A stretch of 41,122 nt of DNA from positions 1 through 41,122 of IMG/VR virus record IMGVR_UViG_3300042522_000110. One strand, given 5' to 3'. The DNA is from a virus. Each line of letters begins with the position of its first letter. Position 1 is the stretch's first letter. This document shows positions 1-41,122 of this stretch, piece after piece. The translations under genes were made by a program, and so were the position numbers. The notes beneath the pieces were generated by a model. The model was not told the origin of the DNA, did not search any database, and saw only the letters and a list, made by a program, of their open reading frames with translations.

Positions 1-127
1 CCTCGTTCCTTCAGTATACCACATGCGCAACCGTGGTCAACCATGCGAGTAATAGCGGCCTCCGATACGGTTTCAGCTGCAGCCACCGCGACTGCAGCAC
101 CGCGCGCGTCCTTACGGATAGCGCCGA
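1..127. repeat. Terminal direct repeat, left copy
   Basis: These bases are identical to the last 127 bases of the window (40996-41122). An exact overlap of 127 bases equals a common maximum k-mer length in short-read assembly, so it most likely marks a circularised contig and not a physical terminal repeat. The sequence is non-coding on both strands as far as I can see and carries a minus-strand promoter at 13-40. Confidence 0.95.
13..40 (-). promoter_or_regulatory. Sigma-70 type promoter P1 (leftward)
   Basis: Read on the minus strand: a -35 box TTGACC (40-35), a 16-nt spacer, and a -10 box TATACT (18-13) with an extended -10 TG (TGGTATACT). Because the genome is circular it points into 40995-40865, where the RlpA-like gene begins. 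The spacer contains GCGCATG, which is also found in the spacers of the promoters at 395-422 and 40517-40544. The same promoter is repeated at 41008-41035. Confidence 0.75.
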
Positions 128-138
128 CCGCTGAGCAA

Positions 139-163
139 TAAAAAAAAGGGGCCGAAGCCCCTT
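139..163 (-). terminator. Intrinsic terminator of minus-strand block A
   Basis: On the minus strand the stem AAGGGGC (163-157), the loop TTCG and the stem GCCCCTT are followed by a run of T residues (152-139). A GC-rich stem closed by a UUCG tetraloop with a U-tract is a textbook rho-independent terminator. It lies two bases beyond the stop codon of the 61-residue gene and closes the leftward block that starts at 5001. Confidence 0.93.
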
Positions 164-165
164 GG

Positions 166-351
166 TTACTGGAGCCGGTCTTCAAGATCCATGCAGGCGC
201 TTACCAAGATGTCGACCAGAGGATTAGAAATAATCTGATCCCACTCGTCGTCAGTGGTGCAATCCCGCATCTCTTGCAGCGCTTGAGCGACCGCTTCAGC
301 AGAAGCGATCAGATCAGCGATGGCCTCGATGCCGGCGCTCAGTTTCTTCAT
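166..351 (-). CDS. Small protein of unknown function (61 aa)
   Basis: I do not recognise this protein. It is acidic and predicted mostly helical, beginning MKKLSAGIEAIADL and ending in a helix-like DLEDRLQ segment. The frame stays open upstream to 435, but the promoter at 395-422 would put transcription start near 388, so the MKK start at 351 is preferred over the upstream start, which lies before the promoter. The stop codon is followed at once by the terminator at 139-163. It is the last gene of the leftward block and appears to have its own promoter, so it may be expressed separately from the nucleases and helicases upstream. Confidence 0.6.
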   Translation of the reverse strand: MKKLSAGIEAIADLIASAEAVAQALQEMRDCTTDDEWDQIISNPLVDILVSACMDLEDRLQ

Positions 352-394
352 TTTTCTAGGTGCGGTGGATGTCGAGATCGCTCCCGACTCCTTC

Positions 395-422
395 AGTATA
401 GCCCATGCGCCGCCCTGATCAA
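395..422 (-). promoter_or_regulatory. Sigma-70 type promoter P2 (leftward)
   Basis: On the minus strand: -35 TTGATC (422-417), 16-nt spacer, -10 TATACT (400-395). It strongly resembles P1: CTTCAGTATA, then four partly matching bases, then ATGCGC on the plus strand in both. It overlaps the last codons of the VRR-NUC gene and would drive only the 61-residue gene before the terminator. Confidence 0.7.
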
Positions 423-781
423 CCCTGCGCAACATCTCTTAATAATGCCTCTGCATCGCTGACCGACCGCGCTACGCCCGCAATGCCGCCAGCCGCCTGG
501 ACTGCATCTAGCCACTGCTGCTGCTCAGGACGCAGCCTGCCGGTGGGCGTCTTCACTTCAATGCTGGTGAACACAGCCATCGTGCTGCCGACCATCTCTG
601 GCGTGACGGCGACACGCTTCCAGCCGATGAGGTCAGCGCTGCCCTTGCACAGGCCAAACTGCACCGGTCTGCCGTTCTGGTCACGCAGCGTGCCGGTGTT
701 ATTGCGCCAGAGCCTAACTGGACCGCGACTGCAAGCGAGCCTGATGTGCTGTTGAATACTCTGCTCGCTTTGCTTGGTCAT
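419..781 (-). CDS. VRR-NUC domain nuclease
   Basis: A single-domain PD-(D/E)XK-type nuclease of the VRR-NUC family, found alone in many phages and in FAN1-like repair nucleases. It probably cuts branched or flap DNA. The core is visible: GSADLIGW supplies the first acidic residue, IEVKTPTGRL supplies E-x-K, then PEQQQWLD and GGIAGVARS, all diagnostic of the family. The ATG at 781 is preferred over an upstream in-frame TTG at 811. Even so, the start lies inside the HNH gene at 714-1346, overlapping by 68 bases. Close association with a helicase and a primase is usual for phage VRR-NUC proteins and suggests a role in replication or recombination intermediates. Confidence 0.88.
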   Translation of the reverse strand: MTKQSEQSIQQHIRLACSRGPVRLWRNNTGTLRDQNGRPVQFGLCKGSADLIGWKRVAVTPEMVGSTMAVFTSIEVKTPTGRLRPEQQQWLDAVQAAGGIAGVARSVSDAEALLRDVAQG

Positions 782-1346
782 GGCCTTTAAAAAATCTCCT
801 AGCGGCGTCAATCGTAATGCAAAACGCTTCAGACCATTCGGTTAGCGTTTTGGTCTGACCTTGATATGTAATGTAAACGCAAACTCTGCGATTATTTTGC
901 TGCTGTTTCCTGGTTGCCCAGCAACAGTTGGCCGGGTTGTAGCCAAGATCATTATTGACTCTTTCAATGGTCAAGCCTTCCGAGTAACCGCTGGACACCG
1001 CCCAGTCACGGAAGCACACATAATCGCGCCATTCGTCGCACACATAAATGCCTCTTGCGCCATAGCTGCCGTAAGCCTTATGGGTTTGACTGTGGCAACG
1101 CCTGACCATTGAATCCCATACTCGATATAGCTTTGTATTTGATTCGTAATGGCGCGTCCATTTGCCTTTAAGGCACCCACAGCCAATTTTTGTCCTCTCC
1201 CTCAATCGAGTTTTTCTGATAACTGTTGTTTTGCCACAATCGCAAAGGCACTCGATCATGTAATGACCATTTTGCTTGCCAAGAGCCTTGATAACCAGTA
1301 GCTGGTCAAATCGCTGACCCACAAGGTCTGCTCCTGTGTAGTCCAT
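714..1346 (-). CDS. HNH-type homing endonuclease with DNA-binding tail
   Basis: Resembles the large family of free-standing phage homing endonucleases. Residues 1-65 carry a treble-clef-like cysteine pattern (CLCDCG then CGC). Next come VWDSMVRRCH, YGSYGARGIYVCDEW, GLTIERVNND, YNPANCCWAT and a repeat-like DNA-binding tail with TLTEWSEAF. It would cut DNA and promote its own spread. In the core, ERVNND stands where relatives usually have DRIDND, and NCCW where NCRW is usual, so activity is uncertain. The last 22 or so codons run into the VRR-NUC gene. Start: ATG at 1346; an in-frame TTG lies just before it. It sits between a helicase and a nuclease that are often adjacent, as expected for an inserted selfish gene. 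Confidence 0.82.
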   Translation of the reverse strand: MDYTGADLVGQRFDQLLVIKALGKQNGHYMIECLCDCGKTTVIRKTRLRERTKIGCGCLKGKWTRHYESNTKLYRVWDSMVRRCHSQTHKAYGSYGARGIYVCDEWRDYVCFRDWAVSSGYSEGLTIERVNNDLGYNPANCCWATRKQQQNNRRVCVYITYQGQTKTLTEWSEAFCITIDAARRFFKGHDQAKRAEYSTAHQARLQSRSS

Positions 1347-1396
1347 CAAGCAAAAGCATTTTGCCTATCTTCTTTCGTTCTCTTGAATTTGTCAAG

Positions 1397-2743
1397 CTAA
1401 ATGCCATGCCGCTTAGCCAGTCGCGCTTGATAGACGCGTTCCGCCCATCCTCGCTTGTAGCCGCGTTGCTGCGCTAGCTCGCGGAGGGCTTCAAGGTCAC
1501 GGGCTGATGATTGCTCACGCCGCTTAGCGCGTGCTGCCATCTCAATCAGCTCCCCCTCAACTTGCTGCAGCTCCCGGCGTTCCTGTGGCGCGAACACATG
1601 ACCGCACTCGCGGCATACCTGCACAGCACTGGCGCTGGTAGCAAAGCACTGCGGGCACACCTTGACTGATGGCGCTTGCTCGCGGTCGCGTTTTTTGATG
1701 CCATCTAGTGACCACTCGCGTGGTTCCAGATGGTGGCCAAGCCTGAGCGTGTTGCCGACATGATCCAGCACCACAGCACGCTTACCCGGTTGCGGGCGCA
1801 AGCACCGACCGATCATCTGCAGATGCAGCGCCACAGATGCCGTAGGGCGCAGCAGGATGCAGCCGCCGACGCTTGGCACGTCCACGCCTTCACCAATCAA
1901 TGCGCAACTGGTGAGCACCTTGATGTCACCTACTGCTAGCCGCTGCAGCAGCTCGCGGCGCTGTGCGGCATCCATGCTGCCGTCAATACTGGCCGCGGCG
2001 ATACCTGCTGACTGGAAGAGTGCTGCCACTGCCTCCGCGTGTGCCACAGAGCAGCAGAACGCAATCGCCGTTTGCCCTAGCAGGTGCTTGCGGTAGTGGC
2101 CAAGGCAGTCGCCCATGATCGTGCCGACGCGCTGCTCAGCTTCGCGCTGATCAAAGTCACCCATGCGCTTGCGTAGGCCGGTGGAGTCAAACCCCGGCGG
2201 CGCCAGCACCTTGGCAGCGGCAAGATAGCCGGCATCCGTCAGTTGCTCCGCTGTTGGCCCTTGCACCATCGCTTGGTAGTGCTCGCCTAGGCCGCGGCCA
2301 TCGCTGCGGATCGGCGTTGCGGTAACGCCTAACAGCTTGGCGGCATGGAAGTGGGCGATCACCTTGGCCCAGGTGCCGGCGGTGGTGTGGTGCGCCTCAT
2401 CCACCACCAGCAACTGGAAGAAGCCACGCGGCAGCAGGTGCAGCCTGCGCGCCAGTGTCTGCACACTGGCAACCTGCACGGTGCGGGAGAGATCCATTGG
2501 ATTGCCGGCGCTGATGCGGCCATGCGGCACCGACATGGCGCGGCTGGCTTGATCCAGCAGCTCTTGCCGGTGCACGAGGACAATCACGCGGTTGCCCTTC
2601 TTAGCAGCTTGCTCAGCGATATAGCTAAAGCACACCGTCTTGCCGCCGCCGGTGGGCAATACCGCTAGGACTGATTTATGCCCAAGCTGGTATTGCAGTC
2701 GGATGTCGGTGATGAGTTGTTGTTGATAGGGGCGGAGTTGCAT
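1397..2743 (-). CDS. SF2 DEAD/DEAH-box helicase with zinc ribbon
   Basis: An ATP-dependent superfamily 2 helicase. Walker A PTGGGKT is at about residues 30-36, the DEAH box (VVDEAHH) at 115-118, motif III as GVTATP, and the second RecA domain has SCALIGEGVDVPS and QMIGRCLRP (motifs V and VI, arginine fingers). A C-terminal zinc ribbon (CPQC...CREC) precedes a charged helical tail. The layout matches phage replication or recombination helicases that accompany VRR-NUC proteins. Its ATG overlaps the stop codon of the upstream helicase-methyltransferase in a TGATG junction, so the two are probably translationally coupled. The ATG at 2743 is chosen over a GTG one codon earlier because of that junction. 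Confidence 0.93.
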   Translation of the reverse strand: MQLRPYQQQLITDIRLQYQLGHKSVLAVLPTGGGKTVCFSYIAEQAAKKGNRVIVLVHRQELLDQASRAMSVPHGRISAGNPMDLSRTVQVASVQTLARRLHLLPRGFFQLLVVDEAHHTTAGTWAKVIAHFHAAKLLGVTATPIRSDGRGLGEHYQAMVQGPTAEQLTDAGYLAAAKVLAPPGFDSTGLRKRMGDFDQREAEQRVGTIMGDCLGHYRKHLLGQTAIAFCCSVAHAEAVAALFQSAGIAAASIDGSMDAAQRRELLQRLAVGDIKVLTSCALIGEGVDVPSVGGCILLRPTASVALHLQMIGRCLRPQPGKRAVVLDHVGNTLRLGHHLEPREWSLDGIKKRDREQAPSVKVCPQCFATSASAVQVCRECGHVFAPQERRELQQVEGELIEMAARAKRREQSSARDLEALRELAQQRGYKRGWAERVYQARLAKRHGI

Positions 2744-5001
2744 CACACCAGCACTCCTTGACGATTGCTAGCAACCTCAGTCAGATTCTTGACTGCGCAG
2801 TTGAAATACGACGGCTTCAGCTCAAAGCCGACAAACTGGCGCCCGGCTTGGATACTGCAGTAGCCTTCGCTGCCGATGCCGGCGAACGGGCTAAGCACCA
2901 CGTCTCCTGGGTTGCTCCACAGTTGCAGTCCGCGGCGGATCACCTCAAGCTGCAGCGGGCAGATGTGGCGCTCATCCTCGTTGGCGCGTGCACTGCGGTA
3001 CTGCAGCGTGTCTGATGGGTTGATATCCATCCACACAGGACTGGCGTAGCGCTGCCAGATATTGATGGAGTCCTTGATCGGGTCACCGCTTTTGGCTGGT
3101 GGATTCTCACCGGCAAACTCGGTGAATGGTCCGGCCACTGGCTCTGGGTTGTCGCCCAGCTTGCGCACGGTCACCAAATAGTCAGGGATGCCCTGGCGGC
3201 TGAGCGCAGAGTCCTTGCGCACTTGCTTATGCAGTAGGCCGATTGCCTTGGTGCGCTGCATGGCGGTGACTGGATCCTTCCAGATGCACACCTCGCTATG
3301 GAACACAAATCCAGCAGATTGGAAGATGCGCAGCATGTCGCCGCGAAAATCTTTCACACCAATGAAGCCATCGCGCTCTTTACTGCTGGGTAAATTCATG
3401 CAATGGAAGCTGATCAGCCGGCCGGGCATCATCACGCGATGGAGCTCAGCGGCCAGGAATCCGAAGTGATCGAAGAACTCCTGCTCAGTGCGGCTGTTGC
3501 CCATATCGCGGTCGCTGTTGCTGTAGGTGTAGAGCGAAGCGAATGGTGGGCTGAAAATACTGTAGTGGATTGAGTTGTCGTCCAGCTGCTTAATGCTCTC
3601 CACGCAGTCGCCCATATACATGTCCCATCCGTCGCCGGACTTGTGTTCAGTGACATGCGGCGCCACTTGGCGTTGGATCTTCTTGAGTTGTTCCATGGTT
3701 TGTTGCTTCATGATTTCAACCATTGATTGAGCCATCTGGATGCTGTCCGCTTCCTTGCGGCGGATGTTGTCGATCACGCGGCCTTCTGCCACGTCGTAGA
3801 TGATGTGAGCATTGACGGGTTGCTCTTGGCCAAATCGCCAGCAGCGGCGGATGGCTTGATAGAACGCCTCATAGCTGTGCGACAGCCCGACAAATGCGAC
3901 GTTGTGGCACCGCTGGAAGTTGAGGCCAAAGCCAAAGATGCTGGGCTTGCTGACCAGGACTCGGATTTTGCCATCTTGAAAGTCGATGGCAGCCTGCCGC
4001 TTGTGGTCATCGCTGTCGCTGCCTGACACCTCAACCGCGCCGTTGATGGCAGCAGTCAGCGCCTTGGATTCATCATTGAGATCACACCACACCAGCCACT
4101 GCTCGGTGTTGCTGTTGGCAAGATTGGCAGCAGCGGCCACGCGGAGAGCGAGGGATGCCTTGCGCACCTTGCGTTGGTCGTTGAGCGTGCGAGCCTCCAT
4201 GGCGAATAGCGCCATCTGGCCGCCATCACCTGCTGTTGCCTCCCGCGGCGTCTCAACCGTGCAGTCCTGGATCTGCAGCGCCGGCAGCACAAAGTTGCCG
4301 TCTTCATAGCCGAGGTCTGATGGCTTGCGGATGGTCACCGCCCAGCTGCAAACCCACTCCCAGAACTTGCTCTTTGCGTGACCTTTGAGCCGCCACTTAG
4401 CAGTGTCGCCGCCGTCATGCACGAAGAACATGGCCAGCATCTCGGTGCGGGTCATGACGCCAATGAACTCAGCGTGGTTGCCAAGCTCCATGTGGTCATT
4501 CGGCGCCGGCGTCGCCGAGCACGCCAGCCGGTATGGCGTCTGCGCGAATGACTCGATGATCTGGTTGCGGATCTTGCCGGTGTATGCCTTGAGGATGCTG
4601 GACTCATCAAGCACTACGCCGGAGAAGGCTGTGGCATCGAAGTGCGCCAGCTTCTCGTAGTTGGTCACCGTAATGCCGGGCTTGACCTCGGCCTGCGTCG
4701 CGGCAAACGAGCACGGGATGCCGAACTTGCTGCCCTCGCGGACGGTCTGATGCGCCACGGCAAGCGGCGCCAGCACCAACACTTTGCCGCCAGTCTGCAG
4801 GTGGACTTGATGCGCCCACTCAAGCTGCATGGCGGTCTTGCCCATGCCGCAGTCAGCCCAGATGCAGAACTTGCCGACACGGCAAGCCATGGTCACGATG
4901 TCCCGCTGAAACGGAAACAGCGGCGCGGTGAACTGCTGCGGGTCGAAGCCGGCAACAGGTGCTGCAGTGGATTTGGAAGCTAGGAACTGTTGGTAGGTCA
5001 T
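2743..5001 (-). CDS. SNF2-like helicase fused to DNA (N4/N6) methyltransferase
   Basis: A two-enzyme fusion of 752 residues. The N-terminal part (about 25-440) is an SF2/SNF2-like ATPase: Walker A GMGKT at 52-56, LDESS as motif II, CSATPAPND as motif III, GFGLNFQRC and QAIRRCWRFGQ as motifs V and VI. The C-terminal part (about 455-752) is a DNA methyltransferase with the catalytic SPPF motif at 484-487 and the AdoMet-binding LSPFAGIGSEG at 703-713. Motif IV thus precedes motif I, the beta-class order. SPP(F/Y/W) is more typical of N4-cytosine enzymes, so the modified base is probably C4 but unproven. No nuclease domain is present. It is the first gene of the leftward block, and its start faces the RHH gene across a short divergent region. 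Confidence 0.9.
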   Translation of the reverse strand: MTYQQFLASKSTAAPVAGFDPQQFTAPLFPFQRDIVTMACRVGKFCIWADCGMGKTAMQLEWAHQVHLQTGGKVLVLAPLAVAHQTVREGSKFGIPCSFAATQAEVKPGITVTNYEKLAHFDATAFSGVVLDESSILKAYTGKIRNQIIESFAQTPYRLACSATPAPNDHMELGNHAEFIGVMTRTEMLAMFFVHDGGDTAKWRLKGHAKSKFWEWVCSWAVTIRKPSDLGYEDGNFVLPALQIQDCTVETPREATAGDGGQMALFAMEARTLNDQRKVRKASLALRVAAAANLANSNTEQWLVWCDLNDESKALTAAINGAVEVSGSDSDDHKRQAAIDFQDGKIRVLVSKPSIFGFGLNFQRCHNVAFVGLSHSYEAFYQAIRRCWRFGQEQPVNAHIIYDVAEGRVIDNIRRKEADSIQMAQSMVEIMKQQTMEQLKKIQRQVAPHVTEHKSGDGWDMYMGDCVESIKQLDDNSIHYSIFSPPFASLYTYSNSDRDMGNSRTEQEFFDHFGFLAAELHRVMMPGRLISFHCMNLPSSKERDGFIGVKDFRGDMLRIFQSAGFVFHSEVCIWKDPVTAMQRTKAIGLLHKQVRKDSALSRQGIPDYLVTVRKLGDNPEPVAGPFTEFAGENPPAKSGDPIKDSINIWQRYASPVWMDINPSDTLQYRSARANEDERHICPLQLEVIRRGLQLWSNPGDVVLSPFAGIGSEGYCSIQAGRQFVGFELKPSYFNCAVKNLTEVASNRQGVLV

Positions 5002-5017
5002 GGCAGTGTGCAGCCAC

Positions 5018-5045
5018 TTACAACCCTAGCAGGTTCCACTAGACT
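5018..5045 (+). promoter_or_regulatory. Candidate rightward promoter of the replication block
   Basis: TTACAA (5018-5023), a 16-nt spacer and TAGACT (5040-5045) lie in the divergent gap between the helicase-methyltransferase and the RHH gene. The spacing matches the leftward promoters, but the boxes are weaker and there is no GCGCATG in the spacer. No convincing leftward promoter for 5001 could be picked out by eye. Confidence 0.4.
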
Positions 5046-5067
5046 GCGCCAGCATCCGATAGGACCC

Positions 5068-5214
5068 GTGCCGCTTTCCCATCCATTAGCCGTGCAGTTC
5101 ACGCCAGAACAGATGGCGTGGCTTGATAGCCGCTGCATTGGCGGTTTGTCCCGCAGCGCAGTGATCCGCCTTGTGGTTGAGGAAGCCATGCGCCGCGCCA
5201 AGGAGTCCAAGTGA
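5068..5214 (+). CDS. Small ribbon-helix-helix-like protein (48 aa)
   Basis: Short protein with the plan of an Arc/CopG-type DNA-binding fold: a strand-like segment (LAVQFTPEQMAWLD), a turn (GGLSRSAVIRLVV) and a helix ending in basic residues. The GTG at 5068 is preferred because AGGA lies just upstream and the preceding in-frame region does not look coding. The stop overlaps the GTG start of the primase gene (GTGA). Position at the head of the rightward block, next to the divergent promoter region, suggests autoregulation or origin binding; this is inference. Confidence 0.6.
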   Translation: MPLSHPLAVQFTPEQMAWLDSRCIGGLSRSAVIRLVVEEAMRRAKESK

Positions 5215-7277
5215 ACTTGCGCGATGAGCTGAGCCGCTTGCCTGATGACTGGGGTTACGTGGCTGTTGACGGCCAGAAGCGCCCGTATCAGCCGGCGTGG
5301 CAGGACAACCCACTCAATAAGGATGCGCTGCTGGCTGAATTGAGCAGTGGCCGCGCGCGTGCCATTGGCGTGTGCTGCGGCGTGCTATCTGGTGGTCTGT
5401 TGTTTCTGGATCACGATGGCAAGTCCGCCAGCACGCTGCTAGCTGAATGGGATTTGCCTCTGTCCTCATTGCCGCGCAGCTGGGTGGTCAAATCTGGCCG
5501 CGATGGCCGGATGCAGATCATTTACCGCGTGCCCGAGCAGTATTGGGACGCCATCGCCACGCGCAAATACAAGACTGGCGTTATTGATGACGACGGGAAA
5601 GCCGAGCAGGTAGAGCTGCGCTGGAACGGCTGCCAATCCGTTGTGGCCGGTGCACACCCTCAAACTACCGGCTATTACTGGGTGACAGGGCATGGCCCTG
5701 GTGACCGCGACATAGCAGAAGCGCCGATTGGACTAATTGAGCGGATGCTTAAACCGCAGCCGCAGCCAGTGCGCGCCGAACTAGTCCAGATACCTAACCC
5801 GCAAAGTGACGCGGATCGCGCGCGGTCGTATTTAGCTGCATTGGACGCCAGCCGCGCTGATGACTACGACGACTGGCTCGCGGTTGGCATGTCGTTGCAC
5901 AGCGTCGGTGATGACAGCCTGCTCGATCAATGGGAACAGTGGTCCGCGCAGTCCAGCAAGCACAAGCCCAGTGACTGCCAGCGCAAGTGGCGCAGCTTCA
6001 AAAAGTCCGGCATTACGCTCGGCACCCTTGGCGACATGGCCAAGAAAGACGGCTGGCGTAGCGCCAGTCCAGTCCGGCGCGTGGCTGGTGGCCGCACTGC
6101 TGACAAGGACCCGCAGCCTGGTGGTCGTGCGCCAGTGGGGGGTAAGCCGGAGAAGTTGGAGGCAGCAGAGCTGCTCGAATACCTGCGCCGCAATGCGGGC
6201 GATATCCGCCTCAACATCTTTACCCAGCAGATCGAGGTCGACAACCAAGTGATCGAGGGCGTCGACCGCTATTACCTCAAGCTGGCAGAGCAGGGCTACA
6301 AGGTCGGCAAGGAGCTGGCTATCGACTGCTTGGTCCAGGTGGCGAGCGAGAAGCCATATGACCCGGTCCGGCTTTATCTCGAGCATTGCGCCGACCACGT
6401 TGCGCCGACCCATATCGACCGTCTGGCCACCACCTACCTACGGCCGTGCGATGCCGACTTGCCAGAGCCGACCATCTACGACGAGATGCTCAAGCGCACG
6501 TTGATCGGCGCTGTAGCGCGTGCCTTCAACCCTGGCTGCAAGCACGACACCGCTTGCGTATTGATGGGTGATCAAGGCGCTTACAAATCCAGCTTCTGGG
6601 GTTGCCTTGGCGGCCCATTCTTCTCGGATGCGCTAGGCGACATCAGCACAAAAGACGACGTGATGGTGCTCCATCGGTCGTGGATGATGGAATGGGCAGA
6701 ACTGGATCACATCACAGGTAGGCGTCATGCCGGACAGGTAAAAGCCTTCCTTTCGCAGGCCATTGATCTAATGCGTGTGCCCTATGGCAAAGAAGTTGAG
6801 TCATTCCCAAGGCGCGGCATCATCGTTGGCACAACCAACAAGACCACTGGATTCCTGGTGGATGAAACTGGCAACCGCCGCTTCTGGGTCATCCCGACCA
6901 GCAAGACACAGCAGGACCAGATCGATACCGCCTCGCTGATGCTTGAACGCGATGCGATTTGGTCCGCTGTTGTACATGCCTACAGGGCAGGTGAGACCAA
7001 TCGGCTGCCTATTGAGATGGAAGTTCGCGTCACCGAGGAGAATGATAACTACGTGATTGACTCGCCATGGCGTAGTGCCATCGAGGAATATCTTGCTCGC
7101 CGTCGCTCTAGTGATGTACTCACGATTGAGGACGTTCTTACTCACGGAATCAAAAAACCACTGGAACGGCAGAACCGCTCGGACCAGATGCAGGTGGCCG
7201 CGATTCTCAAGGATTTCGGGTTAGTCCGCAAACGAGAGGCAACAGGCAAGAGACGCTGGCACTACGCCCCGTCCTAA
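5211..7277 (+). CDS. PrimPol-type primase with VapE-like SF3 helicase
   Basis: A 688-residue replication initiator. Residues about 1-180 form a bifunctional primase/polymerase-type (archaeo-eukaryotic primase) domain; LLFLDHDGK carries the catalytic acidic pair, and VVKSGRDGRMQIIY follows. Residues about 205-285 match a PriCT_2-type primase C-terminal domain (DWLAVGMSLHS, CQRKWRSF). A linker rich in Gly, Arg and Pro leads to a VapE-like helicase: the P-loop MGDQGAYKSS at about 452-461, MMEWAEL, and an arginine-containing GNRRFW segment. It probably opens the origin, primes and unwinds. GTG start, with AAGGAG at good spacing, overlaps the RHH stop. No separate DNA polymerase gene exists in the genome. 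Confidence 0.92.
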   Translation: MNLRDELSRLPDDWGYVAVDGQKRPYQPAWQDNPLNKDALLAELSSGRARAIGVCCGVLSGGLLFLDHDGKSASTLLAEWDLPLSSLPRSWVVKSGRDGRMQIIYRVPEQYWDAIATRKYKTGVIDDDGKAEQVELRWNGCQSVVAGAHPQTTGYYWVTGHGPGDRDIAEAPIGLIERMLKPQPQPVRAELVQIPNPQSDADRARSYLAALDASRADDYDDWLAVGMSLHSVGDDSLLDQWEQWSAQSSKHKPSDCQRKWRSFKKSGITLGTLGDMAKKDGWRSASPVRRVAGGRTADKDPQPGGRAPVGGKPEKLEAAELLEYLRRNAGDIRLNIFTQQIEVDNQVIEGVDRYYLKLAEQGYKVGKELAIDCLVQVASEKPYDPVRLYLEHCADHVAPTHIDRLATTYLRPCDADLPEPTIYDEMLKRTLIGAVARAFNPGCKHDTACVLMGDQGAYKSSFWGCLGGPFFSDALGDISTKDDVMVLHRSWMMEWAELDHITGRRHAGQVKAFLSQAIDLMRVPYGKEVESFPRRGIIVGTTNKTTGFLVDETGNRRFWVIPTSKTQQDQIDTASLMLERDAIWSAVVHAYRAGETNRLPIEMEVRVTEENDNYVIDSPWRSAIEEYLARRRSSDVLTIEDVLTHGIKKPLERQNRSDQMQVAAILKDFGLVRKREATGKRRWHYAPS

Positions 7278-7489
7278 GTGGGTGTGGACGGCGAGATCGC
7301 AGGCTGCGACTGGGTTTTGAGCCGTCCTATCCCCGTATGGTCCTACATAGGGTTTAAGAGTTTCCTAATCCCCCTCCCACTCCCCCTCTTTATCCCATTT
7401 TATTTAGAGGTTAGGACGGTAGGACGGTAGGACAAGACCAGTTGCCGCAAGGCGTCTCACCGTCCAAACCCCACGAACTGCGTTAGGAC
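7271..7489. repeat. TAGGAC/GTCCTA repeat cluster, candidate replication origin
   Basis: This span overlaps the last codons of the primase gene and most of the 253-base gap before the next gene. GTCCTA occurs at 7271, 7324 and 7340. Its complement TAGGAC occurs at 7412, 7420, 7428 and 7484, with the first three in an 8-bp tandem array (TAGGACGG, TAGGACGG, TAGGACAA). Between the two orientations lies a pyrimidine-rich, AT-containing stretch (about 7363-7405). Direct and inverted copies next to a primase-helicase are what an iteron-type origin or an autoregulatory operator looks like. No gene is seen in the gap. Confidence 0.55.
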
Positions 7490-7530
7490 GCCGCTTTCTG
7501 CCTATGCTCCGCCTCGATTGGAACCACTGA

Positions 7531-7812
7531 ATGCCCGAAATCAAGATCAATGTCACCGGTGACGACCTGGCGCGGTTGAATGCCGAAGCAGCAGCGCATG
7601 GCATCCCACGTGCGCACCTGATCCGGCAGCGTGCTTTGAGTGGCGGGGTTGTTGCAGGATTGACCACGGCGGCGTACCATGCGCTGGTGGCGGACGCCTG
7701 CGCATTCATGCGCGGTGATCTGAGCCGCCGTCACGTTGAAACTCTTGTTGCATATGTCATCGCTCATTCACATTCCAGCCAAGCAGCAACCGGTGATCAA
7801 TCGGCTGCATGA
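7531..7812 (+). CDS. RHH-like DNA-binding protein (93 aa)
   Basis: The N-terminus (KINVTGDDLARLNAEA, HGIPRAHLIRQRAL) has the strand-helix-helix pattern of small ribbon-helix-helix proteins. The remaining half is helical without a recognised domain. The gene follows the repeat cluster directly, so it is a reasonable candidate to bind those repeats, although this is inference. It begins at ATG 7531 and is followed, with or without overlap depending on the start chosen, by a small alanine-rich protein gene. Confidence 0.65.
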   Translation: MPEIKINVTGDDLARLNAEAAAHGIPRAHLIRQRALSGGVVAGLTTAAYHALVADACAFMRGDLSRRHVETLVAYVIAHSHSSQAATGDQSAA

Positions 7813-7816
7813 GACC

Positions 7817-7963
7817 ATGACCCAAGCAATGGCGTATGCCGCGGCCATTGCCGATAACGCCATTGATGACGGCGTGCCCCTGCCCATGGAGCTGGTCGAC
7901 AGCTTCGCCGCTGATTACGAACGCATCATCACCAGCCTCGTCACTGCCGCCACCGCCAAATGA
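7817..7963 (+). CDS. Small helical protein of unknown function (48 aa)
   Basis: Not recognised. An alanine-rich, acidic helical protein (AYAAAIADNAIDD, DSFAADYERIITSL). An upstream in-frame ATG at 7754 would give 69 residues but would overlap the preceding gene by 59 bases; the ATG at 7817, five bases after that stop, is preferred. Neither start has a strong ribosome binding site. Its stop overlaps the start of the sliding-clamp gene (ATGA), which supports expression as part of the replication block. Confidence 0.5.
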   Translation: MTQAMAYAAAIADNAIDDGVPLPMELVDSFAADYERIITSLVTAATAK

Positions 7964-9000
7964 AAGCCGTCACTTGTCAAGCCGATCTGGATCACGCGTT
8001 GCGCACCATTGCGCCTGCTGTTGGCCATCGCAGCAGTCACGCGATTCTTGATTGCTGCCTGATCCAAGCCGCTGGTGGTGTCATGACCATCACTGGCTTC
8101 AACCTTGACCTCGGCATCACCGTCACCATTCCCGCTGCAGTGGAGACCGATGGCGCTGTAGCGCTGCCGTATCGACTGCTGGCTGGCCTTGTAAGCCGCT
8201 TTGACGGCGATGAGGCGGTAACGCTCGCAGATGGCGCTCTGACGGCTTCTGGGGCCTCCTACGGGCTTGCTGCGGCTGATGCGGCGGATTACCCCGCGCT
8301 GCCGGTTGTAGACGCCGCTACGAGCGAGCTGCACCTATCCGCTGGTATCCGCGCCTGCATGGCAGCTGCCAGCACCGACGCCAGCAAGCAGATGCTTCAA
8401 GGCATCCACCTTGGCAGTGGCCACATGGAAGCCACAGATGGCCATCGCCTCATGCGTTACGCCATTGACCTACCAGACGGCCTAGATCTCGTGCTACCAG
8501 CCAGCACCATGCGCCTGCTGCAGGATCGCGTGGTCACCATTGCCGTTGCCAAAGGGCAAGCTGTAATTGACGCAGGCGATGGCATCACCATCTACAGCCG
8601 CATCATTGATGGCACCTACCCAGACGTGGCCAAACTGGTACCTAGCGAGTTCAAGCACACCATCACCGCCGACCGCCGCCGCCTGACGCGTGCCCTAGAG
8701 CGTGTCGCCATCATTGCCGATGCGCACAACTCCGTCGTCAAGATCGAGGCAACAGGCAGCACCATCGCCATCACCGCCGAAGCTGATGCCAACAATGGCA
8801 AGGAGCTGCTCAAGGCGGAAGGCACCGCCACTGGCGCATGGGCCTTCAACGTCCACTACCTGCTAGACGGCATCAAGGCATTCAAGCCCGCAGAAGCTAT
8901 TACACTGCAGGCCAATACGGCAACCACGCCCGTGGTATTGACACCTGATGCCGTGGACGGTGTAACGTATCTTGTAATGCCTGTGCAAATCAAGGGCTAA
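7960..9000 (+). CDS. dnaN: DNA polymerase III beta subunit-like sliding clamp
   Basis: A 346-residue homologue of the bacterial beta clamp, the ring that holds a polymerase on DNA. Visible signatures are the three-domain length (bacterial clamps are about 370 residues), LQGIHLGSGHMEATDGHRL in the second domain, IIDGTYPDVAKLVP (like the bacterial IdG.fPdy..viP), and the C-terminal YLVMPVQIKG that corresponds to the usual MPMRL end. The gene starts within the stop codon of the preceding small gene. As the genome has no polymerase, the clamp probably recruits host polymerase III or another host clamp-binding protein. Clear family call; the partner is inferred. Confidence 0.9.
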   Translation: MKAVTCQADLDHALRTIAPAVGHRSSHAILDCCLIQAAGGVMTITGFNLDLGITVTIPAAVETDGAVALPYRLLAGLVSRFDGDEAVTLADGALTASGASYGLAAADAADYPALPVVDAATSELHLSAGIRACMAAASTDASKQMLQGIHLGSGHMEATDGHRLMRYAIDLPDGLDLVLPASTMRLLQDRVVTIAVAKGQAVIDAGDGITIYSRIIDGTYPDVAKLVPSEFKHTITADRRRLTRALERVAIIADAHNSVVKIEATGSTIAITAEADANNGKELLKAEGTATGAWAFNVHYLLDGIKAFKPAEAITLQANTATTPVVLTPDAVDGVTYLVMPVQIKG

Positions 9001-9003
9001 TAG

Positions 9004-9327
9004 GTGGCAAAGAAGAGCACTAAGGATGAGATTCAGAACCGCGTCAATGTGGTTTATGACCTCATCCTGCGTGCTCATAGCCACCATCAGATCGTTCAAC
9101 ACGGTTCCGAGCTGTGGGGCGTCAGTGAGCGCCAAGTGCGCGATTACATGGCGGAAGCGCGCAAGCTGATTGCCCTTGACTCGGAGCTAGAACGCCCGCA
9201 ATGGCTGCAAGCTGCACTAGCAAGGCTGCAGGATTACGAACGCGAAGCACGCGCTAAAGGTAATCTCAGCATTGCAATCAAAGCGCTAGAAGATCAAGCC
9301 AAGTTGCTGCGGTTTGAGATCTCGTAG
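9004..9327 (+). CDS. Terminase small subunit (putative)
   Basis: A 107-residue protein with a helix-turn-helix-like N-terminal half (SHHQIVQHGSELWGVSERQVRDYMAEARKLI) and a long C-terminal helix (LARLQDYEREARAKGNLSIAIKALEDQ). That is the usual plan of DNA-recognising small terminase subunits, which form a ring and bring the large subunit to the packaging site. GTG start immediately after the clamp gene. Two small genes separate it from the large subunit. The call rests on fold pattern, size and position. Confidence 0.7.
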   Translation: MAKKSTKDEIQNRVNVVYDLILRAHSHHQIVQHGSELWGVSERQVRDYMAEARKLIALDSELERPQWLQAALARLQDYEREARAKGNLSIAIKALEDQAKLLRFEIS

Positions 9328-9351
9328 ACTGGCACATAAGCCAATAACGCC

Positions 9352-9945
9352 ATGGCACGCCGTTACGCACGCGATAACAGAGGCAGGTTTTCCACCACTG
9401 GCGCTACAGCGCGTGGCGGTCGGCTGCGCACTGCGACAGGCAACAAGCGTGCGACAGTGACAGGCAGGATTAAAGGCGCTGTACCCGCCGGCACGATCCG
9501 TCCTGGGCGACGCAGTGCAAAGCCGGAGGCTGCTGTACCACCTACCCGTCTGACGCCTAGGCAAAAAGCAAAACGACTGGGGGCATTGCCACAACGGCAA
9601 AACCAAGGGCCTAGGCAGACATCATCCATCCCAAAAGGGACAGTGGGCGCCACTAACCCAGTCAGGAATGTGTCACGAGTTGATCGGTCGCTGAAGCAAG
9701 TGAAACTTACGCATTCAAGTCAGACGCCGTTGGCTGAGGTATTTACCGGAGGCGGGCAAATTGCTTCTGTCGGGTCCCAGCAAGCTAGGCGTGCATTGAT
9801 TAGCCGCCCTCGCATGGTGACAGGAATCCGTGCTCGCGCGGCATACAAGGGCTATGTCTCGCCGTCTATGGCTGAGTTCAAACAGCGTGAACGTGCGGCG
9901 CTGACCGAAAGGCGCCGCGCTCATTCACCTCGCAAACGCAAATGA
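9352..9945 (+). CDS. Basic protein of unknown function (197 aa)
   Basis: Very rich in Arg, Lys, Gly, Ser and Thr and probably disordered. It opens with ARRYARDNRGRFSTTG and ARGGRL; RDxxGRFS-type openings recur in phage structural-region proteins. There is no transmembrane segment and no catalytic motif. The charge suggests nucleic acid binding or a packaged internal protein. Lying between the terminase subunits, it could be packaging-related, but no function can be assigned. Its stop overlaps the next start (ATGA). Confidence 0.65.
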   Translation: MARRYARDNRGRFSTTGATARGGRLRTATGNKRATVTGRIKGAVPAGTIRPGRRSAKPEAAVPPTRLTPRQKAKRLGALPQRQNQGPRQTSSIPKGTVGATNPVRNVSRVDRSLKQVKLTHSSQTPLAEVFTGGGQIASVGSQQARRALISRPRMVTGIRARAAYKGYVSPSMAEFKQRERAALTERRRAHSPRKRK

Positions 9946-10070
9946 CCAAGCCTGAAGTCACCGCCGTAGGTCGCCTGCTCAAGCCCAAGGGCAATGAGCC
10001 ACGTATTTACAAGGTCATTGCCATCAAGCCTGATGGCACTGTAAAAACTGTCGTTAGCGAGCCCGCATGA
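9942..10070 (+). CDS. Tiny conserved-looking protein (42 aa)
   Basis: Reads MTKPEVTAVGRLLKPKGN then EPRIYKVIAIKPDGTVKTVV, a compact basic, strand-rich peptide. It starts inside the stop of the preceding gene and its own stop overlaps the large terminase ATG (ATGA at both ends). This double overlap is the main evidence that it is a real gene. Function unknown. Confidence 0.6.
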   Translation: MTKPEVTAVGRLLKPKGNEPRIYKVIAIKPDGTVKTVVSEPA

Positions 10071-11416
10071 GCCTGCTAGCCGGCATCTGCCAGCCCGGCA
10101 GCCTGCTTGGGTTTATGGATGTCGCAACGCAAGAGGATACGGGCGATCTGCTCAACCGCATTCGCGCTGACCTGCATCCTGGCCAGCTTGCTTTTGTCGA
10201 TGACAGCGACACACAGATCCTTGGCATCAGCGCGGGCTACGGCGCCGGCAAGACACGTGCGCTATGCGCTAAGGCGGTGATGCTGGCCGCGGCCAATCAA
10301 GGCTTTATCGGCGCTGTGATGGAGCCGACTGGCCCATTGATCCGCGACATTTGGCAGAACGACTTCGAGCAGTTCCTAGAGGCGTATGAGATCCCATACA
10401 CCTTCAGGGCATCGCCGCTGCCTGAATACATGCTGCATCTGCCAGGCGGTGACACCAAGATCCTGTGCCGATCATTTGAGAACTGGTCACGCATCATCGG
10501 CCTAAACCTTGCATGGGTGCTTGCCGATGAGATCGACACGGTGACGCCATCCATTGCCAATAAGGCATTCCCCAAGATCCTTGGCCGCTTGCGCTCCGGC
10601 AATGTGCGGCAGTTTGGCGCTGCTAGCACACCAGAAGGCTTCCGATGGATGTGGAATACATTCGGCAGTGAGGACGCCAAGGGTCGTGCTGATCGCAAGC
10701 TCATCAAGATGCGCTCAGTCGACAACCCGCATCTGCCGCCGGACTTCATCGAACGCCTGCAGACCAACTACGACCCCAGCCTGCTACGGGCATATCTGGA
10801 CGGCGAGTTCGTCAACCTGACTACTGGCACCATTTACGACCGGTTCAGCCGTGAGAATCACGTGCTGACTGAGCTGCCGGATCTAGACCGCGAGCCGTTG
10901 CGCATTGGCGTTGACTTCAACGTTGGCAACATGTCTGCCGTGATCGGCGTCCGCAGCGGCAGCAGCCTGCTAGTGATTGATGAGATCAGCGGCGCGCATG
11001 ACACTGACGCACTGGCGCAAGAGATCCAAGCGCGCTATCCGCATCGTCGTATCTACATCTACCCAGATGCCAGCGGCGGCAACCGCAGCACCAACGCAAG
11101 CCAGACAGACATTCAGATCCTGGAGTCCTATGGCATGTCAAACCAGTCACCACGCGCAAATCCTCCAGTTCGTGATCGCGTGGCTGCTGTTCAGGCTTTG
11201 CTGGAAAACGGCAAGGGCCAGGTCAGGCTCACCATCCATCAGCGTTGCAAGCGGCTGATCGAATGCCTAGAGCTGCAGTGCTACACCGACAAGGGCGACC
11301 CTGACAAGGATGCTGGCCATGACCACATGAATGACGCGCTCGGCTACCTGATATGGCGTGAATTCAACCCATTGCACGCAGGTGCTGGCCGTAGCACAGG
11401 CATCAGACTATATTGA
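10067..11416 (+). CDS. terL: Terminase large subunit
   Basis: The packaging motor ATPase and nuclease, 449 residues. Walker A is AGYGAGKTRA at about 55-64 and Walker B is WVLADEID at about 150-157. The C-terminal RNase H-like nuclease contains IGVDFNVGNMSAVIG (first acidic residue), IYPDASGG and HDHMNDALGYL (last acidic residue). All parts expected of a siphovirus large terminase are present and intact. ATG start within the stop of the tiny gene upstream. The downstream neighbour is not the portal, as is usual, but a cyAbrB-type regulator. Confidence 0.95.
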   Translation: MSLLAGICQPGSLLGFMDVATQEDTGDLLNRIRADLHPGQLAFVDDSDTQILGISAGYGAGKTRALCAKAVMLAAANQGFIGAVMEPTGPLIRDIWQNDFEQFLEAYEIPYTFRASPLPEYMLHLPGGDTKILCRSFENWSRIIGLNLAWVLADEIDTVTPSIANKAFPKILGRLRSGNVRQFGAASTPEGFRWMWNTFGSEDAKGRADRKLIKMRSVDNPHLPPDFIERLQTNYDPSLLRAYLDGEFVNLTTGTIYDRFSRENHVLTELPDLDREPLRIGVDFNVGNMSAVIGVRSGSSLLVIDEISGAHDTDALAQEIQARYPHRRIYIYPDASGGNRSTNASQTDIQILESYGMSNQSPRANPPVRDRVAAVQALLENGKGQVRLTIHQRCKRLIECLELQCYTDKGDPDKDAGHDHMNDALGYLIWREFNPLHAGAGRSTGIRLY

Positions 11417-11440
11417 TTCCGCCAACTATTACATCTACCC

Positions 11441-11761
11441 ATGCTCAAGGGCGCTGAACTACTCGCCAAGGTCAAAGAACTGGGCGATATGCCAAAGTCC
11501 GAACTGGTGCGCGCTTGCGGCTATGTCGTCAAGGATCGCGTGGCATTCACGCAGTTCTATGAGGCACTGCTAGAAGCTAAAGGGCTTGACCTCAACGGCA
11601 AGACTGCCAAGCGTGGCCGCGGCTTGACCTACAAAGCCAAGGTGCAATTCAACGGCAAACTGCAAATCGGTGATGGCTACCTGCGTGAAATGGGATACGA
11701 ACCCGGCGCTGAGTTTGACATCAAGATTGGCCGCAACAGCATCACGCTGACTGCTGCTTAA
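11441..11761 (+). CDS. Cyanobacterial AbrB (cyAbrB)-type transcriptional regulator
   Basis: A 106-residue protein with the architecture of cyanobacterial AbrB proteins. An N-terminal conserved region has GAELLAKVKELGDMPKSELVRACGY and FYEALLEAKGLDLNG. The C-terminal AbrB-like DNA-binding hairpin (about 60-104) has YKAKVQFNGKLQIGDGYLREMG, then YEPGAEFDIKIGRNSITL. In cyanobacteria these proteins act as global regulators, notably of carbon and nitrogen genes. Phages can use such homologues to alter host transcription or chromosome structure; that use here is inference. It lies between terminase and portal, transcribed with late genes. Full-length relative to the core family, with no obvious lesions. 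Confidence 0.88.
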   Translation: MLKGAELLAKVKELGDMPKSELVRACGYVVKDRVAFTQFYEALLEAKGLDLNGKTAKRGRGLTYKAKVQFNGKLQIGDGYLREMGYEPGAEFDIKIGRNSITLTAA

Positions 11762-11787
11762 ACTGCACCTATGACTGCGGCGCTGTA

Positions 11788-13233
11788 ATGTACACCGGCT
11801 TCAATGCGTACGACCGGCCTATTGCGCAGCGCCGCGTTACGCGCGTCCAAGATGCCAACACGGCATGGTACGCGCAAGAGCCGCATTGGATCCTGATTGA
11901 AGATCTGCTGCAAGGCACCTATGGGATGCGCCGCAAGCATCGCAGGTACCTGCCGCAGGAGCCGCGCGAGCTAGATGAGTCCTACGACAACCGCCTAGCA
12001 CGTAGCGTATGCCCGCCGTTCTATCAACGCCTAGAGCGGATGATGGCTGGCATGTTGACGCGCAAGCCCGTACGGCTTGATGACACAGCTGACATCATCC
12101 GCGAGCAGTTGTTTGATGTTGACCTACAAGGCAATGACCTCAACGTCTGGACCTATGAAACAACCCGCAAGATGGTCCGTTATGGCCACGTTGGTGTACT
12201 GGTGGATGCACCTGCTGATGGCGGTCGACCCTATTGGGTGAGCTACACGCCGCGGCAAATCCTTGGCTGGCGTGCTGAGCAACAGGAAGGCCGGCAGGTA
12301 TTGACGCAGTTGCGGTTAGCTGAGATGGTCACCGTGCCTGACTCTGATTTCGGCGAAAAAACAGTCGAGCAGATCCGCGTGCTGACGCCAGGTGAATTCC
12401 AACTGTATCAGAAGCAAGACAACGGTGATTTCAAAGTTGTCGACGAAGGCCGCACCAGCCTCGGTGAGATTCCATTTTCAGTTGCCTATGCGCAGCGCCA
12501 TGGCTTTATGGAGTCACGGCCACCGCTGGAAGACATCGCCGAGCTAAACCTCAAGGCATATCAGATCCAGAGCGACCTGGACAATCAGCTTCACATCAGC
12601 GCTGTGCCGATGCTGGCGTTCTACGGCTTCCCGTCTGCAGCAGAGGAAGTCAGCGCTGGACCGGGTGAGGCAATCGCATTTCCTGCTGATGGCCGCGCAG
12701 AATATATCGAGCCTGCTGGCCGCAGCTTTGATTATCAGTTCCGCAGGCTTGAACAGCTTGCATTGCAGATCAATGAGCTAGGTCTATCGGCTGTGCTTGG
12801 CCAGAAGCTATCGGCGGAAACTGCAGAAGCAAAGCGCATTGATCGCAGTCAAGGCGACAGCACCATGATGGTGATTGCGCAGAATGTGCAGGACATGATC
12901 GACAACTGCCTGCAGTTTCATGCGCAGTACATCGGCAACAACACATCTGCTGGCAGCAGCTACGTCAACCGTGACTTCCTTGGCACACGCCTTGAGCCCG
13001 CTGAGATCCAAGCACTGCTGCAGCTTTACACCGCAGGCACAATCACGCAAGAAACATTACTGCGTGAGCTTGCCGAAGGCGATGTGCTAGGCGACGACTT
13101 TAACGTAGATGAGGAGCTTGAGGCTACGGCTAATGCGGGTCTTGATCTACAACCTGCTGGACTGGGTAACCGACCGCTTAGTGGACCTGATGACCTGGAT
13201 GGAACCGAGGAAACCCAGGAGGCAAGAGCTTGA
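11788..13233 (+). CDS. Portal protein (DUF4055-like)
   Basis: A 481-residue protein placed between terminase and minor head protein. It resembles DUF4055-type portal proteins: PHWILIEDLLQGTYGMRR, RLERMMAGMLTRKP and ETTRKMVRYGHVGVLVDAP in the N-terminal half, WVSYTPRQILGW in the wing, and a long helix-rich C-terminal crown with GQKLSAETAEAKRIDRSQGD. It would form the dodecameric DNA channel at one vertex of the capsid. The ATG at 11788 follows a 26-base gap after the cyAbrB gene. The C-terminus is acidic and low complexity. Confidence 0.9.
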   Translation: MYTGFNAYDRPIAQRRVTRVQDANTAWYAQEPHWILIEDLLQGTYGMRRKHRRYLPQEPRELDESYDNRLARSVCPPFYQRLERMMAGMLTRKPVRLDDTADIIREQLFDVDLQGNDLNVWTYETTRKMVRYGHVGVLVDAPADGGRPYWVSYTPRQILGWRAEQQEGRQVLTQLRLAEMVTVPDSDFGEKTVEQIRVLTPGEFQLYQKQDNGDFKVVDEGRTSLGEIPFSVAYAQRHGFMESRPPLEDIAELNLKAYQIQSDLDNQLHISAVPMLAFYGFPSAAEEVSAGPGEAIAFPADGRAEYIEPAGRSFDYQFRRLEQLALQINELGLSAVLGQKLSAETAEAKRIDRSQGDSTMMVIAQNVQDMIDNCLQFHAQYIGNNTSAGSSYVNRDFLGTRLEPAEIQALLQLYTAGTITQETLLRELAEGDVLGDDFNVDEELEATANAGLDLQPAGLGNRPLSGPDDLDGTEETQEARA

Positions 13234-13453
13234 TTATCACGTCAGTGCTTTACCGGAAGAGGTTCTAGCTATCGTGCGCATTAGTTGGTACAAGGAAGGT
13301 AGGCCAGATGAAGTGGATGAAACCATCTTGTACGAAGATGGTCAAAACGGTTATGACGCATTCGCAGCTCTAATCACCACTGCGTTAAACCGCGGCGCTA
13401 ATGTCAGCATCCGCAGCGGATATCAACCGGAAGATCTTGGCATTGAACGATGA
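13190..13453 (+). CDS. Small protein of unknown function in the head cluster
   Basis: Unrecognised 87-residue protein containing EEVLAIVRISWYKEGRPDEVDETILYEDG and a helix with AFAALITTALNRGANVSIRSG. The frame is open upstream inside the portal gene, but the most sensible starts are ATG 13190 or ATG 13199, both overlapping the portal end; neither has a good ribosome binding site. An AGGAGG sequence at about 13216-13221 suggests that translation may restart nearby. Its stop overlaps the minor head protein start (ATGA). Confidence 0.55.
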   Translation: MTWMEPRKPRRQELDYHVSALPEEVLAIVRISWYKEGRPDEVDETILYEDGQNGYDAFAALITTALNRGANVSIRSGYQPEDLGIER

Positions 13454-14664
13454 GCACTCCAGAAGCGCTATATCGCAATGCGATTGATCTAAACCGCTAC
13501 AGTAATAGCGTTGCGCGGCGTGTCATCAATGCCTACAACGACATCATCATTGATGCCGCTAACCAGCTGCGCACCATTGATGATCTAGCAGCACCAGTCA
13601 AAGCAGCACGACTGCGTGCAATTCTTGCACAGCTCAAAGACAGCTTGGCAACATGGGCAGGTGATGCAACGGAGCTGACCGCATTAGAACTGCAGGGCAT
13701 TGCAGAGCTGCAATCTGAGTTTGTGACCGATCAACTGCGGCGTGCGTTGCCAGCAGGTGCACGTGATGCAGTGCGCACCGTTGAGATCAGTCCGCAATTT
13801 GCGCAGTCAGTGGTAACCACTGATCCGACGCAGATCAACGTGGTGACCTTGAGCGATGACCTATTTGCCGCAGCGTACGGCTCACCGCAGACCTACAGCC
13901 TCACCGCAGCTCAAGGTGCCACGATCACATTGCCCAATGGTGAAGTCGTCATCAAGGCGTTTCGCGGCATTGCCGTTGACCAGGCTGAGCGGTTTTCGCA
14001 GGTTGTGCGGCAAGGATTGCTGACAGGTGAGCCAACACCAGCCATCGCTAAGCGATTGGTTGGCAATCTTGAATTTGGCGAAGAATCCAAGACTGTGAAG
14101 CAACTGGTCGCAGCAGGCGGCCAGGCAACAGCAGTTGCAGATAACCAAATTGTTACTCTTGTCCGCACAAGTATCAATCAAGTTGCCAATGCAGCCAGTC
14201 AGCAAGTGTATGAAGCTAATCAAGACATCACTAAGAAGTATCGCTATGTGGCAACACTGGATACCCGCACCAGCAGCATTTGCCGTGCATTGGATGGCCG
14301 TGAGTTTGAATACGGCAAAGGCCCGACTCCGCCGCAGCACTTCAACTGCCGTAGCACGACGGTGCCGGTGATCGACTACAAAGAGCTTGGCTTTATCCCG
14401 CCGCCGCCGGCAAAACGTGCATCCGCAGGTGGCCAGGTGCCGGCAGATGTCTCATACGGCGACTGGCTAGCAAACAAGCAAAAAGGTGAATCTGATGCCG
14501 ACCTTTTGGCTAGACAAGCACAAGCACTAGGAGCGGAGAAAGCAAAATACTTTAGAAGGCTTGCAGACAACCGCGGACCGGATCAGGCCATCGCCAAGTT
14601 AGTCCGCGATGATGGTTCAGAGTTAACCTTAGATCAGCTCCGCGCGCGATATGGACCTACCTAG
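13450..14664 (+). CDS. Minor head protein (phage Mu F / SPP1 gp7-like)
   Basis: A 404-residue protein with a helical N-terminal half and a C-terminal Mu F-like domain. Visible markers are VRTSINQVANAASQQVYEAN, KKYRYVATLDTRTSSICRALDGREF and PPQHFNCRSTTVPV, including the paired Cys/His motif (SICRALDG and HFNCRS) typical of the domain. These proteins sit near the portal and may be ejected or help head assembly. The start overlaps the preceding stop. The C-terminal tail after residue 330 is poorly conserved in appearance and ends within the next gene. Confidence 0.9.
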   Translation: MSTPEALYRNAIDLNRYSNSVARRVINAYNDIIIDAANQLRTIDDLAAPVKAARLRAILAQLKDSLATWAGDATELTALELQGIAELQSEFVTDQLRRALPAGARDAVRTVEISPQFAQSVVTTDPTQINVVTLSDDLFAAAYGSPQTYSLTAAQGATITLPNGEVVIKAFRGIAVDQAERFSQVVRQGLLTGEPTPAIAKRLVGNLEFGEESKTVKQLVAAGGQATAVADNQIVTLVRTSINQVANAASQQVYEANQDITKKYRYVATLDTRTSSICRALDGREFEYGKGPTPPQHFNCRSTTVPVIDYKELGFIPPPPAKRASAGGQVPADVSYGDWLANKQKGESDADLLARQAQALGAEKAKYFRRLADNRGPDQAIAKLVRDDGSELTLDQLRARYGPT

Positions 14665-14956
14665 CCTCCGTCACTTCCAGAATGTTGGCATCTACTGCAT
14701 CTCAAGTGATCCCGTAGAGGCACTGCATGGCAAGGCATGGGTGCCGGCCATTTATACCGACAAGGGTTGGGCAACAGCTGATGGCTCTACACTGTTGACA
14801 GGTATCGAGGCATGGCGCTATGGCGAAGAAGAAGGACAAGATCGCCAAGGTGATGGGCGAGTACAAGCGCGGGACACTGCAAAGCGGCAAGCCCGGACCA
14901 GGCAAGGGTCCAAAGGTAAAAAGCCGCAAGCAGGCAATAGCAATTGCCCTATCTGA
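14651..14956 (+). CDS. Hypothetical protein with a tail overprinted on the next gene
   Basis: A 101-residue frame starting at ATG 14651 inside the end of the minor head gene. The first 57 or so residues (NVGIYCISSD, VEALHGKAWVPAIYTDKGW, TGIEAWRYG) look like a real folded protein. From about 14820 on, the frame runs through the DUF6496-like gene and reads as low-complexity charged sequence. Either the gene really ends in this overprinted tail or a frameshift has removed an earlier stop. Function unknown. Confidence 0.55.
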   Translation: MDLPSLRHFQNVGIYCISSDPVEALHGKAWVPAIYTDKGWATADGSTLLTGIEAWRYGEEEGQDRQGDGRVQARDTAKRQARTRQGSKGKKPQAGNSNCPI

Positions 14957-14990
14957 AGCTGGCAAAGCTCGCAAGGGTAAGAAGAAATGA
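14820..14990 (+). CDS. DUF6496-like small basic protein (56 aa)
   Basis: Reads MAKKKDKIAKVMGEYKRGTL, then SGKPGPGKGPKVKSRKQAIAIALSEAGKARKGKKK in overall composition. The pattern of a KVM-E-K-G-L opening followed by VKSRKQAIAIALSEA is what I recall of the DUF6496 family of small basic proteins in bacteria and phages. Function unknown; the strong positive charge suggests nucleic acid binding. It overlaps the preceding frame by 137 bases and its stop overlaps the next start (ATGA), which supports it as the true coding frame here. Confidence 0.75.
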   Translation: MAKKKDKIAKVMGEYKRGTLQSGKPGPGKGPKVKSRKQAIAIALSEAGKARKGKKK

Positions 14991-15208
14991 AGCGTGGTGA
15001 TCGCGTTAGTTGGATGTATCAAGGCACGCGCACATTTGGCGTCATCACAGGCATTGGCGGTGAGCGTGCAACCATCCCCACGCAAGGCGGCGGTAGCGTC
15101 ACCCGCGTTGGCAGTCAAGATGATCCGATCGTGCGCATCAAATCGGAATCAACCGGCAACGCAGTGATCAAAAAGCGTTCTGAATTGCAGCGTGCACCAC
15201 GGCGATGA
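14987..15208 (+). CDS. HVA1/DUF2945-like TUDOR-fold small protein
   Basis: A 73-residue protein, KRGDRVSWMYQGTRTFGVITGI at the N-terminus and QDDPIVRIKSESTGNAVIKKRSEL near the end. The opening GDrVsW...G...G.v and the later DDPiv.v.ses.G..a.kk...L agree with the hypervirulence-associated TUDOR domain family (DUF2945), a small beta-barrel of unknown molecular role. ATGA overlaps at both ends tie it to its neighbours. Why a phage carries it in the head cluster is not known. Confidence 0.7.
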   Translation: MKRGDRVSWMYQGTRTFGVITGIGGERATIPTQGGGSVTRVGSQDDPIVRIKSESTGNAVIKKRSELQRAPRR

Positions 15209-15324
15209 GCATCACCTACCGCGGCGAGCAGTTTGACGGCTACAACAAGCCGAAGCGCACGCCAAAGCATCCGAACAAGTCACATGCCGTGCTTGCCAAG
15301 GAAGGCGACAAGGAGAAGTGGTAA
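15205..15324 (+). CDS. Short GYNKPKRTP-type conserved protein, apparently shortened (39 aa)
   Basis: Contains TYRGEQFDGYNKPKRTPKHP and KSHAVLAKEGDKEKW before its stop. The GYNKPKRTP...KSHAVLAKEGD pattern matches, as I recall it, a small protein found in many cyanophages and other marine phages, where the chain usually continues past KEGD with an IRFGxQG segment. That continuation is missing, so this copy may be truncated. Starts within the preceding stop (ATGA). Function unknown. Confidence 0.65.
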   Translation: MSITYRGEQFDGYNKPKRTPKHPNKSHAVLAKEGDKEKW

Positions 15325-15356
15325 CGTAGAAGTGTAATTAAGCCTGCGGCTTATCC

Positions 15357-16028
15357 ATGTCTGATGAACAACAAACCCAAGAGCCTGCGGCTACTGGGGC
15401 TGATGCCGATGCACTGCAGCGCAGTGTTGAAGCACTAGAACGCAAGAATCAAGAGTTGATTGCTGAACTGCGCGCAGCCAAAAAATCAAAAGCGCCAGAT
15501 GGTGTGAATGTCGATGAGCTGTTGGAATTCAAGCGCAACTACGAGCAGCAGCAGCTTGAATCCCAAGGCAAATACCAAGAGGCACGGCAGGCTTTGGAGC
15601 AGCAGTTCCGTGAGGCGACGGCGGAGAAGGACAAGCGCATCTCAGAACTTGAGTCACGCGTCCGCGAGCTGGAACTGGTCACACCAGCAGTGACCGCACT
15701 GGCTGACATCGTGCACGATCCTGATCTTGTGCTTAAGACCAAGCTATCGCCTGACGCAATCCAGCGTGAAGCAGATGGCACTGTCGTCGTAGTCGACGGC
15801 TACCAGCGCACGCCCGTCGGCGAATGGGCCAAGACGTTGCCTGCATGGATGCAAAAGCAACCCAAGCCGCAAGGCAGCGGTGCACCAACCGGTGGCAGCA
15901 ATGGTGCCATCCCATCAGGCATGGCTAATCCATTCAGCCGCGAGACCTTTAACCTCACTGAGCAGTCACGGCTGTTTAGGACAGATCGTGATCTATACGA
16001 TCGGATGAAAGCAGCAGCCAACCGTTAG
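15357..16028 (+). CDS. Capsid scaffolding protein (putative)
   Basis: A 223-residue protein directly before the major capsid gene. It has a disordered N-terminus (residues 1-18), a long charged coiled coil (about 20-105: SVEALERKNQELIAELRAA, YEQQQLESQGKYQEARQALE, KDKRISELESRVRELE) and a Pro/Gly-rich linker. The C-terminal element PFSRETFNLTEQSRLFRTDR is typical of the capsid-binding end of scaffolds or of GP20-like minor structural proteins. It would guide procapsid assembly and leave before packaging. Called from architecture and position. Confidence 0.85.
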   Translation: MSDEQQTQEPAATGADADALQRSVEALERKNQELIAELRAAKKSKAPDGVNVDELLEFKRNYEQQQLESQGKYQEARQALEQQFREATAEKDKRISELESRVRELELVTPAVTALADIVHDPDLVLKTKLSPDAIQREADGTVVVVDGYQRTPVGEWAKTLPAWMQKQPKPQGSGAPTGGSNGAIPSGMANPFSRETFNLTEQSRLFRTDRDLYDRMKAAANR

Positions 16029-16112
16029 TATTTGAGTGTCTGCTCGTGATGGCTGCGCCACATAGAGCCTAGGGCTGCGCCCACATCCGTAAACCCTTTT
16101 TGAGGATTAGTC

Positions 16113-17141
16113 ATGGCGACCCTTCGCTCTGACATCATCATCCCCGAGGTATTTACTCCTTACGTCATTGAGCAAACCACTCAGCGCGATGCCTTCCTGG
16201 CTAGCGGTGTGGTGCAGCCCATGGCGGAGCTAAATGCCACCGAGGGCGGTGATTTCATCAACGTTCCCTTCTGGAAGGCAAACCTTTCCGGTGATTTCGA
16301 GGTTCTGACTGATAGCAGCAGCCTCACTCCTGGCAAAATCACTGCTGACAAGCAAGTCGGCGTGATCCTGCACCGTGGCCGCGCCTTCGAGGCTCGCGAC
16401 CTGGCTGCCCTTGCTGCCGGTTCTGACCCCATGGCCGCCATTGGCGCCAAGATCGCTGATTACATCGCTAACCAGCGCCAAAAGGATCTGCTGTCTGCCC
16501 TTGCTGGCGTGTTCGGCAGCCTCGGCGCTACCTCTAGCTCGGCTGCATTCTTCCCGCTGACCATTGACGGCGAATCGGGCGATACCCCGACTGTGCTGTC
16601 CCCGCGTCACGTGGCAGAAGCCAAGTCGCTGCTGGGCGACCAAGGCGACAAGCTGACCGCTATCGCTATGCACTCCAAGGTCTACTACGACCTGGTTGAG
16701 CGCAAGGCTATCGACTATGTGTCTTCCAACGAGGCACGTGGCCTGAGCACCACTCAATCCGGTGGTTCTCTTGTTGCTGCTTACGGCGGCAGTGTGGATG
16801 TGCCTACTTACTGCGGCCTGCGCGTGATCGTCTCTGACGATGTGCAGACCGATGGCAGTGGTTCCACCACTGAGTACGCCACCTATTTCTTCACCCAAGG
16901 CGCAATTGCCAGCGGTGAGCAGATGGCAATGCAGACTGAAACCGACCGTGACATTCTCGCCAAGAGTGATGCCATGTCGATCGACCTGCACTATGTGTAC
17001 CACCCCGTGGGCGCTAAGTGGGCAGTGACTACAGTCAACCCCACCCGCGCTCAGCTGGAGACCGTGGGCAACTGGTCGAAAGTGTACGAAACCAAGAACC
17101 TTGGCATCGTGCGCGCGACCAACACCTCTAACTTCGATTGA
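16113..17141 (+). CDS. Major capsid protein (HK97 fold)
   Basis: A 342-residue protein beginning MATLRSDIIIPEVFTPYV. It has the features of HK97-fold coat proteins of this size class: an N-terminal arm, GDFINVPFWKANLSGD, RGRAFEARDLAALAAGSDPM, a long spine-like helix region (IADYIANQRQKDLLSALAG), AIAMHSKVYYDLVERKAID and GLRVIVSDDV in the P-domain. A good Shine-Dalgarno-like TGAGGA sits before the ATG, and codon use is regular and C-rich, as expected for the most abundant product. The 84 bases upstream (16029-16112) hold no gene and no clear promoter. Confidence 0.92.
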   Translation: MATLRSDIIIPEVFTPYVIEQTTQRDAFLASGVVQPMAELNATEGGDFINVPFWKANLSGDFEVLTDSSSLTPGKITADKQVGVILHRGRAFEARDLAALAAGSDPMAAIGAKIADYIANQRQKDLLSALAGVFGSLGATSSSAAFFPLTIDGESGDTPTVLSPRHVAEAKSLLGDQGDKLTAIAMHSKVYYDLVERKAIDYVSSNEARGLSTTQSGGSLVAAYGGSVDVPTYCGLRVIVSDDVQTDGSGSTTEYATYFFTQGAIASGEQMAMQTETDRDILAKSDAMSIDLHYVYHPVGAKWAVTTVNPTRAQLETVGNWSKVYETKNLGIVRATNTSNFD

Positions 17142-17152
17142 GGTAACTGACC

Positions 17153-17563
17153 ATGCCTTCCTCTATCTTTGAGCTGACTTCTGACCTTTCGGTTCAGGAG
17201 ATCGCAATCAGCAAGCGTCCTGTCAAGGCCGCTAGTGATGCTGCTACCACGTTGACCGCTGCCGAGTCCGTTAACGGCGTGGTGACCATGACCCCTTCTA
17301 CCGGTCGTGCTCTGACCACTCCCACCGGCGCTGACCTGAAGAGCTACATCGATGGCCCGTTGGAAGTTGGCACCAGCTTTGAGCTGACCGTGGTCAATGC
17401 TGCAGCTGCTACCCACGCCATTACCCTGACCGCTGCCGCTTCGGGCATCACCCTTGGCGGCGCATCTGCAATGGCAACCGTGGCTGCCGCCTCTAGCGCC
17501 ACCTACGTGTTCGTTTGCACTGCAGTGGGCACTCCTGCTTTCAGCGTTTACCGCAAGGGCTGA
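17153..17563 (+). CDS. Probable capsid decoration protein
   Basis: A 136-residue, Ala/Thr-rich, beta-strand-rich protein immediately after the major capsid gene. It has segments such as ESVNGVVTMTPSTGRALTTPT and FELTVVNAAAATHAITLTAA, ending with a strand-like AFSVYRKG. There is no transmembrane segment or enzymatic motif. The position after the coat gene, small size and beta-rich composition fit a head decoration or fibre-like protein, but I cannot name a family. Codon use matches that of the major capsid protein, suggesting high expression. Confidence 0.65.
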   Translation: MPSSIFELTSDLSVQEIAISKRPVKAASDAATTLTAAESVNGVVTMTPSTGRALTTPTGADLKSYIDGPLEVGTSFELTVVNAAAATHAITLTAAASGITLGGASAMATVAAASSATYVFVCTAVGTPAFSVYRKG

Positions 17564-17565
17564 TT

Positions 17566-17763
17566 GTGGGACTGTTCGCCTTCAGGCGACGCCAGGAACG
17601 TGAGGCTGCTTCTAAAGAGGCAGCCTCTTTTCCTATTGCTGAGCCTGCGCTTAAACTTGAAATGACGGAGCCACCGGCTGATGGCAATAACAATCGTGGC
17701 CACGCCCGGCGCGGCAAACGCAAACTCTTACCTGACGCTGGCAGCAGCGGAGCTGATTATTGA
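17566..17763 (+). CDS. Small hypothetical protein (65 aa)
   Basis: GTG start two bases after the decoration-protein stop gives VGLFAFRRRQEREAASKEAA, a central SFPIAEPALKLEMTEPP and a basic NNNRGHARRGKRK tail. The opening G-L-F-A-x-R-R-x-x-E-x-E-A-A-S and a DGNNNR-like element resemble small proteins seen after capsid genes in other siphoviruses. The end overlaps the next gene by 83 bases, so part of the C-terminal sequence is constrained by that gene. Function unknown. Confidence 0.5.
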   Translation: MGLFAFRRRQEREAASKEAASFPIAEPALKLEMTEPPADGNNNRGHARRGKRKLLPDAGSSGADY

Positions 17764-18247
17764 AGGCTTCTTGCAGGATGATGACGTCGTAGCTTGGGCA
17801 TCGGCTACAACGGATCAAAAGAACCGTGCGTTGTTTTCTGCAACGCAACGGATTGACCGTGAGCGGTTCTTAGGTGCTCGTGCTACTGATACGCAGGCAC
17901 TGCAGTGGCCGCGTACTGGCGTGCGCAAGCCTGACACCTACATCAATACGTACGCTGTCGGCTTTCCGTTTCGCATCACGACTGACTACTACACCGACAC
18001 TGAAATTCCAGATCGCATTCAGTTCGCTCAGTGCGTCCTTGCCGTTTACCTGAACAACAACAAGGACGGCATGGCTCTGAGCGGACTGGAGGATTACAAG
18101 TCCGTCAGCATCGGCAGCCTTAGCGTTACAACATCAGGCGCAAGCGCAAGCGCTACCGGTGCCGATCGCGTGCCACCGCTTTATGAACGGTATTTGACCG
18201 GACTTAGAATCAGTGGACCAGGTAACTTTTCTATCCGCAGGAGCTGA
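17681..18247 (+). CDS. Head-tail connector adaptor (DnaT-like fold)
   Basis: A 188-residue protein with ANSYLTLAAAELIIEGF, KNRALFSATQRIDRERFLGAR and TQALQWPRTGVR. This pattern is typical of phage head-completion adaptors annotated as DnaT-like or gp6-like, which dock below the portal. The helical core ends near IPDRIQFAQCVLAVYL, followed by a Ser/Ala-rich linker and a basic tail. The order coat - decoration - adaptor is standard for siphoviruses. Confidence 0.8.
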   Translation: MAITIVATPGAANANSYLTLAAAELIIEGFLQDDDVVAWASATTDQKNRALFSATQRIDRERFLGARATDTQALQWPRTGVRKPDTYINTYAVGFPFRITTDYYTDTEIPDRIQFAQCVLAVYLNNNKDGMALSGLEDYKSVSIGSLSVTTSGASASATGADRVPPLYERYLTGLRISGPGNFSIRRS

Positions 18248-18249
18248 TC

Positions 18250-18480
18250 GTGGAAGACATTTACAACATTGGCTTTGAGTACATCAGCGACACCGCGGCT
18301 CACGTTGGCAGGTTTGGCAAGCTTTATGCATTGGCCGATGCCGTGATTGCATCCGCAGTGATCCAAAACGCCAGTGGCAATGCATTCACATCCGTGCCGC
18401 TTGCTGCTGGCGATGAGATCTATGGAGTCTTCACCAGCGTGACGCTGGCATCCGGCAAAGTCGTTGCGTACAGGATCTGA
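18250..18480 (+). CDS. Small structural-region protein, paralogue A (76 aa)
   Basis: A beta-rich protein with HVGRFGKLYALADAVIASAVIQNASGNAF and a C-terminal EIYGVFTSVTLASGKVVAYRI. It is clearly related to the next gene (YGVFTSIKLQNGHCVAYKL at the same end). GTG start. Between adaptor and head-closure genes, so probably a virion component such as a decoration or neck protein, but no family is recognised. Confidence 0.7.
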   Translation: MEDIYNIGFEYISDTAAHVGRFGKLYALADAVIASAVIQNASGNAFTSVPLAAGDEIYGVFTSVTLASGKVVAYRI

Positions 18481-18482
18481 TC

Positions 18483-18731
18483 ATGAGCGACACGAACTAC
18501 CTTGGCATCAATTACTCAATAGGTGCAACATTTATTGATGGCACTGATACATTCACTGGCAGGTGGGGTGCAATTCACTTCACGACCAATACCATTGTTG
18601 ACACCATCATTGCCCAGAACTACGACGGCAGTACCTTGTCTGGCCAGTCTTTTGATGGCGCAACAACCCTTTACGGCGTATTCACAAGCATCAAGCTGCA
18701 AAACGGGCACTGCGTTGCTTATAAGCTCTAA
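18483..18731 (+). CDS. Small structural-region protein, paralogue B (82 aa)
   Basis: Second member of a tandem pair: GRWGAIHFTTNTIVDTIIAQNYDGS aligns with GRFGKLYALADAVIASAVIQNASG of the preceding gene, and both end in YGVFTS..L..G...VAY. The pair arose by duplication and has diverged. The stop overlaps the next start (TAATG). Function unknown; a structural role is inferred from position. Confidence 0.7.
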   Translation: MSDTNYLGINYSIGATFIDGTDTFTGRWGAIHFTTNTIVDTIIAQNYDGSTLSGQSFDGATTLYGVFTSIKLQNGHCVAYKL

Positions 18732-19087
18732 TGGCACTTGCTACCTCGCTGCGTAAAGTTGCAAGCAAGCTGATGAGCAAGTTTGGCGGTACTGCGACGA
18801 TCCGTCGTGTTACGCCAGGCGCTTACAACACAACAACAGGTACCGTCAGCGAAACCACTACTGACACTGCAGTCCGCGGTGTGCTTGAAGACGTCAACCT
18901 GCGTGAGGTCAATGACCTGATCCAAGCAACGGACAAGCGTTTGCTGATCGCCGCTGCAGATATCAGCTCAGCACCGACAACTGCGGATGAAGTGCTAATC
19001 GGTGGCATCACCTATCAGGTGATTCGCATAATTACGATTGAGCAGGACAACACGCCGATTACTTACGAGCTAATCCTTAGGGCATAA
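18731..19087 (+). CDS. Head closure protein (putative)
   Basis: A 118-residue protein with GGTATIRRVTPGAYNTTTGTV, RGVLEDVNLREVNDLI, KRLLIAAADIS and VLIGGITYQVIRI. The ordered pattern of an N-terminal strand, a G-v-l stretch, a loop, and a terminal beta-hairpin describing 'a value and its measurement' is typical of siphovirus head-closure/head-tail joining proteins. It would seal the connector after packaging. TAATG overlaps join it to genes on both sides. Called by pattern and synteny. Confidence 0.78.
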   Translation: MALATSLRKVASKLMSKFGGTATIRRVTPGAYNTTTGTVSETTTDTAVRGVLEDVNLREVNDLIQATDKRLLIAAADISSAPTTADEVLIGGITYQVIRIITIEQDNTPITYELILRA

Positions 19088-19524
19088 TGGCACGCGAAAT
19101 CAAGGTTGGTGATATTGGCAACTACGCTGAGCAGCAGTTTGAAAAACTGTTACGTGTTGCTGTACTAGAGACTGATAGCAGACTCAAGCAGGCAAGCCCT
19201 GTTGATACCGGGCGCTTTCGTGTTAGCTGGCAAGTAGGTGAGAATGCGGCCGGCTCTTACGACGCAGGACCGCAACAGCCGTCTTCAAACACGGATCGCT
19301 CAAAAACATCTCCGCCTGGTGGATTGATCGTGCCGTTGCAAAGAATGAACTACCAGCAAGAAAAGCTAGGCAACGTTTACAGCGTGCACAACAATCTGCC
19401 ATATGCAGAGCCTCTTGCTAATGGCAGCAGCAAGCAGGCGCCTGCAGGATGGGTGCAAGGCATCGCCAAAGACATCCAAGCGTTTGTGCGCGTCAATGCA
19501 GACCGCATTGGGAGGGAATCATGA
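19087..19524 (+). CDS. Neck protein / tail completion (HK97 gp10-like)
   Basis: A 145-residue protein with the hallmark of HK97 gp10-like proteins: a helical N-terminus, SPVDTGRFRVSWQVG, and a late VHNNLPYAEPLANGSSKQAP-type segment followed by an amphipathic helix. These proteins act at the head-tail junction or tail completion. It starts in a TAATG overlap and its stop overlaps the tail terminator start (ATGA). Confidence 0.85.
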   Translation: MAREIKVGDIGNYAEQQFEKLLRVAVLETDSRLKQASPVDTGRFRVSWQVGENAAGSYDAGPQQPSSNTDRSKTSPPGGLIVPLQRMNYQQEKLGNVYSVHNNLPYAEPLANGSSKQAPAGWVQGIAKDIQAFVRVNADRIGRES

Positions 19525-19943
19525 GCAGCACCTACAACGACGTTCGCGCCGCGATTGAAGGGCGCATTGGCACGGAGATGGCGTTGTCGCCCGTTTACCC
19601 TGTCAGCTATCAAAACGTACCGTTTACGCCGCCCAACAACACGCCATGGGTGCAAGTATTCATCCGCTTTGGCGATAACAGCTATGCCACGCTGCTACCG
19701 ACTGGCGGCGTTGGATTCAACCGCCAGACCGGTACGCTAGTGGTCAATGTCTTTACGCCACAAGGGCAAGGCACCGCAGCGAACTTCACCATTGCAGAGC
19801 GCATCAAAGACAAGTTTGACCGCGCCAAGTTCAGCAGCATCATCTTTGACGCGGCATCCGGGCCATCTCAAGTAACACCAGCAGCGCCTGAGCCTTACTT
19901 TCAGACTCAGCTAACTGCTACGTTTGAAGCGTATCTAGACTGA
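19521..19943 (+). CDS. Tail terminator protein (putative, DUF4128-like)
   Basis: A 140-residue protein. The frame is open further upstream, but ATG 19521 with GGGAGG just before it and an ATGA overlap with the preceding gene is the natural start. TYNDVRAAIEGRIGTEM, the NTPWVQVFIRFGDN strand, and GTLVVNVFTPQGQGT then IAERIKDKFDR fit tail terminators, which cap the tail tube and set its end. It precedes the major tail protein, as expected. Confidence 0.8.
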   Translation: MSSTYNDVRAAIEGRIGTEMALSPVYPVSYQNVPFTPPNNTPWVQVFIRFGDNSYATLLPTGGVGFNRQTGTLVVNVFTPQGQGTAANFTIAERIKDKFDRAKFSSIIFDAASGPSQVTPAAPEPYFQTQLTATFEAYLD

Positions 19944-19966
19944 CGGTAGCCAATACCGTTCATAAC

Positions 19967-20725
19967 ATGGCTGTCACTGTTTTGTCCGGTACATCCGGCG
20001 CCCTTTACTACAAGCCAGCTGGCACCACCGGAACATTCGGTGAGGCTGGTGTCAATACATCCACTGAAACCATCACAGTCGAGCCTTACCTCAATTTCAA
20101 GGTTGGCGATCCTGTTAAGTTCCGCGTGGTCAACAGCCAATCTGGCGAGTCCGGCAGTGGCACGCTGCCTGCTGGTCTTTCTGCCGGCACCACCTACTAC
20201 GTGATTGCCTACACCGCCAGCACCGGCGCTCTGCAGGTTTCCGCCTCCGCGGGTGGCGCTGCTGTCAACATCACCGACGATGGCACGGCTGCAGCACCTA
20301 ACGAATTTGAGGTCTACTACGCGGATTACGCCGCCGTCGGGCAGGTGCAATCCTGGTCGTTTGAGATCAGCCGCGCTGAGATTGATGTCACCACTATCGG
20401 TCAGACCGCTGGTCAATATGCGCCCTTCCGCGCTTATATCCCTGGCTTCGCCGATGGCAATGGCACTGCCAGCATCTATGTGACCAATGAGGACAGCGCC
20501 CTGTCCAATCGCATGGTTGAAGACGTGCTGCAGCGTCAGCAGGTTGGCTGTGCTTTCAAGCTGTACACCGACAAGCAAAGCTCTGAAGCGCTGAGCCGCT
20601 CCATTGCTATGGATGCCGTGCTGCTGACCGCCAGCCTGAATATCAACCCTGATGATGCTCAGATGGTGGAGATCACCTTCCGACCTGCCGGTGCTCCTAG
20701 CTTCGATTTCAGCACCTCTGCTTGA
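19967..20725 (+). CDS. Major tail tube protein
   Basis: A 252-residue beta-rich protein. Motifs include QSWSFEISRAEIDVTTIGQTAG and AYIPGFADGNGTASIYVTNED, the pattern of siphovirus tail tube subunits (a strand with W-S, then 'ID-T-G'). It has an inserted domain near residues 25-110 (VKFRVVNSQSGESGSGTLPA, GTTYYVIAYTASTGALQVSA), like a domain I have seen in phage virion proteins. High expression is suggested by codon choice, and a strong terminator follows at 20735. Confidence 0.88.
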   Translation: MAVTVLSGTSGALYYKPAGTTGTFGEAGVNTSTETITVEPYLNFKVGDPVKFRVVNSQSGESGSGTLPAGLSAGTTYYVIAYTASTGALQVSASAGGAAVNITDDGTAAAPNEFEVYYADYAAVGQVQSWSFEISRAEIDVTTIGQTAGQYAPFRAYIPGFADGNGTASIYVTNEDSALSNRMVEDVLQRQQVGCAFKLYTDKQSSEALSRSIAMDAVLLTASLNINPDDAQMVEITFRPAGAPSFDFSTSA

Positions 20726-20734
20726 TCACTGATT

Positions 20735-20761
20735 GCCCCTAGTTGCACTAGGGGCTTTTTT
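20735..20761 (+). terminator. Intrinsic terminator after the major tail gene
   Basis: GCCCCTAGT (20735-20743), loop TGC, ACTAGGGGC (20747-20755) and a run of six T residues. A perfect 9-bp stem with U-tract. It separates the highly expressed head and tail-tube genes from the tail-tip genes, probably allowing partial read-through. Confidence 0.95.
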
Positions 20762-20795
20762 GTGTTTAAAGTATCAATGAACTGAATAATTTTGC

Positions 20796-21152
20796 ATGGC
20801 ATCTGCCAATTCATCCATGCGCGCGCTTGATCGCCTCAAGAAAGCGGCCAACTTGACGCCGATCAAAAAGCAGGTTGAGCTGAGCGATGGCGACGTGTTT
20901 GAGTTTTACTGCAAGCCGCTGACCATGGCCGAACGCGAGCGGGCACAGAAGGATGCTGGCTCAGATGAGGCAACGGCATTCGCTCTGCAGCTTTTGGTGT
21001 CCAAAGCCTTGGATGAAACCGGCCGCCCGCTGTTTCGCGCTGGTGAAATCGCAGAGCTGAAAAACGAAGTACGTGATTCGGATCTGCAGGAACTGATGCT
21101 TGCAGTGCTCACCGACAAGCATGACGCGGAAGAGGTCGACGCAAAAAACTGA
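20796..21152 (+). CDS. Tail assembly chaperone, short form (gpG-like)
   Basis: A 118-residue protein between major tail protein and tape measure. RLKKAANLTPIKKQVELSDGDVFEFYCKPLTMAERER is the strand-rich N-terminus common to siphovirus chaperones, followed by a helical region with ALQLLVSKALDETGRPLF and LQELMLAVL. It would bind the tape measure during tail assembly. The stop is read right after a slippery site (21143-21149), where some ribosomes move into the -1 frame to make the longer form. Confidence 0.88.
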   Translation: MASANSSMRALDRLKKAANLTPIKKQVELSDGDVFEFYCKPLTMAERERAQKDAGSDEATAFALQLLVSKALDETGRPLFRAGEIAELKNEVRDSDLQELMLAVLTDKHDAEEVDAKN

Positions 21153-21340
21153 TCAAGCTGGTTAAACAGGATCATCTGCTGCGGCTGATGATGCGCTTAG
21201 CCAGAGATCTTGGATACACGCTGTTGGAGCTATCAGAGCGACTCACCTACGAGGAGCTGCAGCTCTGGGGTTTGATGTATCAAGTCGAATATCAAGAAGC
21301 AGAAGAGGCAAGCCAAAAGGCTAGTCGGCGTAGAATGTAA
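20796..21340 (+). CDS. Tail assembly chaperone, frameshifted long form (gpGT-like)
   Basis: Made by a -1 slip at A AAA AAC (21143-21149) followed by 63 codons to TAA at 21338-21340. The extension reads LIKLVKQDHLLRLMMRLARDLGYTLLELSERLTYEELQLWGLMYQV in overall pattern; a leucine-rich helix followed by S-x-x-LT-x-E-EL-x-x-W is typical of the T part of these chaperones. There is no start codon with a good ribosome binding site for the second frame, so fusion by frameshift is the likely route. About 181 residues in total. Confidence 0.88.
21143..21149 (+). promoter_or_regulatory. Programmed -1 frameshift site
   Basis: The heptamer A AAA AAC is in the right phase (codons GCA AAA AAC TGA), with the zero-frame stop immediately after it. 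A stop next to the slip site increases the effect of pausing. It joins gpG-like and T-like reading frames. Confidence 0.9.
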
Positions 21341-21358
21341 GGAAGCAGTTGGCGGATC

Positions 21359-23788
21359 ATGTCAGTCGTAGCAAATGTTGCGATTAACGTTGATGCCGCC
21401 AACGCAATCCAGCAGCTCAACCGCGTTAAGACTGCCGCCACTGACGTACAAGGCGGCTTTAACTCAGCGGCAACAGGCGCAAAGGGATTAGGTGGGGCAT
21501 TGCAAGCTGCGCTTGGTCCGCTGCTGACGATCACAACAGCATTGACTGCCGTCAAGGCTGGCTTGGATGTTGCATTCGAACGTGGTGCTGCAGAGCAGCG
21601 GCTGCGCAATCTCACCAGCAGCACGGATGAATTCAACGCAGCCATGGCACTGGCGGCCAATTCATCGGCAAAATTTGGACTGACGCAAACAGAGTCAACC
21701 AAAGCGCTGGCCGATGTTTACGGCCGATTGAAGGGCGTTGGCTTTGGCCTGCAAGAGACTGGCCAGATCTATCAAGGCTTTAATGCCATCGCGCTGCAGT
21801 CCGGTCTTGCTGGCGCAGAAGCAGCAGGTGCATTCTTCCAGCTCAGCCAGGCACTAGGCAAAGGCAAGCTGAACGGTGATGAGTTTGTCATTGTTGCGGA
21901 GCGGATGCCACAGTTGCTTGACGCAATTGCACAGACCACCGGCAAGAGCCGCGGCGAGCTACAAGGCATGGCTCAAGACGGCAAGATCACAAGCCAGGTC
22001 TTGTACGAGGCATTGTCTGGCGCTGCGGCGGCGTCCGAGAACCTAAATGGCAAGCTGACCGCACAGCAACAGACCTTCAACAACCTGCGGCAGGTTACGG
22101 ATCAACTGCTCAACAGCATTGGCCAGGTGTTTGCACCTGCTGTTGTTGCTGGCGCTCAAGGACTAGCCACTGTCGGCCAGATGCTTGCTGACTGGTGGAG
22201 CTATTTGGGGAATGTGATCTTTCCCAAGGTCTACGAGGCAATCCAACCTGTCATTGCATCACTGCAGGCAGCATTCAAAGACATTGACTTTGACGCTATT
22301 CGCGTAGCGATTCAAAGCATCATGATCAAGGGTTTTGAGAATGCCATTGTTGTCATTAGCAATTTCTCGAAGGTTCTTGCATTTGTCATTGATAGCTTTA
22401 AGGCGCTATCGCAGAATCCTGTCTTTCAATTCATTGCTGAGCAGGTTGGGCGCCTTGCCAACTTCCTAGGGCTGACCAATGACAAGGTTGGCAAGTTCAA
22501 GGAAGAGCAGCAAAAAGTCAATGAGGCAGCAGCCGAATCAGTCAAGAACTATTCCAGCTTGCCACCTAAGATTGACGACGCAAAAGAAGCAGCCAAGAAA
22601 CTAAAGGAGGAGCAGCAAGCCGTCACCAAGGCAATTCAGGAAGCCAGCCAAGCTGCTGATGCTTCCGCCAAAGTCGTTGATGCTGTAGCTGGACAGCGTG
22701 CTTCGATCACGCAGGCTTATCTGCAGGCTGAGATGCAGATCAATGACGTGCTGCTCCAGCAGGCGCAACGTCAGCTTGATAACGCACAGAACCAAGCGCA
22801 GCGAGTCAAAGCAGCAAAAGATATCTATGACATCACTGTCAGGCAAGCTGAGCTTGAATATCAAGCAACGCAAGCGCAAATTGCTGCTGAGGTAGAGAAA
22901 GCAAGGCTGGCGGTCGTTTCCGCTGAGCAAAAAGCCAAAGAGGTAGAGGCTGTTGTCCGCCTAGCTGCAGCGCAAGGCACTGCCAACGCCGAGCATTACA
23001 AAGCGCTTGATGCAATCAGAGAGGCTGTGGACTTAGCAAAAATCCAAGGCGGCACAGTTGCAGTGGTTGCAGAGCAACAAGAACGCGCCGCTCGTGCGGT
23101 GCGAGATGGCAGCATCGAAGCGGCAAAGGCTGCCTATCAGCAAGATATCGTGGCGAAGGCTACGGGCTCTGCTGCAGCGGCATCAGGCACGTTTGCAAGC
23201 AATATGGAACGAGCTGCAACGGCGGCGCAAAAAGTGTCATCTGCCACGTCTGGTGCCGTAGTCGGCATGACAAGCGCCACCGCAGTTGGCGCTCAATACA
23301 ACTTCGGCCCTGCAGGCGAGAATGCTGCTTTTAAGGCTGCATATGAAGCGGCACTGAACAAGCTGCAGATGGATCAAACTCGCATGTTCGTTAGCGTTGC
23401 AGAAGCTGAGCGCAAATACGCTGAACTAAATCAACGGTTCTTTGAGCAAGCCACTAGCTACAATAAACAATTTTGGGAGAACAGCCGCAAGAATGCTGAA
23501 GAATCTTGGTTCAAGGGTGGCGGCACAATCTTGCCTGGCATGTCATCCGCTAACCGCCCGGCAGCCACTGGTATGCAGCAATATGGCATCGGCACCGGAG
23601 CAAGCATGGCCACGCCGCAAGTCAACATTACCACTGGCCCTGTAACTCAAATGGGTGGCACAAACTACGTCACGATGAGCGACCTGCAACAGGCAGCATC
23701 CACGGCGGCACGTCAAGGCGCCAACATGGCACTGAATCAACTGCAGAGCAACCCATCGCTGCGTAGGACCATTGGGGTAGCACGATGA
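21359..23788 (+). CDS. Tail tape measure protein
   Basis: An 809-residue protein that sets tail length. The N-terminal half contains the tape measure domain (FGLTQTESTKALADVYGRLKG, GFNAIALQSGLAGAEAAGAFF, GDEFVIVAERMPQLLDAIAQTTG, MAQDGKITSQVLYEAL). Next comes a hydrophobic stretch near residues 320-370 and a long Ala/Gln/Glu-rich coiled coil (about 390-620). By the usual rule of about 0.15 nm per residue, the tail would be roughly 120 nm. The stop overlaps the next start (ATGA). Confidence 0.93.
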   Translation: MSVVANVAINVDAANAIQQLNRVKTAATDVQGGFNSAATGAKGLGGALQAALGPLLTITTALTAVKAGLDVAFERGAAEQRLRNLTSSTDEFNAAMALAANSSAKFGLTQTESTKALADVYGRLKGVGFGLQETGQIYQGFNAIALQSGLAGAEAAGAFFQLSQALGKGKLNGDEFVIVAERMPQLLDAIAQTTGKSRGELQGMAQDGKITSQVLYEALSGAAAASENLNGKLTAQQQTFNNLRQVTDQLLNSIGQVFAPAVVAGAQGLATVGQMLADWWSYLGNVIFPKVYEAIQPVIASLQAAFKDIDFDAIRVAIQSIMIKGFENAIVVISNFSKVLAFVIDSFKALSQNPVFQFIAEQVGRLANFLGLTNDKVGKFKEEQQKVNEAAAESVKNYSSLPPKIDDAKEAAKKLKEEQQAVTKAIQEASQAADASAKVVDAVAGQRASITQAYLQAEMQINDVLLQQAQRQLDNAQNQAQRVKAAKDIYDITVRQAELEYQATQAQIAAEVEKARLAVVSAEQKAKEVEAVVRLAAAQGTANAEHYKALDAIREAVDLAKIQGGTVAVVAEQQERAARAVRDGSIEAAKAAYQQDIVAKATGSAAAASGTFASNMERAATAAQKVSSATSGAVVGMTSATAVGAQYNFGPAGENAAFKAAYEAALNKLQMDQTRMFVSVAEAERKYAELNQRFFEQATSYNKQFWENSRKNAEESWFKGGGTILPGMSSANRPAATGMQQYGIGTGASMATPQVNITTGPVTQMGGTNYVTMSDLQQAASTAARQGANMALNQLQSNPSLRRTIGVAR

Positions 23789-24237
23789 CGATTGGCATCG
23801 CTAGCTTTCTAGCCTTCAGGCAGGCCGACTACAACAGCCTTGCTGCTCGCTATCAAAGCTATTGGCCAAACCAGATTGTTGATAGCCACACGTTCTATCC
23901 GTTTAATGTCAACGCTATTATCTCCAATGCAACCGGCGGGCAGCAAAGCCTGAGCGTTGATTTTGCGGCCAGCAATGATATTGTCAGCATTGTTGAAACC
24001 GGTCTAGCTAATGGCTATTTTGTTGAGCTAAGTTTCTACTACTTCACGCCAACAACTAACGGAGCACCACCAACAGCTAAAACGCTATTTGCTAGTTACA
24101 TTGGCGAGCTGATCAGCGCAAGCCAGAATGAAACGTCGATTTCGATCCAGATTGGATCTAGCCTGAATCCCGTTGAAGCCCAGGCGCCGCCGCGCAAATT
24201 CACAACTACTCTGATCGGAGAGCCGCCCAAGATATGA
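23785..24237 (+). CDS. Tail tip protein (minor tail, 150 aa)
   Basis: Directly follows the tape measure. A beta-rich protein with YWPNQIVDSHTFYPFNVNAI, TGLANGYFVELSFYYFTP and SSLNPVEAQAPPRKF near the end. The position and the terminal P-P-R-K-F element fit a distal-tail or gpL-like adaptor at the tail tip. I cannot name the family. ATGA overlaps on both sides. Confidence 0.65.
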   Translation: MTIGIASFLAFRQADYNSLAARYQSYWPNQIVDSHTFYPFNVNAIISNATGGQQSLSVDFAASNDIVSIVETGLANGYFVELSFYYFTPTTNGAPPTAKTLFASYIGELISASQNETSISIQIGSSLNPVEAQAPPRKFTTTLIGEPPKI

Positions 24238-26015
24238 CAAGCAACCCGAACTACATCGCGCCGCAAAGCGCATCAGCTCCGATCACCACCAACCTGCGCA
24301 AGGATGAGCTGGCAGCTTTGCTCACCGTTGAGCAGGGCGCTACAGCGCAGCAGCGCATTGCAGCAACCGGCAACTCTATACCGCTGGTGTTCTGCAGGCA
24401 AACCGGCGGCGTTGGTGGCGCATGGGTAACGCCGCCTGCTGTTCGCTTTGGCGTTGAAGAAAATGTCAACACAGGCGATTACTTTGCATTTGGACTTGTC
24501 ATCAGCGATGGACAGATTCCTGCAATTGCCGAGTCTGATGTTTGGAAAGGACCGATCAGAGTTAATACGCTTTCTGGGTACGGCATTACCAATGCTTACG
24601 GCAGCCTGCCAGCAAGCGGTTATAACTACACGCTGACATCAATCGGGCCAGATACACCAGCTACATCCACAACCAACACCCAAACGTATAACTACGCAAA
24701 CACAAACGTTTCGTTTAGTTTTTCTGGTAATTCCTATACGATTACTGTTGCAGGATGCACAGCATTTAGCTTTAGCGACTCAAAGATTACGACAAGTCCA
24801 TCAGCTGCTGTTAATTATTTTCACCGCTGGGCAGCCCGCAGCAATGGCTCCTTAATTGATGGGAGCGGTTTAACTGAAAGCACTGATTTCAGCGGATCTT
24901 TTTCCTTTCCATCGCCTGTTAATTTCACGCTAACGATTGACACATCTTTTAGCGGATACTGGCCAAATCCCGCGTACTTGGTCTTTTCTGCGCTCTCCTA
25001 TACATATCGAGTAACAACAACGGTCACAACACCCCAGATTCCTGGTGCCGTAACCAACCTACCGCTGTTCGCAGGCTCGGGTGGATCGTTTTCTGGCATG
25101 AGTATTCTTGCCGTCAAGGGACGCTATGCCGTGGACGCGGAGACAGGTATCTATAAGCAGCAAGTGCGTTGCTTCGTGCGCAACGGCGTACAGGTTGATC
25201 GCGTTCTAGGTGGCAGCGGCAGCAGTTGCAGCTTCCCAGACCTTGCGTACTACCTACTCAAAAATGCAAACAAGGTATCTATACGGCTTATTGATCTACC
25301 GTCATTTCAAGGGGCTGAAGGGTTCAACGCAAGGTATCAGCTATTTTTCAACGGTGTGCTTGCAAATAGCGTAAACCTGCGCGATTACTTAACGCGCGTT
25401 GCACCGCTATTCCTGCTTCGTTTTGTACAAATCAATGGCAAATTTGGGTTGCGGCCTGTGCTGCCCTTGGATGGTTCTTTTAACGTCAGCACAGCGGCAA
25501 TCACCCCTGCGTACACCTTTAGTGACGCAAATATCGTTGCAAGCACGTACCTGAAAGAGTACATCGACATCAACCAGCGCAAGCCTTTCTGTGCGCTGAT
25601 GACGTGGCGCTCACAAACAGAATCGGTCTACGGCACACCTAAAACTAACGAAGTTCGCTACGCAGGCACTGCAATAGATGGACCATTTGAGCAATACGAC
25701 ATGGAAGAATTTTGCACCACAGAAAACCACGCAACGCTGATTGGTCGCTACATCCTTGCTAGCCGCAAGCTCATCACTCACACTGTGTCATTTCAAACAA
25801 CCGCGCTAATTGGCAACTTAGCGCCTACGGACATCATCAACGTCACTTGGGATTACGGCTCCAGTGTTGCTGGCGGCGAAAACAAAACGATCTTTTACCA
25901 AGTCGATACAGTGGCGGAAGGCGCAGATGGTGTTTTTAGGGTGGAAGCAACCCACTTCCCAACCACAGCTACTGGTGTTAGCCAGGTGGCTTTAGACATG
26001 CTCACCGGTATCTGA
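24234..26015 (+). CDS. Tail tip hub / central tail protein
   Basis: A 593-residue protein in the place of the tail hub. RIAATGNSIPLVFCRQTGGVGGAWVTPPAVRF, VISDGQIPAIAESDVWKGP and SILAVKGRYAVDAETGIYKQ are recognisable features of phage tail-hub proteins that carry an N-terminal hub domain and a central fold. The C-terminal section (FCTTENHATLIGRYILASRKLIT, LAPTDIINVTWDYGSS) resembles gpJ-like hub segments. It contains an internal Ser/Thr/Asn/Tyr-rich insert at about 130-260. It probably forms the tube end and contacts the fibres. Function by context. Confidence 0.78.
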   Translation: MTSNPNYIAPQSASAPITTNLRKDELAALLTVEQGATAQQRIAATGNSIPLVFCRQTGGVGGAWVTPPAVRFGVEENVNTGDYFAFGLVISDGQIPAIAESDVWKGPIRVNTLSGYGITNAYGSLPASGYNYTLTSIGPDTPATSTTNTQTYNYANTNVSFSFSGNSYTITVAGCTAFSFSDSKITTSPSAAVNYFHRWAARSNGSLIDGSGLTESTDFSGSFSFPSPVNFTLTIDTSFSGYWPNPAYLVFSALSYTYRVTTTVTTPQIPGAVTNLPLFAGSGGSFSGMSILAVKGRYAVDAETGIYKQQVRCFVRNGVQVDRVLGGSGSSCSFPDLAYYLLKNANKVSIRLIDLPSFQGAEGFNARYQLFFNGVLANSVNLRDYLTRVAPLFLLRFVQINGKFGLRPVLPLDGSFNVSTAAITPAYTFSDANIVASTYLKEYIDINQRKPFCALMTWRSQTESVYGTPKTNEVRYAGTAIDGPFEQYDMEEFCTTENHATLIGRYILASRKLITHTVSFQTTALIGNLAPTDIINVTWDYGSSVAGGENKTIFYQVDTVAEGADGVFRVEATHFPTTATGVSQVALDMLTGI

Positions 26016-26017
26016 TC

Positions 26018-26398
26018 ATGGCAGTCGCAGCCTTCCCCAGCATCAAACCATCCTCGCGGACCTGGACTCCCGGTTCACAGCCGGTTCAATCTTTTACTGC
26101 GTTATCCGGGTATGAAGCGCGTGTGCTGCTTGGCCCAAACCCTGTTGGTGCAACGCTGTCGCTCGGCTTCCAGAATCTGATTGAAGCCGTGTTTCTACAG
26201 ATCACTAATCACTACGCCACCGCCAAAGGCACCTATGAGGTTTTCGATTTACCGGCAGACATATTTGCCGGAATGACAAGTTACGCCGGCGTAACCCCAT
26301 CCGGCTACCAGTGGCGCTATTCGGGTCCGCCAACCATCGAATGGACTGCACCGGGCATTGGAAATGCCTCAATTACTCTTTTAGCGGTCAAAGCTTAG
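26018..26398 (+). CDS. Small tail protein (126 aa)
   Basis: FPSIKPSSRTWTPGSQPVQSF, SLGFQNLIEAVFLQITNHYATAKGTYEVF and a terminal WRYSGPPTIEWTAPG describe a small beta-rich minor tail protein of a type I associate with the tail-tip region of cyanophage siphoviruses. It follows the hub after two bases. It may be an adaptor for the tail-tip fibre. The next 43 bases to 26441 hold no gene. Confidence 0.65.
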   Translation: MAVAAFPSIKPSSRTWTPGSQPVQSFTALSGYEARVLLGPNPVGATLSLGFQNLIEAVFLQITNHYATAKGTYEVFDLPADIFAGMTSYAGVTPSGYQWRYSGPPTIEWTAPGIGNASITLLAVKA

Positions 26399-26441
26399 GC
26401 TGTGGCTACGATGGTTTCAAAGCCTGCAGCACACACCGTAC

Positions 26442-26870
26442 ATGGCTAAGCAGTACACCGGTATTGATGGCGCCTTGTACGTGGACGACGTAAAGGTTGC
26501 CCGCGTCAGCAACTGGAGCTTTTCGGCTAACGCCGACGTACTGGAGACCACCAGCCTCGGCGACTTTGCCCGTAACTACGTGTACGGCGTACAGTCATTT
26601 AACGGAAGCGCCATTATTTTTTACTACGAAAACGCATCTAATCTGATTGATGGCAGCGGACTGCTGACCGACGTGGTACGAACCACGCAGACACCCACGG
26701 AACCCACGCACATCTTGGAACTGCGATTTTCTGGAGGCAGCACTAATCGTGCAGTGAAATTTAAGTGCGCTTTGAATACTGTGGAAATTAGCGCCACTAC
26801 TGGCGAAATTATCCAAGCCAACATTACGTTTACTGTCTGCGGCGCCCTCACCACCGCTAACCTGGGCTGA
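26442..26870 (+). CDS. Tail tube-like protein in the tip region (142 aa)
   Basis: A 142-residue protein with the look of a tail tube subunit: GIDGALYVDDVKVARVSNWSFSANADVLETTSLGD, then YGVQSFNGSAII, and a late ISATTGEIIQANITFTV strand pair. The major tail tube protein lies 6 kb upstream, so this is a second, shorter tube-fold protein and may form the tube end or a specialised ring at the tip. Stop overlaps the next start (a one-base TGATG junction). Confidence 0.7.
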   Translation: MAKQYTGIDGALYVDDVKVARVSNWSFSANADVLETTSLGDFARNYVYGVQSFNGSAIIFYYENASNLIDGSGLLTDVVRTTQTPTEPTHILELRFSGGSTNRAVKFKCALNTVEISATTGEIIQANITFTVCGALTTANLG

Positions 26871-27799
26871 TGGCTATCTGGATTGGTGAAGCTGGCGGCA
26901 TTCGCATCGGGCGCCCCGAATCCGAGCGCATTTATGCATACATCAATCCCTCCGAAGTCGATCCTGGAAACAAACGCTTTGGCTTTGCAGACGCCGGCTC
27001 AGCTCTGATTACAGGAGATCAGATTTGGATTCGACGCGTAGAGGAGTCAGGTCAAGTCAGTTCCAGCTTGCTTGATTTTGTAGACCCTTCTGGATGGGTT
27101 GATAACACGCGGCGGAATGATGGGCAGTGGTACGTCAACGCTGACAGCGTTGGTGGAATACGGCTTTTTGATAACTGGCAATCAGCTATAAACAACACAT
27201 ACGCCGATGCCATTGCACTAGCCACTCCAGCCTCAACTTACCGCGTTAGTTACGAGATCGTACAAAGTGGCGCCGACTATTTAGCGCAAACTGTTAGCTG
27301 GGTGCTGAATACAGATCGAGATGTTGCTGATTACACGAGCCTAGGGGATTCTTTCAAGCAACAAATGAGCACGCTGGTATCAGGAAGTGGCGAACTTGAT
27401 TGCTTTTTTGATACGACATGGAGAGGCGGTGCTCCTGTTTACTCAGGCCAAGAGGAGTCGGCAATTTACATGCACCGATTAGCATTACGGCAGCAAATAG
27501 GTGCAAAATTTACAGGCGTGTTTTTAATGAAGCGGTCACAGACTGTCCCTATTGGCACGCTAATTGATGCGTCCGAGGCTAGCCGCGAACTGTTTTATAC
27601 GGCCGATTGTATTATTACGTCTGTTGCGACAGAGCTAATTGCTGATCAGCCAATTCACAGCAGGATAACGTTTGTTACTACAGGTCCGATTCAGTTGGTC
27701 TTCAGCACTCCGGTGTCCTACCTGCTGCAAGAGCAGGCGCCATATGATCGGATCCTGCAGGAATCGGGCTTTGGCGTGCTTTTGGAGACTCCAGATTAG
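26870..27799 (+). CDS. Tail tip structural protein of unknown family (309 aa)
   Basis: A beta-rich protein opening with WIGEAGGIRIGRPESERIYAY and IWIRRVEESGQVSSSLLDF. Later regions show WVDNTRRNDGQWYVNADSVGGIRLFDNW and MHRLALRQQIGAKFTGVFLMK. No enzymatic motif or transmembrane segment. Its place between tube-like protein and tail fibre suggests a collar or adaptor that anchors the fibre. Not recognised further. Confidence 0.65.
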   Translation: MAIWIGEAGGIRIGRPESERIYAYINPSEVDPGNKRFGFADAGSALITGDQIWIRRVEESGQVSSSLLDFVDPSGWVDNTRRNDGQWYVNADSVGGIRLFDNWQSAINNTYADAIALATPASTYRVSYEIVQSGADYLAQTVSWVLNTDRDVADYTSLGDSFKQQMSTLVSGSGELDCFFDTTWRGGAPVYSGQEESAIYMHRLALRQQIGAKFTGVFLMKRSQTVPIGTLIDASEASRELFYTADCIITSVATELIADQPIHSRITFVTTGPIQLVFSTPVSYLLQEQAPYDRILQESGFGVLLETPD

Positions 27800-27829
27800 A
27801 CTTGGGCAATAGCGGTGGTTTCTTAAGCA

Positions 27830-30382
27830 GTGGCCGACCAAAAAATTACGCAACTCAACGCGTTGCTTGCCGCAGATGCGCAAGCCACTGTCGATGTGCT
27901 GCCCGTTGCGGACGTAAGCACTGCCGAAACCAAGAAAATCACGCTGGCGGATGCGGTTACCTCCGGCATCGGCTCCATTGCCAACAACACCATCCCTGGC
28001 GCCAAGCTGCAAAACGGCTCGGTTACCGCAACTCAAATAGGCACCGGAGTTGTTGGCACTACCCAGCTAACAGATAGCGGTATAACGACCGCAAAAATCA
28101 ACGACGGCGCAGTCACCACCGCGAAGATTGCCGCCGACGCCGTAACCGCTACAGAAATCGCAGCTAACGCGATTGGAAGCAGTGAGCTGGCTGATAACGC
28201 AGTTGATACCGCTGCGATCCAAAACAACGCCGTCACAACAGCAAAGGTTGCCGATGGCTCGATCACAGCCGCGAAGATTGCACCTGGGGTCCTTGGTGAC
28301 ACTCAAATTGCCGATGGCTCGATCACTAGCTCCAAGCTGGCTGATGGTGCTGTTACTACAGCCAAGATTGCAGATGACGGCGTAACCTCGGCAAAACTTG
28401 CTACGGGTGCAGTCGACACCACCGCCCTTGGTTCTGCGGCGGTAACTGCAGCAAAGATCGCTGACGGCACTGTTACCGCCGCAAAACTGGCGAACGATCT
28501 TGACGGCAGTGAATTTTTAGCTCAGGCACCCAATACAGTTCTTGCGGGTCCCACATCTGGCGCCAATGCTGTTCCCGGTTTTCGAGCTTTAACAGCGACA
28601 GATATTCCGCTGCTTACAGCATCAAATTTGCCGATTGCTGCCACTGGCGTCCGTGGATCAGTTTCTGTCGGCACTGGATTATCTGCTGACGGCAGCGGTG
28701 TTCTCAGTATTTCAAACACTGTTGCCGGTGCAACAGCCACAAAGGTTACCTACAACAGCAGCGGTTTAATTACTGCATCCGCATCGTTGGCGGATACGGA
28801 TATCCCGGCGCTAGATGCAAGCAAAATCACAACCGGTACGTTTGGCACGTCGCTGATCGCCAATAGTGCTATTACCGGCGCAAAAATTGCCAACGAATCG
28901 ACAGTTCTGTTTGGTGGTGCCGGCAGTACAGCCGGCGTCGTTACCTTCCCGAACGCTCAGTTCAAAGGGCAATACTTTTACGACGAACTCAACCAAGACC
29001 TTTATATCTGGTCTGGCTCTGCGTGGCTGCCAGTTACCATTATTTCCGGCGAGCTGATCTATGCAGGCACATACAATGCAAGCGTTAATCAAGTCGCGTC
29101 TATTACCTCCGCTGGTGGTGCAGTTGGCCTAACTGTTGGCGTGGCACTGCCTGCTGCATCTTCATCAAATAGCAGGTATTACCTGGTTGTTTCGGATTCG
29201 GGCACTGGTTCTGGTAATGCGCCGGCAGAACCGCTGGCACCGCCAGACATGATCCTGTCGAACGGTACGTCGTGGGATCTGATCGACGTATCTAACGCTA
29301 TTGCAGGTCAAACAGCAACCAACATTAGTTTTACGCCATACGGCGGGATTATCGCAACTAACGTTCAATCCGCCCTGCAAGAGCTTGATGATGACAAGCT
29401 AGCAAAAGCTGGTGGTACCGTTACCGGCCAAGTATTGATCGGCACTACTGGAAGCCTCGTGTTTGAGGGCTCCACAGCAGACGATTTTGAGACGACCTTA
29501 GCCGTCACTGACCCAACGGCTGATCGCACGATCACGCTGCCGAACGTCACTGGAACGGTTGTCACAACCGGTGATACTGGCACGGTCACTAGCACGATGA
29601 TTGCTGATGGCACGATTGTTAATGCGGATATTGCCTCCGGTGCCGCGATTGATTACAGCAAGTTGGCGACGCTAACCAGCGGCAATATTGTTTTAGGAAG
29701 CGGTGCAAACATTGCTACCAGCACTGCGGTAACTGGTGATGTTACAATCAGCAATACCGGCGTAACCGCTATTTCCAGCGGCGTCATTGTTGACGCTGAC
29801 ATTAACGCGAGTGCTGCAATTAGCGGTAGCAAAATTGCGGCTGGCACCACCAGCGTGGTGGGCGTAGTTCAGCTGACGGACTCGTTCAGCTCGACCAGCA
29901 CCAGCACCGCGGCGACACCGAACGCGGTTAAGTCGGCCTACGACCTGGCAAACGCAGCGCTGCCGAAGTCCGGCGGCACGATGACCGGTGCCATCACGTT
30001 CGCGGCCGGGCAGGCGATCACGGGCTACGCGACACTGGCAACAGCGCAGAGTTTCACCGCAGCACAACGCGGCAGCGTAGTGGCGCTCACCGATGGCGCA
30101 ACGATCACGCCGGACTTCGCGGCGGGCAACAACTTCTCAGTCACGCTCGGCGGCAACCGCACCCTGGCCAACCCCAGCAACCTCACCGCTGGCCAGGCCG
30201 GCACGATTGTGATCACGCAGGACGGCACCGGCAGCCGCACGCTGGCCTACGGCAGCAACTGGAAATTCCCCGGTGGCACCGCACCTACACTCACCACAAC
30301 GGCCTCTGCTGTGGACGTGATCGCCTACTACGTCGAGAGCGCCACCCGCATCACCGCCCGCCTGATCTCGGACGTTAAATGA
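27830..30382 (+). CDS. Tail fibre with a tandem TTAKIADGAVT-type repeat shaft
   Basis: An 850-residue fibre. Residues about 1-50 attach (ADQKITQLNALLAADAQATVDVLPVADVS). Residues about 60-230 form a repeat array of roughly 12 units with the consensus (V/I)T(T/A)AKIADGA, typical of beta-helical or trimeric fibre shafts. Central parts contain LQELDDDKLAKAGGTVTGQVLIG and, near residue 705, AYDLANAALPKSGGTMTGAI, as in phage tail-fibre repeats. The C-terminal domain (FTAAQRGSVVALTDGATI onward) looks like a foldon/head domain. GTG start. The stop overlaps the next start (ATGA). Confidence 0.85.
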   Translation: MADQKITQLNALLAADAQATVDVLPVADVSTAETKKITLADAVTSGIGSIANNTIPGAKLQNGSVTATQIGTGVVGTTQLTDSGITTAKINDGAVTTAKIAADAVTATEIAANAIGSSELADNAVDTAAIQNNAVTTAKVADGSITAAKIAPGVLGDTQIADGSITSSKLADGAVTTAKIADDGVTSAKLATGAVDTTALGSAAVTAAKIADGTVTAAKLANDLDGSEFLAQAPNTVLAGPTSGANAVPGFRALTATDIPLLTASNLPIAATGVRGSVSVGTGLSADGSGVLSISNTVAGATATKVTYNSSGLITASASLADTDIPALDASKITTGTFGTSLIANSAITGAKIANESTVLFGGAGSTAGVVTFPNAQFKGQYFYDELNQDLYIWSGSAWLPVTIISGELIYAGTYNASVNQVASITSAGGAVGLTVGVALPAASSSNSRYYLVVSDSGTGSGNAPAEPLAPPDMILSNGTSWDLIDVSNAIAGQTATNISFTPYGGIIATNVQSALQELDDDKLAKAGGTVTGQVLIGTTGSLVFEGSTADDFETTLAVTDPTADRTITLPNVTGTVVTTGDTGTVTSTMIADGTIVNADIASGAAIDYSKLATLTSGNIVLGSGANIATSTAVTGDVTISNTGVTAISSGVIVDADINASAAISGSKIAAGTTSVVGVVQLTDSFSSTSTSTAATPNAVKSAYDLANAALPKSGGTMTGAITFAAGQAITGYATLATAQSFTAAQRGSVVALTDGATITPDFAAGNNFSVTLGGNRTLANPSNLTAGQAGTIVITQDGTGSRTLAYGSNWKFPGGTAPTLTTTASAVDVIAYYVESATRITARLISDVK

Positions 30383-32748
30383 GCATCCTCAACAACAGCC
30401 TGCTGCTTGGCGCTGATGCTGGTGGGTATCAGATCAGCAGGTCGCTGCGGTTCAACAGCGCAGACTCGGCCTATCTCAGCCGCACACCTGCATCAGCGGG
30501 CAACAGGCAGACGTGGACGCTTAGTTGGTGGATGAAGCGCTCCAAAATTGGCGGTGTTAATGAGTTTGTGTTCGGTACTGGCGGTAGCAATACTGTTGCG
30601 CAGATATTCTTTGATTCATCGGAAAAACTGCGATACGGAACTTTTACAGGAGAGCCGCTTGTAACTGCAGCCGTTTTTCGGGATACATCAGCTTGGTATC
30701 ACTGCGTTTTTGTGCATAACACCGCAAACGCGACGGCAGCAGATCGCCTAATTCTTTATGTCAACGGAGTCCGTGCTGATACCTCGACTTATACGGCACC
30801 AAGTCAAAACAGCGACGGTGCCTGGAACCGCGCTGTCGGTCATGTCATTGGTGGGACAGCCGATGGTGGATCTAGTGCTGCTCAGCCAAGCTTCAACGGC
30901 TACCTCGCCGACATCCACTTCATCGACGGCCAAGCCCTAACCCCATCGAGCTTCGCCGAAACCAACGCCACCACCGGCCAGTGGGTGCCCAAGGCTTACA
31001 CCGGCAGCTACGGCACCAACGGCTTCCGCCTCAACTTCAGCGATAACAGCGCCGCGACAGCGACCACACTTGGCAAGGATCGAGCGGGCTCAAACAACTG
31101 GACGCCGAATAACCTCAGTGTCACCGCCGGTTCAGGCAATGATTCCCTCGTAGACACCCCGACTTCTTACGGCACCGATACAGGCGCTGGTGGGGAGGTG
31201 AGAGGAAACTATGCGACGTGGAATCCTCTAGACACTCAAGCAACACTCTCACTGGCAAACGGCAACCTTGACGCAACTGGATCTACTAACGGCCGGGTTC
31301 GTGCAACACTATCAATGCCTTCCGGTAAATGGTACTGGGAAACCACAGCAACAGCAGTACCAGCTAGTGATAGCAATTACGTTTGTCTCTGGCCAAATAA
31401 TATACCATTAAGCAATGACACTTATCGTGTCATGTATCGAAACGATGGAGTGTACGTCGTTGGCGGAACTGTTAATACTGGATGGTCGACTTGGACCACT
31501 GGAGACATTATTAGCGTAACTTTTGACGCCGATACAAGAGAAACAAAATTCTACAAAAATAACACTCTTGCTGGAACAGTAACAGCACTGACGCCACCTA
31601 CTGGTACGTCTTACGCCCCCGCATTAGTTCTGCAAGACACTAACTCAGCTCTGACCGCCAACTTCGGCCAACGCCTTTTTGCCTACACCGCCCCAAGCGG
31701 CTTCAAGGCGCTGTGCGATACCAACCTGCCAGCCCCAGTAGTCGCCAAGCCTTCGACGGTGATGGATGTTGCTCTTTATGCGGGCACAGGTTCGTCACTG
31801 ACAGCAACCAGTGCGCTGGGATTTAGCCCAGATCTTGTATGGATTAAAGGCCGATCTGGCGCAACGGATCATGCACTGTATGACGCAGTGCGTGGGGCAA
31901 CACTCGATCTGGTTAGCAACAGTACCGCTGCTGAAACAACTCAAACCCAGGGTCTAACTGCTTTTAACAGCAACGGGTTTAGCGTCGGCACACTAGCAAA
32001 GGTCAATACCAGCAGCGCCACCTACGCCGCCTGGACCTGGGACGCCGGCTCATCAACAGTCACCAACACCAGCGGGTCGATTAGCTCGCAGGTGAGGGCT
32101 AATGCCAGTGCGGGGTTCTCGATTGTTACTTATACGGGGAACTCTGCAACAGATCAAACTATTGGTCACGGCCTGGGAGTAGTACCTGGAATGGTCATTG
32201 TTAAATCACGAGGTTCAACGGACCCTTGGGTCGTTTATCACACTTCGCTTGGTGCTACTAAGTTTCTGTATTTAAACCAAACAACTGGAGAAAGTATAGT
32301 TGCGGGCTATTGGGGAACACCATCATCAACTACTTTTGGTATTAAAGGCGGTGGCTGGGCAAACAATGTTAATGGTGTAGCAATGGTTGCCTACTGCTTC
32401 GCCCCAGTAGCCGGGTACTCTTCTTTCGGCAGCTACACCGGCAATGGCAGCACGGATGGGCCGTTTGTGTTTACCGGGTTTAGGCCAGCCTTTGTGTTGG
32501 TTAAAGGAACTGGCAATGGTCTCATTTGGACTATTGAGGACAGTAAGCGAGATACCTACAACGGAACCAGCAAATACCTCCAACCTCAGTCTTCAGATGC
32601 CGAAGGGTCAGTTTCAGCCCCTCACTACGACTTTACTTCAAACGGATTCAAAATCCGAACAACCGATTCAGCGTGGAATCAAAGCAGCAACACCTACATC
32701 TACGCTGCCTTCGCCGAATCACCCTTTGCTTACAGCCGCGCCCGCTAG
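30379..32748 (+). CDS. LamG/SPRY-type receptor-binding tail protein
   Basis: A 789-residue protein. Residues about 20-200 have the concanavalin-like LamG pattern (LRFNSADSAYLSRTP, WTLSWWMKRSKIGG, DRLILYVNGVR, GYLADIHFIDGQALTP). Residues about 265-430 resemble SPRY (GNYATWNPLDTQATLSLANGN, MPSGKWYWETT, GDIISVTFDADTRETKFYKN). The rest holds two repeats of a beta-sandwich-like domain with VVPGMVIVKSRGSTDPWVVYH and FRPAFVLVKGTG. This layout is typical of host-recognition proteins of cyanophages and marine phages. ATGA link to the fibre. A virion surface role is inferred. Confidence 0.8.
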   Translation: MSILNNSLLLGADAGGYQISRSLRFNSADSAYLSRTPASAGNRQTWTLSWWMKRSKIGGVNEFVFGTGGSNTVAQIFFDSSEKLRYGTFTGEPLVTAAVFRDTSAWYHCVFVHNTANATAADRLILYVNGVRADTSTYTAPSQNSDGAWNRAVGHVIGGTADGGSSAAQPSFNGYLADIHFIDGQALTPSSFAETNATTGQWVPKAYTGSYGTNGFRLNFSDNSAATATTLGKDRAGSNNWTPNNLSVTAGSGNDSLVDTPTSYGTDTGAGGEVRGNYATWNPLDTQATLSLANGNLDATGSTNGRVRATLSMPSGKWYWETTATAVPASDSNYVCLWPNNIPLSNDTYRVMYRNDGVYVVGGTVNTGWSTWTTGDIISVTFDADTRETKFYKNNTLAGTVTALTPPTGTSYAPALVLQDTNSALTANFGQRLFAYTAPSGFKALCDTNLPAPVVAKPSTVMDVALYAGTGSSLTATSALGFSPDLVWIKGRSGATDHALYDAVRGATLDLVSNSTAAETTQTQGLTAFNSNGFSVGTLAKVNTSSATYAAWTWDAGSSTVTNTSGSISSQVRANASAGFSIVTYTGNSATDQTIGHGLGVVPGMVIVKSRGSTDPWVVYHTSLGATKFLYLNQTTGESIVAGYWGTPSSTTFGIKGGGWANNVNGVAMVAYCFAPVAGYSSFGSYTGNGSTDGPFVFTGFRPAFVLVKGTGNGLIWTIEDSKRDTYNGTSKYLQPQSSDAEGSVSAPHYDFTSNGFKIRTTDSAWNQSSNTYIYAAFAESPFAYSRAR

Positions 32749-32800
32749 TAGTGAACACGACTTCTGCCCCCGCTAACCTGACCACACGGACCTGATCGCC

Positions 32801-33268
32801 ATGTTCATCCTCGACGGCCGCCCGCTGAGTCCTGATGTGCCCTTCGAGCACGATGGCATCAGCTACCCAGCCAACTGGCTCCGGCTGGCCAGTCCCGAGG
32901 AGCGTGCCGCGATCGGCATCACAGAGGAGCCTGATCCTGCTCCATACGATCAGCGGTTCTACTGGGCACCAGATCTGCCGAAGGATCACGCCCAGCTGGT
33001 GCAGCAGTGGACACAGCAGACACGCACCACCGCGGGCACGCTGCTCACACCGACCGACTGGTACGTGGTGCGTGAGCTCGACAACAACACACCGACGCCC
33101 GTCGAGATGAAGGATTGGCGCCAGGCCATCCGCATCGACTGCGAGGCCAAGGTCGCCGCGATCGAGGCCACCACCGCCACGGAGGAGCTGGCCGACTACA
33201 TCACCGGCGCCGACTATCCCACGTGGCCGACTGATCCCTACGCTTCCAAGCTTGAGGCCGAAAAGTAA
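32801..33268 (+). CDS. Tail fibre-associated protein (possible assembly chaperone)
   Basis: A 155-residue protein beginning FILDGRPLSPDVPFEHDGISYPANWLRLASPEERAAIGI and including YDQRFYWAPDLPKDH. This opening recurs, to my recollection, in proteins coded next to tail fibres of aquatic phages, where it is usually called hypothetical or a fibre assembly-like protein. The C-terminal half is helical and acidic (IRIDCEAKVAAIEATTATEEL). Chaperone or tip component cannot be told apart. Confidence 0.6.
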   Translation: MFILDGRPLSPDVPFEHDGISYPANWLRLASPEERAAIGITEEPDPAPYDQRFYWAPDLPKDHAQLVQQWTQQTRTTAGTLLTPTDWYVVRELDNNTPTPVEMKDWRQAIRIDCEAKVAAIEATTATEELADYITGADYPTWPTDPYASKLEAEK

Positions 33269-33287
33269 TCTAATGCCATAAAAGGTT

Positions 33288-33393
33288 GGCAGGTGGCCGG
33301 TCCTCACGCGGTGCCGGCCTCGCCGCAGCCTGCCACTACGGATCGCCTAAACGCCTCAAAAGGGTTTAGGTGCCAAGTTTAGCAAGTGGCTAA
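33288..33393. other. Three inverted repeats before the lysis genes
   Basis: The 134-base gap between tail and lysis genes contains a nested GC-rich hairpin (GGCAGG...GGCCGG...CCGGCC...CCTGCC, 33288-33334), then CCTAAAC...GTTTAGG (33346-33370), then TTAGC...GCTAA (33379-33393). None is followed by a T-run, so they are not simple terminators; they may be RNA processing or regulatory structures. No good promoter is visible. Confidence 0.5.
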
Positions 33394-33402
33394 GCTATTG
33401 GC

Positions 33403-33654
33403 ATGATCGAGCTGATCGCTGCTGTTGCCGGGGCGTCGATCTCCGTTGCCGCTATGGGCGCAATGGGTTTTAGCCGCCGCAATGATGAAGCGCGGGATGC
33501 CGTGATTCGATTGACCAGCGCCGTGGAGCACATTGCTACTCAGCTAGAAGTGCTCCACACTGATATCAAAGAAGACCGCAAGGAGACTTTTACACGGTTA
33601 AATACGGTTGAGCAAAGGGTATCTAAGCTAGAGGCACAGCCACGGGCTCGCTGA
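33403..33654 (+). CDS. Small membrane protein with coiled coil (holin-like candidate)
   Basis: An 83-residue protein. IELIAAVAGASISVAAMGAMGF (residues 2-23) is a hydrophobic transmembrane or signal-anchor segment. The rest is a charged coiled coil (RNDEARDAVIRLTSAVEHIATQLEVLHTDIKEDRKETFTRL). The gene precedes the endolysin gene by one small gene, so a role in lysis such as holin, antiholin or spanin-like is likely, but topology alone does not decide which. Confidence 0.65.
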   Translation: MIELIAAVAGASISVAAMGAMGFSRRNDEARDAVIRLTSAVEHIATQLEVLHTDIKEDRKETFTRLNTVEQRVSKLEAQPRAR

Positions 33655-33656
33655 TC

Positions 33657-33842
33657 ATGAATCGCCTTGCTGATTACATTGCCTTGGCGGTTGCCGTTCA
33701 TGGCGTCGCTTTGATCGTGGTCAACCTGACCCCTACCCCTAAAGACAACAAAGCGCTAAGAAAAACCGCCAAACTTGCGGTCAAACTTTATAGGGCTATC
33801 GAAGTGGTTGCTGGTGTTGTCACTCCATTGGTTAAGCGATGA
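33657..33842 (+). CDS. Small membrane protein, second lysis candidate (61 aa)
   Basis: YIALAVAVHGVALIVVNLTPTP (about 7-28) is a transmembrane segment, followed by a basic amphipathic helix (NKALRKTAKLAVKLYRAIEVV) and a second weakly hydrophobic stretch (VVAGVVTPLV). Stop overlaps the endolysin start (ATGA). It is a good holin candidate because it is small, has one or two membrane segments, and is coupled to the endolysin. Confidence 0.65.
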   Translation: MNRLADYIALAVAVHGVALIVVNLTPTPKDNKALRKTAKLAVKLYRAIEVVAGVVTPLVKR

Positions 33843-34897
33843 TCAAACTGACCGATCTGTTTAAGTATTACAAGCACGGCACGCCACATCAGATGGCTGC
33901 CATCTCTGAATTAGAGGCTGAGCTAGTAAAGGTTGCGCCGCAGGTCTTTAGCAAGGATCAACCGTGGTATAAAACTTGGCAGGCTGGCGGCAAGTTGCAT
34001 AATTATGAGCCAGCCATAAAACTCATTAAAGAGTTTGAGGGCGTGCATCTCAGCGCTTACCCTGATCCATTGCATGGATGGGAGGTGGCAACCATCGGCT
34101 ATGGCACCACGCGCTATTCAGACGGCCGCAAGGTGCAGCGCGGTGACAAGATCACCGTGATTGATGCTGATCAGTTGCTGACGCTTGAGGTTGAGCACAT
34201 CGCAGCAAAACTGCGCAATAGCGTGCCGTTTTGGAATGAGATGACGGGCAATAAGCAGTGCGCGTTGATCTCGTTTGCCTACAACCTTGGCGCTGGCTTC
34301 TACGGCAGTACTGGATTTGAAACCATCAGCAAATGCCTTGCCGGCAAGGATTGGAGTGCAGTGCCAGCGGCGATGGAGTTGTACCGCAACCCAGGCAGTG
34401 CTGTAGAAGCAGGATTGCTGCGCCGCCGCCGTGCAGAAGGCCGTTTGTGGACTGGTGAGCAGCAGCAGGATCCTGCCAAACTATCGCCCAATAGTGCATT
34501 TACGGCTCGCATCACGCCGCATGTGCAGCTTGGTGAGTTTGCGTTGTTTCAAGAGGCGCGGCGCTTTGACCATCAATATCAGCTCGACACAGCAGCAGAG
34601 CTAGCAGCATTCCTTGAGCGTGCACGCGTTAAGTTTGGAGGCAAGCCTGTAGTCATCACCAGTGGATATCGTCCGCGTGCCATCAATGCAGCGGTAGGCG
34701 GCTCCAGTGGTAGCGAGCATCTATACGATGCTCCTGACGTTGGTGCAGTTGATTTCTACATCCGTGAAGTCAACATCAACCATGTGCAAGAGTGGTGCGA
34801 CACTAACTGGCCGTATTCACTTGGCTACGGCGCACCTAAAGGATTTGTGCATTTAGGAATGCGTCGCGGCAGGCCACGCGTGCGCTGGGATTACTAA
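33839..34897 (+). CDS. Two-domain endolysin: GH24 lysozyme plus M15 peptidase
   Basis: A 352-residue wall hydrolase. A 50-residue N-terminal extension has no signal peptide. The GH24 (T4 lysozyme-like) domain has the catalytic glutamate in LIKEFEG at residue 67, aspartate 76 in YPDP and threonine 85 in VATIGYG; the 9-residue spacing between Glu and Asp matches T4 lysozyme. The C-terminal M15-like peptidase (about 230-352) has zinc ligands H294 (SEHLYDAPD), D305 (GAVDFY) and H338 (GFVHLGM). It would cleave both glycan and peptide. Two catalytic domains in one chain fit cyanobacterial walls with thick peptidoglycan. Preceded by the holin candidate. Confidence 0.92.
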   Translation: MIKLTDLFKYYKHGTPHQMAAISELEAELVKVAPQVFSKDQPWYKTWQAGGKLHNYEPAIKLIKEFEGVHLSAYPDPLHGWEVATIGYGTTRYSDGRKVQRGDKITVIDADQLLTLEVEHIAAKLRNSVPFWNEMTGNKQCALISFAYNLGAGFYGSTGFETISKCLAGKDWSAVPAAMELYRNPGSAVEAGLLRRRRAEGRLWTGEQQQDPAKLSPNSAFTARITPHVQLGEFALFQEARRFDHQYQLDTAAELAAFLERARVKFGGKPVVITSGYRPRAINAAVGGSSGSEHLYDAPDVGAVDFYIREVNINHVQEWCDTNWPYSLGYGAPKGFVHLGMRRGRPRVRWDY

Positions 34898-34920
34898 GCT
34901 GGTGTAGCCGACTCCACTGC

Positions 34921-35238
34921 TTGGATCACTGCATTGATGGCGCAAACCTCATCCCAAAACGCAGTGCAAAACATAAATTCAGGCAACAGATCTTTGAAGC
35001 ATGGCAGCATCAATGCGCTTACTGTGGAGATCTGGCCGACACGTTAGATCATGTCAAACCGCGCCATAAAGGCGGCGCTACTGTGACGACTAACCTTGTG
35101 CCAGCCTGCAGGCCATGCAATCGAAATAAAGGCAGCGAAGAATGGCAGCAGTGGTTCAATCAGCAGGATTCTTATCTGCTAAATCGCGAGCTTGCTGTGC
35201 TGCACTGGATTCAAGCATCTGATGATAGAACACTTTAG
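34921..35238 (+). CDS. HNH endonuclease (105 aa)
   Basis: CAYCGDLADTLDHVKPRHKGGATVTTNLVPACRPCNRNKGS is a full HNH core: zinc CxxC twice, the DH pair (LDHV) and the final N-x-x-KG. The N-terminus DHCIDGANLIPKRSAKHKFRQ matches, as I recall, a family of small cyanophage HNH proteins starting D-x-x-DGANx-P. TTG start at 34921; no ATG is available in frame. It may be a homing endonuclease or a packaging-associated nuclease. Ends overlapping the stop of the sigma gene on the other strand. Confidence 0.85.
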   Translation: MDHCIDGANLIPKRSAKHKFRQQIFEAWQHQCAYCGDLADTLDHVKPRHKGGATVTTNLVPACRPCNRNKGSEEWQQWFNQQDSYLLNRELAVLHWIQASDDRTL

Positions 35239-36188
35239 CCTGCCATTCTTGCTGGTGGTCTTTGCACATTCCCGCTAGGCATACCCTCCAAGTGTTCCCG
35301 ACTTTCTGAATTGTTGGCGCCAAGGGGGGTGCCTGCCAGCGGGTTACCTATCAGCATACGAAGGCGACTAATGCCACGCCTTTGTATTTCGCACATGCGT
35401 GCACGTGATAAGCCCATGCGCTTCTCTAGATCATTCCACGGCACCGGATTGCGACTGTTGCGTGCATAGATAATTTCACGTGTGCGATCATCTAAATGCT
35501 CATCACAATAATCACGTACAGTTTCAAGCTGCCAATCGTATTCAACATCGTATTGCCTTTGATCGGCGATGATGTCTAAGATGTTGGATGATTCATCTTG
35601 CGCAGGCTTGTCAAGGCTTGTGACCCGGTAAGCCTGTTGCAATGTGTCAGATATCACCTTAGGAGTCACATCAAGCACTGCTGCAAGCTCAGCTATGGTC
35701 GCTGTGCGTCCGTGCTCTTGCGCAAATGCCTGTGCTGTTTTGTTTAGCTTGATCAGCATTTCATGCACGCCAAGCGGCAGCCTGATGATTGGATCGTATT
35801 GAATCAATGCGCGTCCAATTGATTGACGAATCCACCAGTAGGCATAGGTGCTGAACTTGTAACCGCGGGTGTAATCAAACAGCTCAACAGCACGCGCAAG
35901 ACCGATGTTGCCTTCTTGAATCAAATCCAGCATGTCAAGCGTTTGCGTGTTGCGCCTGCTGTACTTGCGTGCAACATGCACCACGAGTTGAAGGTTGGAT
36001 TGCATGAACTTCTGCCGCGCACGTTCGCCGCTACGCAGTTCACGGCGTTCTTGTGTTGTTAAGGGTCTTTCGAGATTCTTTAATTCTCTCCACTTTGCAA
36101 CACGGCGGCCAAGTTGTATCTCTTGTTGCGGTGTTAAAAGTGGATACCGCGCGATACTGTTCAGGTAGTCGCCAATAGCGTCAGACAT
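35235..36188 (-). CDS. RNA polymerase sigma-70 factor (group 2-like)
   Basis: A 317-residue primary-type sigma factor. Region 1.2: DAIGDYLNSIARYPLLTPQQEIQLGRRV. Region 2: FMQSNLQLVVHVARKY, LIQEGNIGLARAVELFDYTRGYKFSTYAYWWIRQSIGRAL. Region 3: GVHEMLIKLNKTAQAF with EHGRTATIAELAAVL. Region 4: LDDRTREIIYARN, VPWNDLEKRMGLSRARMCEIQRRGISRL. The region 1.2 wording resembles cyanobacterial group 2 sigmas; there is no region 1.1. The homology-supported start is ATG 36188; the frame extends further upstream. The phage could use it to redirect host RNA polymerase to phage promoters. Last gene of the leftward block; convergent with the HNH gene (4-base overlap). Confidence 0.92.
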   Translation of the reverse strand: MSDAIGDYLNSIARYPLLTPQQEIQLGRRVAKWRELKNLERPLTTQERRELRSGERARQKFMQSNLQLVVHVARKYSRRNTQTLDMLDLIQEGNIGLARAVELFDYTRGYKFSTYAYWWIRQSIGRALIQYDPIIRLPLGVHEMLIKLNKTAQAFAQEHGRTATIAELAAVLDVTPKVISDTLQQAYRVTSLDKPAQDESSNILDIIADQRQYDVEYDWQLETVRDYCDEHLDDRTREIIYARNSRNPVPWNDLEKRMGLSRARMCEIQRRGISRLRMLIGNPLAGTPLGANNSESREHLEGMPSGNVQRPPARMAG

Positions 36189-36210
36189 GAAAAATCCGTT
36201 AGTGCATACA

Positions 36211-36447
36211 ATGGAAGCACAATTCCACGGTGCTGCCAATGCTGCGCAGCTACGTGCGTTACATGCTGCAGCAGATTGGGGCGGACTGCTGGAATATGCA
36301 CTTTTGATAGCCGAGCAAGAGGCAAGCCAGCGGTCTCAAATCCACTGGCTTGCGCAGGAGGCGTCGGCAGCGTTGCGGACTGGCCTAGAGCAGTGGCACC
36401 TAGATGCCGCCGAGGAACTGCTTAGAGGGCGTCGTCGTGAGATCTGA
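36211..36447 (+). CDS. Small hypothetical protein opposite the early block (78 aa)
   Basis: Runs rightward between two leftward genes. EAQFHGAANAAQLRALHAAADWGGLLEYALLIAEQEASQRSQIHWLAQEA is an alanine- and glutamine-rich helical protein of a type I recall beside cyanophage sigma or recombination genes. An ATG at 36187 overlaps the sigma start head to head; ATG 36211 is preferred. Its end overlaps the dCTP deaminase gene by 48 bases. Unknown function; may be regulated by antisense arrangement. Confidence 0.55.
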   Translation: MEAQFHGAANAAQLRALHAAADWGGLLEYALLIAEQEASQRSQIHWLAQEASAALRTGLEQWHLDAAEELLRGRRREI

Positions 36448-36930
36448 GTTGTAATGGCCAGTAACGCTGTAGCTGGTCACTGGCTGCTGGCTCATGCGGA
36501 AGAACACCATCTGACCAATCTTCAAACCAGGCCACAGCGGCAGAGGTAGAAGCTGGCGGCTGTTTTTCAGCTCTAGGGTCAGTACGCTGCCATGCCAGCC
36601 GGGGTCGGCATAGCCAGCGTGCAGGTTTTCGTACCCTTCCCGTGCACGGCTGGATTTGAGGAAAAACAAGCCAGCAATGTTTTCTGGCATGTTGAACACC
36701 TCGATGGTCTGAGCAAGGATGAATTGCCCAGGCTTGAGTTCGTAGGGATTGTCTGCAGTGCGTCCCGCAATGCTGAGCGGGCGCATGTTGAGGTCTTCTG
36801 CGGACTCAATCATGATCGTGTCACCTAGCCGTAGATCAAGGCTGGCGGGATTGATCAATGACTCGTCGTAGTTTGGCACCATGCCGTCGGTGCATAGCGC
36901 TTTGATTTCGTAGTCGCAGAGGATGGTCAT
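36400..36930 (-). CDS. dcd: dCTP deaminase
   Basis: A 176-residue enzyme that converts dCTP to dUTP (possibly also dUTPase activity). Markers are INPASLDLRLGDTI, GQFILAQTIEVFNMPENIAG, LKSSRAREGYENLHAGYADPGWHGSVLTLELKNSR, with the catalytic glutamate in the LTLE element. Length is close to bacterial Dcd (about 190). It supplies thymidylate precursors in the host for phage DNA. It is transcribed leftward before the sigma factor gene; the small plus-strand gene at 36211-36447 overlaps its 3' end. Confidence 0.9.
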   Translation of the reverse strand: MTILCDYEIKALCTDGMVPNYDESLINPASLDLRLGDTIMIESAEDLNMRPLSIAGRTADNPYELKPGQFILAQTIEVFNMPENIAGLFFLKSSRAREGYENLHAGYADPGWHGSVLTLELKNSRQLLPLPLWPGLKIGQMVFFRMSQQPVTSYSVTGHYNSDLTTTPSKQFLGGI

Positions 36931-36954
36931 TGGTTAAGTAAGTGGCGTGCGAAG

Positions 36955-37140
36955 CTAATCAAGCCAGCTCCATGCAATGCGTTGGCAGATGCGCCATGCG
37001 TGTTTTTTGTCAATGCCGTAGCGTTCTGCCAGTTGGCTGTAGCTGCTGCCGGCAACACGCAACTGGCGTAGTTCGCGCACATGATCTTCTGTAAGAAACG
37101 CGGCGTAGTTTGCCTCGCCGCGCTTAAACGGATCACTCAT
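36955..37140 (-). CDS. Small HTH protein (61 aa)
   Basis: SDPFKRGEANYAAFLTEDHVRELRQLRVAGSSYSQLAERYGIDKKHAWRICQ is a resolvase-like helix-turn-helix of the 'HTH_29/Trp' style: L-x-x-x-G-x-S-x-x-x-LA-x-x-YG-I-x-x-x-x-x-x-x-I. It starts in an 8-base overlap with DUF3310 (ATGAGTGA). A DNA-binding regulator is inferred. Confidence 0.7.
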   Translation of the reverse strand: MSDPFKRGEANYAAFLTEDHVRELRQLRVAGSSYSQLAERYGIDKKHAWRICQRIAWSWLD

Positions 37141-37351
37141 CTACATGCAACAGCAGCCTGCGCATGTACCAGTCGGCTTTGCCGTAATCCTGGTCGGCAT
37201 TGCCCTTGTGCTCAGCGCGCCATAGATATTTGATGACGTTGCCTTTGCAGTAAGCACGAAAGCCGTCATCACCAAGTGCTGCCTTAATGGCTTGGATGCA
37301 CTCAATATCGCTGTGCTTGTAGTGCGGAGGATGGTTGACAAGATCACTCAT
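37133..37351 (-). CDS. DUF3310 family protein
   Basis: A 72-residue protein with VNHPPHYKHSDIECIQAIKAALG, FRAYCKGNVIKYLWRAEHKGNADQDYGKADWYMRRL. VNHPxHY, the N-x-I-KYL-W-R-x-x-K-G core and KADWY are the diagnostic motifs. Found in many phages, often near nucleotide or recombination genes, function unknown. ATG 37351 in a TGATG-like junction with the preceding gene. Confidence 0.9.
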   Translation of the reverse strand: MSDLVNHPPHYKHSDIECIQAIKAALGDDGFRAYCKGNVIKYLWRAEHKGNADQDYGKADWYMRRLLLHVDE

Positions 37352-37499
37352 CACCTAAAGCCTCCGCCATATCTCGCTTGATCAGGTCAGCAATGCGCTG
37401 CTGGTACAAACCGGTGTAGGTGCTGCAGGTGCGGCCGCTTTGCTCGTACAGCCACTGCAGGTAGTCGTCACGGCGCTGCTCAGTCTTGTGATTGATCAT
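37344..37499 (-). CDS. Small conserved-looking protein (51 aa)
   Basis: MINHKTEQRRDDYLQWLYEQ, then SGRTCSTYTGLYQQRIADLI. The RRDxYLxWLYExSGRTC-TYTG-x-x-QQR pattern looks conserved and folded. Overlaps the preceding gene by 20 bases and the next gene at the DUF3310 start. Function unknown. Confidence 0.65.
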   Translation of the reverse strand: MINHKTEQRRDDYLQWLYEQSGRTCSTYTGLYQQRIADLIKRDMAEALGDE

Positions 37500-37635
37500 C
37501 TTGCATTAGCTCCAAGAGTTCAAGAATATGCGCGGCAAATGCCACGTGCGTCATGACTGCATGGGTGCCGGGAGGGCGCCCGTAGGACGCCTCCCACCAC
37601 TCCTTGAATGCAATGTCAAGTGTGGTTTGATTCAT
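37480..37635 (-). CDS. Small conserved-looking protein (51 aa)
   Basis: MNQTTLDIAFKEWWEASYGR, PPGTHAVMTHVAFAAHILEL. The FKEWWEASYGRPPGTHAVMTHVAFA pattern has the density of aromatic and conserved residues of a real folded protein. ATG in a TGATG overlap with the SSB stop. Function unknown. Confidence 0.65.
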   Translation of the reverse strand: MNQTTLDIAFKEWWEASYGRPPGTHAVMTHVAFAAHILELLELMQDDQSQD

Positions 37636-37985
37636 CAGAACACAGGTTCTTCGCTGGTGGTTGCTGCGCCGCGTGGCATGAATTCAAAGCGTTGGATGCT
37701 GAGCACATGCTTGCTGCGCTTGGCACCGGTTTCTTTGTCATTCCATTCTTGGCGGCGCACGGCGCCAGTCACAAGGATGCTGTCACCTTTTTTGAGCTTA
37801 TCAACGATCAGCTCAGCGGATTTACCCCAGATCTCGCAGTCAATAGCGTTATTAATCCAGTTGCCGTCTTTGTCTTTGCCTTCCTGGATACCACCAGCGA
37901 AGTTGGCAACCATGGTGCCAGACTCAAAGGCGCGCAGTTGCGGGTCAGTGATGATGCGAACAATGCCGGTTGCGTAGAGGCTCAT
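37635..37985 (-). CDS. ssb: Single-stranded DNA-binding protein
   Basis: A 116-residue OB-fold SSB: ATGIVRIITDPQLRAF, NWINNAIDCEIWGKSAELIVDKLKKGDSILVTGAVRRQEW. The C-terminus ends acidic and hydrophobic (TTSEEPVF), like the bacterial SSB tail DDIPF, which recruits partners. It lies in the recombination operon with the RecT- and RecE-like genes. Confidence 0.9.
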   Translation of the reverse strand: MSLYATGIVRIITDPQLRAFESGTMVANFAGGIQEGKDKDGNWINNAIDCEIWGKSAELIVDKLKKGDSILVTGAVRRQEWNDKETGAKRSKHVLSIQRFEFMPRGAATTSEEPVF

Positions 37986-37986
37986 G

Positions 37987-38196
37987 TCAGTTCAGTGGGG
38001 TGATGCCATTGGCTTCTTCAAAAGCCAAGACTTGTGCAAGGGGATAGCGAACGCGTGGTGTACCTGCTGGCAGACCAATGCGTGGTGCAGTGACGTAGGC
38101 AGGGCCAATGCCGCGTGCACGTTGGTTTTTGATGGCTGCTGGTTTCATGCCCCAACGTGCTGCCAGCTCATCAGTGGTGAGGAATGGTTCAGTCAT
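37987..38196 (-). CDS. HTH DNA-binding protein, excisionase/MerR-like (69 aa)
   Basis: EPFLTTDELAARWGMKPAAIKNQRARGIGPAYV, PRVRYPLAQVLAFEEANG has the winged-helix layout of excisionase-like proteins: T-x-x-E-L-A-x-x-W-G recognition helix followed by R-Y-x-x-x-V-L. No integrase is present, so a regulator role is more likely than excision. ATG in a TGATG junction with the RecT-like gene. Confidence 0.8.
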   Translation of the reverse strand: MTEPFLTTDELAARWGMKPAAIKNQRARGIGPAYVTAPRIGLPAGTPRVRYPLAQVLAFEEANGITPLN

Positions 38197-38947
38197 CAGC
38201 AAACGGATCCTCAGTGGTGGGTGCTAGAGCAGCCTCTCTGGCTAGTGCTAACTCCATGAGCTGTTGATTTTGCTCATCGCTGAGATCAGGCTTGCGCTTA
38301 TCCATGCGTGCAACGACCTCTTGCAGCTTGTCCAGCGTGTCGGCTTTGGCAATAGCAGCCTTGCCGGCTTGGAACAACTTGGCATCACCCGCAGGCAGCG
38401 CAGGCGCAGGCGCAGCGGTCACTGTCACTGGCTCGACCTCTGCCTGCTGCATCTCATCAGTGCTGTAGACGCCGGACATGTCAGCAGGGAATGCCTTACG
38501 CAGTGCTAGTGCTTCAGAGCACTTGGCGATCATCGCGGCACCCATCTTGGCCCATAATCCTTGGCCGGCGTTGTAGTCAGCAAAGCGTGCGACACCAACA
38601 AATGGATGCTGGCTGCCCTTGCGGTGGATGATGGTCTTAGCAGCAGCAGGTGGCTTGCTGCCAAGCCATACGTCAGTCCACTGGCCGTCGTCACCGCACC
38701 AGTAGGTTTCAGAGCCATCTAACTGACCGGTGCGCTCAGCAATAGCACGCAAGCCGTCAATACCGGCTTGGATTGTCATCTTGCCGCCGCGCTTGATGGC
38801 GTAGATCTGCTTACTGAATGGATCCAGTCCAGTGCGCTGGCAGGCGTAGGCAAACAGGCGCAACTCATCATTGCTGCACCCAGGCGCAATGGTGGTTGAG
38901 ATCAGCTGCGTTTGCTCTGGGGTCCAAAGCGTGATGCTAGAAGTCAT
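38189..38947 (-). CDS. RecT/Bet single-strand annealing protein
   Basis: A 252-residue annealing protein: ELRLFAYACQRTGLDPFSKQIYAIKRGGKMTIQAGIDGLRAIAERTGQLDG and GLWAKMGAAMIAKCSEALALRKAFP are unmistakable for the Bet/RecT family. Ends in an acidic DPFADD tail that may contact SSB. With the RecE-like exonuclease just upstream (overlapping by 11 bases) it forms a Red-type recombination pair. Helps recombination-dependent replication or repair. Confidence 0.93.
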   Translation of the reverse strand: MTSSITLWTPEQTQLISTTIAPGCSNDELRLFAYACQRTGLDPFSKQIYAIKRGGKMTIQAGIDGLRAIAERTGQLDGSETYWCGDDGQWTDVWLGSKPPAAAKTIIHRKGSQHPFVGVARFADYNAGQGLWAKMGAAMIAKCSEALALRKAFPADMSGVYSTDEMQQAEVEPVTVTAAPAPALPAGDAKLFQAGKAAIAKADTLDKLQEVVARMDKRKPDLSDEQNQQLMELALAREAALAPTTEDPFADD

Positions 38948-39728
38948 CAGATGTGATAGTTGGGTTGGCAGTTAATGCCCAAGAAGGCAGGCTGAGCGCT
39001 TGGCAGTGATCGCCGTAGCCCGGCCACTCCTTGGTGGCCTGGCAGTCGGCAATCACGCGCATGTCATGTTGCCGTAGCTCGTCACCAGCAGCCATGGCCG
39101 CGGCGTCGAGCTCGTAGACCGCAACCGCGTACGGCGCAGTTTTCTCAACGGCAATGAACGCAAAACGCTCAGCACCGTGCAAGCCGGCTAGGTAATGGCT
39201 CGCTTGCACATGGTAGCGGAAGGTGGCGACGCTACGGGCAAAGCCGGCAGGACTGGCATCCGTAGTGGTCTTGAGATCAACCACAGTGCTGCCGTCGTAC
39301 CAGTCGGGGCGGCACTTGCACCGCAGCCCGGTAGCAACATCATCCCACCAGAAGGACTGCTCAGCCTTGCCATGGGCAAGCAGTGCAGCAGCAGCAGGGT
39401 GCACGCGGACGCTGGCAGCCATGCTGAGCGCTAGCGCCATATCGGACTGCGTAACGGCTTCAATGCCATCAGCAGCCATGCGCTCTGCTTGCTCCTTGCC
39501 GGCCTTGGTATTGCGTGGACCGCAGACGCCATAGCGCTGCAGCAGCTCCTCCGGCTCAAGCACTGCACAATGCACCAGTGAGCCCAGCCGCATTGCAGCA
39601 GTCGGCTCTGGCACGCTGCGCTTGGGATCGAGGTAGCGGCTCCAGTAGTGGTAGGGCGACTTGGCCACTACGTGCAGGTGGCTGGCGCTGACGGCTGGAT
39701 CGGCGTGATAGTCGGCGTTGCTGGTCAC
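38937..39728 (-). CDS. RecE-like exonuclease (PDDEXK)
   Basis: A 263-residue 5'-3' exonuclease. AMRLGSLVHCAVLEPEE, LRCKCRPDWYDGSTVVDLKTTTDASPAGFARSVATFRYHVQASHYLAGL carry the PDDEXK core (PDW and DLKT) and the QxxxY motif. Typical partner of RecT: chews one strand for annealing. GTG start in a GTGA overlap with the 66-residue gene. Confidence 0.9.
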   Translation of the reverse strand: MTSNADYHADPAVSASHLHVVAKSPYHYWSRYLDPKRSVPEPTAAMRLGSLVHCAVLEPEELLQRYGVCGPRNTKAGKEQAERMAADGIEAVTQSDMALALSMAASVRVHPAAAALLAHGKAEQSFWWDDVATGLRCKCRPDWYDGSTVVDLKTTTDASPAGFARSVATFRYHVQASHYLAGLHGAERFAFIAVEKTAPYAVAVYELDAAAMAAGDELRQHDMRVIADCQATKEWPGYGDHCQALSLPSWALTANPTITSDDF

Positions 39729-39925
39729 GCTGCTGCCCCGCTACGCATCTGGCGGTGCATCCGGCTGGCGGCGCCGTAGGTGGCGACCAGCTCGGGGAAT
39801 GCGTCCAGCAGACGGCGCTTGTTGCCGGGGTCAGCCTTCAGGCCAGCAGCGGCTAGGGCTTGGAAGAAGCCACCGCCGTGCTGGTAAGCGGTGGCAAAGG
39901 TCCAGTAAATGTCTGATTCGCTCAT
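39725..39925 (-). CDS. Small conserved-looking protein (66 aa)
   Basis: SESDIYWTFATAYQHGGGFFQALAAAGLKADPGNKRRLLDAFPELVATYG looks conserved: Y-W-x-FA-x-AY-x-HGG-FF-x-ALA, DP-x-N-K-x-x-LL-x-AFPEL. I recall similar small proteins in other cyanophages. GTGA and ATGA overlaps on both sides. Function unknown. Confidence 0.7.
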   Translation of the reverse strand: MSESDIYWTFATAYQHGGGFFQALAAAGLKADPGNKRRLLDAFPELVATYGAASRMHRQMRSGAAA

Positions 39926-40047
39926 GGCTTGAGTTGCTCTTGGCAGGCGTGATGGCTGTAGGCAGGTTGCTGACGGCCGGTGTCATAGGCCATTGCCCAG
40001 ACACCGAAGATGATTGCCAGCACGGCAAAGCGGTTGAGGGTGTTCAT
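39922..40047 (-). CDS. Tiny membrane protein (41 aa)
   Basis: MNTLNRFAVLAIIFGVWAMA is a transmembrane segment, followed by a short polar tail with two histidines and a cysteine. Both ends overlap neighbouring genes (ATGA). A single-pass membrane peptide of unknown role next to the membrane-anchored HTH protein. Confidence 0.6.
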   Translation of the reverse strand: MNTLNRFAVLAIIFGVWAMAYDTGRQQPAYSHHACQEQLKP

Positions 40048-40238
40048 GCCATCAGCGCCTTACGGACGCGATAGGTGGACAGATTGAGGCGGTCGGCAAT
40101 GCGCTTCTGGCTCAGGCCAGTGCGGCGCAGTACGCGAATGCGGCGGTCATCAGAGGCAGTTAGCCAGTCGATCACGGCGACTACTACCAGCAGTGGCAGC
40201 AGCAGTTTCCAGATGACTAGCAAGGCGGTTGTGAGCAT
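40044..40238 (-). CDS. Membrane-anchored helix-turn-helix protein (64 aa)
   Basis: A hydrophobic N-terminus (ALLVIWKLLLPLLVVVAVIDW, about 5-25) is followed by DDRRIRVLRRTGLSQKRIADRLNLSTYRVRKAL, a helix-turn-helix like those of sigma region 4 or LuxR proteins. A DNA-binding domain tied to the membrane is unusual at this size. It could tether phage DNA or a promoter region to the membrane; this is inference. ATGA overlap with the tiny membrane gene. Confidence 0.75.
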   Translation of the reverse strand: MLTTALLVIWKLLLPLLVVVAVIDWLTASDDRRIRVLRRTGLSQKRIADRLNLSTYRVRKALMA

Positions 40239-40298
40239 GGTTGGGGTCGCAGTGTGTAGTTGCCGGATTGGATGCGGCTCCGGCGGGCCGCTTGGAGG

Positions 40299-40472
40299 TC
40301 AGGCTTCGGACAGAATCCGGTGCGCCTGCTCCTCAGTTGCGTCGACCGTCAGCGTTGCGCCGCAGTCGGCCAACTGGACGTGCCACAGACCGCATGAGCG
40401 GCGAGTGGCAACCAGATCAGCAGCAACCATTGCGGGTTGGCCGTTGATCTCAGTGGCGATGACGTGAGCCAT
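40299..40472 (-). CDS. Small protein of unknown function (57 aa)
   Basis: MAHVIATEINGQPAMVAADL, then VATRRSCGLWHVQLADCGAT and an acidic C-terminus. AAGGAGGT lies seven bases before the ATG, one of the best ribosome binding sites in the genome. First gene after promoter P3, 78 bases downstream of the RlpA-like gene. No family recognised. Confidence 0.7.
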   Translation of the reverse strand: MAHVIATEINGQPAMVAADLVATRRSCGLWHVQLADCGATLTVDATEEQAHRILSEA

Positions 40473-40516
40473 CTAGACCTCCTTGTTGGGGGCGGCAATG
40501 CCGCCGGTGCTCTGGA

Positions 40517-40544
40517 ATCCTACACCATGCGCAACCATGCGCAA
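40517..40544 (-). promoter_or_regulatory. Promoter P3 of the recombination block (leftward)
   Basis: On the minus strand: -35-like TTGCGC (40544-40539), 16-nt spacer, -10 TAGGAT (40522-40517). The spacer holds GCGCATG, and a second GTTGCGCATGG copy overlaps the -35. Weaker boxes than P1 and P2, so an activator or the phage sigma may help. It precedes the 57-residue gene with its strong ribosome binding site. Confidence 0.5.
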
Positions 40545-40550
40545 CCCAGC

Positions 40551-40865
40551 TCAGTAACGGATCGACACAGTTGCGGTGCCGTCTAGCGGCACGCCCAGTC
40601 TGTATGCAGCACCGGCGCTGAGATCCAGCGACCCACAGTCGCAGCGGTCTGTGACCGGCACAGTGAGCAGGCGCCCGCGGTGTTGCACCGTGACGCGTGT
40701 GCCACACGGCAGGAATGGGTGCGCAGCGGACACGCCCCAGTGCTGGTAGGTGCCGCCACAGTACGTGGTGCGCCCGTGATACCAGCCGTCGTAGACGGTG
40801 GCTGTCACCTGCCGGGCTTGAGCAGGCGACAGCAGCAGGATTGCTGCAGTGATCAGTGCACGCAT
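40551..40865 (-). CDS. Secreted RlpA-like double-psi beta-barrel protein
   Basis: A 104-residue protein. Residues 1-17 are a signal peptide (ALITAAILLLSPAQA). The rest follows RlpA: ATVYDGWYHGRTTY, VSAAHPFLPCGTRVTV, and VPVTDRCDCGSLDLSAGAAYRLGV. RlpA trims glycan strands at septa. Here the acidic residues expected around TANGE-x-YD are replaced (Gly and Gln in GGTYQ), so lytic activity is doubtful; the barrel may only bind. Four cysteines (36, 54, 75, 77) suggest disulfides after export. It lies far from the lysis genes, downstream of promoter P1. Confidence 0.8.
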   Translation of the reverse strand: MRALITAAILLLSPAQARQVTATVYDGWYHGRTTYCGGTYQHWGVSAAHPFLPCGTRVTVQHRGRLLTVPVTDRCDCGSLDLSAGAAYRLGVPLDGTATVSIRY

Positions 40866-40995
40866 GATGCTTGAGGTGATTTGGGTGCCGGGCCAACCGG
40901 CGGTGCGGGCTTACTCAGGCCCTGTTGAGCTCGATTGCGGGGTCGTGTGCTCTGTTCCCCCTGGCCGCGTTTTTAGCGAGGTGCAGATCCCCTTC
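40866..40995 (-). other. Structured leader before the RlpA-like gene
   Basis: From promoter P1 to the RlpA-like start, about 135 transcribed bases carry no gene. On the minus strand they can fold: GCGG...GGGG with CCCC...GC, and GCCGG-TTGG-CCCGGC near the start codon. No strong ribosome binding site is visible. The structure could control translation, but no known riboswitch is recognised. Confidence 0.4.
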
Positions 40996-41122
40996 CCTCG
41001 TTCCTTCAGTATACCACATGCGCAACCGTGGTCAACCATGCGAGTAATAGCGGCCTCCGATACGGTTTCAGCTGCAGCCACCGCGACTGCAGCACCGCGC
41101 GCGTCCTTACGGATAGCGCCGA
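40996..41122. repeat. Terminal direct repeat, right copy
   Basis: Identical to 1-127; see that entry. It holds a second copy of promoter P1 (41008-41035) only because the circular sequence is written past its start. Confidence 0.95.

Follow-up and report, generated by a model that had tools for sequence, protein, structure and literature searches.

A full-length, group 2-like sigma factor is encoded by the uncultivated virus sequence studied here (IMG/VR record IMGVR_UViG_3300042522_000110, positions 1 to 41,122), and the whole stretch of 41,122 nucleotides is hereafter called the window. Comparison of its residues with those of related phages and of cyanobacteria indicates that the canonical -35 contacts are lost in the window's subclade and that the -10 reader is host-like. 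Among the explanations considered, we lean, with some reservation, towards a functional phage group 2 sigma factor of an old lineage that would take RNA polymerase to late promoters lacking a -35 element. Gene timing in small cyanobacterial siphoviruses is hardly known, and the sigma gene can be turned into a concrete hypothesis, consisting of a frozen -10 reader, an altered and exchanged -35 reader, candidate target sites and a candidate partner, which would connect the evolution of phage sigma factors with the cyanobacterial 'type 2' promoters that lack a -35 element.

Genome organisation

The window carries an exact direct terminal repeat of 127 bp (1-127 and 40996-41122) and is most likely the complete genome, of about 41 kb, of a cyanosiphovirus-like, uncultivated phage. 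Its major capsid DNA shares 80% identity with that of KBS-S-2A, a phage of Synechococcus WH7803, which makes a picocyanobacterial host likely, and the cyanobacterial affinity that had been proposed initially is borne out by this similarity together with the sigma tree described below. The leftward block runs from 5001 down past the origin of the record and continues from 41 kb as far as the sigma gene; it begins with a helicase-methylase fusion, a helicase, an HNH protein, a DPBB protein and exonuclease VIII, and ends with a RecT-like annealing protein, an HTH protein, SSB, dCTP deaminase and the sigma factor. The rightward block (5211-35238) starts with a primase-helicase, a DnaN-like clamp, terminase, portal and head genes, followed by tail genes (assigned by position), endolysin and HNH. 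The sigma gene had been described as the last gene of the early block, and it does close that leftward block, where it faces the lysis genes; it occupies the same spot in S-CBS1, KBS-S-2A and S-LBS1 and, by annotation, nearly the same position in S-CBS3. Its upstream neighbour encodes a dCTP deaminase (36400..36930, minus strand; phrog_1663 E 1e-48, Pfam DCD), and on its other side lies a convergent HNH endonuclease gene (34921..35238, plus strand), which follows the endolysin gene (33839-34897) and has a terminal overlap of 4 bp with the sigma stop.

The sigma factor and its domains

The interval of the initial annotation, 35235-36188, coincides exactly with an open reading frame of 317 amino acids on the minus strand (36188..35235; ATG at 36188, stop at 35235), the plus strand being ridden with stops. 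Region 1.2 occupies residues 3-35 (36084..36182; PF00140, E 1.4e-10), region 2 residues 56-129 (35802..36023; PF04542) and region 3 residues 130-190 (35619..35801; PF04539), all three over the Pfam cut-offs at E-values of about 1e-10, 3e-18 and 3e-11, respectively. Region 4 (residues 219-281, 35346..35534; PF04545) falls marginally short at 23.7 bits against a cut-off of 24.1; its helix-turn-helix is present in the structure model, and in the alignment the linker between regions 4.1 and 4.2 is three residues shorter than in host sigma factors. The proposal that regions 1.2 to 4 are recognisable thus stands in that all four are present, but region 4 is altered at the positions that contact the -35 element, which lie in the recognition helix of region 4.2, SRARMCEIQRRG (residues 261-272, 35373..35408). 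The KFSTYAYWWIRQ block in region 2, which serves core binding, -10 reading and melting, is host-like. Region 1.1 is absent, the protein beginning with region 1.2 at residue 3. A C-terminal extension, GNPLAGTPLG (35319..35348), located 3' of region 4, is kept across the subclade in close variants such as NNPMEGTPLG and SNPLADTPLG and is missing from host sigma factors; the sequence beyond it is variable and often truncated in the subclade.

The cyanobacterial RpoD/SigA family TIGR02997 matches the protein end to end (E=5e-68), with a score of 229.5 bits that lies well below the curated cut-off for membership of 384.5, the S-CBS1 sigma factor reaching 251 bits. The top sequence matches in the PDB are SigA, HrdB and SigB (E about 1e-42), and a Foldseek search with the AlphaFold model, in which the placement of the domains is uncertain, retrieved sigma chains of RNA polymerase complexes over the full length (E 1e-14); structure and sequence comparison together return primary and RpoS-type sigma subunits. 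ECF (group 4) sigma factors have regions 2 and 4 alone, and late sigma factors of the T4 gp55 type are compact, without regions 1.2 and 3. Having a region 3 (E 3e-11), the window's protein falls outside the former, and with both regions 1.2 and 3 present it is a full-length group 2-like factor unlike T4 gp55, as had been suggested. Nor is it a group 1 SigA, lacking region 1.1 and branching outside the SigA clade. The presence of regions 1.2 to 4 (region 4 marginally), the absence of region 1.1 (PMC2758279) and its branching in the tree place it in group 2; the -35-contact residues in region 4.2, a common trait of host group 2 factors that is not part of the published definition, are absent from the subclade.

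Phylogeny and known relatives

The phylogeny against cyanobacterial sigma factors that had been proposed as a check was run with IQ-TREE and puts the phage sigma factor in group 2, outside SigA. In this maximum-likelihood tree the window's subclade, S-CBS1, S-CBS3 and KBS-S-2A form one phage clade (support 100/97) that is nested in cyanobacterial group 2, outside the SigA reference L177 (NF005643, 702 bits) and not within any single host paralogue; a broader quick tree, which gave long-branch warnings, concurs with this placement. Homologues of more than 60% identity were found on about 85 contigs among the matches listed in the IMG/VR scans, and the nearest sigma factors in cyanobacterial genomes reach about 40% identity at most. 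Since the phage proteins form one clade within group 2, inside no single host paralogue, and host identity does not exceed about 40%, the tree and these identities identify the phage sigma factor as an old phage lineage and not as a recent host capture.

A group 2 sigma factor in a cyanosiphovirus is already known, and the novelty implied by the initial annotation was overstated: group 2-type sigma factors occur in cyanosiphoviruses of 30-108 kb and have been reported since 2009 (PMC2784084, PMC3751600, PMC6157547). The authors of the P-SS2 study proposed in 2009 that its sigma factors modulate host RNA polymerase (PMC2784084), and RpoD-like sigma factors are listed in the papers on KBS-S-2A (PMC3751600) and S-LBS1 (PMC6157547). 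The sigma factors of S-CBS1 and S-CBS3 (rpsD4) carry the annotation 'group 2' in their records and resemble that of the window in being full-length and group 2-type, in their gene position, which is opposite the endolysin gene and last or close to last in the leftward block, and in belonging to the same clade. They share 51% (S-CBS1, residues 3-210) and 40% (S-CBS3, residues 3-281) identity with the window's protein, from which they differ in their -35 helices, SRERIRQ and SREAIRQ; the GNPLAGTPLG tail was not found in either of them. Their naming presumably goes back to Huang et al. 2012. KBS-S-2A (PMC3751600) is similar to the window in genome architecture, head genes, sigma position and late TARAVT elements, whereas its RpoD-like sigma factor, at 42.6% identity, has the canonical helix SRERVRQ. 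The RpoD-like factor of S-LBS1 and ORF113 of P-SS2, the latter near dcd and ssb, are likewise group 2-type (PMC6157547, PMC2784084), but both are strongly diverged, with less than 40% identity to the window's protein, and lie in other gene contexts.

Among host proteins, cyanobacterial SigB-SigE have the same regions 1.2-4, no region 1.1 and the same -10 residues, and they can read -35-less type 2 promoters (PMC2758279); they share about 40% identity at most with the phage protein and keep E/D585 and R588. The phage sigma factors phiEco32 gp36, 7-11 gp47 and T4 gp55 likewise move host RNA polymerase to late promoters, but they are not group 2 types, and gp36 is without region 4 homology (PMC8948821). 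An altered and exchanged -35 helix, an 86-amino-acid partner gene and the late elements described below did not turn up in the open-access literature that we searched, which leaves out most subscription journals; in the same open-access literature we found no functional test of cyanosiphovirus group 2 sigma factors, whose annotation dates back more than ten years.

Promoter-reading residues and selection

In sigma70 structures, Y425, F427, T429, Y430, W433, W434 and Q437 (E. coli numbering, used throughout) read and melt the -10 element. We compared 61 distinct copies from the window's subclade with 103 cyanobacterial host copies; the equivalents of these seven residues are identical in 61/61 phage copies and nearly so in the 103 hosts. 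The equivalents of E585 and R588 are found in none of the 61 subclade copies, while in every one of the 103 hosts position 585 is E or D and position 588 is R. In the window's helix, E585, R588 and Q589 of sigma70 are replaced by A, C and E. Across the subclade, position 584 is kept basic (R or K), position 585 is A, G, S, T, Q or H, position 588 is C, Q, S, G or N, and position 589 is mostly E or D. The equivalents of T440 (-12) and H455 (extended -10), which hosts nearly always retain, are glycines in 59/61 and 60/61 subclade copies, respectively (G125 and G140 in the window). The description of the factor as primary-type is too simple: its -35 helix, -12 and extended -10 positions deviate from nearly all hosts sampled. 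The sigma factors of S-CBS1, S-CBS3 and KBS-S-2A retain E585 and R588. Four helix types occur in relatives (SRARMCEIQ, SRGHMCQLQ, SRSRMCDLQ and SKQTLQGAE), and the varying positions lie on one helix face.

The sigma gene is under strong purifying selection. Counting substitutions by per-codon parsimony on a tree built from 60 distinct UViG copies, we obtained 534 synonymous and 68 non-synonymous changes in region 2 (non-synonymous/synonymous ratio, N/S, 0.13), and the frame is intact in more than 80 UViGs. The recognition helix, with an N/S of 0.78, is one of the stretches of the folded protein that vary most, sites 263 and 270 being the two most changed in the whole sigma factor; the segment that follows directly is under strong constraint (N/S 0.18). 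Since the raw counts for the helix are overall under the neutral expectation, they point to relaxed or episodically diversifying selection and are no proof of positive selection. One relative (L053:1571-2521) carries a mosaic sigma gene that almost equals that of L057 over its first 100 codons and again over codons 241-292, and whose middle is window-type, so that a clade-B recognition helix stands on a clade-A middle; region 4 has therefore been exchanged by recombination.

Early and late promoters

Three candidate leftward promoters, all on the minus strand and all recurring in relatives, look canonical: TTGACC-N16-TATACT (13..40), TTGATC-N16-TATACT (395..422) and TTGCGC-N16-TAGGAT (40517..40544; TTGACC-N16-TAGGAT in relatives). 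Their 16-nt spacers have GCGCATG in common, as do those of several relatives, and this heptamer is possibly an operator. In a genome-wide scan for TTGACA/TATAAT the number of sites was no higher than in shuffled sequence, and the leftward sites alone stood out. The divergent region holds a candidate rightward promoter, TTACAA-N16-TAGACT (5018..5045, plus strand; TTGCAA-N16 in relatives), with an inverted-repeat putative operator in its spacer, and most relatives read also carry an inverted repeat there, in a promoter of the form TTACAA or TTGCAA-N16-TANNCT. The repeat of the window, CTAGCAG..CACTAG (5018-5060), lies between the -35 and -10 hexamers and is allelic in relatives; a ribbon-helix-helix-like small ORF is located nearby at about 5086, and the promoter is possibly autorepressed.

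On the late strand, -10-like hexamers near gene starts cluster about 29 nt upstream. The candidates, all on the plus strand, are TAGACT (9325..9330, 27 nt ahead of the start at 9352), TAAACT (11759..11764, 29 nt ahead of the portal gene), TAAACT (17652..17657, 29 nt ahead of the start at 17681 and following a terminator at 17602-17627), TAGACT (19936..19941, 31 nt ahead of 19967), TAAAGT (20767..20772, 29 nt ahead of 20796, following a terminator at 20735-20755 and also found in KBS-S-2A), TAGAAT (21331..21336, 28 nt ahead of the gene 21359-23788, which encodes 809 amino acids and is the tape-measure gene by position and size) and TAGACT (27797..27802, 33 nt ahead of 27830). These conform to TARAVT, present 27-37 nt ahead of late starts in the window's genus and in KBS-S-2A. 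In the window, 7 of 10 occurrences fall 24-38 nt before a late start (0.19 expected), and in KBS-S-2A, using the GenBank starts, 11 of 30 (0.63 expected), the motif ranking first among 180 column permutations; it was defined on the same data after the sites had been seen, and some sites of the two phages are orthologous, so that the p-values cannot count as independent or pre-registered. The enrichment was regained in 7/7 close relatives with a simple automatic gene caller, many of the sites being orthologous. Controls gave 0/9 on the opposite strand and 0/8 in Syn5, and before early genes the element was seen in 0/1 cases in the window and 1/2 in KBS-S-2A. Stop codons were considered as the source of the signal and set aside, TAR without AVT falling in the zone in only 15/429 cases against 8.1 expected. 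A TTGACA-like box at the late sites matched at 2-4 of 6 positions, as in random sequence, and stacking the late sites at the -10 element gave no shared upstream -35 motif, with few sites and low power.

The late element is not specific to sigma-bearing phages. S-CBS4, in which no sigma gene was detected, has 5/20 TARAVT sites against 0.32 expected, which refutes such specificity and suggests that host RNA polymerase may read the element; in distant sigma carriers it is also weak (G016 1/10, p 0.16; G017 0/4; G018 2/7). Moreover, KBS-S-2A combines the SRERVRQ helix with -35-less late sites, so the change of the helix and the promoter type are not tightly linked.

The divergent 86-amino-acid gene

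An unannotated, divergent ORF of 86 codons (36187..36447, plus strand) fills the gap that separates the start of the sigma gene from the stop of the dCTP deaminase gene, and the start codons of this ORF and of the sigma gene overlap within the palindrome CATG (36186-36189). The ORF very probably represents a genuine gene, as it is free of stops in 83 UViG loci, varies most at codon position 3 and has a protein identity that exceeds DNA identity. The product is predicted to be all-helical (model pLDDT 68); it matched no family, and Foldseek gave no significant result. Wherever sufficient flanking sequence of the window's sigma subclade was inspected, the gene was present, and it also adjoins the distant sigma genes of G016-G018 (62-71% identity); no copy was found in KBS-S-2A, S-CBS1 and S-CBS3, whose sigma factors keep the -35 residues. 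Read on the tree, its association with the altered -35 helix is one co-occurrence, not many. The small polypeptide phi32_gp79 inhibits host-sigma and stimulates phage-sigma transcription (PMC8948821), and by analogy we conjecture that the 86-amino-acid protein might be a co-factor or an anti-sigma factor.

Role of the sigma factor

If the window encodes a functional sigma factor for -35-less late promoters, SigA with host RNA polymerase would transcribe the leftward early block from promoters of the TTGACC-N16-TATACT kind, and the phage sigma factor, as the last product of this block, would capture core enzyme and direct it to -10-only promoters without TTGACA, including those of the late structural genes. 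Its region 4 might read another sequence or merely hold the core, and the divergent 86-amino-acid protein may help or restrain it. The promoter patterns are compatible with such a role in switching on late genes. The group 2 sigma factor SigD can read -35-less promoters in vitro (PMC2758279), and the phage sigma factor phi32_gp36, which has no homology to region 4, recognises late promoters made of a single element (PMC8948821). A bolder form, which we regard as unlikely as it stands, is a two-part switch in which the sigma factor supplies a universal -10 reader, the 86-amino-acid protein replaces or controls the -35 contact, and the swapped helix constitutes the late-promoter code of the lineage. 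Region 4 might also read a -35 sequence that is peculiar to each lineage and changes along with the helix, which would amount to a private promoter code and is a version of the same explanation. The four helix types, with their variation on one face, and the mosaic in L053 argue for such a code, but the stacked late sites, few as they are and low in power, share no upstream motif, and we hold this version to be doubtful.

The sigma factor could instead compete for core in host takeover, displacing SigA and the group 2 sigma factors so that host genes are shut down or redirected, while host holoenzyme reads the -35-less late promoters. S-CBS4 has similar late elements although a sigma factor went undetected there, the late genes of Ma-LMM01 appear to be SigA-dependent (PMC5780444), and altered -35 reading would make the protein a poor activator and a possible competitor; a mere competitor, however, would not need the frozen -10-reading and melting residues, and the recognition helix is changed and exchanged, not decayed, with the constrained segment following it, which leaves this reading a minor chance in our view. 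It is rather improbable that the protein acts as a broad group 2-like factor without temporal specificity, sustaining -10/-35 promoters of phage and host when SigA is depleted or inhibited, as under stress or at the light-dark transition: its position in group 2, the overlap of group 2 factors with SigA specificity (PMC2758279) and the canonical promoter use that the P-SS2 authors expected of their sigma factor (PMC2784084) agree with it, but the loss of the E585/R588 equivalents in 61/61 subclade copies speaks against canonical TTGACA reading. That the gene is a non-functional host relic, as the score of region 4 slightly under the Pfam cut-off might hint, we consider extremely improbable, given that purifying selection is strong and that more than 80 UViGs have the frame intact.

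Further features of the genome

The DnaN-like sliding clamp (7960-9000, plus strand; phrog_947 2e-60) is encoded close upstream of the terminase module in relatives, and the scanned proteins of the window included none that was recognised as a DNA polymerase. A T4-like late-transcription role for this clamp was considered, and the evidence spoke neither for nor against it. The non-coding stretch 7278-7530 contains direct repeats of the GGTAGGAC type that resemble origin iterons; in relatives we found three unrelated repeat types, apparently co-changing with the allele of the adjacent primase-helicase. As a late promoter this gap of 250 bp was set aside, since it resembles a replication origin with allele-specific iterons. 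An Rfam search matched no family. The spaced direct repeat GGCTGCGCC at 16029-16112, with its copies about 21 bp apart, lies upstream of the capsid gene and is conserved to KBS-S-2A; it was dismissed as a capsid promoter, there being no promoter-like hexamer. The fusion at the head of the leftward block (2743-5001, minus strand) is a single protein of 752 amino acids that joins a DEAD-like helicase to an N6/N4 DNA methyltransferase.
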